Of a stretch of 39,557 nt of DNA, positions 1 to 39,557 are shown piece after piece. The stretch lies in the IMG/VR virus record IMGVR_UViG_3300019776_000415, positions 1 to 39,557 of that record. The stretch is one strand, 5' to 3'. Source of the DNA: a virus. The stretch's first letter is position 1. Each line of letters begins with the position of its first letter. A program made the translations under genes and the position numbers. Under the pieces are notes generated by a model. It had not been told where the DNA came from and made no database searches. It saw nothing but the letters and a program-made list of their open reading frames with translations.

Positions 1-591
1 CGCCCGGTGGCAGTGCTGTTTGCGCGGACAGACAGCGTTTACAAGACGCTGCCGGGCTGCGAGGTGTACGACATGGAGCGCGACGCGCGAACCTATGACG
101 GCCCGCATCCGGTGGTGGCTCACCCGCCGTGCAGAAGCTGGGGCAGGCTGCGCGCGTTCGCAAAGCCGCGCGCCGATGAGCGAAACCTCGCGCGCCTGGC
201 CGTAGCGCTGGTGCGAGAACTCGGAGGCGTGCTTGAGCACCCGGCGGGCTCGACGCTCTGGCCAGCGCAGACGCTGCCGAAGCCTGGTCAGCGCGACCAG
301 TGGGGCGGTTGGACACTGGCCGCGCCTCAGAAGTGGTGGGGCCACCGAGCCGAGAAGGCGACATGGTTCTACATCGTCGGCGTTGAACCGAACGAGCTGC
401 CGGCGCTGCCGCTTGTGCTGGGGCAGGCTGAGGGCCGCATTCGCCTCGACATGCGCCGCGCTGACGGAACGCACATCCGGCGCGGCGACCCAGACTATGT
501 GCCGCGTCTGAGCGCTGCGGAGAACGAGCACACGCCGCCCGAACTGGCCGAGTGGCTTGTAGCCGTAGCGCGCAAGGCGCATAACACGTAG
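1..591 (+). CDS. Cassette-5 protein, PPC-motif phage protein (5' end lies at 39384/39456)
   Basis: Across the circular junction the frame is open from an ATG at 39456, which lies in an attC R' box, or from an ATG at 39384 in the attC loop; without the junction it begins at GTG 7. The protein has about 198 residues from 39456. It contains HPPCRSWGR and LEHPAGSTLWP. The PPC motif recalls motif IV of cytosine-C5 methyltransferases, but I see no SAM-binding motif, so enzymatic function is unproven. Proteins of this look are common unannotated phage genes. It is the only gene of cassette 5, and its TAG stop (589-591) abuts the closing core site. Same strand as the early operon. Confidence 0.85.
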   Translation, partial: RPVAVLFARTDSVYKTLPGCEVYDMERDARTYDGPHPVVAHPPCRSWGRLRAFAKPRADERNLARLAVALVRELGGVLEHPAGSTLWPAQTLPKPGQRDQWGGWTLAAPQKWWGHRAEKATWFYIVGVEPNELPALPLVLGQAEGRIRLDMRRADGTHIRRGDPDYVPRLSAAENEHTPPELAEWLVAVARKAHNT

Positions 592-597
592 TTATGC
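579..597 (+). other. Degenerate attC-like site F (R'' and R' only)
   Basis: GCATAAC (579-585), five bases, then GTTATGC (591-597), a perfect 7-bp inverted repeat. R'' exactly complements the R' at the 5' end of its own cassette (GTTATGC, 39453-39459), as expected for the attC of cassette 5. The L boxes and loop of a normal attC are absent, so this looks like a collapsed site or one end of an insertion. The stop codon of the upstream gene and the start codon of the downstream gene both overlap the R' box. Confidence 0.6.
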
Positions 598-938
598 CAA
601 CCGTGCAAAGTCGCCGCCGCAACCATCGCTCGAAATGGGCGCACTGCAACACGCCCGCGGCCCTGCGCCGTCGCCGTGCTGCTGCTGATGCGCGCCGCGA
701 GGCCATGGCAGCGAACTTGCCGCCTGTTCCCATAGGCCCGGAGCCGCTGACGCTATGGCAGTCCATCAGGATCGACCTGTACGTCCCGACCTCGGGCCGA
801 TGCGACCAGCACGCGGCAGTGATCGACGGCAAGCCGGTCGGCCTGCTGTCCGCCACGCAGATCGGCGTGATGGTGCGGGAGGCGATCTACAAGCGGCCGA
901 GTCTGGATGTATTGGCGGAGATGAGGCAAGAACAGTGA
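594..938 (+). CDS. Basic protein of unknown function
   Basis: A 114-residue ORF whose ATG lies inside the GTTATGC core of site F. The N-terminal 45 residues are very rich in Arg and Ala (RRRNHRSK, LRRRRAAADARR); the C-terminal half is mixed and ends in EMRQEQ. I recognise no family. Its TGA overlaps the ATG of the excisionase-like gene by one base (TGATG), so it belongs to the same transcript and is probably translationally coupled. I see no attC at its 3' end, so it is probably phage backbone rather than a sixth cassette. There is no good Shine-Dalgarno before 594; ATG 708 (MAANLPP) is an alternative start. Confidence 0.6.
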   Translation: MPTVQSRRRNHRSKWAHCNTPAALRRRRAAADARREAMAANLPPVPIGPEPLTLWQSIRIDLYVPTSGRCDQHAAVIDGKPVGLLSATQIGVMVREAIYKRPSLDVLAEMRQEQ

Positions 939-1279
939 TGTTAAAAGCGGACCAAGTAGCCGCGTCGTTGGGTGTAAGCCGTCGCATGGTCTATGACCTG
1001 CACAAAGACGGCAAGTTGCGCGGGTATCGCTTCGGCGCTGCTCTGCGCTTTGATCCTGCTGACGTTGAGGCGTACAAGAGGCTATGTCTATCCGATGGGA
1101 CGCAAGGAACAAGCGGTGGCGGTTTGAGTTCAACCGCGTCATTGAAGGTCGCCGTCACCGGGTTAGCCGACTTCTTCCGAGGGGTTGGAGTCAAGCCCAA
1201 GCTGACGCCTTCGACCGCAAGGAAGGGGCGCGACTCTATGCCGTTGCGTGTGGTATCGAGCGAAGCGACCCACTCATAG
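938..1279 (+). CDS. Excisionase-like helix-turn-helix protein (Xis/AlpA type)
   Basis: Residues 1-50 form a MerR/AlpA-type HTH_17 domain: LKADQVAASLGVSRRMVYDLHKDGKLRGYRFGAA followed by LRFDPADVEAYK. Such proteins bind att DNA and set the direction of the integrase. The position directly before int fits. The recognisable domain ends near residue 52 (base 1093), yet the frame stays open to 1279 and overlaps the integrase start by 196 bp in another frame. The last 60 residues, rich in Ser, Thr and Gly, have no recognisable fold. Start ATG 938 overlaps the previous stop. Confidence 0.75.
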   Translation: MLKADQVAASLGVSRRMVYDLHKDGKLRGYRFGAALRFDPADVEAYKRLCLSDGTQGTSGGGLSSTASLKVAVTGLADFFRGVGVKPKLTPSTARKGRDSMPLRVVSSEATHS

Positions 1280-2046
1280 ACGAAGCGGTGATGCGCTACC
1301 TGCAAGACCGCTCCGACATGAAGTCGCACAAGGCGACGGCCGAACACTTAGCCGCGATTGCATGGGCCTACGCTGGAAAGCACATGAGCCAGCTTGCGGA
1401 AGTGGCCGCATCTGTCACAAAGGCAGAACTTGCGCGGGGCATGGCGCCCGCGACGGTGCGGAACCGGCTGGCCTGCCTCAAGGCCGCATGTCGGCATGCG
1501 TGGAGGCGTCACGGACTGACAGAGGCCGACCCAACCGGGCGCATGGAACTGCCGACCGTCAGGAACGAGAAACAGGCGTACTACAGCAGAGGGGAGATGT
1601 TGAGGGCGTGCAGGCAGTGTGTGAACTGGCAGACGCAGGTGGCCGCGCGTGTAGCGTTCTACAGCGGGATGAGACTAGGGGAGTTGATGGTGGCCGAGCC
1701 AAGCGGAGATGTGATCCTGCTAGCTGACTCAAAGAACGGTGAGGCGCGAGCAATCCCGGCGCACCCGAAGATTCGTCACCTCCTGCGCTTCCTGCCGCTG
1801 CCTGGCCCGAAGATCACGATTCAGCGGGCTTGGGCAAGGGCGTGCCGTGCAGCTGGTATTGAAGGGAAGACCTTCCACGATCTGCGCCACTCGGCAGCAT
1901 CAGAGATGGTCAATGCTGGTGTGCCAGAGGCGACGATTGGCGCGGTGCTAGGCCACAGGGACCGCAGAAGCACCAAGCGCTACACGCATCTACGGCTTCC
2001 GACGCTTGCCGAGGCAGTCAAGACCATCGGGAAGAAGGCCGCATGA
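1084..2046 (+). CDS. int: Tyrosine recombinase, phage integrase
   Basis: 320 residues. The N-terminal arm-type region (MSIRWDARNKRWRFEFNRV, DFDRKE-like motif near 42-47) is typical of proteobacterial prophage integrases. A SAM-like core-binding domain covers about 60-150 and the catalytic domain 160-315. Catalytic residues seen: R197 (SGMRLGEL), K217 (DSKNGEAR), H265 and R268 (HDLRH), H291 (LGHRD) and nucleophile Y300 (KRYTHL). It should integrate and, with the upstream Xis, excise the genome at the nearby tRNA-Ser region. It lacks the extra helix domain that marks integron IntI. It is last in the rightward early operon. Confidence 0.95.
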   Translation: MSIRWDARNKRWRFEFNRVIEGRRHRVSRLLPRGWSQAQADAFDRKEGARLYAVACGIERSDPLIDEAVMRYLQDRSDMKSHKATAEHLAAIAWAYAGKHMSQLAEVAASVTKAELARGMAPATVRNRLACLKAACRHAWRRHGLTEADPTGRMELPTVRNEKQAYYSRGEMLRACRQCVNWQTQVAARVAFYSGMRLGELMVAEPSGDVILLADSKNGEARAIPAHPKIRHLLRFLPLPGPKITIQRAWARACRAAGIEGKTFHDLRHSAASEMVNAGVPEATIGAVLGHRDRRSTKRYTHLRLPTLAEAVKTIGKKAA

Positions 2047-2122
2047 ATGCTAAGATAGGCGGGCCGCATGGGTGGTGGAACACCCGTGCAGCCCTAACCA
2101 CGCAACCTGTACGAGAGGATGT

Positions 2123-2569
2123 ATGGCTGACATCAAGTTTATCCTGCGCGACGCTGGCGTTGTGTCGCGATTCTGGGCAAAAGTCTTGCCCGCTGGCGCA
2201 GATGAGTGCTGGCTTTGGAGCGACGCCCCCGACGAATACGGATACGGGCGCCTCGGAATCAAACTTGGAGACGTTCGCGCGAACGTCCGTTCTCACCGCA
2301 TCGCCGCCGCCCTCTTCCTCAAGGAATACAGCGACTCGCTGGTTGTGCGTCATAGCTGCGACAACCCGCTGTGTTGCAACCCGCGCCACTTGGCGATGGG
2401 TACCCAAGCCGAGAACATCGCAGACCGTGAGGCACGTGGGCGCGGCAACCATGCCGCAAAGCTGCCAAACCTGCTTGCCATTGCCGAAGCTAGACGGCAA
2501 AAACGTGCGCACACACAAGGAAACGAAGCGGGCAACTTGGCGGAACGGGTGGGATTCGAACCCACGTAA
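2123..2569 (+). CDS. HNH endonuclease
   Basis: 148 residues with Shine-Dalgarno GAGAGGAT ahead of ATG 2123. The HNH_3-type zinc motif is clear: CWLW (C29), RSHRIAAALF (about 57-66), then HSCDNPLCCNPRHL (H77, C79, C84, N86, H89). The following TQAENIADREARGR is also typical of this family of phage and homing-type nucleases. The last ten residues (AERVGFEPT) are read antisense through the 3' end of the tRNA-Ser gene, so the natural C-terminus may have been replaced by insertion beside the tRNA. It lies between int and the tRNA and could be a homing-type passenger. Confidence 0.85.
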   Translation: MADIKFILRDAGVVSRFWAKVLPAGADECWLWSDAPDEYGYGRLGIKLGDVRANVRSHRIAAALFLKEYSDSLVVRHSCDNPLCCNPRHLAMGTQAENIADREARGRGNHAAKLPNLLAIAEARRQKRAHTQGNEAGNLAERVGFEPT

Positions 2570-2628
2570 GTGCATGACACTTAACGGGATTTCGAGTCCC
2601 GCGCCTTCAGCCACTCGGCCACCGTTCC
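2538..2628 (-). tRNA. tRNA-Ser(CGA)
   Basis: A complete 91-nt class II tRNA on the minus strand. The acceptor GGAACGG pairs with CCGTTCC, the D arm is normal, the anticodon stem CGGGA/TCCCG carries loop CTCGAAA (anticodon CGA), there is a long variable arm, the T arm GTGGG-TTCGAAT-CCCAC is perfect, and CCA is encoded. It lies downstream of int, where lambdoid phages keep attP. A full tRNA rather than only a 3' fragment suggests the phage carries an intact replacement copy. Confidence 0.93.
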
Positions 2629-2655
2629 ATGCTGATGCGCCGGATTTCGAGTCCC
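2587..2655. repeat. 14-bp direct repeat of the tRNA-Ser anticodon arm; candidate attP core
   Basis: GGATTTCGAGTCCC occurs at 2587-2600, the anticodon stem-loop of the tRNA, and again at 2642-2655, 14 bases beyond the tRNA 5' end. Anticodon-loop sequences are a known crossover class for tyrosine integrases, so this pair is a candidate att core and its remnant. Which copy recombines cannot be told from sequence alone. Confidence 0.6.
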
Positions 2656-2684
2656 ATACGCCACCCTTGCGCGCCCCGACTTAC

Positions 2685-2714
2685 CTAGTGCGCAGCACGC
2701 GCAGAATGCACTAG
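2685..2714. promoter_or_regulatory. Inverted repeat CTAGTGC-N16-GCACTAG
   Basis: A perfect 7-bp inverted repeat with a 16-bp spacer in the non-coding stretch between tRNA-Ser and the gene at 2776. It could be a protein-binding site, for example an integrase arm or repressor site. No T-run follows, so it is not an intrinsic terminator. The function is unknown. Confidence 0.4.
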
Positions 2715-2775
2715 TTTGCGCCGGTTCTGGCAAATCCGTGCGCACACTCACCAACGATTCCGCAAAGGGGTAGAG

Positions 2776-3057
2776 ATGGACGAAGAACTTGAGGCTGCGC
2801 TAATGCGCGCAGGTCAGCAGATTGACCAGTTACAGCGCGAAAACGCGGTACTGCGTGCCGAGCGAGACCATGCCCGCGCCAGCGTTGACAACGCAGTGAA
2901 GTTGCTGACCGGAATCCATTCGTGCATGTACCCAAGCGCTGTGAAGATGGAAGACGGGCGCCTGATGGTCTTTCGGCCCGATAACCCGCACGAGTACCTG
3001 CAAGCCCTTAGCGACCGCATTCGCGCTATTCCAGACGAGTTGGCAAAGGGGGAGTGA
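2776..3057 (+). CDS. Small coiled-coil phage protein
   Basis: 93 residues starting MDEELEAALMRAGQQIDQLQRENAVLRAERDHARASVDNAVKLL, a clear coiled coil over residues 2-45, with a mixed C-terminal part. ATG 2776 has Shine-Dalgarno AAGGGG six bases upstream; the longer open frame from 2716 lacks one. It is first of four tightly overlapping plus-strand genes (2776-3843) that converge on the end of the late transcript. Small acidic genes of this kind are typical accessory early genes of lambdoid phages. Exact role unknown. Confidence 0.75.
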   Translation: MDEELEAALMRAGQQIDQLQRENAVLRAERDHARASVDNAVKLLTGIHSCMYPSAVKMEDGRLMVFRPDNPHEYLQALSDRIRAIPDELAKGE

Positions 3058-3293
3058 TGGACCGCCTTGAAATTGATTCACACAGGCATGTTTTTTGGGT
3101 CGGCGATGGAGGGTCGGGGCTTGTTCCAGACAAGAAGGGCCAGTGGGTTCGCTTAAGCGACATTGCGCCGCTGCTGGAGGACGCCGCCCGCTACCGATGG
3201 TTGCGAGAGCACACTGTTGCAACCGGACTTTCGCGCTGGATGGGAAGCAGGCAGTTTCTTGACGACGCCATAGATGCGGAGAGGGGCGTGTAA
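3057..3293 (+). CDS. Hypothetical phage protein
   Basis: 78 residues. ATG 3057 overlaps the upstream TGA (TGATG), with GGGGGAG as Shine-Dalgarno. The C-terminal part contains LLEDAARYRWLREHTVATGLSRWMGS and a final FLDDAIDAERG. The DAARYRWLR segment recurs in many small phage early proteins of unknown role. No catalytic motif or membrane segment is seen. It is co-transcribed with its neighbours. Confidence 0.75.
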   Translation: MDRLEIDSHRHVFWVGDGGSGLVPDKKGQWVRLSDIAPLLEDAARYRWLREHTVATGLSRWMGSRQFLDDAIDAERGV

Positions 3294-3547
3294 TGGACGA
3301 GCAACTCCCGCCGCTGCCGGAGTCTGAGTACCTGCTGGCGATTCCTGACCGCCCGTATGACCCAGGCTACGTGACTATTGAAGATGGCTACACCGCCGAC
3401 CAGATGCGCGCCTATGCTGCCGCAGCCGTGGCAGCAGAGAGGGAGCGATGTGCGCTGCTGGCAGAGGCAAAGATTGATCCAGAGTGGCCCAACGACGACA
3501 TGTCGCAACAGGCCGAAGGAATCGCAGCCGCAATCAGGAGCCAATGA
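3293..3547 (+). CDS. Hypothetical phage protein (EaA-like early type)
   Basis: 84 residues. ATG 3293 overlaps the upstream TAA (TAATG). It contains YTADQMRAYAAAAVAAERERCALLAEA, an alanine-rich amphipathic helix shared by many accessory early proteins of lambdoid phages, and ends in QQAEGIAAAIRSQ. It probably works by protein contact; no enzymatic motif is visible. Confidence 0.72.
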   Translation: MDEQLPPLPESEYLLAIPDRPYDPGYVTIEDGYTADQMRAYAAAAVAAERERCALLAEAKIDPEWPNDDMSQQAEGIAAAIRSQ

Positions 3548-3843
3548 TGGACATTGAGAAGCTAGCGCGAGAGGCGGGGTTTACTCGTCTGCGTGACGGC
3601 CTGCGCGACGATGGCGAGCCTTCGGACTACTGGGACTGCTGGCCCGAGCAGCTAGAACGCTTCGCCGCTCTAGTAGTGGAAGAGTGTGCGAGGGTGTGTG
3701 AGGAAATGCGGGCGCATGAGTCGGCAGCAGCCGCGCACCATGCAGGCAGCTTCCATGCGGCGTTTGAACATCACACGAAGCGTCACGCTGTCTTCTGCGA
3801 GGCGCGAGACGCCATCCGGTCGCTTATCACCCAGAAGCGATGA
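3544..3843 (+). CDS. Hypothetical phage protein (EaA-like early type)
   Basis: 99 residues. ATG 3544 overlaps the previous TGA as ATGA. It begins MMDIEKLAREAGF and has FAALVVEECARVCEEM followed by a His-rich HESAAAAHHAGSFHAAFEHHTKRH segment and EARDAIRSL, a pattern common in small prophage early proteins. The His cluster (about residues 59-80) might bind metal, but this is not demonstrable. It ends 22 bp before the convergent metallophosphoesterase gene. Confidence 0.75.
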   Translation: MMDIEKLAREAGFTRLRDGLRDDGEPSDYWDCWPEQLERFAALVVEECARVCEEMRAHESAAAAHHAGSFHAAFEHHTKRHAVFCEARDAIRSLITQKR

Positions 3844-3864
3844 ATGGACGCAACGTCCTAGCGG

Positions 3865-4902
3865 CTATTTCTTGCGCTTCCACTTGAGGTAGTCCACGCC
3901 CTCTTCCGGGGTCCAGAACACCTGAATCAGCCCCGGGTCTGTGTCTGCCCTGCTTGGGTCGATCACGGTCAGCGCACAGGGGCTCAACTGCTGGTCACGG
4001 AAGCCTCTCTCCTTGGCGTAGCGGTCATACAGCTTGTATGAGCCAATCTGGAGGGCATGACACACCCGGCCGGTGTCTGGGTCTTTGACGACACCATAGC
4101 CTGACTTGTGACGGTGTCCCGCGACTGCCAAGTGATCCCGCGTCCCGAACTGAAGCGCCTTCATGACGCCGTGAGCCGGGTTGAACTGGCTGTGTCCTGA
4201 GTGGTCGTGGCGGGCGTTGACCACCACCTTCCGGCCGTTCGGGAACGTGATCGCTATGCGCGCCTCGCTGGGCCGGTGGATGTGCGTCTGACCGCGAGCA
4301 ATCCAGTTCAGCGGATCACCGGCTCCAGACCATCCATCGTGATTCCCGCCGATGACGTAGAGCCACTGGCAGCGCTTCACGAACCACTCTGCGAGCATCC
4401 ATGCCTGCTTAGCGGAGGTTGACTGCTCGGCGTAGAGCTTGGCTAGTCGGCCAGTCCAGTTGTTCGTGGTGTCGCCGATGTTCGCGGCAAACAGGCCCTC
4501 GGTCTTGCGGACTAGATCGGTGTGCCGCTCCAGCGCCTCGATGTCGGTGCCGTCATCGTCTACGTGAGGGTCACCGAAGTGGAGGATGCCGATGGGGCCA
4601 TCTAGCTTCACCTTTGCGGTGATGAGCTTGGAGGCTTCCTCGTGTACCTGCTTGCGCTTGAACTGGCGCTTTCGGTACTCGATCAGGTCGTCGATGTCAT
4701 CAACGTCTGGAACGTCGGAGACGATGACAGGATCGGGCTTGAGGCTATCGAAATCTCGCACCCACTCACGGAGTGTCGGGCGGGGAACGCCGATGATTCG
4801 CGCCGCCTCGACCATTGATAGGCGCGGGTTCTCTTCTAGAAGTCGGTAGTAGTGACTGACGTAGGGGGCGATTCTTTCCGGGTTGCGCGGCGGGGTCGGC
4901 AT
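3865..4902 (-). CDS. Calcineurin-like metallophosphoesterase with N-terminal HTH
   Basis: 345 residues. Residues 8-50 resemble a helix-turn-helix (MVEAARIIGVPRPTLREWVRD). The metallophosphoesterase core follows: GDPHVDDDG (D111, H113), NIGDTTNNW (D144), GGNHDGW (N187, H188, D189), ARHDHSGH (H232, H234) and AGHRHKSG (H263, H265), which is the full two-metal set. Proteins with this order are found in phages and may hydrolyse nucleic acid or nucleotide phosphodiesters. It is the last gene of the leftward late unit; its ATG overlaps the stop of the gene at 4902-5177. Confidence 0.88.
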   Translation of the reverse strand: MPTPPRNPERIAPYVSHYYRLLEENPRLSMVEAARIIGVPRPTLREWVRDFDSLKPDPVIVSDVPDVDDIDDLIEYRKRQFKRKQVHEEASKLITAKVKLDGPIGILHFGDPHVDDDGTDIEALERHTDLVRKTEGLFAANIGDTTNNWTGRLAKLYAEQSTSAKQAWMLAEWFVKRCQWLYVIGGNHDGWSGAGDPLNWIARGQTHIHRPSEARIAITFPNGRKVVVNARHDHSGHSQFNPAHGVMKALQFGTRDHLAVAGHRHKSGYGVVKDPDTGRVCHALQIGSYKLYDRYAKERGFRDQQLSPCALTVIDPSRADTDPGLIQVFWTPEEGVDYLKWKRKK

Positions 4903-5177
4903 TACTTCCTCTTCCTCGGCGCTTTGGCCGGTTCAAGCACGGTCATGGAGCGGATCATTCCTCGCGGGATTTGGTCTCTCGTGGCTACCGATTCGGGGTG
5001 CCATGCTTGGGTGAGCAAGACTCCCTCTTCGGTGGCAGAAAGAAGAAACCCCACCTGTCTGACGAGGTGGGGTTCGTATTTGTGGTCCTTGTTCTCGGCC
5101 CAAACGCCTTGATCGATGCTCTTCGCGTCCTCCCAGACGACAGCAACGATGGGCGGGGGCTCAGGCGTTCCATTCAT
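4902..5177 (-). CDS. Conserved phage protein of unknown function
   Basis: 91 residues: an acidic N-terminal part with PPPIVAVVWEDAKSIDQGVW, then VRQVGFLLSATEEGVLLTQA, IPRGMIRSMTVLEPA and a basic tail KAPRKRK. The layout (W-x-D-A, then hxxVGFLL, then IPRGMI) recalls small conserved phage proteins found near terminase or lysis genes. Bases 5047-5074 inside the gene form a strong terminator-like hairpin on this strand. It overlaps the 45-residue gene upstream by 17 bp. Confidence 0.75.
   Translation of the reverse strand: MNGTPEPPPIVAVVWEDAKSIDQGVWAENKDHKYEPHLVRQVGFLLSATEEGVLLTQAWHPESVATRDQIPRGMIRSMTVLEPAKAPRKRK
5041..5074 (-). terminator. Intrinsic-terminator-like hairpin inside a coding region
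   Basis: A perfect 10-bp inverted repeat, AACCCCACCT (5047-5056) and AGGTGGGGTT (5065-5074), with an 8-base loop, followed on the minus strand by TTTCTTTCTT. It lies in codons 35-44 of the gene at 4902-5177, so terminating here would truncate that message and reduce expression of the metallophosphoesterase downstream. Confidence 0.65.
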
Positions 5178-5298
5178 CTTTGACCCATCCCCAAGTCAAA
5201 TCAACACACTTGATCGCCGCGAGGCAGACCATGACGGCTACACCCAGCACCGAGACGATGACGATGCCGGGGATAGTGACTAGCTTGCGGAGCTTCAT
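5161..5298 (-). CDS. Small membrane protein of the lysis cassette
   Basis: A 45-residue gene, MKLRKLVTIPGIVIVSVLGV then AVMVCLAAIKCVDLTWGWVKDEWNA. Residues 8-29 form one transmembrane helix with a positive N-terminus and a mostly acidic C-terminus. Its ATG overlaps the Rz stop as ATGA and its end overlaps the next gene, so it fits exactly in the operon with no gap. Role unknown; it could modulate lysis or exclusion. Confidence 0.65.
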   Translation of the reverse strand: MKLRKLVTIPGIVIVSVLGVAVMVCLAAIKCVDLTWGWVKDEWNA

Positions 5299-5726
5299 TG
5301 CGTCACTCCGTAGGCTTCGTTGCACGTCGTTCCCGCTCTATGGCTGTCGTCAGCGAATTGAGCAAGGTCTTCAAGGCGTCGGAGCAACTCGGCTGACACC
5401 AGCTCGGTTTCGGAGGCTGGAGCGCTTCCTGCGGGAGCGGCGGGGCGGATGACAAGACCTGAACCCGCGACGGCGCCGCGCAGCCGCTCAGCAGCAGCAG
5501 CGAGATTGCGGCCACTCTCCCGTGCCGCATTGGACGCCGCACGGCTGCGCGCAGCGATTCGTGAAAGCTCATCGGAGTTCTCCTTGAACCGCTCTTGCGC
5601 GGCCTGCTGGTGGGCCTGCTCGCATTCCCTCCGTGCTTCGTTCCTGACTGAGTTCAGGAACAGATGCACGCCGAGCAGAACAGCCGCTGCGCCGCCGAGG
5701 GTGGCAGCGAGCCGCAGGGGGATCAC
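5295..5726 (-). CDS. Rz: Rz-like i-spanin
   Basis: 143 residues: an N-terminal signal anchor (LRLAATLGGAAAVLLGVHLFL, about 4-24), then a long alanine/arginine-rich periplasmic helix (RRECEQAHQQAAQERFKENSDELSRIAARSRAASNAARESGRNLAAAAERLRG). Spanins connect the inner and outer membranes and fuse them in the last step of lysis. The position after the endolysin and the presence of a nested lipoprotein gene in another frame are diagnostic. Confidence 0.88.
   Translation of the reverse strand: MIPLRLAATLGGAAAVLLGVHLFLNSVRNEARRECEQAHQQAAQERFKENSDELSRIAARSRAASNAARESGRNLAAAAERLRGAVAGSGLVIRPAAPAGSAPASETELVSAELLRRLEDLAQFADDSHRAGTTCNEAYGVTQ
5303..5530 (-). CDS. Rz1: Rz1-like o-spanin lipoprotein
   Basis: 75 residues from ATG 5530: MRHGRVAAISLLLLSGCAAP, a short lipoprotein signal with lipobox LLSGC (Cys17), then a Pro-rich mature part (PPLPQEALQPPKPSW). 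It is nested wholly inside Rz in another frame, the lambda-type arrangement. An upstream in-frame ATG at 5572 would spoil the signal peptide, so 5530 is chosen. Confidence 0.87.
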   Translation of the reverse strand: MRHGRVAAISLLLLSGCAAPSRVQVLSSAPPLPQEALQPPKPSWCQPSCSDALKTLLNSLTTAIERERRATKPTE

Positions 5727-5956
5727 TTGATGCCCTTGACCGCGTCGGCAGCGAGCTTGATGAGGGCGTCTTCTTCGGCTTCGCGCTTGGCGATTTCCAC
5801 CGCGTCACCATCGTCGCCCATCTTCTTGACAGCATCAGCGGCCTTGATGATCGAGCGCAGAGCGCGGGCTTTGGCGTCCTTCTGGTACTTCACCCAGCCG
5901 GCATAGCCGAAGATGGAGACAAAACCGCCAGCAGCGGCAGCAATCAGGAGGTCCAT
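5723..5956 (-). CDS. Small membrane-anchored protein of the lysis cassette
   Basis: 77 residues: MDLLIAAAAGGFVSIFGYAGWVKYQ gives one N-terminal transmembrane segment, followed by a charged amphipathic helix (KDAKARALRSIIKAADAVKKMGDDGDAVEIAKREAEEDALIKLAADAV). Start ATG 5956 has Shine-Dalgarno AAAGGA. It lies between endolysin and spanin genes, so an accessory lysis or holin-regulating role is plausible but unproven. Confidence 0.8.
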   Translation of the reverse strand: MDLLIAAAAGGFVSIFGYAGWVKYQKDAKARALRSIIKAADAVKKMGDDGDAVEIAKREAEEDALIKLAADAVKGIK

Positions 5957-5966
5957 GTGTGTCCTT

Positions 5967-6392
5967 TCACATCCACGGGCGCGTGCCCGACCTATCAATC
6001 CGCAGCACCTGTCCTCGCATGCGCGGCCCGAAGCTGATATGCACCCAGCGGCCAAACTCTTCGATAAGTTGGTCAAAGGCAATGCCGCTGTCTTTGAGCG
6101 CCGAGACGATGGTCACTGGAGAGCCAAAGCCTGGGCAAATGAAGTCAGCAGCGTCGCCGCGGGTGTGGTCGCTGTTCTTTGAGCCGCCAACAGCTACGTT
6201 TAGCTCCGGCGAGCGGTAGCCGCTGCTAACGATGACCGGGGCGCCAAGGCGAATGCGGACGGCCTCTAGGCCGAGTGCGGTGTGCTTTAGCCGCTCGATC
6301 ACTTCAGGCGACGGGTCGTTGTCAATGCCGCGCCGTGCGGCGGTCTCGCTTGCCGTCAACTCGGCCAATGTGAAGTGAGGGGAGAGGTTCAT
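5967..6392 (-). CDS. Endolysin, peptidase M15 family (VanY/D-Ala-D-Ala carboxypeptidase-like)
   Basis: 141 residues, MNLSPHFTLAELTASETAARRGIDN at the N-terminus, then SSGYRSPELNVAVGGSKNSDHTRGDAADF with the zinc signature SDH-x3-GDAADF (H76, D83) and WVHIS (H118). This is the M15_3 type found as the muralytic enzyme in many phages of Gram-negatives; it should cut peptidoglycan peptide cross-links or stems. No signal peptide, so it needs the neighbouring holin. Start overlaps the holin stop as ATGA. Confidence 0.9.
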   Translation of the reverse strand: MNLSPHFTLAELTASETAARRGIDNDPSPEVIERLKHTALGLEAVRIRLGAPVIVSSGYRSPELNVAVGGSKNSDHTRGDAADFICPGFGSPVTIVSALKDSGIAFDQLIEEFGRWVHISFGPRMRGQVLRIDRSGTRPWM

Positions 6393-6625
6393 TGCGCTTC
6401 ATCCTTGTTCACGAGTAGCGCGTTCTTCTGCGCCGAGCCGCTGGAGCTGCCGAAGTAGTAGTTCACGACAGCCATGAATGCGGCAGCGAGGTTGCCGATG
6501 AGGATCAGCAGGGCATCGCGCATGAAGCCGCTGACCTCACGCTCAACCACAAGCCAGATGCAGCCGAAGAACCCGAGCAGGACGATGAAGGCGATGAGCC
6601 CCTGAACCTTGCCCAAATGCCTCAT
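6389..6625 (-). CDS. Holin candidate (two transmembrane segments)
   Basis: 78 residues with two hydrophobic helices: about 9-29 (LIAFIVLLGFFGCIWLVVERE) and about 36-58 (RDALLILIGNLAAAFMAVVNYYF), and a short hydrophilic tail. Size, topology and position immediately upstream of the endolysin fit a class II-like holin that forms the lysis lesion. Its start overlaps the stop of the 67-residue gene (ATGA). Confidence 0.82.
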   Translation of the reverse strand: MRHLGKVQGLIAFIVLLGFFGCIWLVVEREVSGFMRDALLILIGNLAAAFMAVVNYYFGSSSGSAQKNALLVNKDEAQ

Positions 6626-6825
6626 CGCATGAACCCCTTTGCAAGAGCGCCGACGATCCCGCCAATCCCGCTGGCTATCGCCATGCCAATCCAGAAGCCG
6701 CCTTTGCTCTTGTTCGCAAGCTCAAGCAGTTCCTTCACGTCATCACGAAGACCTGAGACTTCGCCTTGAAGGGCCTTCACTTCGGCTTCGAGGCGGCCGA
6801 ACTCGCGGGGGTCAATTTCACTCAC
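6622..6825 (-). CDS. Coiled-coil plus C-terminal transmembrane protein, holin accessory (XhlA-like layout)
   Basis: 67 residues starting at GTG 6825. Residues 8-42 form a coiled coil (FGRLEAEVKALQGEVSGLRDDVKELLELANKS) and 44-64 a glycine-rich hydrophobic segment (FWIGMAIASGIGGIVGALAKG). This coiled-coil plus tail-anchor layout is seen in haemolysin XhlA-like phage proteins that act with holins. The frame overlaps the holin start by 4 bp. Confidence 0.75.
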   Translation of the reverse strand: MSEIDPREFGRLEAEVKALQGEVSGLRDDVKELLELANKSKGGFWIGMAIASGIGGIVGALAKGFMR

Positions 6826-6901
6826 AGCCTGCCTCTTTCACCATCAATGCGGCCAAATCGACATCACGGGCCAGAAAGAGTGTGAGAATGAATTTCTTCA
6901 T
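6818..6901 (-). CDS. Possible 27-residue peptide
   Basis: MKKFILTLFLARDVDLAALM then VKEAGCE. Its ATG overlaps the tail-fibre TGA as ATGA, and its stop overlaps the next GTG start, so the gap is filled precisely. There is no convincing Shine-Dalgarno and the peptide is short; it may only couple translation between the tail fibre and the lysis genes. Confidence 0.35.
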   Translation of the reverse strand: MKKFILTLFLARDVDLAALMVKEAGCE

Positions 6902-8979
6902 AGCGCAGCCGTAGAAATGCCAACAACAGTCACAGCCTCTGTGCCTGCGCCCACGTTCGTGGCGATGATCTTGTAGAGGCGACACTGATTCGTCGCGACG
7001 GTCGTCGTTCCGCTCAGGGTCACACCCGAGCCGGCGACCAGCGTCATCGTCGAACCAGAGGTGTTTCGGTAGTACCAGTCATAGCCCGAGCCAGCCTCAC
7101 AGCCTGGAATGGCCGCGACGATTGCCGCGGCGGTGGGCGTTGTGTCGTTGAACGGGCCGGCCGGACCTGTGCGCGTGAAGACCGCGCTCATGAAGTTCCC
7201 GATGGAAATCGTCGAGCTGCCGGCGGTGTTGTCGGAGCCCTGAGGGTTCTTGTAGTAGAGGCGGCCGGAAAGGTTCGTGTCTCCGTGCCCGCTGCCGATC
7301 TTGGCCGAGTTTGCCAGCTTCGTCGTCGCGTTGGCACCCAAAGCCATCGCGTTGTTCTTCGGAGCGCCGTCAGCGCCGACCGAGGCATTGAAGCCGATGG
7401 CCGTGCCGTTCTCACCGTAGACCACCGCCTGGGAGCCGACCATGGTCCCGAAGCTGTAGGTGTAGGTGATGTTGACGTTTGCGTTCAGGTAGCCGGCCAA
7501 CGCTCCCACGTAGGTGTTCTGGCTGCCTCGGCCGTTCATGCCAGCCTGAGAGCCCCACACCGTGTTGCCGGAGGTCGTCAGGATGTTGTAGCCCGCTTGC
7601 CAGCCGCCCAGCGTGTTGTCGGAGCCGGCCGTGCTCTGCATGCCAGAGTGATAGCCCACCCCGGTGTTCCGAACCCCGACCGTGTTAGCGCTCAAGGACT
7701 TGTAGCCGAGCGCGGTCAGCTGATCCCCGAGGGTGTTGTACTTGCCGGCCGCGTAGCCGTAGAACGTGTTCCGACTGGTCGTCGTGTAGCGGCCGGCGAA
7801 GGCGCCCACGGCCGTGTTCTCGATGCCGTCGATGTTGCCTTGCAGCGAACGCGGACCCATTGCCAGGTTCCACGTCGCCGAGGCGCTTGGCAATGCCATC
7901 GTCTGACGATCGCCGATGGCGATCACGCCCGCGTTGAACCGGCCCCACTTCAGACCGTAGGGGATTCTCATCCCAGCGTCGTCGGTCGGGACGACCAGCG
8001 TCGAGAGGGGCAGTTCGTCCGAGACCTCGATGACCGACACCGAGTCAATTGAACCGGCCCACACGGTGTCGGTCACTACGCCGAACGTTCCAGCGCCACC
8101 CGTACCACTCAAGTGCGGGAAGGAGAAGGTGTTGGTTCCGACATCGCAGACGTAGTAGCCGGTGTCATCCAGCATCGTCACACCGCCGAATTGGAGATCG
8201 ACGCCGCCGCGAGTGGTGGTTGTGAGCGTGATGCTTAGCAAGTAGTGGCGATACGCCGAAAGCGTGACCGACTGCGTAGCGCTTCCCACCGCCCCCGCTG
8301 TGTGCGCGATGGCGTTAGCGCTGTAGGTGAAGTTCGAGAGCGTCCAGCCGGTGGCCGAGCCAGTGAAGGTGCCGTTCGTGAGCTTCTCGGTCGAGCCGAC
8401 CGTGGCAACGTCCACGCGATTGCGAGCGCCAAACGCGGGGCCGAGACTGCCGTACTGATAGGCGGATTTGCTTGGGATCGTGAACAGGCCAGCGGCAGTC
8501 GTCGCGTTTGCAAGTGCGGCGGTGTCGTCGGTGGTCCCGTCGCATGCCGCCCCCAAATCGCCCTTGACGTTTAGCGGCTCCGCTTCAGTGCGGGCGTGCT
8601 GCGTCGTGGCAACTGAGCCGGTGGCGGTGCGCTTGACGCCAATCAGCGCATCGCCCTTTGATACATCGGTGGTGTTGGCAAAGTCTGCAAAGGAGGCGTC
8701 TCCCGCACCATAGATGTCGTCCCACTCGTCAATCAGTACATCGGATTCTGTGAGCAACCGGAGCCGATACTCGGTGCCGGATGTCAACCACAGCTCAGGC
8801 TGAACCTTGCCGGCAGAGTCAAGAATGATCGGGTTGGTGTGTGGGATCGTGCCCGCTTGGTCTTGATAGGAAGTGACGGGCGTTGTCGTGCCCGAGGCAT
8901 ACGTCCAGAGCTTGCAGAGAGCGGCAACGGTGCCGTCGTTCTTGAGGAACTGCGGCCCGAGTGGGCTGAGAAGTGCCAC
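6898..8979 (-). CDS. Tail fibre / receptor-binding protein
   Basis: 693 residues from GTG 8979 (Shine-Dalgarno AGGGG). The N-terminal part (MALLSPLGPQFLKNDGTVAALCKLWTYASGTTTPVTSYQDQAG) is a conserved phage-fibre attachment domain. Residues about 370-560 contain Asn/Gly-rich repeats (NTAVGAFAG, NTFYGYAAGKYNT, NTGVGYHSGMQST, NTLGGWQAGYN, NTYVGALAGYLN) like the beta-prism or trimeric-adhesin repeats of fibres and YadA-type head domains. The C-terminus is beta-rich (GVTLSGTTTVATNQCRLYKIIATNVGAG). It should trimerise and bind the host surface. A terminator-like hairpin lies just upstream. Confidence 0.87.
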   Translation of the reverse strand: MALLSPLGPQFLKNDGTVAALCKLWTYASGTTTPVTSYQDQAGTIPHTNPIILDSAGKVQPELWLTSGTEYRLRLLTESDVLIDEWDDIYGAGDASFADFANTTDVSKGDALIGVKRTATGSVATTQHARTEAEPLNVKGDLGAACDGTTDDTAALANATTAAGLFTIPSKSAYQYGSLGPAFGARNRVDVATVGSTEKLTNGTFTGSATGWTLSNFTYSANAIAHTAGAVGSATQSVTLSAYRHYLLSITLTTTTRGGVDLQFGGVTMLDDTGYYVCDVGTNTFSFPHLSGTGGAGTFGVVTDTVWAGSIDSVSVIEVSDELPLSTLVVPTDDAGMRIPYGLKWGRFNAGVIAIGDRQTMALPSASATWNLAMGPRSLQGNIDGIENTAVGAFAGRYTTTSRNTFYGYAAGKYNTLGDQLTALGYKSLSANTVGVRNTGVGYHSGMQSTAGSDNTLGGWQAGYNILTTSGNTVWGSQAGMNGRGSQNTYVGALAGYLNANVNITYTYSFGTMVGSQAVVYGENGTAIGFNASVGADGAPKNNAMALGANATTKLANSAKIGSGHGDTNLSGRLYYKNPQGSDNTAGSSTISIGNFMSAVFTRTGPAGPFNDTTPTAAAIVAAIPGCEAGSGYDWYYRNTSGSTMTLVAGSGVTLSGTTTVATNQCRLYKIIATNVGAGTEAVTVVGISTAAL

Positions 8980-8990
8980 GGATACCCCTA

Positions 8991-9019
8991 GAAAGAAGAA
9001 AGCCGCCTCGATGGGCGGC
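8991..9019 (-). terminator. Intrinsic-terminator-like hairpin upstream of the tail fibre
   Basis: On the minus strand GCCGCC, loop CATCGA, GGCGGC, then TTTCTTCTTTC. It lies between the ejection gene at 9159 and the tail-fibre start at 8979, inside the late unit, so late transcription must read through it. Confidence 0.65.
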
Positions 9020-9032
9020 CTACAATGAGTAG

Positions 9033-9218
9033 ATGCAAACGACTTGGCTTTGGGCGCTTCTGCTGAAGCCCTTCGCCGCGCTGATCTTGTTTGGCTTTAT
9101 CTGCCTGCCTGCGCGGCTAGCAGTTCAGCGTTGGATGCCTGACAGTTGGCTCAAGCGCCTACTGCTGCGCCAGATAGTTCGCAATCCCGGTTCCCGAAAG
9201 AACACCAACGGGAAGTGA
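9033..9218 (+). CDS. Small membrane protein on the opposite strand
   Basis: 61 residues: MQTTWLWALLLKPFAALILF and GFICLPARLAVQRWMPDSWL, with a hydrophobic helix over residues 5-25 and a basic C-terminus (KRLLLRQIVRN). The composition (LLLKPFAALILFGFICLPAR) is protein-like rather than random. It is the only likely plus-strand gene inside the late block and overlaps the end of the gene at 9159 by 60 bp. No clear promoter or Shine-Dalgarno is seen. It could be a small moron or an artefact. Confidence 0.45.
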   Translation: MQTTWLWALLLKPFAALILFGFICLPARLAVQRWMPDSWLKRLLLRQIVRNPGSRKNTNGK

Positions 9219-10724
9219 CACCGGCTCTTGCGCCAGCAGGCGGGCCAGTACGTTGGGTTGAGTCACAGACCCGGCGTTAGCCAAAGCGTTGCGCTGCATC
9301 GGACCCGACAAAAGAGCAGCGCGGGCAACCGGGCGCGCAACGAGGCCGGCGGCAGCCAATGGGTTACCACCGCTCCCAACAAGCCCAAGACCAGCAGCGC
9401 CGAAGTCCAGCGGGGACAGGGCTTTGGGAGATTCTTTAAGGGCTTGTGTAGCCTTCGGGAACGAAAGCCCAGCTTGGGCGGCGGTCTTGATGTCACCAGA
9501 CAGCGGCTTTCCCTTTGCCAACTCACGCGCCAACACTTGCGCAGATACATCGCCGGTCTCGGCGTTCAGCGCCTTCTGCACCGTGTAGGTCTTGGCGATC
9601 AGTTGGCGAGCATCTCGGAATCCACTGAGAAGGTCAGCCGGAGCGCCGATCTTGGTCAGGTGCTCATCGATTGCCCCCTCTAGTGCCGTTGCAGCATCCT
9701 TGAGCGCGCGACCGGCATCCTTGTTGCCTTGGGCGTAGGCTGAATCCGCAGCGCCACGAAGTTCCTTGATCTTTGCAACCGCGCTAGCTGCATCAAACTG
9801 CGGGCTTCGCAGAGCGTCAATATCAGCAATGATCGGATTCGGCTTAGCGTTCGGGAAGCCTTGGGCCGCTTTCTTGAAGGGCGCAACGATCTTGTCCAGC
9901 GCGTCGGCATAGGTTTGGCTCGGCTGAATCGTTCCGGTGTTGGAGACGGCCTCATATGCCTGCCCCGCCTTGCCGCGAATGGCGTTTAGCGTGTCAACCG
10001 TCAGCGGAGCATCAGGAGCCACACCGAGCGCCTGTTTGGCAAGCCGGTTGGTAACGGCCTGGTTCTGCTGGCTGGCCTGCTGCGCGGTCTTGATCTTCCC
10101 CGACAAGCCCGAGACAGCCTCAACCAGTTTGCTGTTGCTAAGGTCAGCCGGTGGGATGACGTAGCCCGCATCCATGGCCTCTTTGGCTGCGGCAACCTTC
10201 TGCGCGTTCTGGCCTTGAGCCGCCGTGTTTTGAGCGAGCTTGTTGGAGACATAAGCACCGGCCTTGTCGCCAAGAAACTTGCCCGCCGCACCACCAGCGC
10301 CACCAAGGCCGATGTTCGCTAGCGTCTCGGTTGACGACGCGGACGGCTGAAGAGCGCCAGTAACGGCGCCGATGGTCGATGCGCCAGCGTAGGTGTTGGC
10401 TCCCGGAATCATCGCTGTAGGCGCAAGCATCGCCACATTGCCAGCCACGTTGCCGAGCTGCGCTGCGCCGGTCTTCATCAGCGGCGCGTCAAATTTGCGC
10501 GACTCGGCTACATCATCACGAGACACTAGGCCAAGCCACTGACCAGCCCCGCGCCCGAGGTCTACAACAGCCTTTCCTGCTCCAGCAGCGAACTTGTCAA
10601 AGGTGCTCATGCCTGAAGTCGGGTCAAGCATCTGCTTGAAGCGGGCTTGAGACTCGGGGGACTCTCCGCGCTGCTGATACGCGGCCCACGGACCAGACTG
10701 GTAGCTTTCCCACGGACCCGCCAT
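9159..10724 (-). CDS. Ejection-type internal virion protein
   Basis: 521 residues. N-terminus MAGPWESYQSGPWAAYQQR is a short repeated motif typical of phage DNA-transfer proteins. It has Gly/Ala-rich hydrophobic stretches (GNVAGNVAMLAPTAMIPGANTYAGASTIGAVTGAL, about 90-125; GLGGAGGAAGKFLG) able to insert in membranes, and long Ala/Gln/Lys helices. It ends before a run of LLAQEP. P22-like phages have several such proteins ejected with DNA to form a trans-envelope channel. Its ATG overlaps the TAA of the next gene upstream. Confidence 0.75.
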   Translation of the reverse strand: MAGPWESYQSGPWAAYQQRGESPESQARFKQMLDPTSGMSTFDKFAAGAGKAVVDLGRGAGQWLGLVSRDDVAESRKFDAPLMKTGAAQLGNVAGNVAMLAPTAMIPGANTYAGASTIGAVTGALQPSASSTETLANIGLGGAGGAAGKFLGDKAGAYVSNKLAQNTAAQGQNAQKVAAAKEAMDAGYVIPPADLSNSKLVEAVSGLSGKIKTAQQASQQNQAVTNRLAKQALGVAPDAPLTVDTLNAIRGKAGQAYEAVSNTGTIQPSQTYADALDKIVAPFKKAAQGFPNAKPNPIIADIDALRSPQFDAASAVAKIKELRGAADSAYAQGNKDAGRALKDAATALEGAIDEHLTKIGAPADLLSGFRDARQLIAKTYTVQKALNAETGDVSAQVLARELAKGKPLSGDIKTAAQAGLSFPKATQALKESPKALSPLDFGAAGLGLVGSGGNPLAAAGLVARPVARAALLSGPMQRNALANAGSVTQPNVLARLLAQEPVSLPVGVLSGTGIANYLAQQ

Positions 10725-12085
10725 TACAGCTTCTCCCAGCTTTTCGGATCGGCGGGATTGCCGCCCTTGAACCTATATCCGTCCTGAACTGCTCCGACAG
10801 CGGGGCCGCCTTGCGGCTTTGCTTGCGGACCCGCGTTAAGAACACGCTCAATGTCGCCCGCGGCTCTTCCCGCACGAATCCTCGCAGTTTCAATGACCTG
10901 AGCCAGTCGCTCGCGCTTGTCTTGAACCGTCTTTTCGTCGTCGCTAATCTGCGGAAAGTACGATTTGGAAAGCCCCTTCAGTTGCTCCTTGGTGTAGGCG
11001 GCACCAGTGGCAAGAGTAAGCGCGGCATCAAGCGCATCAATTTGCGCGGTCTCAACGCGCTGACGATCAGCCGAGGTCAGCGTATTTGCCAATGGCTCGC
11101 CAACAAGAGGGATATTGCGAGTGATTTCGGCGGCCAACTCAGGCTTTGCGGCGCTGCTGTTGGTGCTGGTGACATCTCCAACGCGCTTGAGAGCGGCCTC
11201 CATTCGCACAGCCAAACCGGCGGAGCGACGCTCGTCCTCAGTCGGAGCGCCACCAGTCTTGGTAGCAGGATCGGCCGGACCACCCTTGATCGGGACAAGA
11301 CTCGGCTGCCCGTTTTCAATCGGCCCCCAGACATAGCCAGCAGGAGGCTTGCCCGCGCCCGCATTGTTGGCTTCACGCGCCCGCGCATCGGTCATGTTCT
11401 GCCCGCGAATCGTCACAGCACGGTTAGCCGCGTCGTTCGTTTGCCGATACTTGAACTCGTCTTGCTTCAGACCGAAGTCTTTCGCTTTCCACTGCTGATC
11501 CATCTGCTGAACGATGGACATGCCCGCAGCCTGTTGGGCTGCCTTCCACTGCGCGAAGCCCTCGGGGCCAGCGGCAGCGGCCTTGCGCATCTCGTCCAGC
11601 GCAGCGGCCCCGCTTTGCATGTCCAGAAGACCAGACTTCAAACCACCGGAAATCCAAGCCTCGGCCTGTTGCGGGTTCTGCACGCCGCCGAGAAGCTGAA
11701 GGTTCTGCGTGATCTTGTCTTGCTTCAGTTTGAACTCGGCCGCTTGGGCGTCGACCTTGTACTTCCCCGCTTGTGCCTGGTCTTTCTCAAGTCCGGCGCG
11801 CTTGATGTCAGGCTCAAGCATCTGCGTCTCAATCTTCGCCGCCTCCATCGGGAAGCTCTTGCGAAGAGCGCCCAAACCCTCCTGGGTGCGAACATCGTTG
11901 GTAGCGAGGAAGTCGCGCAAGCGGTTTTGCCGATCCATCTCGGCTTGACGCTGGGTCATCTCCAGTTGGCCGAGCTGGTTCTGACGCTGAAGCCCCTGAA
12001 GCTGCATTGCTTGCGCAAGCATGTTCAGTTGCGACGGCTGCTCAGGGGGCCGGAAGCCGAGGGCAATAGACGGGTCGATGGGCAT
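10724..12085 (-). CDS. Ejection-type protein, coiled-coil rich
   Basis: 453 residues. Residues 10-170 are almost continuous Gln/Leu/Lys/Ala helix (LNMLAQAMQLQGLQRQNQLGQLEMTQRQAEMDRQNRLRDFLATNDVRTQEGLGALRK). A Gly/Pro-rich middle has KPPAGYVWGPIENGQPSLVPIKGG. The C-terminal domain is about 280-430. This layout is common for the large internal proteins of podoviral virions. No enzymatic motif seen. Part of the contiguous ejection block 9159-13911. Confidence 0.72.
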   Translation of the reverse strand: MPIDPSIALGFRPPEQPSQLNMLAQAMQLQGLQRQNQLGQLEMTQRQAEMDRQNRLRDFLATNDVRTQEGLGALRKSFPMEAAKIETQMLEPDIKRAGLEKDQAQAGKYKVDAQAAEFKLKQDKITQNLQLLGGVQNPQQAEAWISGGLKSGLLDMQSGAAALDEMRKAAAAGPEGFAQWKAAQQAAGMSIVQQMDQQWKAKDFGLKQDEFKYRQTNDAANRAVTIRGQNMTDARAREANNAGAGKPPAGYVWGPIENGQPSLVPIKGGPADPATKTGGAPTEDERRSAGLAVRMEAALKRVGDVTSTNSSAAKPELAAEITRNIPLVGEPLANTLTSADRQRVETAQIDALDAALTLATGAAYTKEQLKGLSKSYFPQISDDEKTVQDKRERLAQVIETARIRAGRAAGDIERVLNAGPQAKPQGGPAVGAVQDGYRFKGGNPADPKSWEKL

Positions 12086-12086
12086 A

Positions 12087-12503
12087 TCAGAAGCGCTTGC
12101 GCATTTGGATTGCGAGGGTCGCGGGGGTCACGTTCTTGACGGGCGGAATCAACCCGGCGGCAATGGATCGGTCTTGATCCATCTTGTAGATCAGCTCAGG
12201 AAGAGCAAGGGCGTTCACTGGCTTCCCGTAGCCTGTCACACCACCAAGCATCAGCGCCGCTTGGAGCTTGTTGGGAATCACATCGGTCGCAAACTCTCGA
12301 CCAAAGTAGACAGAAGGGCGATCTACGCTGTTCTGATAGACGCCGCCCATCCATCCGCTCGGATGCTTGTAGCCTATGCCGGTGTTCGTCTCGTTGAACT
12401 TCTGATCTGTCCCGAAGTGCTTTGACAGAAAGCCGGATAGCAGTTCTCCCCGGTCAGTGTTGGCTGCTGCGGCGATGGCCTCGGCGAGCTTGTTCTGATC
12501 CAT
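12087..12503 (-). CDS. Virion-associated protein of unknown function
   Basis: 138 residues from ATG 12503 (MDQNKLAEAIAAAANTDRGELLSGFLSKHFG), one base after the upstream TGA with GGGGATGAG as Shine-Dalgarno; ATG 12521 is less likely because it overlaps the upstream coding end. Middle: NETNTGIGYKHPSGWMGGVYQNSVDRPSVYFGREF. It lies between two ejection-type genes, and similar small genes occur at this point in related phages. A glycosidase-like role is possible but I see no decisive motif. Confidence 0.65.
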   Translation of the reverse strand: MDQNKLAEAIAAAANTDRGELLSGFLSKHFGTDQKFNETNTGIGYKHPSGWMGGVYQNSVDRPSVYFGREFATDVIPNKLQAALMLGGVTGYGKPVNALALPELIYKMDQDRSIAAGLIPPVKNVTPATLAIQMRKRF

Positions 12504-12504
12504 C

Positions 12505-13911
12505 TCATCCCCCGAGCCCAAGTTGCTTCAAAAGTTGGTTCTCTTGGAAGTTCTTGAGGAAGTTGGAGATGCCGCCAGAGATGGCATTAGCCCCGCCGAT
12601 GTAGCCAGAAGCGGCGGCGTTACCAGCCCCAAGCATGTTGCTGCCAGCGGTGTTGCTGTAGTTCATGCCGGCGTTGGCAATCGTTCCCGCGCCGGTTTGC
12701 CCAAGGCCCGCCAAGTTGCCGTAGCGGTTCAGCGACTCGTTGAACTTGGTTTGCCCGTAGTCTTGGCCGAACTTCGTCAGCGCCTTGGCTTGTGCTCCAG
12801 ACAACCGCATGCCGCGAGCGGCCCCGGAGTTGTCATAGGCATTCATGCCCTGCTGAAGCCCAAACTGATAGCCCGGATCGCTCGTGATCGTGCCGGGGTT
12901 CTGGAGCAGCTTTTGATAGCCCTCCAGCCCGGTGTTGCGAGCGTTGAGCGCCGGCATGTTGTCAGTACGGGTGGTGTCGTACATGTATTTCGCAAGCGCA
13001 TTGGCCTCACGCGATGCGTTGATCTGCGCATCTGCGGCCTTGTTTGCCGCGTTGTAGCCAAGGTACGAATTCAGCAGGTTGCCGCCAAGGTTGAGCAGAC
13101 CACCAGAGCCGCCGGCAAAACTCTTGGCGCCCTCCAAGATGCTTCCGATAGTTCCCATAGTGCTTGCTGTGCTGCCGGCGCCAACTGCGCCAGCCGCACC
13201 GCCCGCGCCCGTCAGAGCGTTGCCGATGGTTGAGCCTTCAGACGCTCCGGTTGTGAGATAGGCAGTGATCGGATCGCTGGCAGCAGTCGCGGCGCCTCCG
13301 GTAAACGGAGAGGCACCAGAGGCATCCGCGAGGGTTGCCACCGTATCTCCATAGCCTGCGCCTTGGGCGTAGGCAGGAATACCCGTGCCAGCGATGCCGC
13401 CGGCCCCGGAAAGCATTGAGCCGGCAGTAGTGATGTTGTTGCCGGCGCCTAGAGCTGCATCGGCGGCCAAGTCCATGCCTGAAAGCCCACCAATCCCACC
13501 GGCACCACCGGCAATCGTGCTGCCAAGGTAACCCGCGGCACCTGCGCCAGCGGCAGCAAGGGCCAGGCCATCACGCCAGAACTCGGCGTCACTCACTCGG
13601 CGAGCGTCTTGCCAGTCTCCATTCCAAGACACCGAGCCATCAGGATTCACCGTCAGGCCCCGAGTCTGATACGCCATCGGATCGCCGCTCGGGTTCTCGC
13701 GGCGGATGGTGAAGCCAGAAGGGTTGTTGGGATCGCCCGTAGGGCTAATGGAGCCAAACCCACCAAGCCCGTATTGATCCAGGCCGGAGAACGCGTTAGA
13801 CCAAGTGTCAACACCCATGGGAGTTTCCTCGGGCGTCCACTTGGAGCGGTCAAACTTCACCCCGGGAATGGCGCTCCCGGGTTGCGTGGGCTTGAGAAGG
13901 GTCGTGAACAT
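12505..13911 (-). CDS. DNA-transfer (ejection) protein
   Basis: 468 residues. The central region (about 115-290) is very rich in Gly and Ala with hydrophobic segments (LALAAAGAGAAGYLGSTIAGGAGGIGG). The C-terminus contains PGYQFGLQQGMNAYDNSGAARGMRLSGAQAKALTKFGQDYGQTKFNESLNRYGNLAGLGQTGAG, a hallmark of phage DNA-transfer or internal core proteins. It should be packaged in the head and ejected with the DNA. It follows the tail-module genes in the P22-like order. Confidence 0.8.
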   Translation of the reverse strand: MFTTLLKPTQPGSAIPGVKFDRSKWTPEETPMGVDTWSNAFSGLDQYGLGGFGSISPTGDPNNPSGFTIRRENPSGDPMAYQTRGLTVNPDGSVSWNGDWQDARRVSDAEFWRDGLALAAAGAGAAGYLGSTIAGGAGGIGGLSGMDLAADAALGAGNNITTAGSMLSGAGGIAGTGIPAYAQGAGYGDTVATLADASGASPFTGGAATAASDPITAYLTTGASEGSTIGNALTGAGGAAGAVGAGSTASTMGTIGSILEGAKSFAGGSGGLLNLGGNLLNSYLGYNAANKAADAQINASREANALAKYMYDTTRTDNMPALNARNTGLEGYQKLLQNPGTITSDPGYQFGLQQGMNAYDNSGAARGMRLSGAQAKALTKFGQDYGQTKFNESLNRYGNLAGLGQTGAGTIANAGMNYSNTAGSNMLGAGNAAASGYIGGANAISGGISNFLKNFQENQLLKQLGLGG

Positions 13912-13913
13912 GC

Positions 13914-14255
13914 TCAGTCCGGGAAGAAGGTCACCGTGGGGGCAACCGTGTAGGTGATCTGAATAGCGTCGCCGTTCCTCACGATGAACTGACCCTGAGT
14001 GGCGCCGAGGTTGTACGTGGTCACAACGCTTGGGCCGCGCAGGAGTTCAATGAGGGAGACCGTGCCGCCCTCGACGACAACAAAGCCGTCTTGGGTGGCG
14101 CCCCAAAGGAACGGGCTTGAGCCAACTGCAACGCTTGACTCGGCCGGAGGCTTTGAGAAAAGCCCGCTGAAGAAGCGCCACCACGGCACCGTGAACCGGC
14201 CTTGCGGGTCAATGACGGGTGTGTTCGCTTGTGGGAGGTTCTTGGCCCCGTTCAC
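13914..14255 (-). CDS. Small tail-associated structural protein
   Basis: 113 residues: MNGAKNLPQANTPVIDPQGR followed by FTVPWWRFFSGLFSKPP, a motif found in many phage virion proteins, then beta-rich segments (FLWGATQDGFVVVEGGTVSLIELLRG) and a hydrophobic end (IQITYTVAPTVTFFPD). It lies between the gp10-like and ejection genes, where P22 has its tail needle, but no long coiled coil is present, so a needle role is not supported. Confidence 0.65.
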   Translation of the reverse strand: MNGAKNLPQANTPVIDPQGRFTVPWWRFFSGLFSKPPAESSVAVGSSPFLWGATQDGFVVVEGGTVSLIELLRGPSVVTTYNLGATQGQFIVRNGDAIQITYTVAPTVTFFPD

Positions 14256-15715
14256 GCCAGCATCCCCTTGGCCTGAACGTCTGCGTTGATGATGTCAAAG
14301 AAAACATCATCCGTGCAGCGCAGTCTCCACACGCGATCCCGAGCCATGCCCAATCGCGTCCACTGCAACATCACGCGCCGCTCGCCAGTGGCTCCAAGGC
14401 TGCGCTGTAGAAGCGAATCGCTCCACGTATAGCCGCCATCGTCGGAATAGCTCAGTTGTGCGTACTTGTCGCCGGTCACGATGCCGCCAACCGAGCAGTC
14501 AAGGCGAAAGCGCTCGTAGGCAATCCGGTTGAGTTGGGGTGTTGCGTAGTGTGGAGAGGTGCGTTCTCGGCAAAGCGTGTCCCCGGCGATGGTGTAAACG
14601 TCATCGCTTGCGGTGTAGAAGACGCTTCGGTTTGAAAGGGTCGGATGGCTCGTTAGCGAGCCGCCAAAGATGTGCTGATTGAGCGGCGAATACACATGGT
14701 GCGTGATCCGATGCTGCGAAAACTCACCATTGAAGAAGTCGGCGCGCTCGTGCCAAAGCCCGGTCCTGATGTCATAGACCAATGTGGTATCTAAGCCAGG
14801 TGCGTTGAGGCAGTAGAAGGGGTGCCCCTTCCACTGGTAGCAGTAAGCCGTTGCATCGTAGATAGCCGTTGAAGAAGCCAGGCGCTCTTCAATCGCGTGG
14901 TTGCTGATGCGGGTTGGCGCGTACCCAGATGCGCTGTACACAACAGCGCCGCCGTTTCGATCAGCCCCGATCCAGAGCAAAGAGTTGTCTACGATGCTGA
15001 CGCTTCCCGCAGCCATCAGACCGAGGTCGATGGAAACGCCGGAGTTGCGCTCAAAGGCAGAGTCAGGGTTAGCAGAGGCCCGCCAAACCTCGATTGAGCG
15101 CTGACCAAACAGCCACAACTCTTCGCGGTACACAACACCGCGCACTAGGCCATCGGGCGAGCTTTCAGCCGTAGCGAAGTCAAGCGCATCGATGGTGTAG
15201 GGGTCGTCCTGCGCAGACCACTGGAATTGATCGCCATTGGCCGATCCGAAAATGTACCTACCCGCCAAGTAGGCGCACCAAGTAGGGCTAGGCTCAAGGT
15301 TTGCAGAGGTAATCTGCGCGAAGACGGTAGTGCTGAAGTTGTAGGCGTAAGCCGCGCTCCCGGTCGTTAGGACAAGGTGTGTTCGGCCGGAGGTCATTAC
15401 GTTGAAGTCACCCGCCGTCAGTACACCAAGGGGCGTGCCGACAACACCGGCGTTAATCAGTCGCAGCGAGCCGTTGAAGAGCGCATAGACGGCCGAAGAG
15501 CCTTCAGCGACATAGAGGCCCTTCAAGACCTGAGCGTTGCTTGCCGTGGAACTGGCGTAGTCTTCGTAGCCGTGCAGAGACCGAAGGAAATAGCCAGCCT
15601 TCCCGCTCCCAGACTCAACAGGAACGGGGTACATGTTCACCGTTCGCTGTACATCGGCCTTCCGGTTCTCTAGTTGGTACGTGGCGCCAACGAACGGGAC
15701 CGGCATGCTGCTCAT
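14252..15715 (-). CDS. gp10-like packaged-DNA stabilisation protein (tail hub)
   Basis: 487 residues, close to P22 gp10 (about 472). N-terminus MPVPFVGATYQLENRKADVQRTVNMYPVPVESGSGKAGYFLRSLHG is typical of this family, followed by a beta-propeller-like series (LWLFGQRSIEVWRASANPDSAFERNSG, LLWIGADRNGGAVVYSA). In P22 the hub attaches below gp4 and holds DNA in the head and the tailspike. The neighbours (gp4-like upstream) match. The ATG (MSS) overlaps the gp4-like stop. Confidence 0.83.
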   Translation of the reverse strand: MSSMPVPFVGATYQLENRKADVQRTVNMYPVPVESGSGKAGYFLRSLHGYEDYASSTASNAQVLKGLYVAEGSSAVYALFNGSLRLINAGVVGTPLGVLTAGDFNVMTSGRTHLVLTTGSAAYAYNFSTTVFAQITSANLEPSPTWCAYLAGRYIFGSANGDQFQWSAQDDPYTIDALDFATAESSPDGLVRGVVYREELWLFGQRSIEVWRASANPDSAFERNSGVSIDLGLMAAGSVSIVDNSLLWIGADRNGGAVVYSASGYAPTRISNHAIEERLASSTAIYDATAYCYQWKGHPFYCLNAPGLDTTLVYDIRTGLWHERADFFNGEFSQHRITHHVYSPLNQHIFGGSLTSHPTLSNRSVFYTASDDVYTIAGDTLCRERTSPHYATPQLNRIAYERFRLDCSVGGIVTGDKYAQLSYSDDGGYTWSDSLLQRSLGATGERRVMLQWTRLGMARDRVWRLRCTDDVFFDIINADVQAKGMLA

Positions 15716-16437
15716 AGGAAATCGGTCACGATTGAGTAGACGCGGCGGCGCGGAACCTCAACCGGCGATTGAAGCTGGTGAGACACGAAGTTGGCCCGTT
15801 TGAGGCGCTTTGAGGCCGCCCGCGCTCGTTTCTCCAAGCGCATCATTACGTCCGATGGGACTGAGTAATCCTCGCAAAGATCGAACGCAAGTAGGTCTTC
15901 AAGCCACTTCTGATAGCCGTTCGGAAGCGTCAGAGAAGTCGTGAGCGTCAGCGAGTTGTAGCCCCCCACAACATCCTGCGGCGCGAACAGATGAAGCTCA
16001 TACGTGCCACTCGCTGCGGGCCACAGGTAGATAGTCCCAACATCGGTGTTGGAACGCATGTAGTAGATGAACGGCTGAAGCGAGGCAACCGCCTTGTTGG
16101 CTTGCGCGGTGTATTCCTCGAACGAATTGGCCCATCCAACAGGGCGATCCACGCCGTTCTGACGGTAGAAGCTGGATTGAGCAATCTCGGTGGGCTGACG
16201 GGTCGCGCTGATCTGCCCGCCTGGGCCAATGGTGATTGTTTGCTGACCACCTGTCGGCGTGTAGACGAACTCCTGAAGCCCAATGACTGCCTGAGGGTCA
16301 AGCTGATAGGCGTCCAACAGCGTCTTGAGGGCTCGGATGCCGAGGTCTGAGTCTTCCGCAGCGGGCGCGGCCATGCCGGGGCTGTAGACGTTCAGAATCT
16401 CCAGCGCACGGTTAACGATCACTGACGCTTGCGGCAT
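15712..16437 (-). CDS. gp4-like tail accessory / head-completion protein
   Basis: 241 residues starting MPQASVIVNRALEILNVYSPGMAAPAAEDSDLGIRALKTLLDAYQLDP, the helical N-terminal domain of P22 gp4-type adaptor proteins. The C-terminal part (WLEDLLAFDLCEDYSVPSDVMMRLEKRARAASKRLKRAN) also fits. P22 gp4 sits on the portal and starts tail assembly. It overlaps the small gene upstream by 26 bp. Confidence 0.82.
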   Translation of the reverse strand: MPQASVIVNRALEILNVYSPGMAAPAAEDSDLGIRALKTLLDAYQLDPQAVIGLQEFVYTPTGGQQTITIGPGGQISATRQPTEIAQSSFYRQNGVDRPVGWANSFEEYTAQANKAVASLQPFIYYMRSNTDVGTIYLWPAASGTYELHLFAPQDVVGGYNSLTLTTSLTLPNGYQKWLEDLLAFDLCEDYSVPSDVMMRLEKRARAASKRLKRANFVSHQLQSPVEVPRRRVYSIVTDFL

Positions 16438-16600
16438 TCTTCACTCGCTTGGTCGGTTTCTGTTCGGCTTTTTCCTCAATGTCCATTGGGTGCCAGTAGC
16501 CCCTTTCCCGCAGCTCCTTTTCTTGCTCTGCGTTGCGGGCAATCTCACGGGTTCCTTCGGGGTCGCCGTTCTGATAGAGGCTCTTGGGGTAGTAGGGCAT
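16412..16600 (-). CDS. Small structural-region protein
   Basis: 62 residues, MPYYPKSLYQNGDPEGTREI then ARNAEQEKELRERGYWHPMDIEEKAEQKPTKRVKNAASVSDR. It is charged, with one predicted helix (REIARNAEQEKELRERGY). A longer start at 16618 would read into the terminator T-run, so ATG 16600 is preferred. Similar short genes with a YPK-start and W-H-P motif occur between coat and tail-adaptor genes in related phages. Role unknown. Confidence 0.7.
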   Translation of the reverse strand: MPYYPKSLYQNGDPEGTREIARNAEQEKELRERGYWHPMDIEEKAEQKPTKRVKNAASVSDR

Positions 16601-16604
16601 TGAG

Positions 16605-16629
16605 AAAAAATGGGGCACTCAGGCCCCCA
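16605..16629 (-). terminator. Intrinsic-terminator-like hairpin downstream of the decoration-type gene
   Basis: On the minus strand TGGGG, 9-base loop, CCCCA, then TTTTTT. It lies 13-40 bases after the stop of the gene at 16643 and directly before the start codon at 16600. It could set a high coat/decoration to tail-gene ratio. Confidence 0.65.
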
Positions 16630-16642
16630 AGAGGAGGAGTGT

Positions 16643-16954
16643 TTAGGTCAGCACCGCCGTGGCAGACGACTCAGGACGCACCACCAAGACTTGATAGGTC
16701 TCGGAGGGGCCGTTGGCCGCAGCCGTGGCGATGAAGGTGACGGCAATGGTGTCTGCCGCGCTCACGCGGGCAGAACACACGCCCATCCCGGCGGTGGCCG
16801 AAGGCTTGCTGACGAACACGTAATCCCCAGTGCGAACACCAGGGAACGAGAACGTCTGCTCGCTGGAGCCAGCCGCCGCGATGTTGGCCGGGTCAAAGGT
16901 GACCGAGCCAACCGTGAGCGAGACCACATTGCCTTGGATGATTCCAATAGCCAT
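16643..16954 (-). CDS. Small head protein, probably decoration or cement
   Basis: 103 residues, almost all beta-type with many Ala/Gly/Thr/Val: MAIGIIQGNVVSLTVGSVTFDPANIAAAGSSEQTFSFPGVRTGDYVFVSKP. It follows the coat gene by 9 bp and resembles small capsid-accessory proteins encoded directly after the coat gene in other phages. No direct evidence of virion location from sequence alone. Confidence 0.65.
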   Translation of the reverse strand: MAIGIIQGNVVSLTVGSVTFDPANIAAAGSSEQTFSFPGVRTGDYVFVSKPSATAGMGVCSARVSAADTIAVTFIATAAANGPSETYQVLVVRPESSATAVLT

Positions 16955-16963
16955 GTGAACTCC

Positions 16964-18160
16964 TTAGTTGCTCAGGATGCGGCAGGCCATCTGCGGGCGG
17001 ATCGTCTTGTAGCCGTACAGAACATCGATACGGCACGGGAACGTGTCGGTCGAGATTGCGTACTGGCGGACAACCCGCAGCGAGATGCCATCGAAGACTT
17101 CGCGGGCGGCAAAGTCCACGCCGTTCGGCATTTGCAGGTCAGCAGTGGCGAACGTGAAGGCGTTCTTGTGATACGCCAGCGACGGCTTGTAGACCGCAGA
17201 CGCGCCGCCAACCTTGGAGATGGCGTTGCCGTTCGGCATACCACCCGACGTGACGTTCTGACGGCCACCCGAGGTGTAGATGGCCGGGGCAAACGACAGC
17301 GTGCCAGCACCACCAGCGTAATCGGCGGTGACAACGAACTGCTGAAGAACGCCGGTGTCGGCTTTCGTCTCCGGGTGAACGCGGTTGCAACCGGCCACCG
17401 TGAAGATGTCGCCAGCCTTGAAGGTCGTGGTGCCAGTAGCCACCGTGACCGTAGTGGAGCCGTTCGTGGTGACGGCGCCGTTCACGGTGTAACCCGTGGT
17501 GGCGGCAGCCGTGCCCGTCGCTTGCGAGGCAAGCAGCGTGTTCTCCATGAACGTGAAGCCGGCGGTGCGGCCCATCACGCCGTCGCGGTACTGCTTGGCG
17601 ATTTCGGTGGAGTCTTGGAACAGACCCTTCAGGCCATCAACCAGGTCAAGGTTGTCCTGAGTGTTCAGGAGCACCGAGCGGTTGTTGTCCATCGGAACCA
17701 GCGAGTCGTTCAGCACCTTGCGGGCGGCCAGAACCTTGTTCAGCGAAATCGGCGAGCCGATGTTGCTGACGTTCTGATAAACGTCCTTCGCCATGTTCAG
17801 CGCGTCGGCCTCGATGTTGGCCGCCAGGACGGCCATGGCCGGCTCAAGGATGCGGTCAGCGAAGTCGTCCAGTTGCAGGGTCAGTTCCGCGCTGGAGAAC
17901 GTCACGTCCACGCCCTTTTGCGAGGTCACCGGCAGCGCGACGCTCGTTTCAGCGGTGTCTTGCGTGCTGATGTTCGCGCCAGAACGAACGGTGTATTCGT
18001 TCGGCAGGCGGATGTTCAGGGTCGTGCCGATCTTGGCGCCGCTGTTGGCGAACGAGTCGTCATAAGCGCGGTTGATCGAGCCAACGAAGTTGAGCTTCTG
18101 GTGCAGGATTTGCAGTGCCTTGCGGGTCACTGCGGTGGGGGTAAGAATGGTATTCGGCAT
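16964..18160 (-). CDS. Major coat protein, P22 gp5-like
   Basis: 398 residues (P22 coat is about 430). It opens with MPNTILTPTAVTRKALQILHQKLNFVGSINRAYDDSFANSGAKIGTTLNIRLPNEYTVRSG, typical of the P22-type coat family, and has an insertion-like beta domain at about 220-300 (TTGYTVNGAVTTNGSTTVTVATGTTTFKAGDIFTVAGCNRVHPET). It should assemble the T=7 procapsid with the scaffold. A GTGA-loop hairpin lies 20 bases upstream; Shine-Dalgarno GAGAGA. Confidence 0.9.
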   Translation of the reverse strand: MPNTILTPTAVTRKALQILHQKLNFVGSINRAYDDSFANSGAKIGTTLNIRLPNEYTVRSGANISTQDTAETSVALPVTSQKGVDVTFSSAELTLQLDDFADRILEPAMAVLAANIEADALNMAKDVYQNVSNIGSPISLNKVLAARKVLNDSLVPMDNNRSVLLNTQDNLDLVDGLKGLFQDSTEIAKQYRDGVMGRTAGFTFMENTLLASQATGTAAATTGYTVNGAVTTNGSTTVTVATGTTTFKAGDIFTVAGCNRVHPETKADTGVLQQFVVTADYAGGAGTLSFAPAIYTSGGRQNVTSGGMPNGNAISKVGGASAVYKPSLAYHKNAFTFATADLQMPNGVDFAAREVFDGISLRVVRQYAISTDTFPCRIDVLYGYKTIRPQMACRILSN

Positions 18161-18179
18161 GATCTCTCTCGGAGAAGGT

Positions 18180-18193
18180 TCGCTTCACAGCGA
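18180..18193 (-). promoter_or_regulatory. GTGA-tetraloop hairpin upstream of the coat gene
   Basis: Minus-strand TCGCT-GTGA-AGCGA, a 5-bp stem closed by a GNRA-class tetraloop, about 20 bases before the coat start. The core CGCTGTGAAGCG recurs twice before the portal gene, and a different stem with the same loop precedes the scaffold gene. Confidence 0.55.
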
Positions 18194-18202
18194 TGGGTGG
18201 AA

Positions 18203-18961
18203 TCAGCGGCTCCGCAGGCGTTGACGCTCTTTGCGCATCCATGTCTCGATGTCGTCGCTGTCACTCGGAAGTGACGAGACGGCACCTTTTCCACGGTTGC
18301 CAACGGGCGTGATCGGCTCGGGGGCCTTGCTCGTGGGCTTGGGTTTGCTCTTCAGCTCTTGTTCGATCAGAGCCAATTCGCGGGCGGCTTTGACGGCTGA
18401 CATCTCGGCGAGTTGCCGAGCCTTTGCCGGGTTCTTGCCGAGGTAGTAAGCGACTTCTGGGCCGATGTCCGACTCGGTGATGAACTCAGCCATTGCCTCA
18501 TTGATCGGGAGGCTCGGATTGCTCACTACCGCGTCATAGTCGGGGTACTTTTCCTGAACGGCTTCCGCTCGCTCAAGAAAGGTCATCCGTCGCTTCTCGG
18601 CTTCTCGGCGTGCCTCGCGCTCCTGTGCAATCCGCTCTGCCTCTTGGGCAATGCGGTGCTCGATTTGCGCTTGGTTGAATGCCTCGTCAGTGCTGTAAGC
18701 CTCGCGCTTCGGTTCAGGCGTCTGAGCTTTAGCCAGTTGCTCCCGCAATTGGGCTTCTACTCGGCGATGAATCTTGCGTTCTTCTTTCAGCAGCCGCTTC
18801 TGGATCAGAGCATCCAACTCGGCTTGAGTGAATGTCTTTTCCTGTGCCTGCTCTTCCTGTCCTTCTTCGCTGGCGGTGGCAGTCACCTCAGCGGGATCGA
18901 TCACGGGTTTAGCGTCATCCGTTGCGACGGGCGCTTCTTGCACCAGAGTTTGGTTTTCCAT
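18203..18961 (-). CDS. Scaffolding protein
   Basis: 252 residues, strongly charged and helical: KTFTQAELDALIQKRLLKEERKIHRRVEAQLREQLAKAQTPEPKREAY and AQIEHRIAQEAERIAQEREARREAEKRRM, ending in a basic segment (ETWMRKERQRLRSR). The Glu-rich N-terminus, coiled coil and basic coat-binding tail, plus its place just before the coat gene, identify a phage head scaffold. No Shine-Dalgarno is visible; a GTGA-loop hairpin lies 14 bases upstream of ATG 18961. Confidence 0.85.
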   Translation of the reverse strand: MENQTLVQEAPVATDDAKPVIDPAEVTATASEEGQEEQAQEKTFTQAELDALIQKRLLKEERKIHRRVEAQLREQLAKAQTPEPKREAYSTDEAFNQAQIEHRIAQEAERIAQEREARREAEKRRMTFLERAEAVQEKYPDYDAVVSNPSLPINEAMAEFITESDIGPEVAYYLGKNPAKARQLAEMSAVKAARELALIEQELKSKPKPTSKAPEPITPVGNRGKGAVSSLPSDSDDIETWMRKERQRLRSR

Positions 18962-18974
18962 CAGTGGGAACGTG

Positions 18975-18988
18975 GCGTCTCACGACGC
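18975..18988 (-). promoter_or_regulatory. GTGA-tetraloop hairpin upstream of the scaffold gene
   Basis: Minus-strand GCGTC-GTGA-GACGC, a perfect 5-bp stem with the same GTGA loop as the hairpins before coat and portal but a different stem. A second small inverted repeat, CCTGTG (18994-18999) and CACAGG (19005-19010), lies just upstream. Confidence 0.5.
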
Positions 18989-19016
18989 GTAACCCTGTGA
19001 TCCGCACAGGTACGGC

Positions 19017-21146
19017 TTACAGCAATTCAGCGATGAGAACTGCCATTGCTTGCGCTCTGGCCTTTCTCTTCTGTTGCGCGGCCTGTTCAGCCTGCTGTTG
19101 CGCAATCTCGTTGGCGATGGATTGGACTACCCTCGCCGCATCTTTCAGCGCCTGCCGCTCTTGAGCCCGCTGCATCGCCAGAGCCAAGGCCGTTTGAGGC
19201 TCTGGTGTCGGCTTCTTCGGGCTTGGTTGAACTTCTGGCGCTACAACTTCGGCAGGCTCATCCGGTGAGCCACCTTGCCTGTCTTGAACGGTGGCGCCCC
19301 AACCGTTCTTGAGCGCGTCATAGCGCTTGTCTTTGCGATAGCCGCCGGGGCCATGAATCGGCTGGATGCCGGGCAGAACGGCAACGACCGCGCCAACCTG
19401 ACCAACCGCTTCAACACCAGTCAGCGCCCGGACAACATCGCCCGGAACGGTCAGCGAGCCAACATCGCCGGTTGCAGAGACGCCCGTCAGCCCGTAGCTG
19501 ATCGCATCGCCGATGTTTCCGACTTGGCCCGCAGCCTGGTTGCCGGTCAGCGCTTGGCTGACGTTGGCAGTGACCGAGCCAACCTGCCCCGCCCCGCTAA
19601 CGCCTGTCAGGCTATAGCTCAGGCTCTCGACAATGTTGCCGACTGCGCCCGTTGCCTGAACGCCCGTCAGGGACAGAACAACATCGTTGCCCGCCGAGAC
19701 GTTGCCAACTTGCCCCGTCGCCTGAACGCCTGTGAGCGTGTAGGAGACGTTAGCAACGACAGCGCCGACATTGCCCGTTGCCTGCACGCCAGATATGGCG
19801 TAGGAGACAGCGGGGACAACCGCGCCAACAGCACCAGTCGCCGAAACCCCGGTCAGGGCCAGCGTGATGTCGTTTGCGTAGCTAACCGTGCCAACTTGGC
19901 CGGTGGCTTGAACACCGCTCAGCGTGTAGCTGATGGAGTCGCCAATCGTCCCAACTTGACCCGTTGCGGCGGTTCCCGTCAGCGCGTAGCCGATGGAGTC
20001 CCCGACGCTCCCGACCTGACCAGTCGCTTGCGTGCCGGTCAGCGCGTAGTCAATCGACCGGCCGAGCGTTCCGACTTGACCAGTTGCGCTAGCGCCGGTC
20101 AGCGACAGGGTGACATCGCCGCCCCCGCCGGTGCTTGAGCCTCTGAGCCAAGCCTCAACCGAGCCAGCACCAATTGGCCCGCCGCCAAGGATCGGATAAG
20201 CCCGCGGCCCTGTCCCCGACAGGTTGAACGCTACCCGCAGCGTTGCCGCAGCAGAGGTGGCAGACAGCGCGCCAGCGTCAGTGACTACGCACCGATACTG
20301 CCTGCCCTGCGCCGCATAGCTCGCGGTCGGCGTGTACGGGTTGCTCGTCGCTCCGCTGATGTTGGCGAAGCTGCCGCTGCTGTTGTCCTGCCACTGGTAC
20401 GTGAGCGGGGCAGTTCCGCCCGACGCCGTGACGCTGAACGATGCCGTGGCGCCGTTGTTGACGGTCTGGTCAACCGGGTTGGCGGTGATCGTCGGGCCAG
20501 TGGCGGCATCTTGGAAGATGACAACCGCTGCGCCGTACTGCGCATTGTTCGTCCAAGTCCACGACCCGGACTGACTAGCGCTGCTGGTGACGTTCTTGTA
20601 GCTGAACTGGTAGCCGGTGTGTACCGCCTCCGTCAGCTCGCCATCGATGTTCGTGTAGCCGCTTGATGCCGGGGAACTCAGTCCCGTCATCGATCCCGCG
20701 TCACTGGAGACGCAGGCCACAGCCAACACCAGCGAATTCGCCTGCGTGTTGGTCGCGCTGCCCGTCGATGCGCTGGTGGTCGCCGTGCCGGTCTGACTGT
20801 TCGTCGTGTCCAGCGAGCCGGAAGTCTTCAGGCCGCTGAACTCGCAGATGACCGCCGCAGCGAACGAGTTGTTGTTGAACGTCACAGTTCCCGAGTGGGA
20901 ACCGCTGGAGGCATTCTCCTTATAGAAAACCGAAACCTGTTGCCGGAACGTGCCGGAGCCGGGTCCAGCAATCGAGATGGCGGTAGACCATCCCGATGGC
21001 GCCGTCAGGGCGGTGTTGGTGCCGCTCTGCGTGCAGGCCACCAGCATGATGACCGTATTGCCGGCCGTTACGCCGGTAATCGACGGCGCAATGCTGCTGG
21101 TGTTATCAGCGAATAGCTCGGCGGTCTGCTGGACTAGCGTAGCCAT
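19017..21146 (-). CDS. Large virion-surface protein: beta domain, Ig-like domain, twelve 20-residue repeats, helical tail
   Basis: 709 residues. Residues 1-215 form a Ser/Thr/Gly-rich beta domain. Residues 217-305 are an Ig-like domain (ITANPVDQTVNNGATASFSV, PLTYQWQDNSSGSF, QYRCVVTDAGALS). Residues 348-588 hold twelve copies of a 20-22 residue repeat (core LTGVQATGQVG). Residues 640-709 are a Lys/Gln/Ala helix. Ig-like domains on phage particles often bind carbohydrate or mucus. The gene sits between portal and scaffold, an insertion compared with P22. It may form head or tail fibres. No signal peptide. Confidence 0.7.
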   Translation of the reverse strand: MATLVQQTAELFADNTSSIAPSITGVTAGNTVIMLVACTQSGTNTALTAPSGWSTAISIAGPGSGTFRQQVSVFYKENASSGSHSGTVTFNNNSFAAAVICEFSGLKTSGSLDTTNSQTGTATTSASTGSATNTQANSLVLAVACVSSDAGSMTGLSSPASSGYTNIDGELTEAVHTGYQFSYKNVTSSASQSGSWTWTNNAQYGAAVVIFQDAATGPTITANPVDQTVNNGATASFSVTASGGTAPLTYQWQDNSSGSFANISGATSNPYTPTASYAAQGRQYRCVVTDAGALSATSAAATLRVAFNLSGTGPRAYPILGGGPIGAGSVEAWLRGSSTGGGGDVTLSLTGASATGQVGTLGRSIDYALTGTQATGQVGSVGDSIGYALTGTAATGQVGTIGDSISYTLSGVQATGQVGTVSYANDITLALTGVSATGAVGAVVPAVSYAISGVQATGNVGAVVANVSYTLTGVQATGQVGNVSAGNDVVLSLTGVQATGAVGNIVESLSYSLTGVSGAGQVGSVTANVSQALTGNQAAGQVGNIGDAISYGLTGVSATGDVGSLTVPGDVVRALTGVEAVGQVGAVVAVLPGIQPIHGPGGYRKDKRYDALKNGWGATVQDRQGGSPDEPAEVVAPEVQPSPKKPTPEPQTALALAMQRAQERQALKDAARVVQSIANEIAQQQAEQAAQQKRKARAQAMAVLIAELL
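19383..20105. repeat. Tandem ~60-66 bp coding repeats (12 units)
   Basis: Twelve in-frame units encoding variants of LTGVQATGQVG plus a 9-11 residue linker. DNA units are diverged but obvious, so copy number could change by recombination. They also create a long false ORF on the plus strand. Confidence 0.85.
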
Positions 21147-21160
21147 GCCGAGCTAGGGGC

Positions 21161-21568
21161 TCAGTAGCCTCGGAAGGCGTTCATCTCCGCGACCAGGCCG
21201 GCGAGCTTCGCGTCTTCGGCCACGCACGCCTTGAGGCCGGGGCAGGAGATGCGCGTCATCGGCACGCGCTGGCGCAGGGTCTGGAGGGACTTCAGCGGGT
21301 CAGCGGCGTTGACGATGGTCTGCACCCGGCCGCCGATCTTCGGGAACTCGCTGGTTAGCGCGCAGTACGGGACGATGCCGGTCGCCGTGTCGGTGTAGGT
21401 GTAGTACCAGACACAGGCGCCGGTTTTGCTGGCGTAGTGGTGCAGGCTACCCGGGCCGCTCATCGCGGGCAGGGAGGACTGTGCTTGGGTTGAAAGCGGC
21501 AGCGCGAGCGCAAACACCGCTGCAAGCGAGAACAGGGACAGCTTGCGGTGGGCGTGGCTCTTGGTCAT
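21161..21568 (-). CDS. Secreted protein with signal peptide
   Basis: 135 residues with a clear Sec signal peptide (MTKSHAHRKLSLFSLAAVFA, cleavage likely after TQAQ, about residue 30). The mature part has four Cys (GACVWYYTY, VPYCALTSEF, ISCPGL, KACVAED) that could form disulphides. Secretion of a phage-encoded protein suggests a host-modifying or exclusion role rather than a virion part. It sits among surface genes, and in this place it may be a moron. No family recognised. Confidence 0.75.
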   Translation of the reverse strand: MTKSHAHRKLSLFSLAAVFALALPLSTQAQSSLPAMSGPGSLHHYASKTGACVWYYTYTDTATGIVPYCALTSEFPKIGGRVQTIVNAADPLKSLQTLRQRVPMTRISCPGLKACVAEDAKLAGLVAEMNAFRGY

Positions 21569-21656
21569 GAATCGCTCTCTCTAGTGCTTGTGCCGTTGCT
21601 TCGTCTGCCGATTCGCGCCTCATCAATGCGATGGTGAGATGCGCGATCCAATCCAT
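21447..21656 (-). CDS. Possible overlapping small gene
   Basis: 69 residues, MDWIAHLTIALMRRESADEATAQALERAIHDQEPRPPQ at the N-terminus. Its ATG overlaps the stop of the gene at 21656 (TAATG). The first 40 residues look protein-like, but the rest overlaps the start of the secreted-protein gene in another frame. It fills an otherwise gene-free stretch. Confidence 0.35.
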   Translation of the reverse strand: MDWIAHLTIALMRRESADEATAQALERAIHDQEPRPPQAVPVLACSGVCARAAAFNPSTVLPARDERPG

Positions 21657-22861
21657 TAGCAGTCTTTCTCGATGGTCATGGAACCAAAGTGCCACGAGAC
21701 CGCCGCCGCCTGCGCGTTGTTCGTGATGAACCACCACGGATGCAGAAGCGTCGTCGCCGCAGGGACGTTGGTGGTCAGCGTGCCGGTTGTCTCGAAGGCC
21801 GGCGAATTCGAGTTCGTCGTGTATCGACGCACGCGATAGCCCCAGTCCCCGGCGCTGGTGCCGTTGTGGGGGCGAACGAACAGCGCCAGCTCATACAGGC
21901 TGGTCGTGTCGACGGGGAAGTTGGCGCCGAGGTCAGTTGCCGCAGCAGTCGTGCCATCGCTGCGACAAAGCTGCATGTTCCCGGTGTTGGCATTGATGCC
22001 CAAGCCGATTCGGGCCGGCGCCGCCACCGTCAGCGGGTCCACGTTCGTGGCTGCTGTGCGAGTCGCCGCGATGCCGGCGAACCAGCGTGTGCCGGTGTTC
22101 AGCGCGTTGAGGGCGCAGCGGATGACGAACTTCCCGCCGCCCTCGCCGTTGACCGCGCCCCGGAACAGATAGGCATTGCCGTCACTTGGGCTGATGCCGG
22201 TGTTGAGGTTGCCGGCGGTCGTGTTGGTGGCGTACTGGATTCGCTCCAGCATGCTCTTTGCGGAGCCGCTGGCCGGCGTCACAGCCGTGCCGGCAGTGCT
22301 GACCGTCAGAATGGCCGCGCCCATTGCCACCATCGCCGTGCCGTTGCCCTGCCACTTCTTGCAGGAGTTCCACGCGAGGCCGTCTTGAACCGGGCTATCG
22401 ACACCGCTGGGGCGAACGGTCTTCAGTGCCCGATGGCCGGGAATGATTTCGCGCGAGTAGAGAAGCAGTCCAGTCGTCGGGGCTGACGGCTCCGCCGAAA
22501 CATCAGCAATCGGGATGGCTAGCTGATTGTCGTATTGAAGCGTGCGACCGGCCAGCAGCGACATCGCTACATACTTCGTGCCGGCCGCAAAACTCACAGC
22601 AGCCCCAGCATTGCTGGACTCCAGCACGGTCGTCCGGGTCAGCGTGTTGGCGCCTGAGTAGGTACCCAACCCGCTCTCAAAGTCGCCCGTTGCGTTGCCG
22701 TTGGAGTCGACAGCCCAAATCGCGTACCAACAGGTATCGCTCGGGCTGGTCATTACCGAGCCGAAGGCGCGGAAACCCGTCACCGCACCGGCCAGCGTCA
22801 GCGCGCCCGTGCCGGTGGTGGTGCTGGTCTCTAGGACGCGATCTTCGGTGATGTGGGCCAT
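21656..22861 (-). CDS. Virion fibre-type protein
   Basis: 401 residues. The N-terminal region (MAHITEDRVLETSTTTGTGALTLAGAVTGFRAFGSVM, then CWYAIWAVDSNGNATGDFESGLGTYSGANTLTRTTVLESSNAGAAVSF) is a widespread conserved domain of phage structural proteins found in many tail- or head-associated fibres. The C-terminal 180 residues are beta-rich with lectin-like composition. Probably a surface appendage. ATG overlaps the stop of the upstream gene. Confidence 0.72.
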   Translation of the reverse strand: MAHITEDRVLETSTTTGTGALTLAGAVTGFRAFGSVMTSPSDTCWYAIWAVDSNGNATGDFESGLGTYSGANTLTRTTVLESSNAGAAVSFAAGTKYVAMSLLAGRTLQYDNQLAIPIADVSAEPSAPTTGLLLYSREIIPGHRALKTVRPSGVDSPVQDGLAWNSCKKWQGNGTAMVAMGAAILTVSTAGTAVTPASGSAKSMLERIQYATNTTAGNLNTGISPSDGNAYLFRGAVNGEGGGKFVIRCALNALNTGTRWFAGIAATRTAATNVDPLTVAAPARIGLGINANTGNMQLCRSDGTTAAATDLGANFPVDTTSLYELALFVRPHNGTSAGDWGYRVRRYTTNSNSPAFETTGTLTTNVPAATTLLHPWWFITNNAQAAAVSWHFGSMTIEKDC

Positions 22862-23316
22862 TACGCGATGCGGATCAGCGCGTTAGTGGCATCGTTGGTC
22901 GGCATGGTCAGCGTGAAGTTGCCGGCCGAGACCGTGGTGGCGCCGAAGGTGTGAACCGAGACAGCGCGGTTAGCCTGCGTGCTGTTGTAGACGAGCACCG
23001 CATCAAACGAGGTCGAGAGCGTCACGGTCGTCCACGCAAACGAAGCCGTAGGCGTGGTGAACGCCGTGGTGCCGCTCGTACCCGGAGCGTTCCACGACGA
23101 GATGGTTACGCCGCCAGCGGTGTAACCAGTGCCCGAGACTTCGCCGGTAGCGCTGTATGCCGTGGTGCTGGCGTTGTACGTCGCAGAGGCGAGATACAGC
23201 GCAGCCTTGAAGCTGTCAGCAGCGGTGGAGCCGCGAGTGACGGTGGTCCCGAATGCGTGAATCCCGTTCAGCAGTTCTTGCTTGAACGAAGTCGCCATTG
23301 CTTGCGTATTCGCCAT
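22861..23316 (-). CDS. Virion-associated protein, conserved phage family
   Basis: 151 residues: MANTQAMATSFKQELLNGIHAFG start, then TADSFKAALYLASATYNASTTAYSATGEVSGTGYTAGG and FDAVLVYNSTQANRAVSVHTFGATTVSAGNFTLTMPTNDATNALIRIA. This N-terminal motif and the final TMP-x-ALIRIA are common in small structural proteins of podo- and siphoviruses. Function unknown. Confidence 0.72.
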   Translation of the reverse strand: MANTQAMATSFKQELLNGIHAFGTTVTRGSTAADSFKAALYLASATYNASTTAYSATGEVSGTGYTAGGVTISSWNAPGTSGTTAFTTPTASFAWTTVTLSTSFDAVLVYNSTQANRAVSVHTFGATTVSAGNFTLTMPTNDATNALIRIA

Positions 23317-23319
23317 GTC

Positions 23320-23520
23320 TTATCCCAACTGAGCGGCAACGCCTTGAGCGGCAATGCCCTTCTTGTCATAGACGTACACGTCATTGCGGACGAGTTCGTC
23401 ACCATCGAAATACTGGACGTTCACCTTGGCGTAGTCCGGGGTGTCTTCCCACACAGGAACGAGGCGAAGGCTTGCGCAAGGGACATTGCCCTTGGTGGTG
23501 TAGATGAGGGGTTCGCTCAT
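23320..23520 (-). CDS. Small conserved phage protein
   Basis: 66 residues: MSEPLIYTTKGNVPCASLRL then VPVWEDTPDYAKVNVQYFDGDELVRNDVYVYDKKG. A compact beta-type protein overlapping the portal stop by 4 bp; the pattern of a short gene directly after portal is common. Role unknown. Confidence 0.72.
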   Translation of the reverse strand: MSEPLIYTTKGNVPCASLRLVPVWEDTPDYAKVNVQYFDGDELVRNDVYVYDKKGIAAQGVAAQLG

Positions 23521-25784
23521 ACGCTTTCAATCTTCTGTCCGACAAACTCACCGTCCGGGCCAACAATCCGAATTTCGGACTTGCGCGGTGCGGCGAGGAT
23601 TTCCGCCTGCTGCGCCATTTGCTGACTCAGCGTCTGCATTTGCCCAGCAATGACGGTCAGCGCCTGAAGCTCGGCGCTCTCGTGGTCTGCGCCCTCTTCG
23701 CCCCTCTCTTCTCGCATGAGGACTTGAAGCAGCTGCTCAATTCCTTGCAGGCGGGCTTGGAGAACCTGCTGTGCCCCGGTGTCTTGAGGCGCCATGGCGA
23801 CGGCTTGAGCCTCAATGCGGGCCTTTTCGACCTCGGCAGATGCCTTGGCAATCTCCGCATCGCGCTTCATTGCGGCTTCTTGCAGCTTGACTTGAGCATC
23901 AGACTGCTTGTCGTTCAGTTGCTGCATCAGTTGCGCGTTGTGCTGCGCTGCCTGCTGCAAACCGGCCTGAAGCTGCTGGAGCTGTTGGGCCATCTGATCC
24001 ATGACCATCTTGACTTGCGGCGGCAACTCTTCGCCAGTTTCGTCCTTGTTGGCGACCTCTTGGACTTGAGGCAGAAGCGTGACCTTCAACCGCTCGGCCA
24101 TGTCCTCGGCGCCAGGCCAATCCATGTTCTTGACCAAAAGGTCACCGATGACTTGCCACAGTTGCGGGTTGGCCTGAGTGAGCGCGGTCATAGCCTCGAC
24201 AGCCTCAACGCGGCGGGTCGTGAAGCTCGGCCCCGTGGTGGCGTAAACGTCATACACGCCAATGAAAGGGTTGAAGATGCGCTGAATCGCGCCGTCTTCG
24301 GTCTTGACCTTCTGGAGGGGCGCCGGAGATTCCGGGTCAAGATAAGCAGCAGTGGACTCGTCATCCTCGCCGACGATCCGAGCCACGCGCCGCGTGTCGT
24401 AAATCTTCGGGAGCATGTCCAGAATGATCCGGCCCACATGGCGAACCGCACGGGCGAGGTTGTCCACGTAGTGAAAGGTTGCCGTGTCGCCCTCGCGCTG
24501 GCGGGCCATGATGGCGCGGCCGGACGTTTCGTTGCTCTTCTGGCCTAGCGATGCGTCGTATTGACCGGTTTCGGACTTGATGTCATCCGAAGCGCCCATT
24601 GCCACTTGCTGCAAGCCAGTCTCGACCGTCGCCGGCTGGATGCGGTTAGGCGCCGGGATCGGGTTGCCTTGCTCGTCAAAGGCGTTGTAAGGCAGGAACG
24701 AGTGGTTCGCGGTGTTCGCGGTCTGCCACTCTTTTTCGTAGCCCTCAACAGCCTCAATGGGCGCGATCCAAGGCGACTTCGGCGCCTGCATGACTCGCTC
24801 AACAATCGCGCTTTGGGCGATGTTGTACATACGCTGCGAATCTTTAGCACCGCGAACGATGCCGCTGACGATGCTTCGGCCATCAACAATCCACTCGTTG
24901 CCCACAACGCGAGCAATCGGGATGTAGCGGCAGGGAAACTCGCGCTCATCAAGCACTTCTTGGCCGTTGAGCTTGCGCCACATGACCTTGCGGCGCATGG
25001 CGGTTCGGCTCTTGACGGGCTGAAGGCCAGGCATCAGCCCAACCGGGTATTCACCCTCAAAGGCGCTGGGGCCGTCAGGGTAGAGGTTCAGTTTGGCCTT
25101 CTCGTGGACAACCTCGAAGTACTCACAGACGCGAATCTTCTTGTCGCCAGTGAACCAGTCAGCCGAATCCTTCTGTGCAAGCGACCAGTCCACCGGGTCA
25201 GCGTCGGGATACTCGCGCTTGAACTCGTCTTCAGTCAGCAGTTCCTCGACAAACGCGAACTCAGCATCAGCGCCGGCCGGGTCTTCAATGTCCGGGTCAA
25301 GGTGGATTCGGAACGGATGCTTGACTCGGCGGATGAAGATGTCTTGATCGAACGAGTCATCACGCACGTAGTCGGCCACGACGCGGATGAATCCTTCGCC
25401 ATGCGTCACCTGATGCTCTGCGGCGGTGTCATAGGCCACATCGGCATCCGAATTGGCCTCGATGTGCCGCACCAGGCCCATGAGGATGTCTGCAACCTCG
25501 GGGTCTGCCTTGTCGTCAGCCGGCCGGAATCGGATGCTCGGGCGGTTCTGCCGCACATCGTTCGTCACTTGACGGATGTGTTGCGGCATTTTGTTAATGG
25601 TCAGACAAGGCCGCTGGGCCGTTTCACGGGCTTTCCGAGCGGACTCCTGCCACTGCCACGGATCATCGGGGCTTGCGGCTGCAAACCGGATGTCATCCCG
25701 AGCCTTCTCGCGGTTGGCGGTCTCAGCCTCCATGCACCGCTTGAACCGCTCTTTGGCAGTGGTGATTACGTCTTTGTCTGACAT
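23517..25784 (-). CDS. Portal protein, P22-like
   Basis: 755 residues from ATG 25784 (MSDKDVITTAKERFKRCMEAE); a GTG at 25811 within the repeat would add nine residues. P22-type portal motifs are visible: RDDIRFAASPDDPWQW-like start, RPCLTINKMPQHIRQVTNDVRQNRPSIRF, and FIRVVADYVRDDSFDQDIFIRRVKHPFRIHLDPD. The C-terminal 150 residues are a long Gln-rich coiled coil (MDQMAQQLQQLQAGLQQAAQHNAQLMQQL), like the barrel of P22 portal. It forms the dodecameric DNA gate. No Shine-Dalgarno; two GTGA-loop hairpins precede it. Confidence 0.9.
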   Translation of the reverse strand: MSDKDVITTAKERFKRCMEAETANREKARDDIRFAAASPDDPWQWQESARKARETAQRPCLTINKMPQHIRQVTNDVRQNRPSIRFRPADDKADPEVADILMGLVRHIEANSDADVAYDTAAEHQVTHGEGFIRVVADYVRDDSFDQDIFIRRVKHPFRIHLDPDIEDPAGADAEFAFVEELLTEDEFKREYPDADPVDWSLAQKDSADWFTGDKKIRVCEYFEVVHEKAKLNLYPDGPSAFEGEYPVGLMPGLQPVKSRTAMRRKVMWRKLNGQEVLDEREFPCRYIPIARVVGNEWIVDGRSIVSGIVRGAKDSQRMYNIAQSAIVERVMQAPKSPWIAPIEAVEGYEKEWQTANTANHSFLPYNAFDEQGNPIPAPNRIQPATVETGLQQVAMGASDDIKSETGQYDASLGQKSNETSGRAIMARQREGDTATFHYVDNLARAVRHVGRIILDMLPKIYDTRRVARIVGEDDESTAAYLDPESPAPLQKVKTEDGAIQRIFNPFIGVYDVYATTGPSFTTRRVEAVEAMTALTQANPQLWQVIGDLLVKNMDWPGAEDMAERLKVTLLPQVQEVANKDETGEELPPQVKMVMDQMAQQLQQLQAGLQQAAQHNAQLMQQLNDKQSDAQVKLQEAAMKRDAEIAKASAEVEKARIEAQAVAMAPQDTGAQQVLQARLQGIEQLLQVLMREERGEEGADHESAELQALTVIAGQMQTLSQQMAQQAEILAAPRKSEIRIVGPDGEFVGQKIESV

Positions 25785-25799
25785 TGGTTGTAGGGTCGG

Positions 25800-25854
25800 G
25801 CGGCGCTTCACAGCGTGGCCCTGCCTCGACTTCAGCGGCGCTTCACAGCGTGGC
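25800..25854 (-). repeat. 20-bp direct repeat with GTGA-loop hairpins upstream of portal
   Basis: GCGGCGCTTCACAGCGTGGC occurs at 25800-25819 and 25835-25854, a 35-bp period. Each copy encodes, on the minus strand, the hairpin CGCT-GTGA-AGCG. They lie between terL and portal, 20 and 55 bases before the portal ATG, and may be RNA elements or a packaging-related site. Confidence 0.75.
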
Positions 25855-25881
25855 TTGGTCTAGGGTGGTTAATCTTTGCGG

Positions 25882-27117
25882 TTACGCTGCTTCCCAGCTT
25901 TGTCCGGCACCGTCAGGCATGGTGTTGAGCTTGCGGGCGGGCTTGGCTTTCATTGCCCTGCGCGCGCCTTCGCAGGCATATCGCAGTGCGTCAATAACGT
26001 GGTTGTCCTTGTCTGCCAGTTTTGGCAGGACGGCGCCTGTCAGCGGGTCAACCTCGTAGCTGTACAGCGTCAGCTCGTCAATGGTGTGCCGGCATCGCGG
26101 GTGAACCACGATGTCAAAGCTCTGAAGGAACTCGACGCCTTCTTCTAGGCTTTTCGGACCCTTGATTGCGGCCAGCATCTTCGGGAAGCCGTGCCGCGCC
26201 ATGTAGCTGATGGTCTCTGGCCTCGCCGAATCTGCGATGGTCGGCCAGCGCTCGGCCTCAGGGACGGTTCTGAACAACTCCGGCAGGAAGTCAATCTCGC
26301 AGCCGACGCGGTACGCCTCATGCGTCACGTATAACGTTCGCCCAACAATGGCGCACTGCACAAGAACGCTAGGGTCAACCGCAAAGCCCCAGTCCGCGCC
26401 CTGCCTCAGCGTCCACGCGGGATCAGTCTCGAACTCGTCAATGCGCCAGTTCTTGAAGACTCGCGCCTCTGAATTCCGCTGGTACTCGCCAAGCCACACA
26501 TGCGCGAACTTGTCGGGGTCGCGCTTCTGGTCGTATTCCAGTTCTTCCCGCAGAACCTCAGGCAACCACGGGTTGTCCCGATAGTTGGCCTTGACGACGA
26601 CGGCACCAGGCGGCGGCTTCTCTCCTCTCAGCAGCGCGTCAACTGGATCAGTCTCTAGGTTCGGGTTCCAACTGAACCAGAGTTCCGAGCCTTCCTTTCG
26701 GATTGTCGGCCGGAGAAGGTCTAGGGAGCGTTGGCTAAGGCTCTGGGCTTCCTCAACCCAAGCGATGTCGTAGCCTTCCAGCGACTTGATCGTGTCGGCT
26801 GTGTGGTTCTGCATCCCTTGGAAGATGATGCGACCACCGTAGGGCGTGCCGATGTAGTCCTGTTTGATGTCAAACATGGACTGGACGCCCAGCCCTTCAA
26901 TTTTCGACTCAAGCAGCTTCTTGACCGACTGCGCCAGCGACTTCTGCACCTCTCGGACGCATACAGCGTCAGTCTTGGCGATGATGCAGCGCTCAATCAG
27001 CAGCTCAGCGAAGAAGTGCGACTTTCCGGAGCCTCGGCCGCCCCACGCTCCTTTGTATCGAGCAGGCTCCAGCAGCGGCTCAAATACAGCAGGCGTCTTG
27101 ATCCGTAGTTCAGCCAC
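25882..27117 (-). CDS. Terminase large subunit (PBSX/Terminase_3 type)
   Basis: 411 residues. Walker A GGRGSGKS (26-33), Walker B GYDIAWVEEA (115-124), and the nuclease acidic residues in GADWGFAVDPS (D242), IADSARPE (D296) and KDNHVIDALRY (D377). It should drive headful-type DNA packaging with TerS and the portal. Its ATG overlaps the TerS stop by 8 bp. Downstream is an approximately 70-bp gap with the direct repeat before the portal gene. Confidence 0.92.
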   Translation of the reverse strand: MAELRIKTPAVFEPLLEPARYKGAWGGRGSGKSHFFAELLIERCIIAKTDAVCVREVQKSLAQSVKKLLESKIEGLGVQSMFDIKQDYIGTPYGGRIIFQGMQNHTADTIKSLEGYDIAWVEEAQSLSQRSLDLLRPTIRKEGSELWFSWNPNLETDPVDALLRGEKPPPGAVVVKANYRDNPWLPEVLREELEYDQKRDPDKFAHVWLGEYQRNSEARVFKNWRIDEFETDPAWTLRQGADWGFAVDPSVLVQCAIVGRTLYVTHEAYRVGCEIDFLPELFRTVPEAERWPTIADSARPETISYMARHGFPKMLAAIKGPKSLEEGVEFLQSFDIVVHPRCRHTIDELTLYSYEVDPLTGAVLPKLADKDNHVIDALRYACEGARRAMKAKPARKLNTMPDGAGQSWEAA

Positions 27118-27349
27118 GGACGATTTCGCGCACTACCTTGTGGACAACTGGTTGGTCACTGTCGCCAACGTGTTGAATTTGCGACAGTTTCGGCACTGAC
27201 CGATCCAAAAGCGCTTCTGCGGCCTTGATCTGGCTTGGCGTCATTTCCAACTCGCCCAAAGCGTGGCCTTGAAGGCGCTGGATAAGTACGGACGCCTGGA
27301 TCTTGGCGCGCACTTGCTCGGAGTGCATCCTGTTTAGTCTTGCTGCCAT
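27110..27349 (-). CDS. Terminase small subunit-like protein
   Basis: 79 residues from ATG 27349 (Shine-Dalgarno AAAGG): MAARLNRMHSEQVRAKIQAS then VLIQRLQGHALGELEMTPSQIKAAEALLDRSVPKLSQIQHVG. The ALGELEMTPSQIKAAEALLDRSVPKLS part is typical of small-terminase proteins linked to PBSX-type large subunits. It would recognise the pac region. It precedes terL with an 8-bp overlap. A longer frame from 27448 lacks a good start. Confidence 0.75.
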   Translation of the reverse strand: MAARLNRMHSEQVRAKIQASVLIQRLQGHALGELEMTPSQIKAAEALLDRSVPKLSQIQHVGDSDQPVVHKVVREIVRG

Positions 27350-27617
27350 TGCTTGCCTTTCGGCCCCGGAATACGTCCGGTCGCTTTGTAGGGTCCACCA
27401 GCGCGGCGCAACGTCTCCCGCTGCTATCGCGATTAGCAGGCGCCGCACGGCACTCGCTGTACTGGCGAGAGGGGCGGTTGCTGGTGAATATGGTGTCAGG
27501 GCCGCGCGCTACTGCGGCTCGGTTTGGCCTCTGCGGCAGAGTTGTCGCGGGGCCTGCACCGTGCTACCCCGCGTCCGCGTCCGCCTGCGCGTCTGCTTTC
27601 CGCGCCGCCTGACATTG

Positions 27618-27702
27618 ATTGGGACGCTGGGCCGGAATTGAACCGGCTTCTGCTGCTCGTTTTAGCCCTAGGCGCAGCCACTCTCCCGGTGAGCTACACA
27701 GC
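27618..27702 (-). tRNA. tRNA-like gene with aberrant anticodon arm
   Basis: 85 nt on the minus strand. Acceptor ACGCTG(T)G pairs with CCAGCGT, encoded CCA follows, the D arm is near-canonical (GCTC-ACCGGGA-GAGT) and the T arm GCCGG-TTCAATT-CCGGC is perfect. A 5-bp stem GCTGC/GCAGC encloses a 17-base loop rather than 7, and one T is bulged in the acceptor. No normal anticodon can be assigned; CTA lies in the loop. It may be a degenerate or atypical tRNA. The rest of the 27350-27874 gap holds no gene I can support. Confidence 0.45.
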
Positions 27703-27874
27703 GTCATTGATGGGTGCGGGCCGCTCTGCCGTTCTGGGGGGAGGAGGCCAGAGGAGAGGCGTTGACAGGCGGCCCGCGAAACTGATGCGCCAAAAGCAAA
27801 TCCGGCCGGGGCACCTCTGCCTCCGAGCCGGATTGCATTGCCTTATGTCTATAGACGCGCAATTGGGCGCGAGT

Positions 27875-28057
27875 CTAAAGCATCTTCTTTGCCGCCGCAA
27901 TAGGTTTCTGGCGCTTCCTCGCCAGCTTCTCGGCATACGCCTTGACCGCCTGGTGATCGTCTGGATGCGCGTAGATGCCCCTTACCTCTGTCTCGCCTTC
28001 CTGTGCTTTGCGGTCGCGGTATTGGCGCTGGCGCTCTGCGTTAGTTTTGGCGATCAT
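27875..28057 (-). CDS. Small basic protein, possible DNA-binding
   Basis: 60 residues: MIAKTNAERQRQYRDRKAQE then GETEVRGIYAHPDDHQAVKAYAEKLARKRQKPIAAAKKML. The N-terminal N-A-E-R-Q-R-x-Y-R-x-R motif followed by EVRGI(Y/W)A and P-x-x-H is a well-spread small phage and prophage family with unknown function. It overlaps the next upstream gene by 4 bp. Confidence 0.75.
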   Translation of the reverse strand: MIAKTNAERQRQYRDRKAQEGETEVRGIYAHPDDHQAVKAYAEKLARKRQKPIAAAKKML

Positions 28058-28359
28058 TTCCGCGTCGATCCAAGTGCGTGCCGCGCAATTCCTCGCGCCT
28101 CCAGAAGCCGCGACGCTAGTTCGCCCGATGAAGCCTCGTGGTCGTACATTTCCTCAATGCTCCACAACGCTTCGCGCAGGCGCTCAATTTCTGCGAGCAG
28201 CAGGCGGTTTGCTTGCTCGTTCCCGAGTGCGTGTTTGTTGATTGCCATGAGCGCAGCCACTAGATCGGGAGTTGCGCCGCCGCGTTTGAGCGCTTGGCGC
28301 AATTGCCTGGCTTGATCGTCTGGGAGGCGGCCCATTTCTTCCGACAACATCATTGGCAT
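28054..28359 (-). CDS. Hypothetical helical phage protein
   Basis: 101 residues, MPMMLSEEMGRLPDDQARQL then RQALKRGGATPDLVAALMAINKHALGNEQANRLLLAEIERLREALWSIEEMYDH. Mostly helical and charged, with a coiled coil at about 45-75. Shine-Dalgarno GGAGG precedes the ATG. It is second after the palindrome-controlled promoter. No family recognised. Confidence 0.72.
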   Translation of the reverse strand: MPMMLSEEMGRLPDDQARQLRQALKRGGATPDLVAALMAINKHALGNEQANRLLLAEIERLREALWSIEEMYDHEASSGELASRLLEARGIARHALGSTRK

Positions 28360-28368
28360 GTGGCCTCC

Positions 28369-28581
28369 TTAAACTTGCGCGCGTTCGGCTTGAGCGTAAG
28401 CGCCAGACGAGCGCATTAGCTTGGCAACTGCGCTGGCTTGGCGATACGTGAGGCCGCTTTGCAGAACGCGGCCAGTGTCCCCAGCTTGGTAGCCGCCACG
28501 CACAACCCAAGAACGCGCCGCCGTGTCGCCAGCAGCGTTCATCACGTTGCTAAGGGCGGTCTTGCGGTCGGCGTTGTTCAT
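28369..28581 (-). CDS. Small hypothetical protein, first gene after the late-type promoter
   Basis: 70 residues from ATG 28581 with Shine-Dalgarno GGAGAG: MNNADRKTALSNVMNAAGDT then AARSWVVRGGYQAGDTGRVLQSGLTYRQASAVAKLMRSSGAYAQAERAQV. The upstream in-frame ATG at 28614 overlaps the -10 box and is rejected. Ala-rich and basic. Its place suggests it is expressed early in the late programme. Function unknown. Confidence 0.72.
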   Translation of the reverse strand: MNNADRKTALSNVMNAAGDTAARSWVVRGGYQAGDTGRVLQSGLTYRQASAVAKLMRSSGAYAQAERAQV

Positions 28582-28613
28582 GTTGCTCTCCGGTTGTGTG
28601 CTGCGATGACTCA

Positions 28614-28641
28614 ACTATAGCACCGTTACGCGTAACGTCAA
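28614..28641 (-). promoter_or_regulatory. Sigma70-type promoter with internal palindromic operator
   Basis: Minus strand: -35 TTGACG (28636-28641), 16-bp spacer, -10 TATAGT (28614-28619). The spacer begins with the perfect 12-bp palindrome GTTACGCGTAAC (28625-28636), which overlaps the -35. It drives leftward transcription into 28581 and then terminase and head genes. It lies directly after the candidate Q-like gene, as the lambda late promoter does. Confidence 0.75.
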
Positions 28642-28657
28642 GCCCTCTTTTGAACTG

Positions 28658-29032
28658 TTACACCTGCCGATTGAGAAGCATCTGCCGCCCGTCCTGAATC
28701 AGCGCAGCCAGCCCATCCCGGCTTACCCCGATCACCTTGCATGCCCTTGTCGGGTTGCACTTGCTCCTGTATGCCCAGTAAACGGCCCACTTGTGTTTCT
28801 CCGGTAGCTGGACAACGCCTTTCTCGATCTTGAGCGCATCGGATGAATCGACCGGGATTGATCCGCTGTGGGCGTGGCCTTCTGCTTCGTTCTCGGTCGG
28901 GCGATACAACTTGAACATCGGCTGGACGAACCTGCCGCCATAGACGTTCGCCCACTTGGCCCAGTTGACCAGGCGCTTGTCTAGGTCTCGCTGCTCGGGG
29001 GGGACGTAGCTTAGGTCGGCGTACTTCCTCAT
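28658..29032 (-). CDS. Candidate late-gene regulator (Q-like position)
   Basis: 124 residues from ATG 29032: MRKYADLSYVPPEQRDLDKR then LVNWAKWANVYGGRFVQPMF. The C-terminal half (ALKIEKGVVQLPEKHKWAVYWAYRSKCNPTRACKVIGVSRDGLAALIQDGRQMLLNR) reads as a helix-turn-helix resembling the sigma-4-like domain of phage Q-type antiterminators or late activators. It is the last gene before the promoter at 28614-28641 and the multi-terminator late unit, so a late antitermination or activation role is inferred from context. Confidence 0.6.
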   Translation of the reverse strand: MRKYADLSYVPPEQRDLDKRLVNWAKWANVYGGRFVQPMFKLYRPTENEAEGHAHSGSIPVDSSDALKIEKGVVQLPEKHKWAVYWAYRSKCNPTRACKVIGVSRDGLAALIQDGRQMLLNRQV

Positions 29033-29262
29033 TGCTCCAGCCCCACAACAATCTCGCTGACCACTTCCATCAAGCTCCTCTCCTGTCCTTGCATCGGTAC
29101 TCCCATGCCATGCCACCAGTGATGCGTCTCGACGGGGATTGCCCGCCGTTTGCCGTTGTGGTCGCAGCGGAAGTACCCTAGTCCCTTGTGGACGCTCCAG
29201 GCGCAGTCCTTGATGCTTGGGTGGTACTTCTGTACTTCGGTGATGATTTGGTCAGCGGTCAC
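29029..29262 (-). CDS. Hypothetical phage protein
   Basis: 77 residues: MTADQIITEVQKYHPSIKDC then AWSVHKGLGYFRCDHNGKRRAIPVETHHWWHGMGVPMQ. It contains paired Cys/His positions (C20, C33, H35) and HHWWHG; metal binding is possible but not demonstrable. ATG overlaps the stop of VRR-NUC, and its own stop overlaps the next gene as ATGA. Confidence 0.7.
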   Translation of the reverse strand: MTADQIITEVQKYHPSIKDCAWSVHKGLGYFRCDHNGKRRAIPVETHHWWHGMGVPMQGQERSLMEVVSEIVVGLEQ

Positions 29263-29561
29263 GATCCCATCTGCTCCGTTCTAGGGTCCAGCAGCCTCAG
29301 AAACCTGAGCGCGCCTTCTACGTCTGTCACCTGAGCGATGGGGCCTCCGCGCCACTCGTCCCACCACTTGATCTGGTGCTCTGTGAACTTGCCGCCTTTC
29401 ACCTTGCACTCGACTAAGCCGGTCACGCCGTGAATGCCCACAAGAAGATCAGGGCACCCACCACCAACCATATGCAGCAGCGTCACGGATGCGCCTGCGT
29501 CTCTGAGCGCTTCCACTATCTGCGCCTGGTTGGCGTCAACCTTGGCTGCTCTGCGGACCAT
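29259..29561 (-). CDS. VRR-NUC domain nuclease
   Basis: 100 residues with a PD-(D/E)XK core: NQAQIVEALRDAGASVTLLH, then GGGCPDLLVGIHGVTGLVECKVKGGK (D34-type acidic, E52-C-K54) and a following helix KFTEHQIKWWDEW. VRR-NUC proteins of phages are structure-specific or Holliday-junction-type nucleases used in replication or recombination. It lies with DHH and SSB-like genes in the leftward early operon. Confidence 0.88.
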   Translation of the reverse strand: MVRRAAKVDANQAQIVEALRDAGASVTLLHMVGGGCPDLLVGIHGVTGLVECKVKGGKFTEHQIKWWDEWRGGPIAQVTDVEGALRFLRLLDPRTEQMGS

Positions 29562-30416
29562 TCAAGCAACAGCTAGCGCGTGATCGCGCGGCACCTTGAA
29601 GCCGGCCGCCTTGGCGTGCCCACCGCCGCCGTACTGCTTCGCCACTTCGGACACGTCCACGCCTTCGTCGGTGGCGCGCAAGCCGAACACGCGGCCATCG
29701 GCCGTGTCCCAGTAGCAGGCCGCGAATGGCTCGCCCTGCGCCATCAGGTGCGCGGCATCACTCACAAGCGTGTAAGGAAGGCTGGCCACAGGCACGTCAT
29801 GGGCGCCGATCACCATGCGCCGCTTGCACACCGCCACCAGTTCGGCCACGTCCTTGTGATGCTTGCGCTCGATGGCAGCGCCCGCTGCGGTCATCTTCAG
29901 CAGTTCCACCTGGTCGGCGCTCATCAGCTTGTCCCACAGCTCGAAGCTGTATTCGTGCGAGAACACGAACGCCTGAATCTCGCGCGTGCCCGGCAGCTTG
30001 AAGCGCCACAGGTCGCGGTCCTCCACATGGCCCAGCAGCAACGGGCGGTCCTCGCCGGGAAACAGGTAGTCCCATGCCAGCGTGGCGCCGCTGCGGTTCA
30101 GGTCGGTGAAGTGCGCCAGTTGCTTCGGCTCGCCGGTCCACGAGTCCTGCATGAACAGCGGCTGCAAGTCTTCGATGGCGGTTTTGTGGTGGTCTATTAG
30201 GCACACGCTGTTGGCCTCGGCCAGCATGCGCTCGACCACCGCGCGCTTGTAGCTGAAGTCAACCAAGTACACGTCGCGCCCGCGCACGTCGGGCGGGTCT
30301 TGCTGATACACGCCCGCCACGTAGTCGGCACCGGCACCGTACTTCCTCCAGAAACACCAAGCAGCGCTGAAGCCGTCTGCACAGTTGCCGTGATAGATCA
30401 CAAGGGGTTGATTCAC
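29562..30416 (-). CDS. DHH-family phosphoesterase
   Basis: 284 residues. Motifs in order: HGNCADGFSAAW (about 9-20), VYLVDFSYKR (about 48-57), LIDHHKTA (the DHH motif, about 73-80), DLNRSGATLAW, GHVEDRDLW, and the C-terminal DHHA1 GGGGHAKAAGF. Such enzymes hydrolyse short oligonucleotides or nucleotide-type phosphoesters; a role in nucleotide turnover or removal of signalling nucleotides is possible. Its start overlaps the stop of the upstream gene as ATGA. Confidence 0.9.
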   Translation of the reverse strand: MNQPLVIYHGNCADGFSAAWCFWRKYGAGADYVAGVYQQDPPDVRGRDVYLVDFSYKRAVVERMLAEANSVCLIDHHKTAIEDLQPLFMQDSWTGEPKQLAHFTDLNRSGATLAWDYLFPGEDRPLLLGHVEDRDLWRFKLPGTREIQAFVFSHEYSFELWDKLMSADQVELLKMTAAGAAIERKHHKDVAELVAVCKRRMVIGAHDVPVASLPYTLVSDAAHLMAQGEPFAACYWDTADGRVFGLRATDEGVDVSEVAKQYGGGGHAKAAGFKVPRDHALAVA

Positions 30417-30634
30417 TTGCTATTCCTTTCATATTTCATTGCCACCCCACCTAGCCACTCTTCGCGCGCCTGCACCATCTCAGCCTCTGCCGCCTTGAAC
30501 TTGTCGCACTGCCGCTCGTAGTGAGCCCCGTACATGGTGTGCTTTGTTCCTGCCTTGCATAGAGCGAATCCGAGCTTTGCCATGGCTGGCGGGGTTTCTC
30601 TTGGGCTCCAGTTGAGGCAGCGGATGCACTGCAC
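30413..30634 (-). CDS. Small Cys-rich (zinc-binding) phage protein
   Basis: 73 residues from GTG 30634: VQCIRCLNWSPRETPPAMAK then LGFALCKAGTKHTMYGAHYERQCDKFKAA. A CxxC pair plus two single Cys suggest a small zinc ribbon, a pattern common in short phage early proteins. The GTG start overlaps the TAG of the gene at 30634-30795 by one base, which decides the start. Role unknown. Confidence 0.65.
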   Translation of the reverse strand: MQCIRCLNWSPRETPPAMAKLGFALCKAGTKHTMYGAHYERQCDKFKAAEAEMVQAREEWLGGVAMKYERNSK

Positions 30635-30795
30635 TACAGCGCCAGCGCCCCGGCCAGAATCAACGCCACCACGCCCAGCCCGTACAGGAACCACGTTCCA
30701 ATGCTCTCCGAACTGTGGCGGTCCTCTTCCAGTGATCCGGGTTCTGTCGGGATGAAATCAACGCCGAGGCCGGCTTCTTCAAGTTGGTATTGCAT
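30634..30795 (-). CDS. Small membrane protein
   Basis: 53 residues: MQYQLEEAGLGVDFIPTEPG then SLEEDRHSSESIGTWFLYGLGVVALILAGALAL. The last 20 residues form a transmembrane helix, the N-terminal part is acidic. It exactly fills the space between neighbouring genes and overlaps the next start by one base. Function unknown. Confidence 0.65.
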   Translation of the reverse strand: MQYQLEEAGLGVDFIPTEPGSLEEDRHSSESIGTWFLYGLGVVALILAGALAL

Positions 30796-30804
30796 GGTTG
30801 GCTC

Positions 30805-31071
30805 CTAGAAGGGCGGATCGTCAAAGTCGCGCGACGGGCGGCGCGGCTCTTCCCTCGGCTTCGCGGCGGGCCTCTCCGGCTGTCGCTGCTGCTTCGGCTT
30901 GAAGCTAAAGCTCATCCACTTGCGTCCGCTCTCTGCGGTCTTGAGCCATCCATCCATGTAGAACGCCTGCCCCTCGATCAGAGCCTCGCCGGAGTAGTCC
31001 GGGCCACGCTCGTTCTTCTTGTCCTCGTTCTTGAAGAGGCGTCCGGTGTTGTCTCGTGTCTCGTATGCCAT
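30805..31071 (-). CDS. SSB-like single-stranded DNA-binding protein (DUF736-type)
   Basis: 88 residues from ATG 31071: MAYETRDNTGRLFKNEDKKN then ERGPDYSGEALIEGQAFYMDGWLKTAESGRKWMSFSFKPK, a small beta-barrel pattern, then a Pro/Arg-rich linker and the C-terminus DFDDPPF. That acidic-hydrophobic tail mimics the protein-interaction tip of SSB (DFDDDIPF). It is likely a phage replication or recombination SSB substitute. Confidence 0.72.
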   Translation of the reverse strand: MAYETRDNTGRLFKNEDKKNERGPDYSGEALIEGQAFYMDGWLKTAESGRKWMSFSFKPKQQRQPERPAAKPREEPRRPSRDFDDPPF

Positions 31072-31298
31072 CACATTGCCTTCCATATGCGAGCGCGTCC
31101 GCCTGGGCCTTCTGCGCTCTGTTTGCCAGCCTCTTCAACGAGGCCGTTTCTCTCCATGGCGTCAATCCATCCTTGGATCGTGTCGTTTTTGGAGTGCTTG
31201 AGAATTCGCTTCAATTCGGGGACCGTCCGAGGCTGCTGCTTGATGAGTACGTAAGCCTCGAACACCCGGTCAAGCAATGGATGCGCGCTTTTGCTCAC
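31071..31298 (-). CDS. Winged-helix-like small protein
   Basis: 75 residues: MSKSAHPLLDRVFEAYVLIK then QQPRTVPELKRILKHSKNDTIQGWIDAMERNGLVEEAG, a helix-turn-helix with recognition helix near 38-50 and a probable wing ending ARIWKAM. Possible transcription or replication regulator. It overlaps the preceding Cys-rich gene by 29 bp. Confidence 0.7.
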   Translation of the reverse strand: MSKSAHPLLDRVFEAYVLIKQQPRTVPELKRILKHSKNDTIQGWIDAMERNGLVEEAGKQSAEGPGGRARIWKAM

Positions 31299-31470
31299 GC
31301 TTTTCCTCGCAGGCTTTGCAGCTAAACAGGTTCTTCAATGGGCCGCGCATCTTTCCGCCTTCGCGCATCTTTCGCTGCTGGCAGTAGAAGCAGGCCAGAT
31401 GGATGCTCATGCCTTCGCCGACAATTCGGAAGTGAACGTCGCCAGCGCGGCGGGAGTCGTCGCTGTTCAT
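31270..31470 (-). CDS. Small zinc-finger-like protein
   Basis: 66 residues from ATG 31470: MNSDDSRRAGDVHFRIVGEG then MSIHLACFYCQQRKMREGGKMRGPLKNLFSCKACEEKREQKR. Two CxxC pairs (CFYC and CKAC) separated by 21 residues make a zinc knuckle. Basic tail. The ATG overlaps the stop of the upstream gene (ATGA). Typical of small phage early genes. Confidence 0.72.
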   Translation of the reverse strand: MNSDDSRRAGDVHFRIVGEGMSIHLACFYCQQRKMREGGKMRGPLKNLFSCKACEEKREQKRASIA

Positions 31471-31664
31471 TGCGGGCACCACTCCTGCTTCGCTACTCGC
31501 ACCGTTTCCCAAATCGTGTTGACGGTCTTGATGGGTTCGTAGCTGTCGGCCTTGCCCTTGTCGCAAAGGCGCTCTACCGGCTCGCTACGGTCTTCCTTGA
31601 GGTACAGGGCGCATGAATCTCGTTTCGGGCACTTGAATCCGCCCATGCAGCTAACGCGGCTCAT
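31467..31664 (-). CDS. Small Cys-rich phage protein
   Basis: 65 residues: MSRVSCMGGFKCPKRDSCAL then YLKEDRSEPVERLCDKGKADSYEPIKTVNTIW, ending in WCPQ. Five Cys near the N- and C-termini (C6, C12, C18, C34, C63) suggest metal binding. It overlaps the upstream replication-type gene by 4 bp. Function unknown. Confidence 0.7.
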   Translation of the reverse strand: MSRVSCMGGFKCPKRDSCALYLKEDRSEPVERLCDKGKADSYEPIKTVNTIWETVRVAKQEWCPQ

Positions 31665-32281
31665 GCGGTCACCAGCCTTTGCGCCATCTGGAGCGGTGTC
31701 ATGCGCAAGCCACCAGACGATCCGCCGATCCGCATCACTTCCATGGCCTTGCTCTCGTCGCCGATCAGCACGGGCGCCTGGGTCTTGTGGCCGCTGACCC
31801 GGTTGGCAATCTCATGCTCGCCAGGCAGGTAAGCCGCGAAGCTGCCGAGTTGCTTGGAGTGGACGCGGTAGCTCTCGGTGAATCGACGCTGAAGGTGCGG
31901 CAGTTCCTTGGTGTCGAGGCGGCAGATGGCGCACCAGCCGCCGATGTCCTCGATTGCCGCGTGGATCGCGCCATCGTCAAAGGCCACCGAGCGGTAAGCC
32001 CCAACTCGTTGCATGGCTTCGTAGACCTTGCCCCATGCGGTGAGGCTGCGATCCGTCTGCGTGCCTTGAAGCACTCGCACGATGTCCGCAGGCTTCGGAG
32101 CGAACTGGCCGCGATCTGGGTCCATCGCATGCGCCGTGATGGCCCTGCGCACCTGTTCCATGTCGAACGGCTGGCAGGCCGACCACCAGACGCTCAGGGC
32201 GAAGGGGCTGCACGCCTGCCCGTAGAACGCGAGGGCATCGGTCATGAGTTGCGAGAACTCGGCCCTGTCTGAAGCTTTCAT
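31661..32281 (-). CDS. Replication-associated protein, DUF6475-like
   Basis: 206 residues from ATG 32281: MKASDRAEFSQLMTDALAFY then GQACSPFALSVWWSACQPFDMEQVRRAITAHAMDPDRGQFAPKPADIVRVLQG. The sequence FxPKPADI with the preceding helical region is typical of proteins that follow DUF1376/O-like replication genes in prophages, in the place of lambda P or a DnaC-type loader. No Walker motif is visible, so it is not an ATPase. The longer frame from 32515 overlaps its neighbour and is rejected. Confidence 0.72.
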   Translation of the reverse strand: MKASDRAEFSQLMTDALAFYGQACSPFALSVWWSACQPFDMEQVRRAITAHAMDPDRGQFAPKPADIVRVLQGTQTDRSLTAWGKVYEAMQRVGAYRSVAFDDGAIHAAIEDIGGWCAICRLDTKELPHLQRRFTESYRVHSKQLGSFAAYLPGEHEIANRVSGHKTQAPVLIGDESKAMEVMRIGGSSGGLRMTPLQMAQRLVTA

Positions 32282-33012
32282 CACGACTCCTGAGAACGCA
32301 GCCATTCGGCTGCAACGCGCTTGTTTTCGGCCTCGATAGCCAACTGCCGGTTGAGGGGGCGAACGACTGCGGACCTCGGCGGCGCCTCTGCCGCACGACG
32401 AACCCAGTTCCGCCACGCCCCGCGCCAGTCGCTCAAAGCGGTCTTGAACGTGTGATCCCGGAACTTCGCCGTCTCTCGGTCGATGTCCACGGAGGGCGAT
32501 TCCCTCAAGGCCCATTCCCTCATCTCGTCGTCAACGAAGAACGACTCCGGGCACTTGCGGCTGGGGCGAGGCTTTGCCGCGCCTACAGAAGCGTTAGCTT
32601 CTGGTTCTTGGTTCTTGGTTCTTGGTTCTTGGTTGGCATTAGGGGGTGAGTCGGGGGGCGATAGGGGGGCTATGGGGGGGCTATCGCTACCCTTTGCCCA
32701 CCTCTTGCTTGCCCCACGCCGACCCCCATCAGCCATGGCCTTGAACTTCGCCAGCTCTTCGTCAGCCCGCTTGTTGTGGTGGCCGTCCTCTTCAGCTTGA
32801 AAGAAGTCGGCCAGCACCGAGCGCACCTCTTGTAGCTGGTCACGCATGCCGATCAGCTTTGCGCAGCGCTCAGGATCAGACGGAAGCGGCTGCTCGCTCG
32901 TGTAGTACAGATCGAGCAATCGCCGATAGGCAAGGTCTTCCATCAACGACAAATGCCGCGTATGGAGCGTGTAATCGCCGATATGAAAGGGATAAAACTT
33001 CACCGCACCCAC
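32281..33012 (-). CDS. Replication protein, DUF1376 (YdaU-like) domain
   Basis: 243 residues. N-terminus MGAVKFYPFHIGDYTLHTRHLSLMEDLAYRRLLDLYYTSEQPLPSDPERCAKLIGM is the DUF1376 winged-helix region found in phage O-type replication initiators. A low-complexity linker at about 98-143 (PPIAPLSPPDSPPNANQEPRTKNQEPRTKNQEPEAN) joins it to a C-terminal domain rich in Arg/Trp (SDWRGAWRNWVRRAAEA). It probably binds the origin, which in lambdoid phages lies within the gene. The linker DNA is a set of slippage-prone repeats. Start GTG 33012. Confidence 0.82.
   Translation of the reverse strand: MGAVKFYPFHIGDYTLHTRHLSLMEDLAYRRLLDLYYTSEQPLPSDPERCAKLIGMRDQLQEVRSVLADFFQAEEDGHHNKRADEELAKFKAMADGGRRGASKRWAKGSDSPPIAPLSPPDSPPNANQEPRTKNQEPEANASVGAAKPRPSRKCPESFFVDDEMREWALRESPSVDIDRETAKFRDHTFKTALSDWRGAWRNWVRRAAEAPPRSAVVRPLNRQLAIEAENKRVAAEWLRSQES
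32601..32635. repeat. Heptanucleotide tandem repeat in the replication gene
   Basis: Three perfect TTGGTTC units (32608-32628) flanked by one near copy each side (CTGGTTC, TTGGTTG), five 7-bp units in all. Runs of 5, 6, 6 and 7 G follow within 45 bp. As 7 is not a multiple of 3, gain or loss of a unit would shift the frame of the C-terminal half. Confidence 0.85.
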
Positions 33013-33269
33013 TCCGCCATGACTTGCTGAAGCGGGAAAACCTTAGTGGGTTTCGTAGAGCGCGTGTGCGCCGCTACCGTCTTCCGATTCGGATACTTCC
33101 GCCCGTTCGTGCCAGGGTGCGGCCGACGAATGCCTAGGCATTGAGCGCGGCGCTTGATCGCTGCAACCGTGCGGTTGAGGTCGCGAGCCATCTGCCACAG
33201 CGGAGCCGTGGCGTATCTATTCGCTATGTATTCATCGTCGGCCGATGACCAGCGACGGCACTCGCGCAT
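33000..33269 (-). CDS. Small Myb/SANT-like HTH protein
   Basis: 89 residues: MRECRRWSSADDEYIANRYA then TAPLWQMARDLNRTVAAIKRRAQCLGIRRPHPGTNGRKYPNRK. The W-S-x-x-D-x-Y-I...L-x-R-T-x-x-A-I-x-x-R-A-x-x-L-G pattern is the small helix-turn-helix fold found in prophage DNA-binding proteins. Basic C-terminus. It lies between Cro-like and DUF1376 genes in the leftward operon. Confidence 0.78.
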   Translation of the reverse strand: MRECRRWSSADDEYIANRYATAPLWQMARDLNRTVAAIKRRAQCLGIRRPHPGTNGRKYPNRKTVAAHTRSTKPTKVFPLQQVMAEWVR

Positions 33270-33270
33270 C

Positions 33271-33414
33271 TCACAGCCCCCCGCTTCTGGGTGTGTTCTG
33301 CACTAGGGGGGTGGCCTTGCCCTTTGAGGCGCCAGCGCCTTTACTAGGAGACATGGCCCACACCGCAACCCAAAAGGCAGCAGCGATGCCGAAGAAGATG
33401 GCTTCAACTTCCAT
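33271..33414 (-). CDS. Small membrane protein
   Basis: 47 residues: MEVEAIFFGIAAAFWVAVWA then MSPSKGAGASKGKATPLVQNTPRSGGL. Residues 5-21 are a single transmembrane helix and the rest is a flexible basic tail. It sits in the 150-bp gap between the Cro-like gene and the Myb-like gene, with one base between its TGA and the next ATG. Weak Shine-Dalgarno (GGGAAG). Function unknown. Confidence 0.6.
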   Translation of the reverse strand: MEVEAIFFGIAAAFWVAVWAMSPSKGAGASKGKATPLVQNTPRSGGL

Positions 33415-33417
33415 CGG

Positions 33418-33615
33418 CTACTTCCCGAAGACCTCGGGGCAAAGCTCTGCAACGGAAACGCCGGTTGCTGTCTCGACCCGGCGAGCCCACTTGGGTGGCA
33501 CGTAGCCGCGACGGACCCAGTACGAGACCACTTGCTTAGACACGCCAAGCAGTTCCGCTAGGCGGGTCTGTGATCCAACCCTGTCCGCCGCTTGTTTGAT
33601 TCCGCTGTCTTTCAT
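33418..33615 (-). CDS. Cro-like HTH repressor, first gene of the leftward operon
   Basis: 65 residues: MKDSGIKQAADRVGSQTRLA then ELLGVSKQVVSYWVRRGYVPPKWARRVETATGVSVAELCPEVFGK, a YdaS/Cro-type helix-turn-helix (RLAELLGVSKQVVSYW) as first gene of the leftward lytic transcript, as Cro in lambda. It should act on the TTTGAC-N6-GTCAAA operators and limit CI expression. The promoter start point lies only about two bases from the ATG and no Shine-Dalgarno is present, so the message is nearly leaderless. Confidence 0.82.
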   Translation of the reverse strand: MKDSGIKQAADRVGSQTRLAELLGVSKQVVSYWVRRGYVPPKWARRVETATGVSVAELCPEVFGK

Positions 33616-33623
33616 GAGAGCCG

Positions 33624-33654
33624 AGTATGACCACGTTTGACGTTGCTGTCAAAC
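33624..33654 (-). promoter_or_regulatory. Leftward lytic promoter with operator
   Basis: Minus strand: -35 TTGACA (33647-33652), 17-bp spacer, -10 CATACT (33624-33629). The perfect inverted repeat GTTTGAC-N6-GTCAAAC (33635-33654) overlaps the -35 and spacer. It lies between the divergent Cro-like and CI-like genes. Confidence 0.8.
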
Positions 33655-33695
33655 CTTATTTGTTACGGCCATCAGGCGGGGCGTACCTTGAGCGG

Positions 33696-34088
33696 ATGGG
33701 CTCAGTTGATCGAGTAAGGCAGGGCTTCGGCCTGCGCCTCAAGGCCGCCAGAGAAGCCAAAGGGCTGACTCAGCAGCAAGTCGCCGACAAGTTCGATGTC
33801 AAGAAGGCGACCGTCTCAGCGTGGGAGACGGGTGTAGGTGTGCCCGATGCGCTGCGGCTGCGGCAGCTTGCCAAGATGTATGGGGTGAGTGCCGATGCCC
33901 TGCTATGGGAGAACGCGCTATCTCACGAGGCCATGCAGATGGCGGCCCAGTTCGATGCCCTGAACGAGAAACAGCGCAAGACTCTCACCGCGGTTTGGCT
34001 GGCCTTCGTGGAGGACGCCATCAGCGATGGCGAGGTTCAGAAGTACATCAAGCCGCCAACGCCGGCCAAGAGTGATGAGAAGTTTTAG
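33696..34088 (+). CDS. CI-like repressor (HTH_3, no peptidase domain)
   Basis: 130 residues from ATG 33696: MGSVDRVRQGFGLRLKAARE then AKGLTQQQVADKFDVKKATVSAWETGVGVPDALRLRQLAKMYGVSADALL. The helix-turn-helix is at about 24-45. The C-terminus (ALSHEAMQMAAQFDALNEKQRKTLTAVWLAFVEDA) lacks the LexA/CI Ser-Lys peptidase, so RecA-stimulated self-cleavage is unlikely. A start at 33627 is in frame but lies within the operator and is rejected. It probably maintains lysogeny through the two matching operators. Confidence 0.8.
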   Translation: MGSVDRVRQGFGLRLKAAREAKGLTQQQVADKFDVKKATVSAWETGVGVPDALRLRQLAKMYGVSADALLWENALSHEAMQMAAQFDALNEKQRKTLTAVWLAFVEDAISDGEVQKYIKPPTPAKSDEKF

Positions 34089-34287
34089 CCTAGTCCTTCT
34101 CTTGGCAGCGTGTGCCGCCGATCCGGCCCCGCAGTGGGTCAAGGTCGGCGCCACGGGGAACGACCTGGCGATAGACCGTGGGCAATGCCAAGCGCAAGCC
34201 TTCGCCGTTCCTGGCGCTACCGCCATGCAGATTGGCCTAGTCTTCAACTCCTGCATGCGCGGCAAGGGCTGGACCCTAATCCACTAA
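34075..34287 (+). CDS. Small outer-membrane-type lipoprotein
   Basis: 70 residues from ATG 34075: MRSFSLVLLLAACAADPAPQ then WVKVGATGNDLAIDRGQCQAQAFAVPGATAMQIGLVFNSCMRGKGWTLIH. Lipobox LLAAC with Cys13, and the following Ala-Asp in the mature part; two later Cys may pair. It overlaps the repressor stop by 14 bp, so it is expressed with CI from the prophage and could be a conversion or superinfection-exclusion factor. Confidence 0.75.
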   Translation: MRSFSLVLLLAACAADPAPQWVKVGATGNDLAIDRGQCQAQAFAVPGATAMQIGLVFNSCMRGKGWTLIH

Positions 34288-34304
34288 AGCTCCGCACCCA
34301 GCAG

Positions 34305-34329
34305 AAGCCCGCCTAGCGCGGGCTTTTTT
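34305..34329 (+). terminator. Intrinsic terminator after the repressor operon
   Basis: AAGCCCGC, five-base loop, GCGGGCTT followed by TTTT (34324-34329 is a T6 run). Its position ends the repressor-lipoprotein transcript before the rightward early promoter. Confidence 0.9.
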
Positions 34330-34379
34330 GCGTCCGCTCGGTACTACGTAGTGGCTTACGCAATCGGAAAGCAAATTTC

Positions 34380-34410
34380 CTTTGACATGGAGGTCAAAGC
34401 TAGTCATACT
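34380..34410 (+). promoter_or_regulatory. Rightward early promoter with operator
   Basis: -35 TTGACA (34382-34387), 17-bp spacer, -10 CATACT (34405-34410), with inverted repeat CTTTGAC-N6-GTCAAAG (34380-34399). The hexamers and spacing are identical to the leftward lytic promoter and the operator core is shared, so one repressor should control both. It drives the recombination genes, the cassette array, xis and int. Confidence 0.85.
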
Positions 34411-34420
34411 CCCAATCAAT

Positions 34421-34439
34421 CGCCGCACATCAAGCGGCG
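34421..34439 (+). promoter_or_regulatory. Leader hairpin, boxB-like
   Basis: CGCCGC, 7-base loop ACATCAA, GCGGCG, close to the 5' end of the early transcript and 12 bases before the first start codon. A nut/boxB-type antitermination element is possible by position only; no N-like gene has been recognised. Confidence 0.4.
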
Positions 34440-34451
34440 CGGGAGAACCAG

Positions 34452-34658
34452 ATGCAAGCCTTCATGTTTCCCAGCGTAGCCCGCGCCCTGCTGGCCCGCT
34501 CGCAAGCCTTCACCGCCGCCAAGCGCCAGGAGAAGGCAGAAGCAGCCCGCAAGGTGGCCGAGTTCAACGCCGCACTGGCGCAGCTTCAGCGGCTCGGGTG
34601 GGGCGAGGAAGCGGCAAAGGAGCTGGCGACCATCAAGGCTTATGGGGTGCAGCAATGA
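34452..34658 (+). CDS. Small helical early protein
   Basis: 68 residues: MQAFMFPSVARALLARSQAF then TAAKRQEKAEAARKVAEFNAALAQLQRLGWGEEAAKELATIKAYGVQQ. Basic-amphipathic helices; Shine-Dalgarno GGGAGA. First gene of the rightward operon, where lambda has N, but I see no Arg-rich N-type motif. Role unknown. Confidence 0.7.
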   Translation: MQAFMFPSVARALLARSQAFTAAKRQEKAEAARKVAEFNAALAQLQRLGWGEEAAKELATIKAYGVQQ

Positions 34659-34849
34659 GCGTGCGCGAAGGCTTTCGGAGTCACAGCGACGGGCTTTTCT
34701 ACAACCCGCTGGTTTCGTTCTACCGCCATGACGAATTGTTCTGCCGCGCTGGTTTGTACCGCGTCGTGACCGGCATGGGCGAGTGGGGATTCAGTCACTT
34801 CAATGCCGTGGTGGACGACTTCGGCAATCTCGTGAAGGTGTCGCAATGA
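34655..34849 (+). CDS. Hypothetical early protein
   Basis: 64 residues: MSVREGFRSHSDGLFYNPLV then SFYRHDELFCRAGLYRVVTGMGEWGFSHFNAVVDDFGNLVKVSQ. Aromatic-rich and beta-like. ATG overlaps the stop before (ATGA), and its own TGA overlaps the next ATG. Function not recognised. Confidence 0.7.
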   Translation: MSVREGFRSHSDGLFYNPLVSFYRHDELFCRAGLYRVVTGMGEWGFSHFNAVVDDFGNLVKVSQ

Positions 34850-35010
34850 TCGACTTCGACCTGATGCGCGAGGACGTTCTGCGCTCTGCCCGCAATGCGC
34901 TGTACGACAACCTGCGCCACTCCCACGAATCGCTGCGTGAACTGCTGTGGAAGCGGCACCCGGAAGTGCCCGATGCGCTGATTGATGAGGTTGTGGAGGA
35001 AGTGCTGTGA
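34846..35010 (+). CDS. Small acidic early protein
   Basis: 54 residues: MIDFDLMREDVLRSARNALY then DNLRHSHESLRELLWKRHPEVPDALIDEVVEEVL. Helical, with a repeated MIDF start shared with the next gene, which may hint at duplication. Overlaps on both sides (ATGA and GTGA). Unknown function. Confidence 0.68.
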   Translation: MIDFDLMREDVLRSARNALYDNLRHSHESLRELLWKRHPEVPDALIDEVVEEVL

Positions 35011-35273
35011 TCGACTTCACCCCCGCCCTATCCCGCGCCTATGAGCGCACGCTTGAGGCAGAGCGTGGGCCGACTCAAGACCAGATCGACTACCAATCGG
35101 TACAAGTCCTGCGCAGCCTCGACGGTGGCGACATCAGCGAAGCACTGTGGGAGTGCACCGACTGGATCAAGCTGTGCGTGCAGAAGAACCAGCAGGCCGA
35201 CCTTGGTGCGCTGGTGTACCACGCGATCAAGGCGTATGCAGAGCGTATCGCTTTGAGGGAGTTGGAAGCATGA
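35007..35273 (+). CDS. Hypothetical early protein
   Basis: 88 residues from GTG 35007: MIDFTPALSRAYERTLEAER then GPTQDQIDYQSVQVLRSLDGGDISEALWECTDWIKLCVQKNQQADLGALVYHAIKAYAE. Predicted all-helical. Overlap with the preceding stop supports the GTG start. No family recognised. Confidence 0.7.
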   Translation: MIDFTPALSRAYERTLEAERGPTQDQIDYQSVQVLRSLDGGDISEALWECTDWIKLCVQKNQQADLGALVYHAIKAYAERIALRELEA

Positions 35274-35560
35274 GCAAGCAACCTGAAGCGCTGCGGCTGG
35301 CGGATGTGGTGGTCACTGATTGGGCGACCGGCATACCTGCGTGGGCTCATGACACATCGAGAGAACTCCGCCGACTGCACTCCATCAATGCCGAGCTTTT
35401 GGAGGCGCTGCAATCAAAACGAACCGAGTTGCTTTGCAGGGATTGGCGTGCACTTTCTGCCAATGGGCGCACAAGCGAGATGCGAGCCCTTGCGATTGAT
35501 TCGCTCAACCTCTTTGAAGACCTGCACGCCGCCATCCGCCGCGCAACGGAGGAAGCATGA
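35270..35560 (+). CDS. Hypothetical early protein
   Basis: 96 residues from ATG 35270: MSKQPEALRLADVVVTDWAT then GIPAWAHDTSRELRRLHSINAELLEALQSKRTELLCRDWR. The segment TSRELRRLHSINAELLEAL is a helix widely seen in small lambdoid early proteins. Overlaps both neighbours by 4 bp. Function unknown. Confidence 0.7.
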   Translation: MSKQPEALRLADVVVTDWATGIPAWAHDTSRELRRLHSINAELLEALQSKRTELLCRDWRALSANGRTSEMRALAIDSLNLFEDLHAAIRRATEEA

Positions 35561-35661
35561 ACCCGCAAACAGTCGCAGATGTACTCGCAGCAGTCACGCT
35601 CGGAGTGCTGGCGTGTGTGGCACTGCTGCATTGGGTTGTTAGCTGCAACGTGGTGGCGTGA
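35557..35661 (+). CDS. Very small membrane protein
   Basis: 34 residues: MNPQTVADVLAAVTLGVLAC then VALLHWVVSCNVVA. Residues 8-30 are one hydrophobic helix. The start overlaps the previous stop as ATGA and its stop overlaps the next ATG, so it is an integral link of the overlapping gene chain despite its size. Confidence 0.6.
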   Translation: MNPQTVADVLAAVTLGVLACVALLHWVVSCNVVA

Positions 35662-35777
35662 TGGGTGTTTTGTGGTGGCGGGGGCAACCCTCCGAGATTG
35701 GCGGATCACTGAGGCTTGGAAGTCCGTCGCGCGGCCAAGACGCCACCACAAAGCATCTACACGAGAGGAACAGATGA
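35661..35777 (+). CDS. Very small basic protein
   Basis: 38 residues: MGVLWWRGQPSEIGGSLRLG then SPSRGQDATTKHLHERNR. The ATG overlaps the preceding TGA by one base, and the TGA overlaps the next ATG, continuing the chain. No recognised function. Confidence 0.45.
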   Translation: MGVLWWRGQPSEIGGSLRLGSPSRGQDATTKHLHERNR

Positions 35778-36004
35778 ACCTCAAAGGAGTTCTCAGTGAC
35801 GACGACATCGAAGCTCTCCGCGCCCGCAACGCTTCCCGCCTGGAAGATGCGATTCAAGCGCTCGGCAGTCGCTGGCTTCTGCACCCGAGCCGTGGAGTTC
35901 GGCCAGGTGTACCGGCTGTATCGCAAGGCCGCGCACAGCACCATGCAAAGCCTGCGGATCGCCGCAAGGCAATGGCGGTAGTTCGATACGGGGTGGCACG
36001 ATGA
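35774..36004 (+). CDS. Small early protein, possibly frameshifted at its C-terminus
   Basis: 76 residues: MNLKGVLSDDDIEALRARNA then SRLEDAIQALGSRWLLHPSRGVRPGVPAVSQGRAQHH. The first 50 residues look like a conserved small phage protein that ends near LHPSR; the rest is low complexity and basic. In the next frame the same DNA reads FGQVYRLYRKAAHSTMQSL, so a frameshift or overlapping reading is possible. Shine-Dalgarno GAGAGGAA; it overlaps the ERF gene by 4 bp. Confidence 0.6.
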   Translation: MNLKGVLSDDDIEALRARNASRLEDAIQALGSRWLLHPSRGVRPGVPAVSQGRAQHHAKPADRRKAMAVVRYGVAR

Positions 36005-36738
36005 AGACCAGCGACAGCCAATCAAACCTTGTTCCGGCCCTGTTTGCTGCAAAGGGTGAGTTTCCGCGCATTGCCAAGAACAAGGAAGGCCAATCAGGAA
36101 ACCGGAAGTTCCGCTATGCGCCGCTCGATGAAATCATGGATCACGTTGATCCGGTGCTTCGCAAAAACGGCCTGATGCTGACGCAAGGCACCGAAGGTCA
36201 CGAACTCATCACTCGCCTAGAGCACATCAGCACGGAGTGGCGCGAAGTCCGCATGCCGATCAACGCCGAGCACGCCAACATGCAGAGCTACGGCATTGAG
36301 GTCACGTATCGCCGCCGCTACTCGGTGCAGTTGATCCTTGGGATCGTGACCGAGGAAGACATCGACATTAGGGCCAAAGAGCGCCGGAAGGGCAAGGACT
36401 TCACAGAGGAACGCAACGAGAACGGCACCAAGCGCGCGTTTGACTCGGCGCACAAGCCGACCGATGGAGCTGGTCAAGGGATCAGTGAAGAGCGGCTCTC
36501 AGAGCTGGACGAACTCGCTCTTCACATGATCGACTGTCACAAAAACGGCAAGGACATGGAAGCTATCCGCCTGTGGTACGGAAACGGCACGTTTGCAAGC
36601 GACAACGACCCAGAGCGCGACGGGCAAGAAGAACGCAAATACGTGTGGAAGCAACTGGCGAAGGAGTCAAAGCTGCGCAGCATCATCAATGCCAATAACC
36701 CGCGCCATGCAAAGCAAGAACAAGCCGCAACCCACTGA
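36001..36738 (+). CDS. ERF-family single-strand annealing protein
   Basis: 245 residues: NLVPALFAAKGEFPRIAKNK, then GNRKFRYAPLDEIMDHVDPVLRKNGLMLTQ and MQSYGIEVTYRRRYSVQLILGIVTEEDID, the conserved core of P22 Erf-like recombinases. These form rings on single-stranded DNA and anneal complementary strands for homologous recombination and genome circularisation. The C-terminal part is charged and divergent. Co-transcribed with Ref-like and NinB genes, a recombination module. Confidence 0.92.
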   Translation: MKTSDSQSNLVPALFAAKGEFPRIAKNKEGQSGNRKFRYAPLDEIMDHVDPVLRKNGLMLTQGTEGHELITRLEHISTEWREVRMPINAEHANMQSYGIEVTYRRRYSVQLILGIVTEEDIDIRAKERRKGKDFTEERNENGTKRAFDSAHKPTDGAGQGISEERLSELDELALHMIDCHKNGKDMEAIRLWYGNGTFASDNDPERDGQEERKYVWKQLAKESKLRSIINANNPRHAKQEQAATH

Positions 36739-36982
36739 AGCCGAGCGCCAGCACATTGAGCGCATCAAGGAGATGGCGTGCATCGTGTGCTGGGCTCCGG
36801 GGCCGAGCGAGTGCCACGAGATAGAGCAGGGACTGTGGTTCACCAGCATTCCCCTCTGCTCGGACTGCCATCGCGGCAATTTCAACGGCATTCACGGCCA
36901 GCAGAGGATGTGGAAGGTCAAGAAGCTAACCGAGTTGGTTGCGCTGAACGCGACGATTCGGAATCTGATGGAGGCAGCATGA
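36707..36982 (+). CDS. HNH-type recombination nuclease, Ref-like
   Basis: 91 residues from ATG 36707: MQSKNKPQPTEAERQHIERI then KEMACIVCWAPGPSECHEIEQGLWFTSIPLCSDCHRGNFNGIHGQQRMW. It has CxxC, CHEIEQG, PLCSDCHRG and NGIHG, the zinc-HNH arrangement of the Ref/DUF-type RecA-dependent nucleases of phages. It overlaps the ERF gene by 32 bp and precedes the small gene at 36979. Confidence 0.82.
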   Translation: MQSKNKPQPTEAERQHIERIKEMACIVCWAPGPSECHEIEQGLWFTSIPLCSDCHRGNFNGIHGQQRMWKVKKLTELVALNATIRNLMEAA

Positions 36983-37167
36983 GCAGAGAGCCAACAAAGG
37001 CATTCGTAGCCGCCTGGGAGTACATGGACGGCTCGGGCGGATGGCACGACTTTGATGACTACGAAGCAGCCTATGCCTACATCAAGCCGTTCTTTGGCGA
37101 GCCGCTGCGGCTGTGGATCAACGACGACATGATCCAACAAGGATTCATTGCGGGAGACGAGCGATGA
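36979..37167 (+). CDS. Hypothetical protein
   Basis: 62 residues: MSREPTKAFVAAWEYMDGSG then GWHDFDDYEAAYAYIKPFFGEPLRLWINDDMIQQGFIAGDER. Acidic and aromatic. ATG overlaps the preceding TGA; its TGA overlaps the next ATG. Unknown. Confidence 0.68.
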   Translation: MSREPTKAFVAAWEYMDGSGGWHDFDDYEAAYAYIKPFFGEPLRLWINDDMIQQGFIAGDER

Positions 37168-37460
37168 GCGGTGGAAGCATGAACTACCTGTACTCAAAAC
37201 TTGAGTACGACGCCACATTTCGCGAAGACACGCCGGAGCGCAAGGCGTTTGCAAAACACCTCCGACTCGTGGCGAAGGCGCTGCATGACATTGAATGGGT
37301 AGACAGTGGCGACTATGGCAAGGGGCAGGAAAGCGAAGCGATCCGAGCGTGCCTTAGCGAAGGCGCAGCACTAGAGGCCGCAATTGAGATTGCCAACGAA
37401 GCGGCAAAAACCCTTCGCGCCGAGCTAAACCGCGCCGTCATCAAAGCAACCGGCGAATGA
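37164..37460 (+). CDS. Hypothetical helical protein
   Basis: 98 residues: MSGGSMNYLYSKLEYDATFR then EDTPERKAFAKHLRLVAKALHDIEWVDSGDYGKGQESEAIRACL. The MSGGSMNYLYSKLE start with LVAKALHDIEWVDSGDYG-x-G-E is a well-known conserved small phage family of unknown role. An alternative start at MNYLY (37179) is possible. Overlaps NinB. Confidence 0.75.
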   Translation: MSGGSMNYLYSKLEYDATFREDTPERKAFAKHLRLVAKALHDIEWVDSGDYGKGQESEAIRACLSEGAALEAAIEIANEAAKTLRAELNRAVIKATGE

Positions 37461-37750
37461 CACAGAAGCTCCGCAGCGCCCAAGCAAACGCAAAGATGTG
37501 GGCCATGCTCAGAGACCTGTCACAGCAAGTGGTGTGGCACGGGCAGAAGCTGCACGAGAGCGACTGGAAAACGGTCATGACGGCAGCACTCAAGCGCTAC
37601 CGGATCGTGCCGGGGATAGACGGAGGTTTCGTGATGCTCGGATCAAGCACAAGCCGGATGACGGTGGCAGAGATGTGCGAGCTGATCGACCTGATAGAAG
37701 CATTCGGAGCGCAGCAAGGGGTGAGGTTTACTGCGCAGGAGTGTGTGTAA
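37457..37750 (+). CDS. ninB: NinB-like recombination protein, shortened
   Basis: 97 residues: MTQKLRSAQANAKMWAMLRD then LSQQVVWHGQKLHESDWKTVMTAALKRYRIVPGIDGGFVMLGSSTSRMTVAEMCELIDLIEAFGAQQGV. This matches the core of lambda NinB (a single-strand-binding recombination mediator, about 146 residues) but lacks the N-terminal arm and the final 15-20 residues. It ends five bases before the first attC-like site, so its 3' end may have been replaced by the cassette array. Confidence 0.87.
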   Translation: MTQKLRSAQANAKMWAMLRDLSQQVVWHGQKLHESDWKTVMTAALKRYRIVPGIDGGFVMLGSSTSRMTVAEMCELIDLIEAFGAQQGVRFTAQECV

Positions 37751-37755
37751 CGCAA

Positions 37756-37862
37756 AGCTAACTTGACCGCCACGGCGCGTGCGCCACAACAAAAGGAACA
37801 CGAGATGAACGATGCAGACAACCGGCCCGCCGTGGTGGGTCAAGTTGAGCGACCTGTTAGGC
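37756..37862 (+). other. attC-like site A
   Basis: AGCTAAC (37756-37762) to GTTAGGC (37856-37862), 107 bp. Stem: TTGACC (37763-37768) pairs with GGTCAA (37838-37843), and CCACGG with CCGTGG. The loop includes a Shine-Dalgarno (AAAGGAAC) and the ATG of cassette 1 at 37805. The 5' core is imperfect, so this may be where the array joined the phage backbone. Confidence 0.65.
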
Positions 37863-38122
37863 CGCTGGTTGATGCCTACGAGGACCATTGCGGCGTAGAG
37901 CGCGGGCGCTTTGACGACTGCACGCTGGCCGAGATGGAAGACGGTGCGGCGTTTGAAGGCTTCGATGAGTTCGCCGCCGGCTGGTGCGCAGCCATCGAAG
38001 CTGCGATCAAGGAAGCCGAGCGCCGGATCTATGCGCTTGACCACGGCGGCAACGAGTACCGCCGCCCGGCCGGCGCTGACGTGGTTGCGGCGGCACTGCG
38101 TGCCCTGCGGCCTAACGATTGA
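37805..38122 (+). CDS. Cassette-1 protein, unknown function
   Basis: 105 residues: MNDADNRPAVVGQVERPVRP then LVDAYEDHCGVERGRFDDCTLAEMEDGAAFEGFDEFAAGWCAAIEAAIKEAERRIYALDHG. Acidic, helical. The Shine-Dalgarno and first 17 codons lie inside attC A and the TGA lies in attC B, so the N-terminus (MNDADNRPAVVGQVERP) derives from the recombination site. No family recognised. Confidence 0.75.
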   Translation: MNDADNRPAVVGQVERPVRPLVDAYEDHCGVERGRFDDCTLAEMEDGAAFEGFDEFAAGWCAAIEAAIKEAERRIYALDHGGNEYRRPAGADVVAAALRALRPND

Positions 38123-38170
38123 GTTGTGGGGCGAGCCAAAGGCGAGTCCCGCACGAACGAATGGTTAGCC
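38110..38170 (+). other. attC-like site B
   Basis: GCCTAAC (38110-38116) to GTTAGCC (38164-38170), 61 bp. A hairpin is closed by GCC-AAA-GGC with GTGGGG/CCCGCAC above. R'' mismatches the adjacent R' at one base but is the exact complement of the R' of site A (GTTAGGC), as expected if R'' belongs to cassette 1. Confidence 0.75.
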
Positions 38171-38203
38171 GGCACCCACAACGCAGGCACGAAAGGAACT
38201 GTG

Positions 38204-38515
38204 ATGGCATTGAGCAAGTGGATACCGACCACCGACCTGCTGACGCTCCGGCGCATGGGCAAGCTCGGCGAAGAACTCGGCGAAGCGCAGTCCGTTGCGG
38301 CGCGCGTGGTCATCCAGGGAATCGACGAGGTGGACCCGGGCAGCGGCAAGGTGAACCGCCAGCGCCTGATGGACGAGCTGGCCGACGTGCAGGCGCAGAT
38401 CGGCTGCACCGTGCTGGCCTTCGGCTTGGACCAGGACTACATGGCGCGGCGCACCGCCGAGAAGATCCGCCAGATGCACGAGTGGGAAGCGATGTTCGGC
38501 ACTGATGCCGGCTAA
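38204..38515 (+). CDS. Cassette-2 protein, MazG-like nucleotide pyrophosphohydrolase
   Basis: 103 residues from ATG 38204 (Shine-Dalgarno AAAGGAAC): MALSKWIPTTDLLTLRRMGK then LGEELGEAQSVAARVVIQGI. EELGE (23-27) and DELADV (57-62) fit the metal-binding E-E-x-x-E ... D/E-x-x-D helices of the MazG/all-alpha NTP-PPase fold. It would hydrolyse NTPs or dNTPs, or an alarmone-type nucleotide, to the monophosphate. The TAA lies within R'' of site C. A longer frame into attC B is rejected for lack of a ribosome site. Confidence 0.78.
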   Translation: MALSKWIPTTDLLTLRRMGKLGEELGEAQSVAARVVIQGIDEVDPGSGKVNRQRLMDELADVQAQIGCTVLAFGLDQDYMARRTAEKIRQMHEWEAMFGTDAG

Positions 38516-38568
38516 CGTTCGAGTTGACGGGCCGCCGTAGGCGGTCCCGCTCGAACGAGGTGTTAGCC
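38510..38568 (+). other. attC-like site C
   Basis: GGCTAAC (38510-38516) to GTTAGCC (38562-38568), 59 bp, the clearest site. The cores are exact complements, GTTCGAG pairs with CTCGAAC, CGGG with CCCG, and CCGCC with GGCGG around GTA. A TTGA spacer on one arm and GAGGT on the other give the asymmetry typical of attC. Confidence 0.85.
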
Positions 38569-38593
38569 GGCCGCAACAACGAAGGCACAGACG

Positions 38594-38938
38594 ATGGCAC
38601 GCAGGATCAACGTAGACCAGTGGCTCAAGTCGGGCGATTACTTGCCAGAGCCGCTGCGCGATTTCCACGACCAGAAGGAAGTATTCAAGGCGATGCACGA
38701 AATAGTGCGCGAAGACCCAGCGGCGCTTGTGAGGCGGCCAGACTGGATCACAGGGCAGTGCTACGTGATCGACGTGTTCCTGTGGTTCATGGCGCGGCGC
38801 GGCTGGACGTTGCAGCGCACGCGCAGGGATGGCGACTTCCGCGACTTGGAGGCCGACGTGCGCGCGCAGACAGAGAAGCGTGACGCGGAATCAATGGCGA
38901 TGCTGGCCGATGCGCTGCGCGGGCAGCAAGCCGGCTAA
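38594..38938 (+). CDS. Cassette-3 protein, unknown function
   Basis: 114 residues: MARRINVDQWLKSGDYLPEP then LRDFHDQKEVFKAMHEIVREDPAALVRRPDWITGQCYVIDVFLWFMARRGWTLQRTRRDGDFRDLE. Charged, helical, with a central hydrophobic stretch YVIDVFLWFMARRGW (about 56-70) probably buried. No known family. The TAA overlaps R'' of site D. Confidence 0.78.
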   Translation: MARRINVDQWLKSGDYLPEPLRDFHDQKEVFKAMHEIVREDPAALVRRPDWITGQCYVIDVFLWFMARRGWTLQRTRRDGDFRDLEADVRAQTEKRDAESMAMLADALRGQQAG

Positions 38939-39037
38939 CGTGCAAGTTGAGCCGCCGACCAGGCCGGCGAAAGGACAGACAACATGAGCACCCAAGACAC
39001 AACGCCGGCGCAGGTCGGCTCGAATGACGGGTTAGGC
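38933..39037 (+). other. attC-like site D
   Basis: GGCTAAC (38933-38939) to GTTAGGC (39031-39037), 105 bp. GAGCC/GGCTC and GACC/GGTC pair with GCC bulged, then GCCGGCG/CGCCGGC. The loop carries a Shine-Dalgarno (AAAGGACA) and an ATG at 38984 that opens a short frame across R'. R'' mismatches this R' but complements the cassette-3 5' core exactly. Confidence 0.78.
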
Positions 39038-39064
39038 GTGTGGTGGATAAACGAGAAGGACTAG
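38984..39064 (+). CDS. 26-residue peptide read across attC D
   Basis: MSTQDTTPAQVGSNDGLGVW then WINEKD. Good Shine-Dalgarno (AAAGGACA) and TAG two bases before the next ATG (TAGGAATG), which suggests translational coupling into cassette 4. A leader peptide role is inferred only from position. Confidence 0.4.
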   Translation: MSTQDTTPAQVGSNDGLGVWWINEKD

Positions 39065-39066
39065 GA

Positions 39067-39387
39067 ATGCCGACCATTGCAACTGAGATGCAAACGAACG
39101 AGCCAGATACAGGCCGCGACCGCCTGGATATGGCGTACATCAACAGCCTGCCGCTACCGCTGTGGGATGGCGATTGGCCGGTGTATGACATCGAAGTGGA
39201 AACCGGGCTGTACCGCATCGACGTATGCGGCCTGCTGGAGGTGCGCCACATCGACCGCTGCTTCACGATGAAGGACAGCACCGGGAAGACCCATTACGTG
39301 GGCGACTTCGAGCTTGACCCGGAGCAGTGGGAGGAAAGAACGGCGCCGGACGGCAACACGCCTAACGTTCGAGGTGAGAGGCAATGA
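39067..39387 (+). CDS. Cassette-4 protein, unknown function
   Basis: 106 residues from ATG 39067 with Shine-Dalgarno GAGAAGGA: MPTIATEMQTNEPDTGRDRL then DMAYINSLPLPLWDGDWPVYDIEVETGLYRIDVCGLLEVRHIDRCFTMKDSTGKTHYVGDFELDPEQW. Beta-rich and acidic. GTG 39040 is a longer in-frame alternative. The stop falls 21 bases past R'' of site E, so the final residues (NVRGERQ) come from attC. No family recognised. Confidence 0.75.
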   Translation: MPTIATEMQTNEPDTGRDRLDMAYINSLPLPLWDGDWPVYDIEVETGLYRIDVCGLLEVRHIDRCFTMKDSTGKTHYVGDFELDPEQWEERTAPDGNTPNVRGERQ

Positions 39388-39459
39388 CCGGCTGCACGAT
39401 GACCGCTGACGCGCCGACCGACGAGGCCGGGCATTGTCCGCTCGACCGAGGGGTTATGC
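39360..39459 (+). other. attC-like site E
   Basis: GCCTAAC (39360-39366) to GTTATGC (39453-39459), 100 bp. TTCGAG/CTCGAC, GGCAATG/CATTGTC and CCGG/CCGG can pair. An ATG at 39384 (ATGA overlap with the cassette-4 stop, Shine-Dalgarno GAGGTGA) is in frame through R' with cassette 5, and the R' box itself contains a second ATG (39456). Confidence 0.72.
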
Positions 39460-39557
39460 GCCCGGTGGCAGTGCTGTTTGCGCGGACAGACAGCGTTTAC
39501 AAGACGCTGCCGGGCTGCGAGGTGTACGACATGGAGCGCGACGCGCGAACCTATGAC
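39384..39557 (+). CDS. 5' part of the cassette-5 gene (continues at base 1)
   Basis: The frame from ATG 39384 reads MTGCTMTADAPTDEAGHCPL then DRGVMRPVAVLFARTDSVYKTLPGCEVYDME and continues without a stop into bases 1-591. The first 24 residues are encoded by attC E of the preceding cassette, and the rest by cassette 5. Either 39384 (good ribosome site, coupled to the upstream stop) or 39456 could be the true start. Bases 39459-39557 duplicate 1-99. Confidence 0.7.
   Translation, partial: MTGCTMTADAPTDEAGHCPLDRGVMRPVAVLFARTDSVYKTLPGCEVYDMERDARTYD
39459..39557. repeat. Terminal 99-bp redundancy (identical to 1-99)
   Basis: An exact direct repeat of the first 99 bases. Its length equals a common assembly k-mer and the reading frame of cassette 5 is continuous over the junction, so it marks a circular molecule rather than a biological terminal repeat. 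Confidence 0.92.

Follow-up and report, generated by a model that had tools for sequence, protein, structure and literature searches.

A reverse-polarity integron cassette array in a temperate phage and related arrays in other phages

The DNA analyzed here, the 39,557-nucleotide record IMGVR_UViG_3300019776_000415 (the whole stretch is called the window below), is a temperate phage genome that carries, just downstream of ninB, an integron gene-cassette array with its attC sites on the minus strand and all five of its cassette genes on the plus strand, so the genes are antisense to attC. The same reversed layout is present in dozens of other phages, cassettes are gained, lost, and shared as units, and in some such phages an intI gene lies beside attI. 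We consider it very likely that the window phage carries a reversed integron platform without intI, shared by dozens of phages, on which an integron integrase (IntI) would act in trans.

Results

Genome of the window phage

The record is circular, as positions 1–99 are identical to 39459–39557 (a 99-bp end repeat), and the circle is 39458 bp. Pfam and PHROG matches identified a tyrosine integrase, an HTH repressor-type regulator, terminase, portal, and tail genes, in line with the temperate phage genome of the original prediction (Table 1). The array is bounded on one side by the stop codon of ninB, the phage gene directly 5′ of it, and on the other by a small gene that precedes int; the ninB stop codon lies inside the R′ box of attC A. 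The array had no megablast match among 50,697 phage records. The tyrosine recombinase at 1084..2046 was ruled out as an integron integrase (TIGR02249 score of 35 bits versus a cut-off of 265), and no match to TIGR02249 above the cut-off was present in the window, as had been claimed for a phage with no IntI of its own.

A complete tRNA-Ser(CGA) gene (window 2538–2628) follows the phage integrase gene at a distance of about 500 bp and is possibly linked to the attachment site of that integrase; when this tRNA was compared for host inference, the best match had 83% identity. A DHH phosphoesterase gene (window 29562–30416; PHROG 4771, E 2e-103) is found on the late-gene strand.

Table 1. Features of the array and adjoining genes in the window
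Feature	Position	Strand	Basis or remark
Site F, attI-like, GCATAAC-TACGT-GTTATGC	579..597	−	Short L/R site, canonical array start
attI-adjacent small basic protein, 111 aa	603..938	+	Homologs in attC-bearing contigs
Phage integrase, tyrosine recombinase	1084..2046	+	PHROG 1, E 4e-40
ninB (Orf-family recombination mediator)	37457..37750	+	Pfam NinB, E 6e-38; PHROG 72
attC A, distal (last) attC	37745..37862	−	CM 20.4 bits for 37804–37862; full extent from sequence
Cassette gene 1, 105 aa, function unassigned	37805..38122	+	Start codon inside attC A
attC B, 61 nt	38110..38170	−	CM 46.9 bits
Cassette gene 2, 103 aa, nucleoside triphosphate pyrophosphohydrolase-like	38204..38515	+	PHROG 4856, E 2.5e-14
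attC C, 59 nt	38510..38568	−	CM 53.3 bits, E 1.3e-10
Cassette gene 3, 114 aa, function unassigned	38594..38938	+	PHROG 15705, E 9e-30
attC D, 105 nt	38933..39037	−	CM 43.2 bits
26-codon leader ORF	38984..39064	+	Start in attC D loop
Cassette gene 4, 106 aa	39067..39387	+	ORF coordinates
attC E, 100 nt	39360..39459	−	CM 33.8 bits
Cassette gene 5, 221 aa, DNA cytosine methyltransferase-like fold	39384..39557 + 1..591 (across circle junction)	+	PHROG 12600, E 1e-79

Identity and polarity of the attC sites

Bacterial reference sites were taken from IntI-bearing loci supplied by 80 bacterial genome contigs, in which the position of intI fixed the direction of attC. A covariance model (CM) was trained on 24 of the bacterial sites (intI-adjacent sites only), and an independent two-arm PWM was trained on 70 bacterial attC sites. 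The CM search, which had been proposed as a check of attC identity, matched sites B, C, D, and E at 33.8–53.3 bits (E 1e-10 for site C) and site A weakly (E 0.0075), in every case on the minus strand only. Minus-strand PWM scores for B, C, D, and E were 32.5, 45.1, 46.0, and 42.7 bits, respectively, and the plus strand of the window contained just one 12-bit PWM match, located elsewhere. When 20 shuffled windows were analyzed as a control, the maximum PWM score was 16.4 bits, compared with 32–46 bits for B–E, and these controls together with the CM E-values reject the notion that the sites are chance hairpins. The folding z-scores of attC C were −5.9 and −6.3 on the two strands.

Based on these results, five of the six attC-like sites in the original prediction are attC (A–E), and the sixth, site F, is attI-like. 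The left boundary of attC A has been corrected to 37745; its R″ box (GCCTAAC) is at 37862–37856 and its R′ box (GTTACAC) at 37751–37745. The covariation of cores that had been described holds, in that the inner cores of each cassette are complementary even where R′ and R″ mismatch (B, D, and E). Within the window this complementarity spans 10–11 nt, past the 7-nt core, and over 327 viral cassettes the mean pairing was 8.6 nt, with 61% of cassettes pairing over at least 9 nt (5.4 nt and 6.6%, respectively, for shuffled pairs). Such covariation is symmetric and fits both polarities, and for this reason it could not reveal the polarity of the array. Because all matches are on the minus strand, the R′ and R″ labels needed to be swapped, and the earlier description of cassettes lying in the transcribed direction, each a gene followed by a downstream attC, is wrong. 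Instead, a mobile unit consists of an attC and the plus-strand gene that lies 3′ of it, and each gene travels with the attC at its 5′ side; the plus-strand assignment of genes 2, 3, and 5 is backed by their PHROG matches.

With at least two CM-recognized attC in one direction (four strong and one weak, all on the minus strand), the array qualifies as a CALIN. It does not have the usual, although not strictly defining, CALIN form of a sense gene with attC at its 3′ end, and we term it a variant CALIN because its genes are antisense. Lacking intI, the array falls short of a complete integron.

Antisense cassettes in other phages and in bacterial controls

In one of the 80 ninB loci, L051, ninB is followed downstream by a long array whose polarity is that of the window. 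Three pattern scans of IMG/VR gave about 150 stretches, which contain, after removal of redundancy, about 66 viral arrays of three or more attC; by codon score, 64 of these 66 are antisense, a count in which sense-type viral arrays (such as that of TJE1) are under-sampled because the contigs were retrieved by patterns that resemble the attC of the window. Viral cassettes were antisense in 222 cases and sense in 22 by codon score, and the corresponding numbers by ORF length were 133 and 33. As the codon score was unreliable on bacterial cassettes (17 sense, 10 antisense), orientation was also checked independently by ORF length and by homology. By ORF length, 27 intI-adjacent bacterial cassettes were sense and two were antisense. 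A second, independent set came from Xanthomonadales integrons, all with attC and intI in opposite directions, and contained 48 sense and nine antisense cassettes, which brings the combined bacterial controls to 75 sense and 11 antisense. Homology provides the strongest test of gene orientation: among the longest ORFs, 69 antisense ones match 32 PHROG and five Pfam families, and 66 sense ones match none.

When the CM was applied to 17 loci, 96 of its 97 matches were on the strand expected for the array, and there was no match in three relatives that lack attC. The attC-bearing contigs are phage at least in part, since 19 of 50 encode one particular terminase family, and others carry tail, portal, or tape-measure genes. 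Contig L165 has two separate arrays on opposite strands (220–1724 and 8642–12926), each of them with antisense genes.

Gain, loss, and sharing of cassettes

Two cassettes are shared by phages in which the neighboring cassettes differ: L229 and L230 have c28 in common (100% identity), and L264 and L274 have c2 (99.5%). In both, identity extends from the R′ box of the preceding attC to the R′ box of the cassette's own attC, which lies 5′ of the gene, and shared cassettes begin and end at G|TTRRRY. In addition, L173 is without two whole cassettes found in L168; the flanks of these are 99.7–100% identical, and the junctions fall at R′ boxes. Core pairing in the window and these events in other phages identify the cassette as an exchange unit with a G|TTRRRY boundary. 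L301 (4796–4891) and L312 (9999–10467) come from 99.9% identical phages, of which the former is without one cassette, and here the crossover fell on the R″ side rather than at the usual IntI cut; in a cassette difference between L250 and L191 the crossover is ambiguous. These two differences may reflect homologous recombination between attC copies.

Cassette genes and translation starts inside attC

The first ∼20 residues of gene 1 are encoded by attC A, and the N-terminal 24 amino acids are 79% identical to a stretch in the attC-bearing contig L297. The TAA stop codons of genes 2 and 3 are inside the cores of attC C and attC D, respectively. The stop codon of the leader ORF adjoins the start of gene 4 (TAG GA ATG), which had no match in Pfam or PHROG and whose own stop codon overlaps the start of gene 5 (ATGA) inside attC E. 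The extent of gene 5 has been corrected from the original prediction: it starts inside attC E at 39384, crosses the circle junction, and ends at 591. The AlphaFold model of its product (pLDDT 81.5) has C5 methyltransferases as its best PDB matches, weakly (TM about 0.4), and the family has an invariant P-C motif within an HPPC stretch. Homologs of gene 5 recur in many phage array contigs, with two copies in L230. The cargo of other arrays includes N6/N4 and C5 methyltransferases, queuine transferase (Tgt), RNA ligase, and an Acb2/Tad1 domain. The role of this cargo (DNA methyltransferases and similar proteins) is probably counter-defence and DNA modification.

Phage attC fall into length classes of about 57 nt and about 100 nt. 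Among the 214 long phage attC, 105 contain a Shine-Dalgarno (SD) sequence and a start codon whose frame stays open into the cassette; when the same test was performed on bacterial attC, none of 61 qualified, and on the opposite strand 4 of 400 did. In the window, SD and ATG are present in the attC A loop for gene 1, in the attC D loop for the 26-codon leader, and in attC E for gene 5.

attI-like sites and phage integron integrases

Site F has the short L/R form of attI sites at canonical array starts, and it is conserved among phages that have different first cassettes. An exact search of IMG/VR for the predicted empty site found none, with a pattern that kept GCAAAGCTAA and preceded the correction of the left boundary to the ninB stop codon; the empty site would read ...GTGTGTAA|CACGTAGTTATGCC... 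In the regions after ninB of 21 relatives, an F-like empty site was likewise not found.

Homologs of the attI-adjacent protein are encoded on L313, L314, L245, L262, L242, and L220, all of which are attC-bearing contigs (both matches from the collection scan included), and this family may be an array-linked regulator. Its structural model has a pLDDT of 80.5 and a pTM of 0.43. A search of 348 Xanthomonadales genomes for prophages with this gene returned none. Family members are about 110 aa long, have a basic helix at the N terminus and an RCDQH motif, and adjoin the attI-like site in the window, L313, and L314.

Full IntI proteins are encoded on seven viral contigs (412–428 bits). The six intI-bearing viral contigs that were examined have the canonical intI-attI-attC geometry with antisense genes, and tail, portal, or tape-measure genes were present on each of three that were checked. 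In a tree of 39 IntI, for which the bacterial sampling consisted of Xanthomonadales and relatives of IntI1, the six phage IntI included form one clade (support 99/96). That several phages encode an integron integrase suggests a version of the integron that is operated by phages themselves.

Discussion

Research on integrons has treated them as devices of bacteria and, more recently, as reservoirs of anti-phage defence genes. If the reading given here is true, a reversed phage integron with methyltransferases and other likely counter-defence genes is an opposing library, and phage cassettes offer a modular route to single-gene gain. The findings also bear on the long-standing question of the origin of cassettes and attC, as genes with a start codon within attC show how the two elements, attC and ORF, could arise already joined. 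For searches of phage attC, assuming sense cassettes or ignoring the strand leads to misread cassette boundaries.

In the model that we propose, the attI-like site at 579–597 comes first on the minus strand, with five cassettes after it, each ended by its attC, and all five genes are read from the plus strand with the upstream phage genes, toward attI. IntI, provided in trans by a co-infecting phage or a host integron, would act on the folded bottom strand of attC, which is here the coding strand, and would swap cassettes at attI or between attC sites. Cassette genes would be transcribed by readthrough from the phage operon and translated from starts in attC loops or by coupling. The reversal may be kept because captured cassettes would be co-directional with phage transcription while the intI-attI-attC geometry is unchanged. 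We also think it reasonably probable that the phage integron is a parallel to the bacterial one, with its own IntI clade and attI, a circulating pool of reverse-polarity cassettes, and attC that serve as ribosome-binding site and start; most phages would then have attI and cassettes only, borrow the integrase from a co-infecting phage or the host, and exchange DNA-modification and counter-defence genes by the cassette.

A different origin of the array, passive capture of a bacterial chromosomal integron fragment (a CALIN) with no phage-specific biology, is unlikely. The CM shows that the attC of the window resemble proteobacterial attC, the window is without intI, and there is a precedent in the bacterial integron fragments that are reported (PMC9892861) to be carried by Vibrio anguillarum phages. 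However, the predominance of sense genes in the bacterial controls is opposite to the orientation of nearly all phage arrays, start codons inside attC were found in phages only, near-identical phages differ in cassettes, and the phage IntI form a distinct clade. This opposite orientation bears as well on the original prediction that a host integron integrase would supply the cassettes: such an integrase is possible, but the sampled bacterial cassettes are mostly sense, and a phage cassette pool with IntI in trans, from another phage or from the host, fits better than host-supplied cassettes.

We regard as very improbable the polarity first proposed for this array, with sense cassettes, attC 3′ of each gene, and supply by a host IntI. 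Core complementarity is compatible with it, stop codons do lie within cores, and the breakpoint between L301 and L312 falls on the R″ side, but all CM matches and all strong PWM matches fall on the minus strand, c28 and c2 are shared together with the attC 5′ of the gene, and only under minus-strand polarity are the intI-bearing phages canonical in their intI-attI-attC geometry. There is similarly little chance that the hairpins are RNA or operon elements for translation coupling or processing, that is, attC lookalikes without recombination. Several sites overlap stop codons and contain an SD sequence and a start codon, and must therefore have a role in mRNA as well; nevertheless, cassettes are gained, lost, and shared precisely at G|TTRRRY, attI-like sites and true IntI adjoin the arrays in several phages, and other phage attC have been shown to recombine with attI1 (PMC9892861).

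As the original prediction stated, attC in phage genomes have been reported before: Qi 2023 (PMC9892861) describes attC clusters without intI (CALINs) in MW202573, TJE1, and PH101, the first of which is related to the window phage (60% for TerL). Like the window, the phage CALINs in that report are without intI and have DNA methyltransferases among their cargo. There, the arrays of TJE1 and PH101 are called typical, and that of TJE1 is sense by our model; that of MW202573 is antisense like the window, an orientation that the available part of that report does not mention, nor does it mention attI-like array starts, start codons within attC, or a phage IntI clade. A search of the open PMC literature found no report of reversed phage cassettes, and within that literature the reversed architecture appears to be undescribed.

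Bacterial integrons, both mobile and sedentary chromosomal ones (class 1, Rhodocyclaceae, and Xanthomonadales), share with the phages the attC family recognized by the CM and the cut at G|TTRRRY, and with those phages that have intI they share the intI-attI-attC geometry. They differ from the phage arrays, in which genes are inverted within cassettes, transcription runs toward attI and intI, attC hold start codons, and intI is absent from the window and most contigs. In the atypical integrons of Treponema (PMC3607928), intI is co-directional with the cassette genes, as in the phage arrays; there, intI precedes the array and is read toward attI, whereas in the phages intI is where it usually is and is read in its usual direction, and it is the genes within the cassettes that are turned. 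Virus Rctr41k (KX853513, L176), which is not named in the accessible part of Qi et al., resembles the phage arrays in having a phage-type genome, a full IntI, and attC-like sites, but these sites are sense with the genes (by eye) and its IntI is outside the phage clade. In this virus, an IntI annotated only as xerD (TIGR02249 383 bits) at 4680–5678 is followed by the attC-like sites at 7900–9000.
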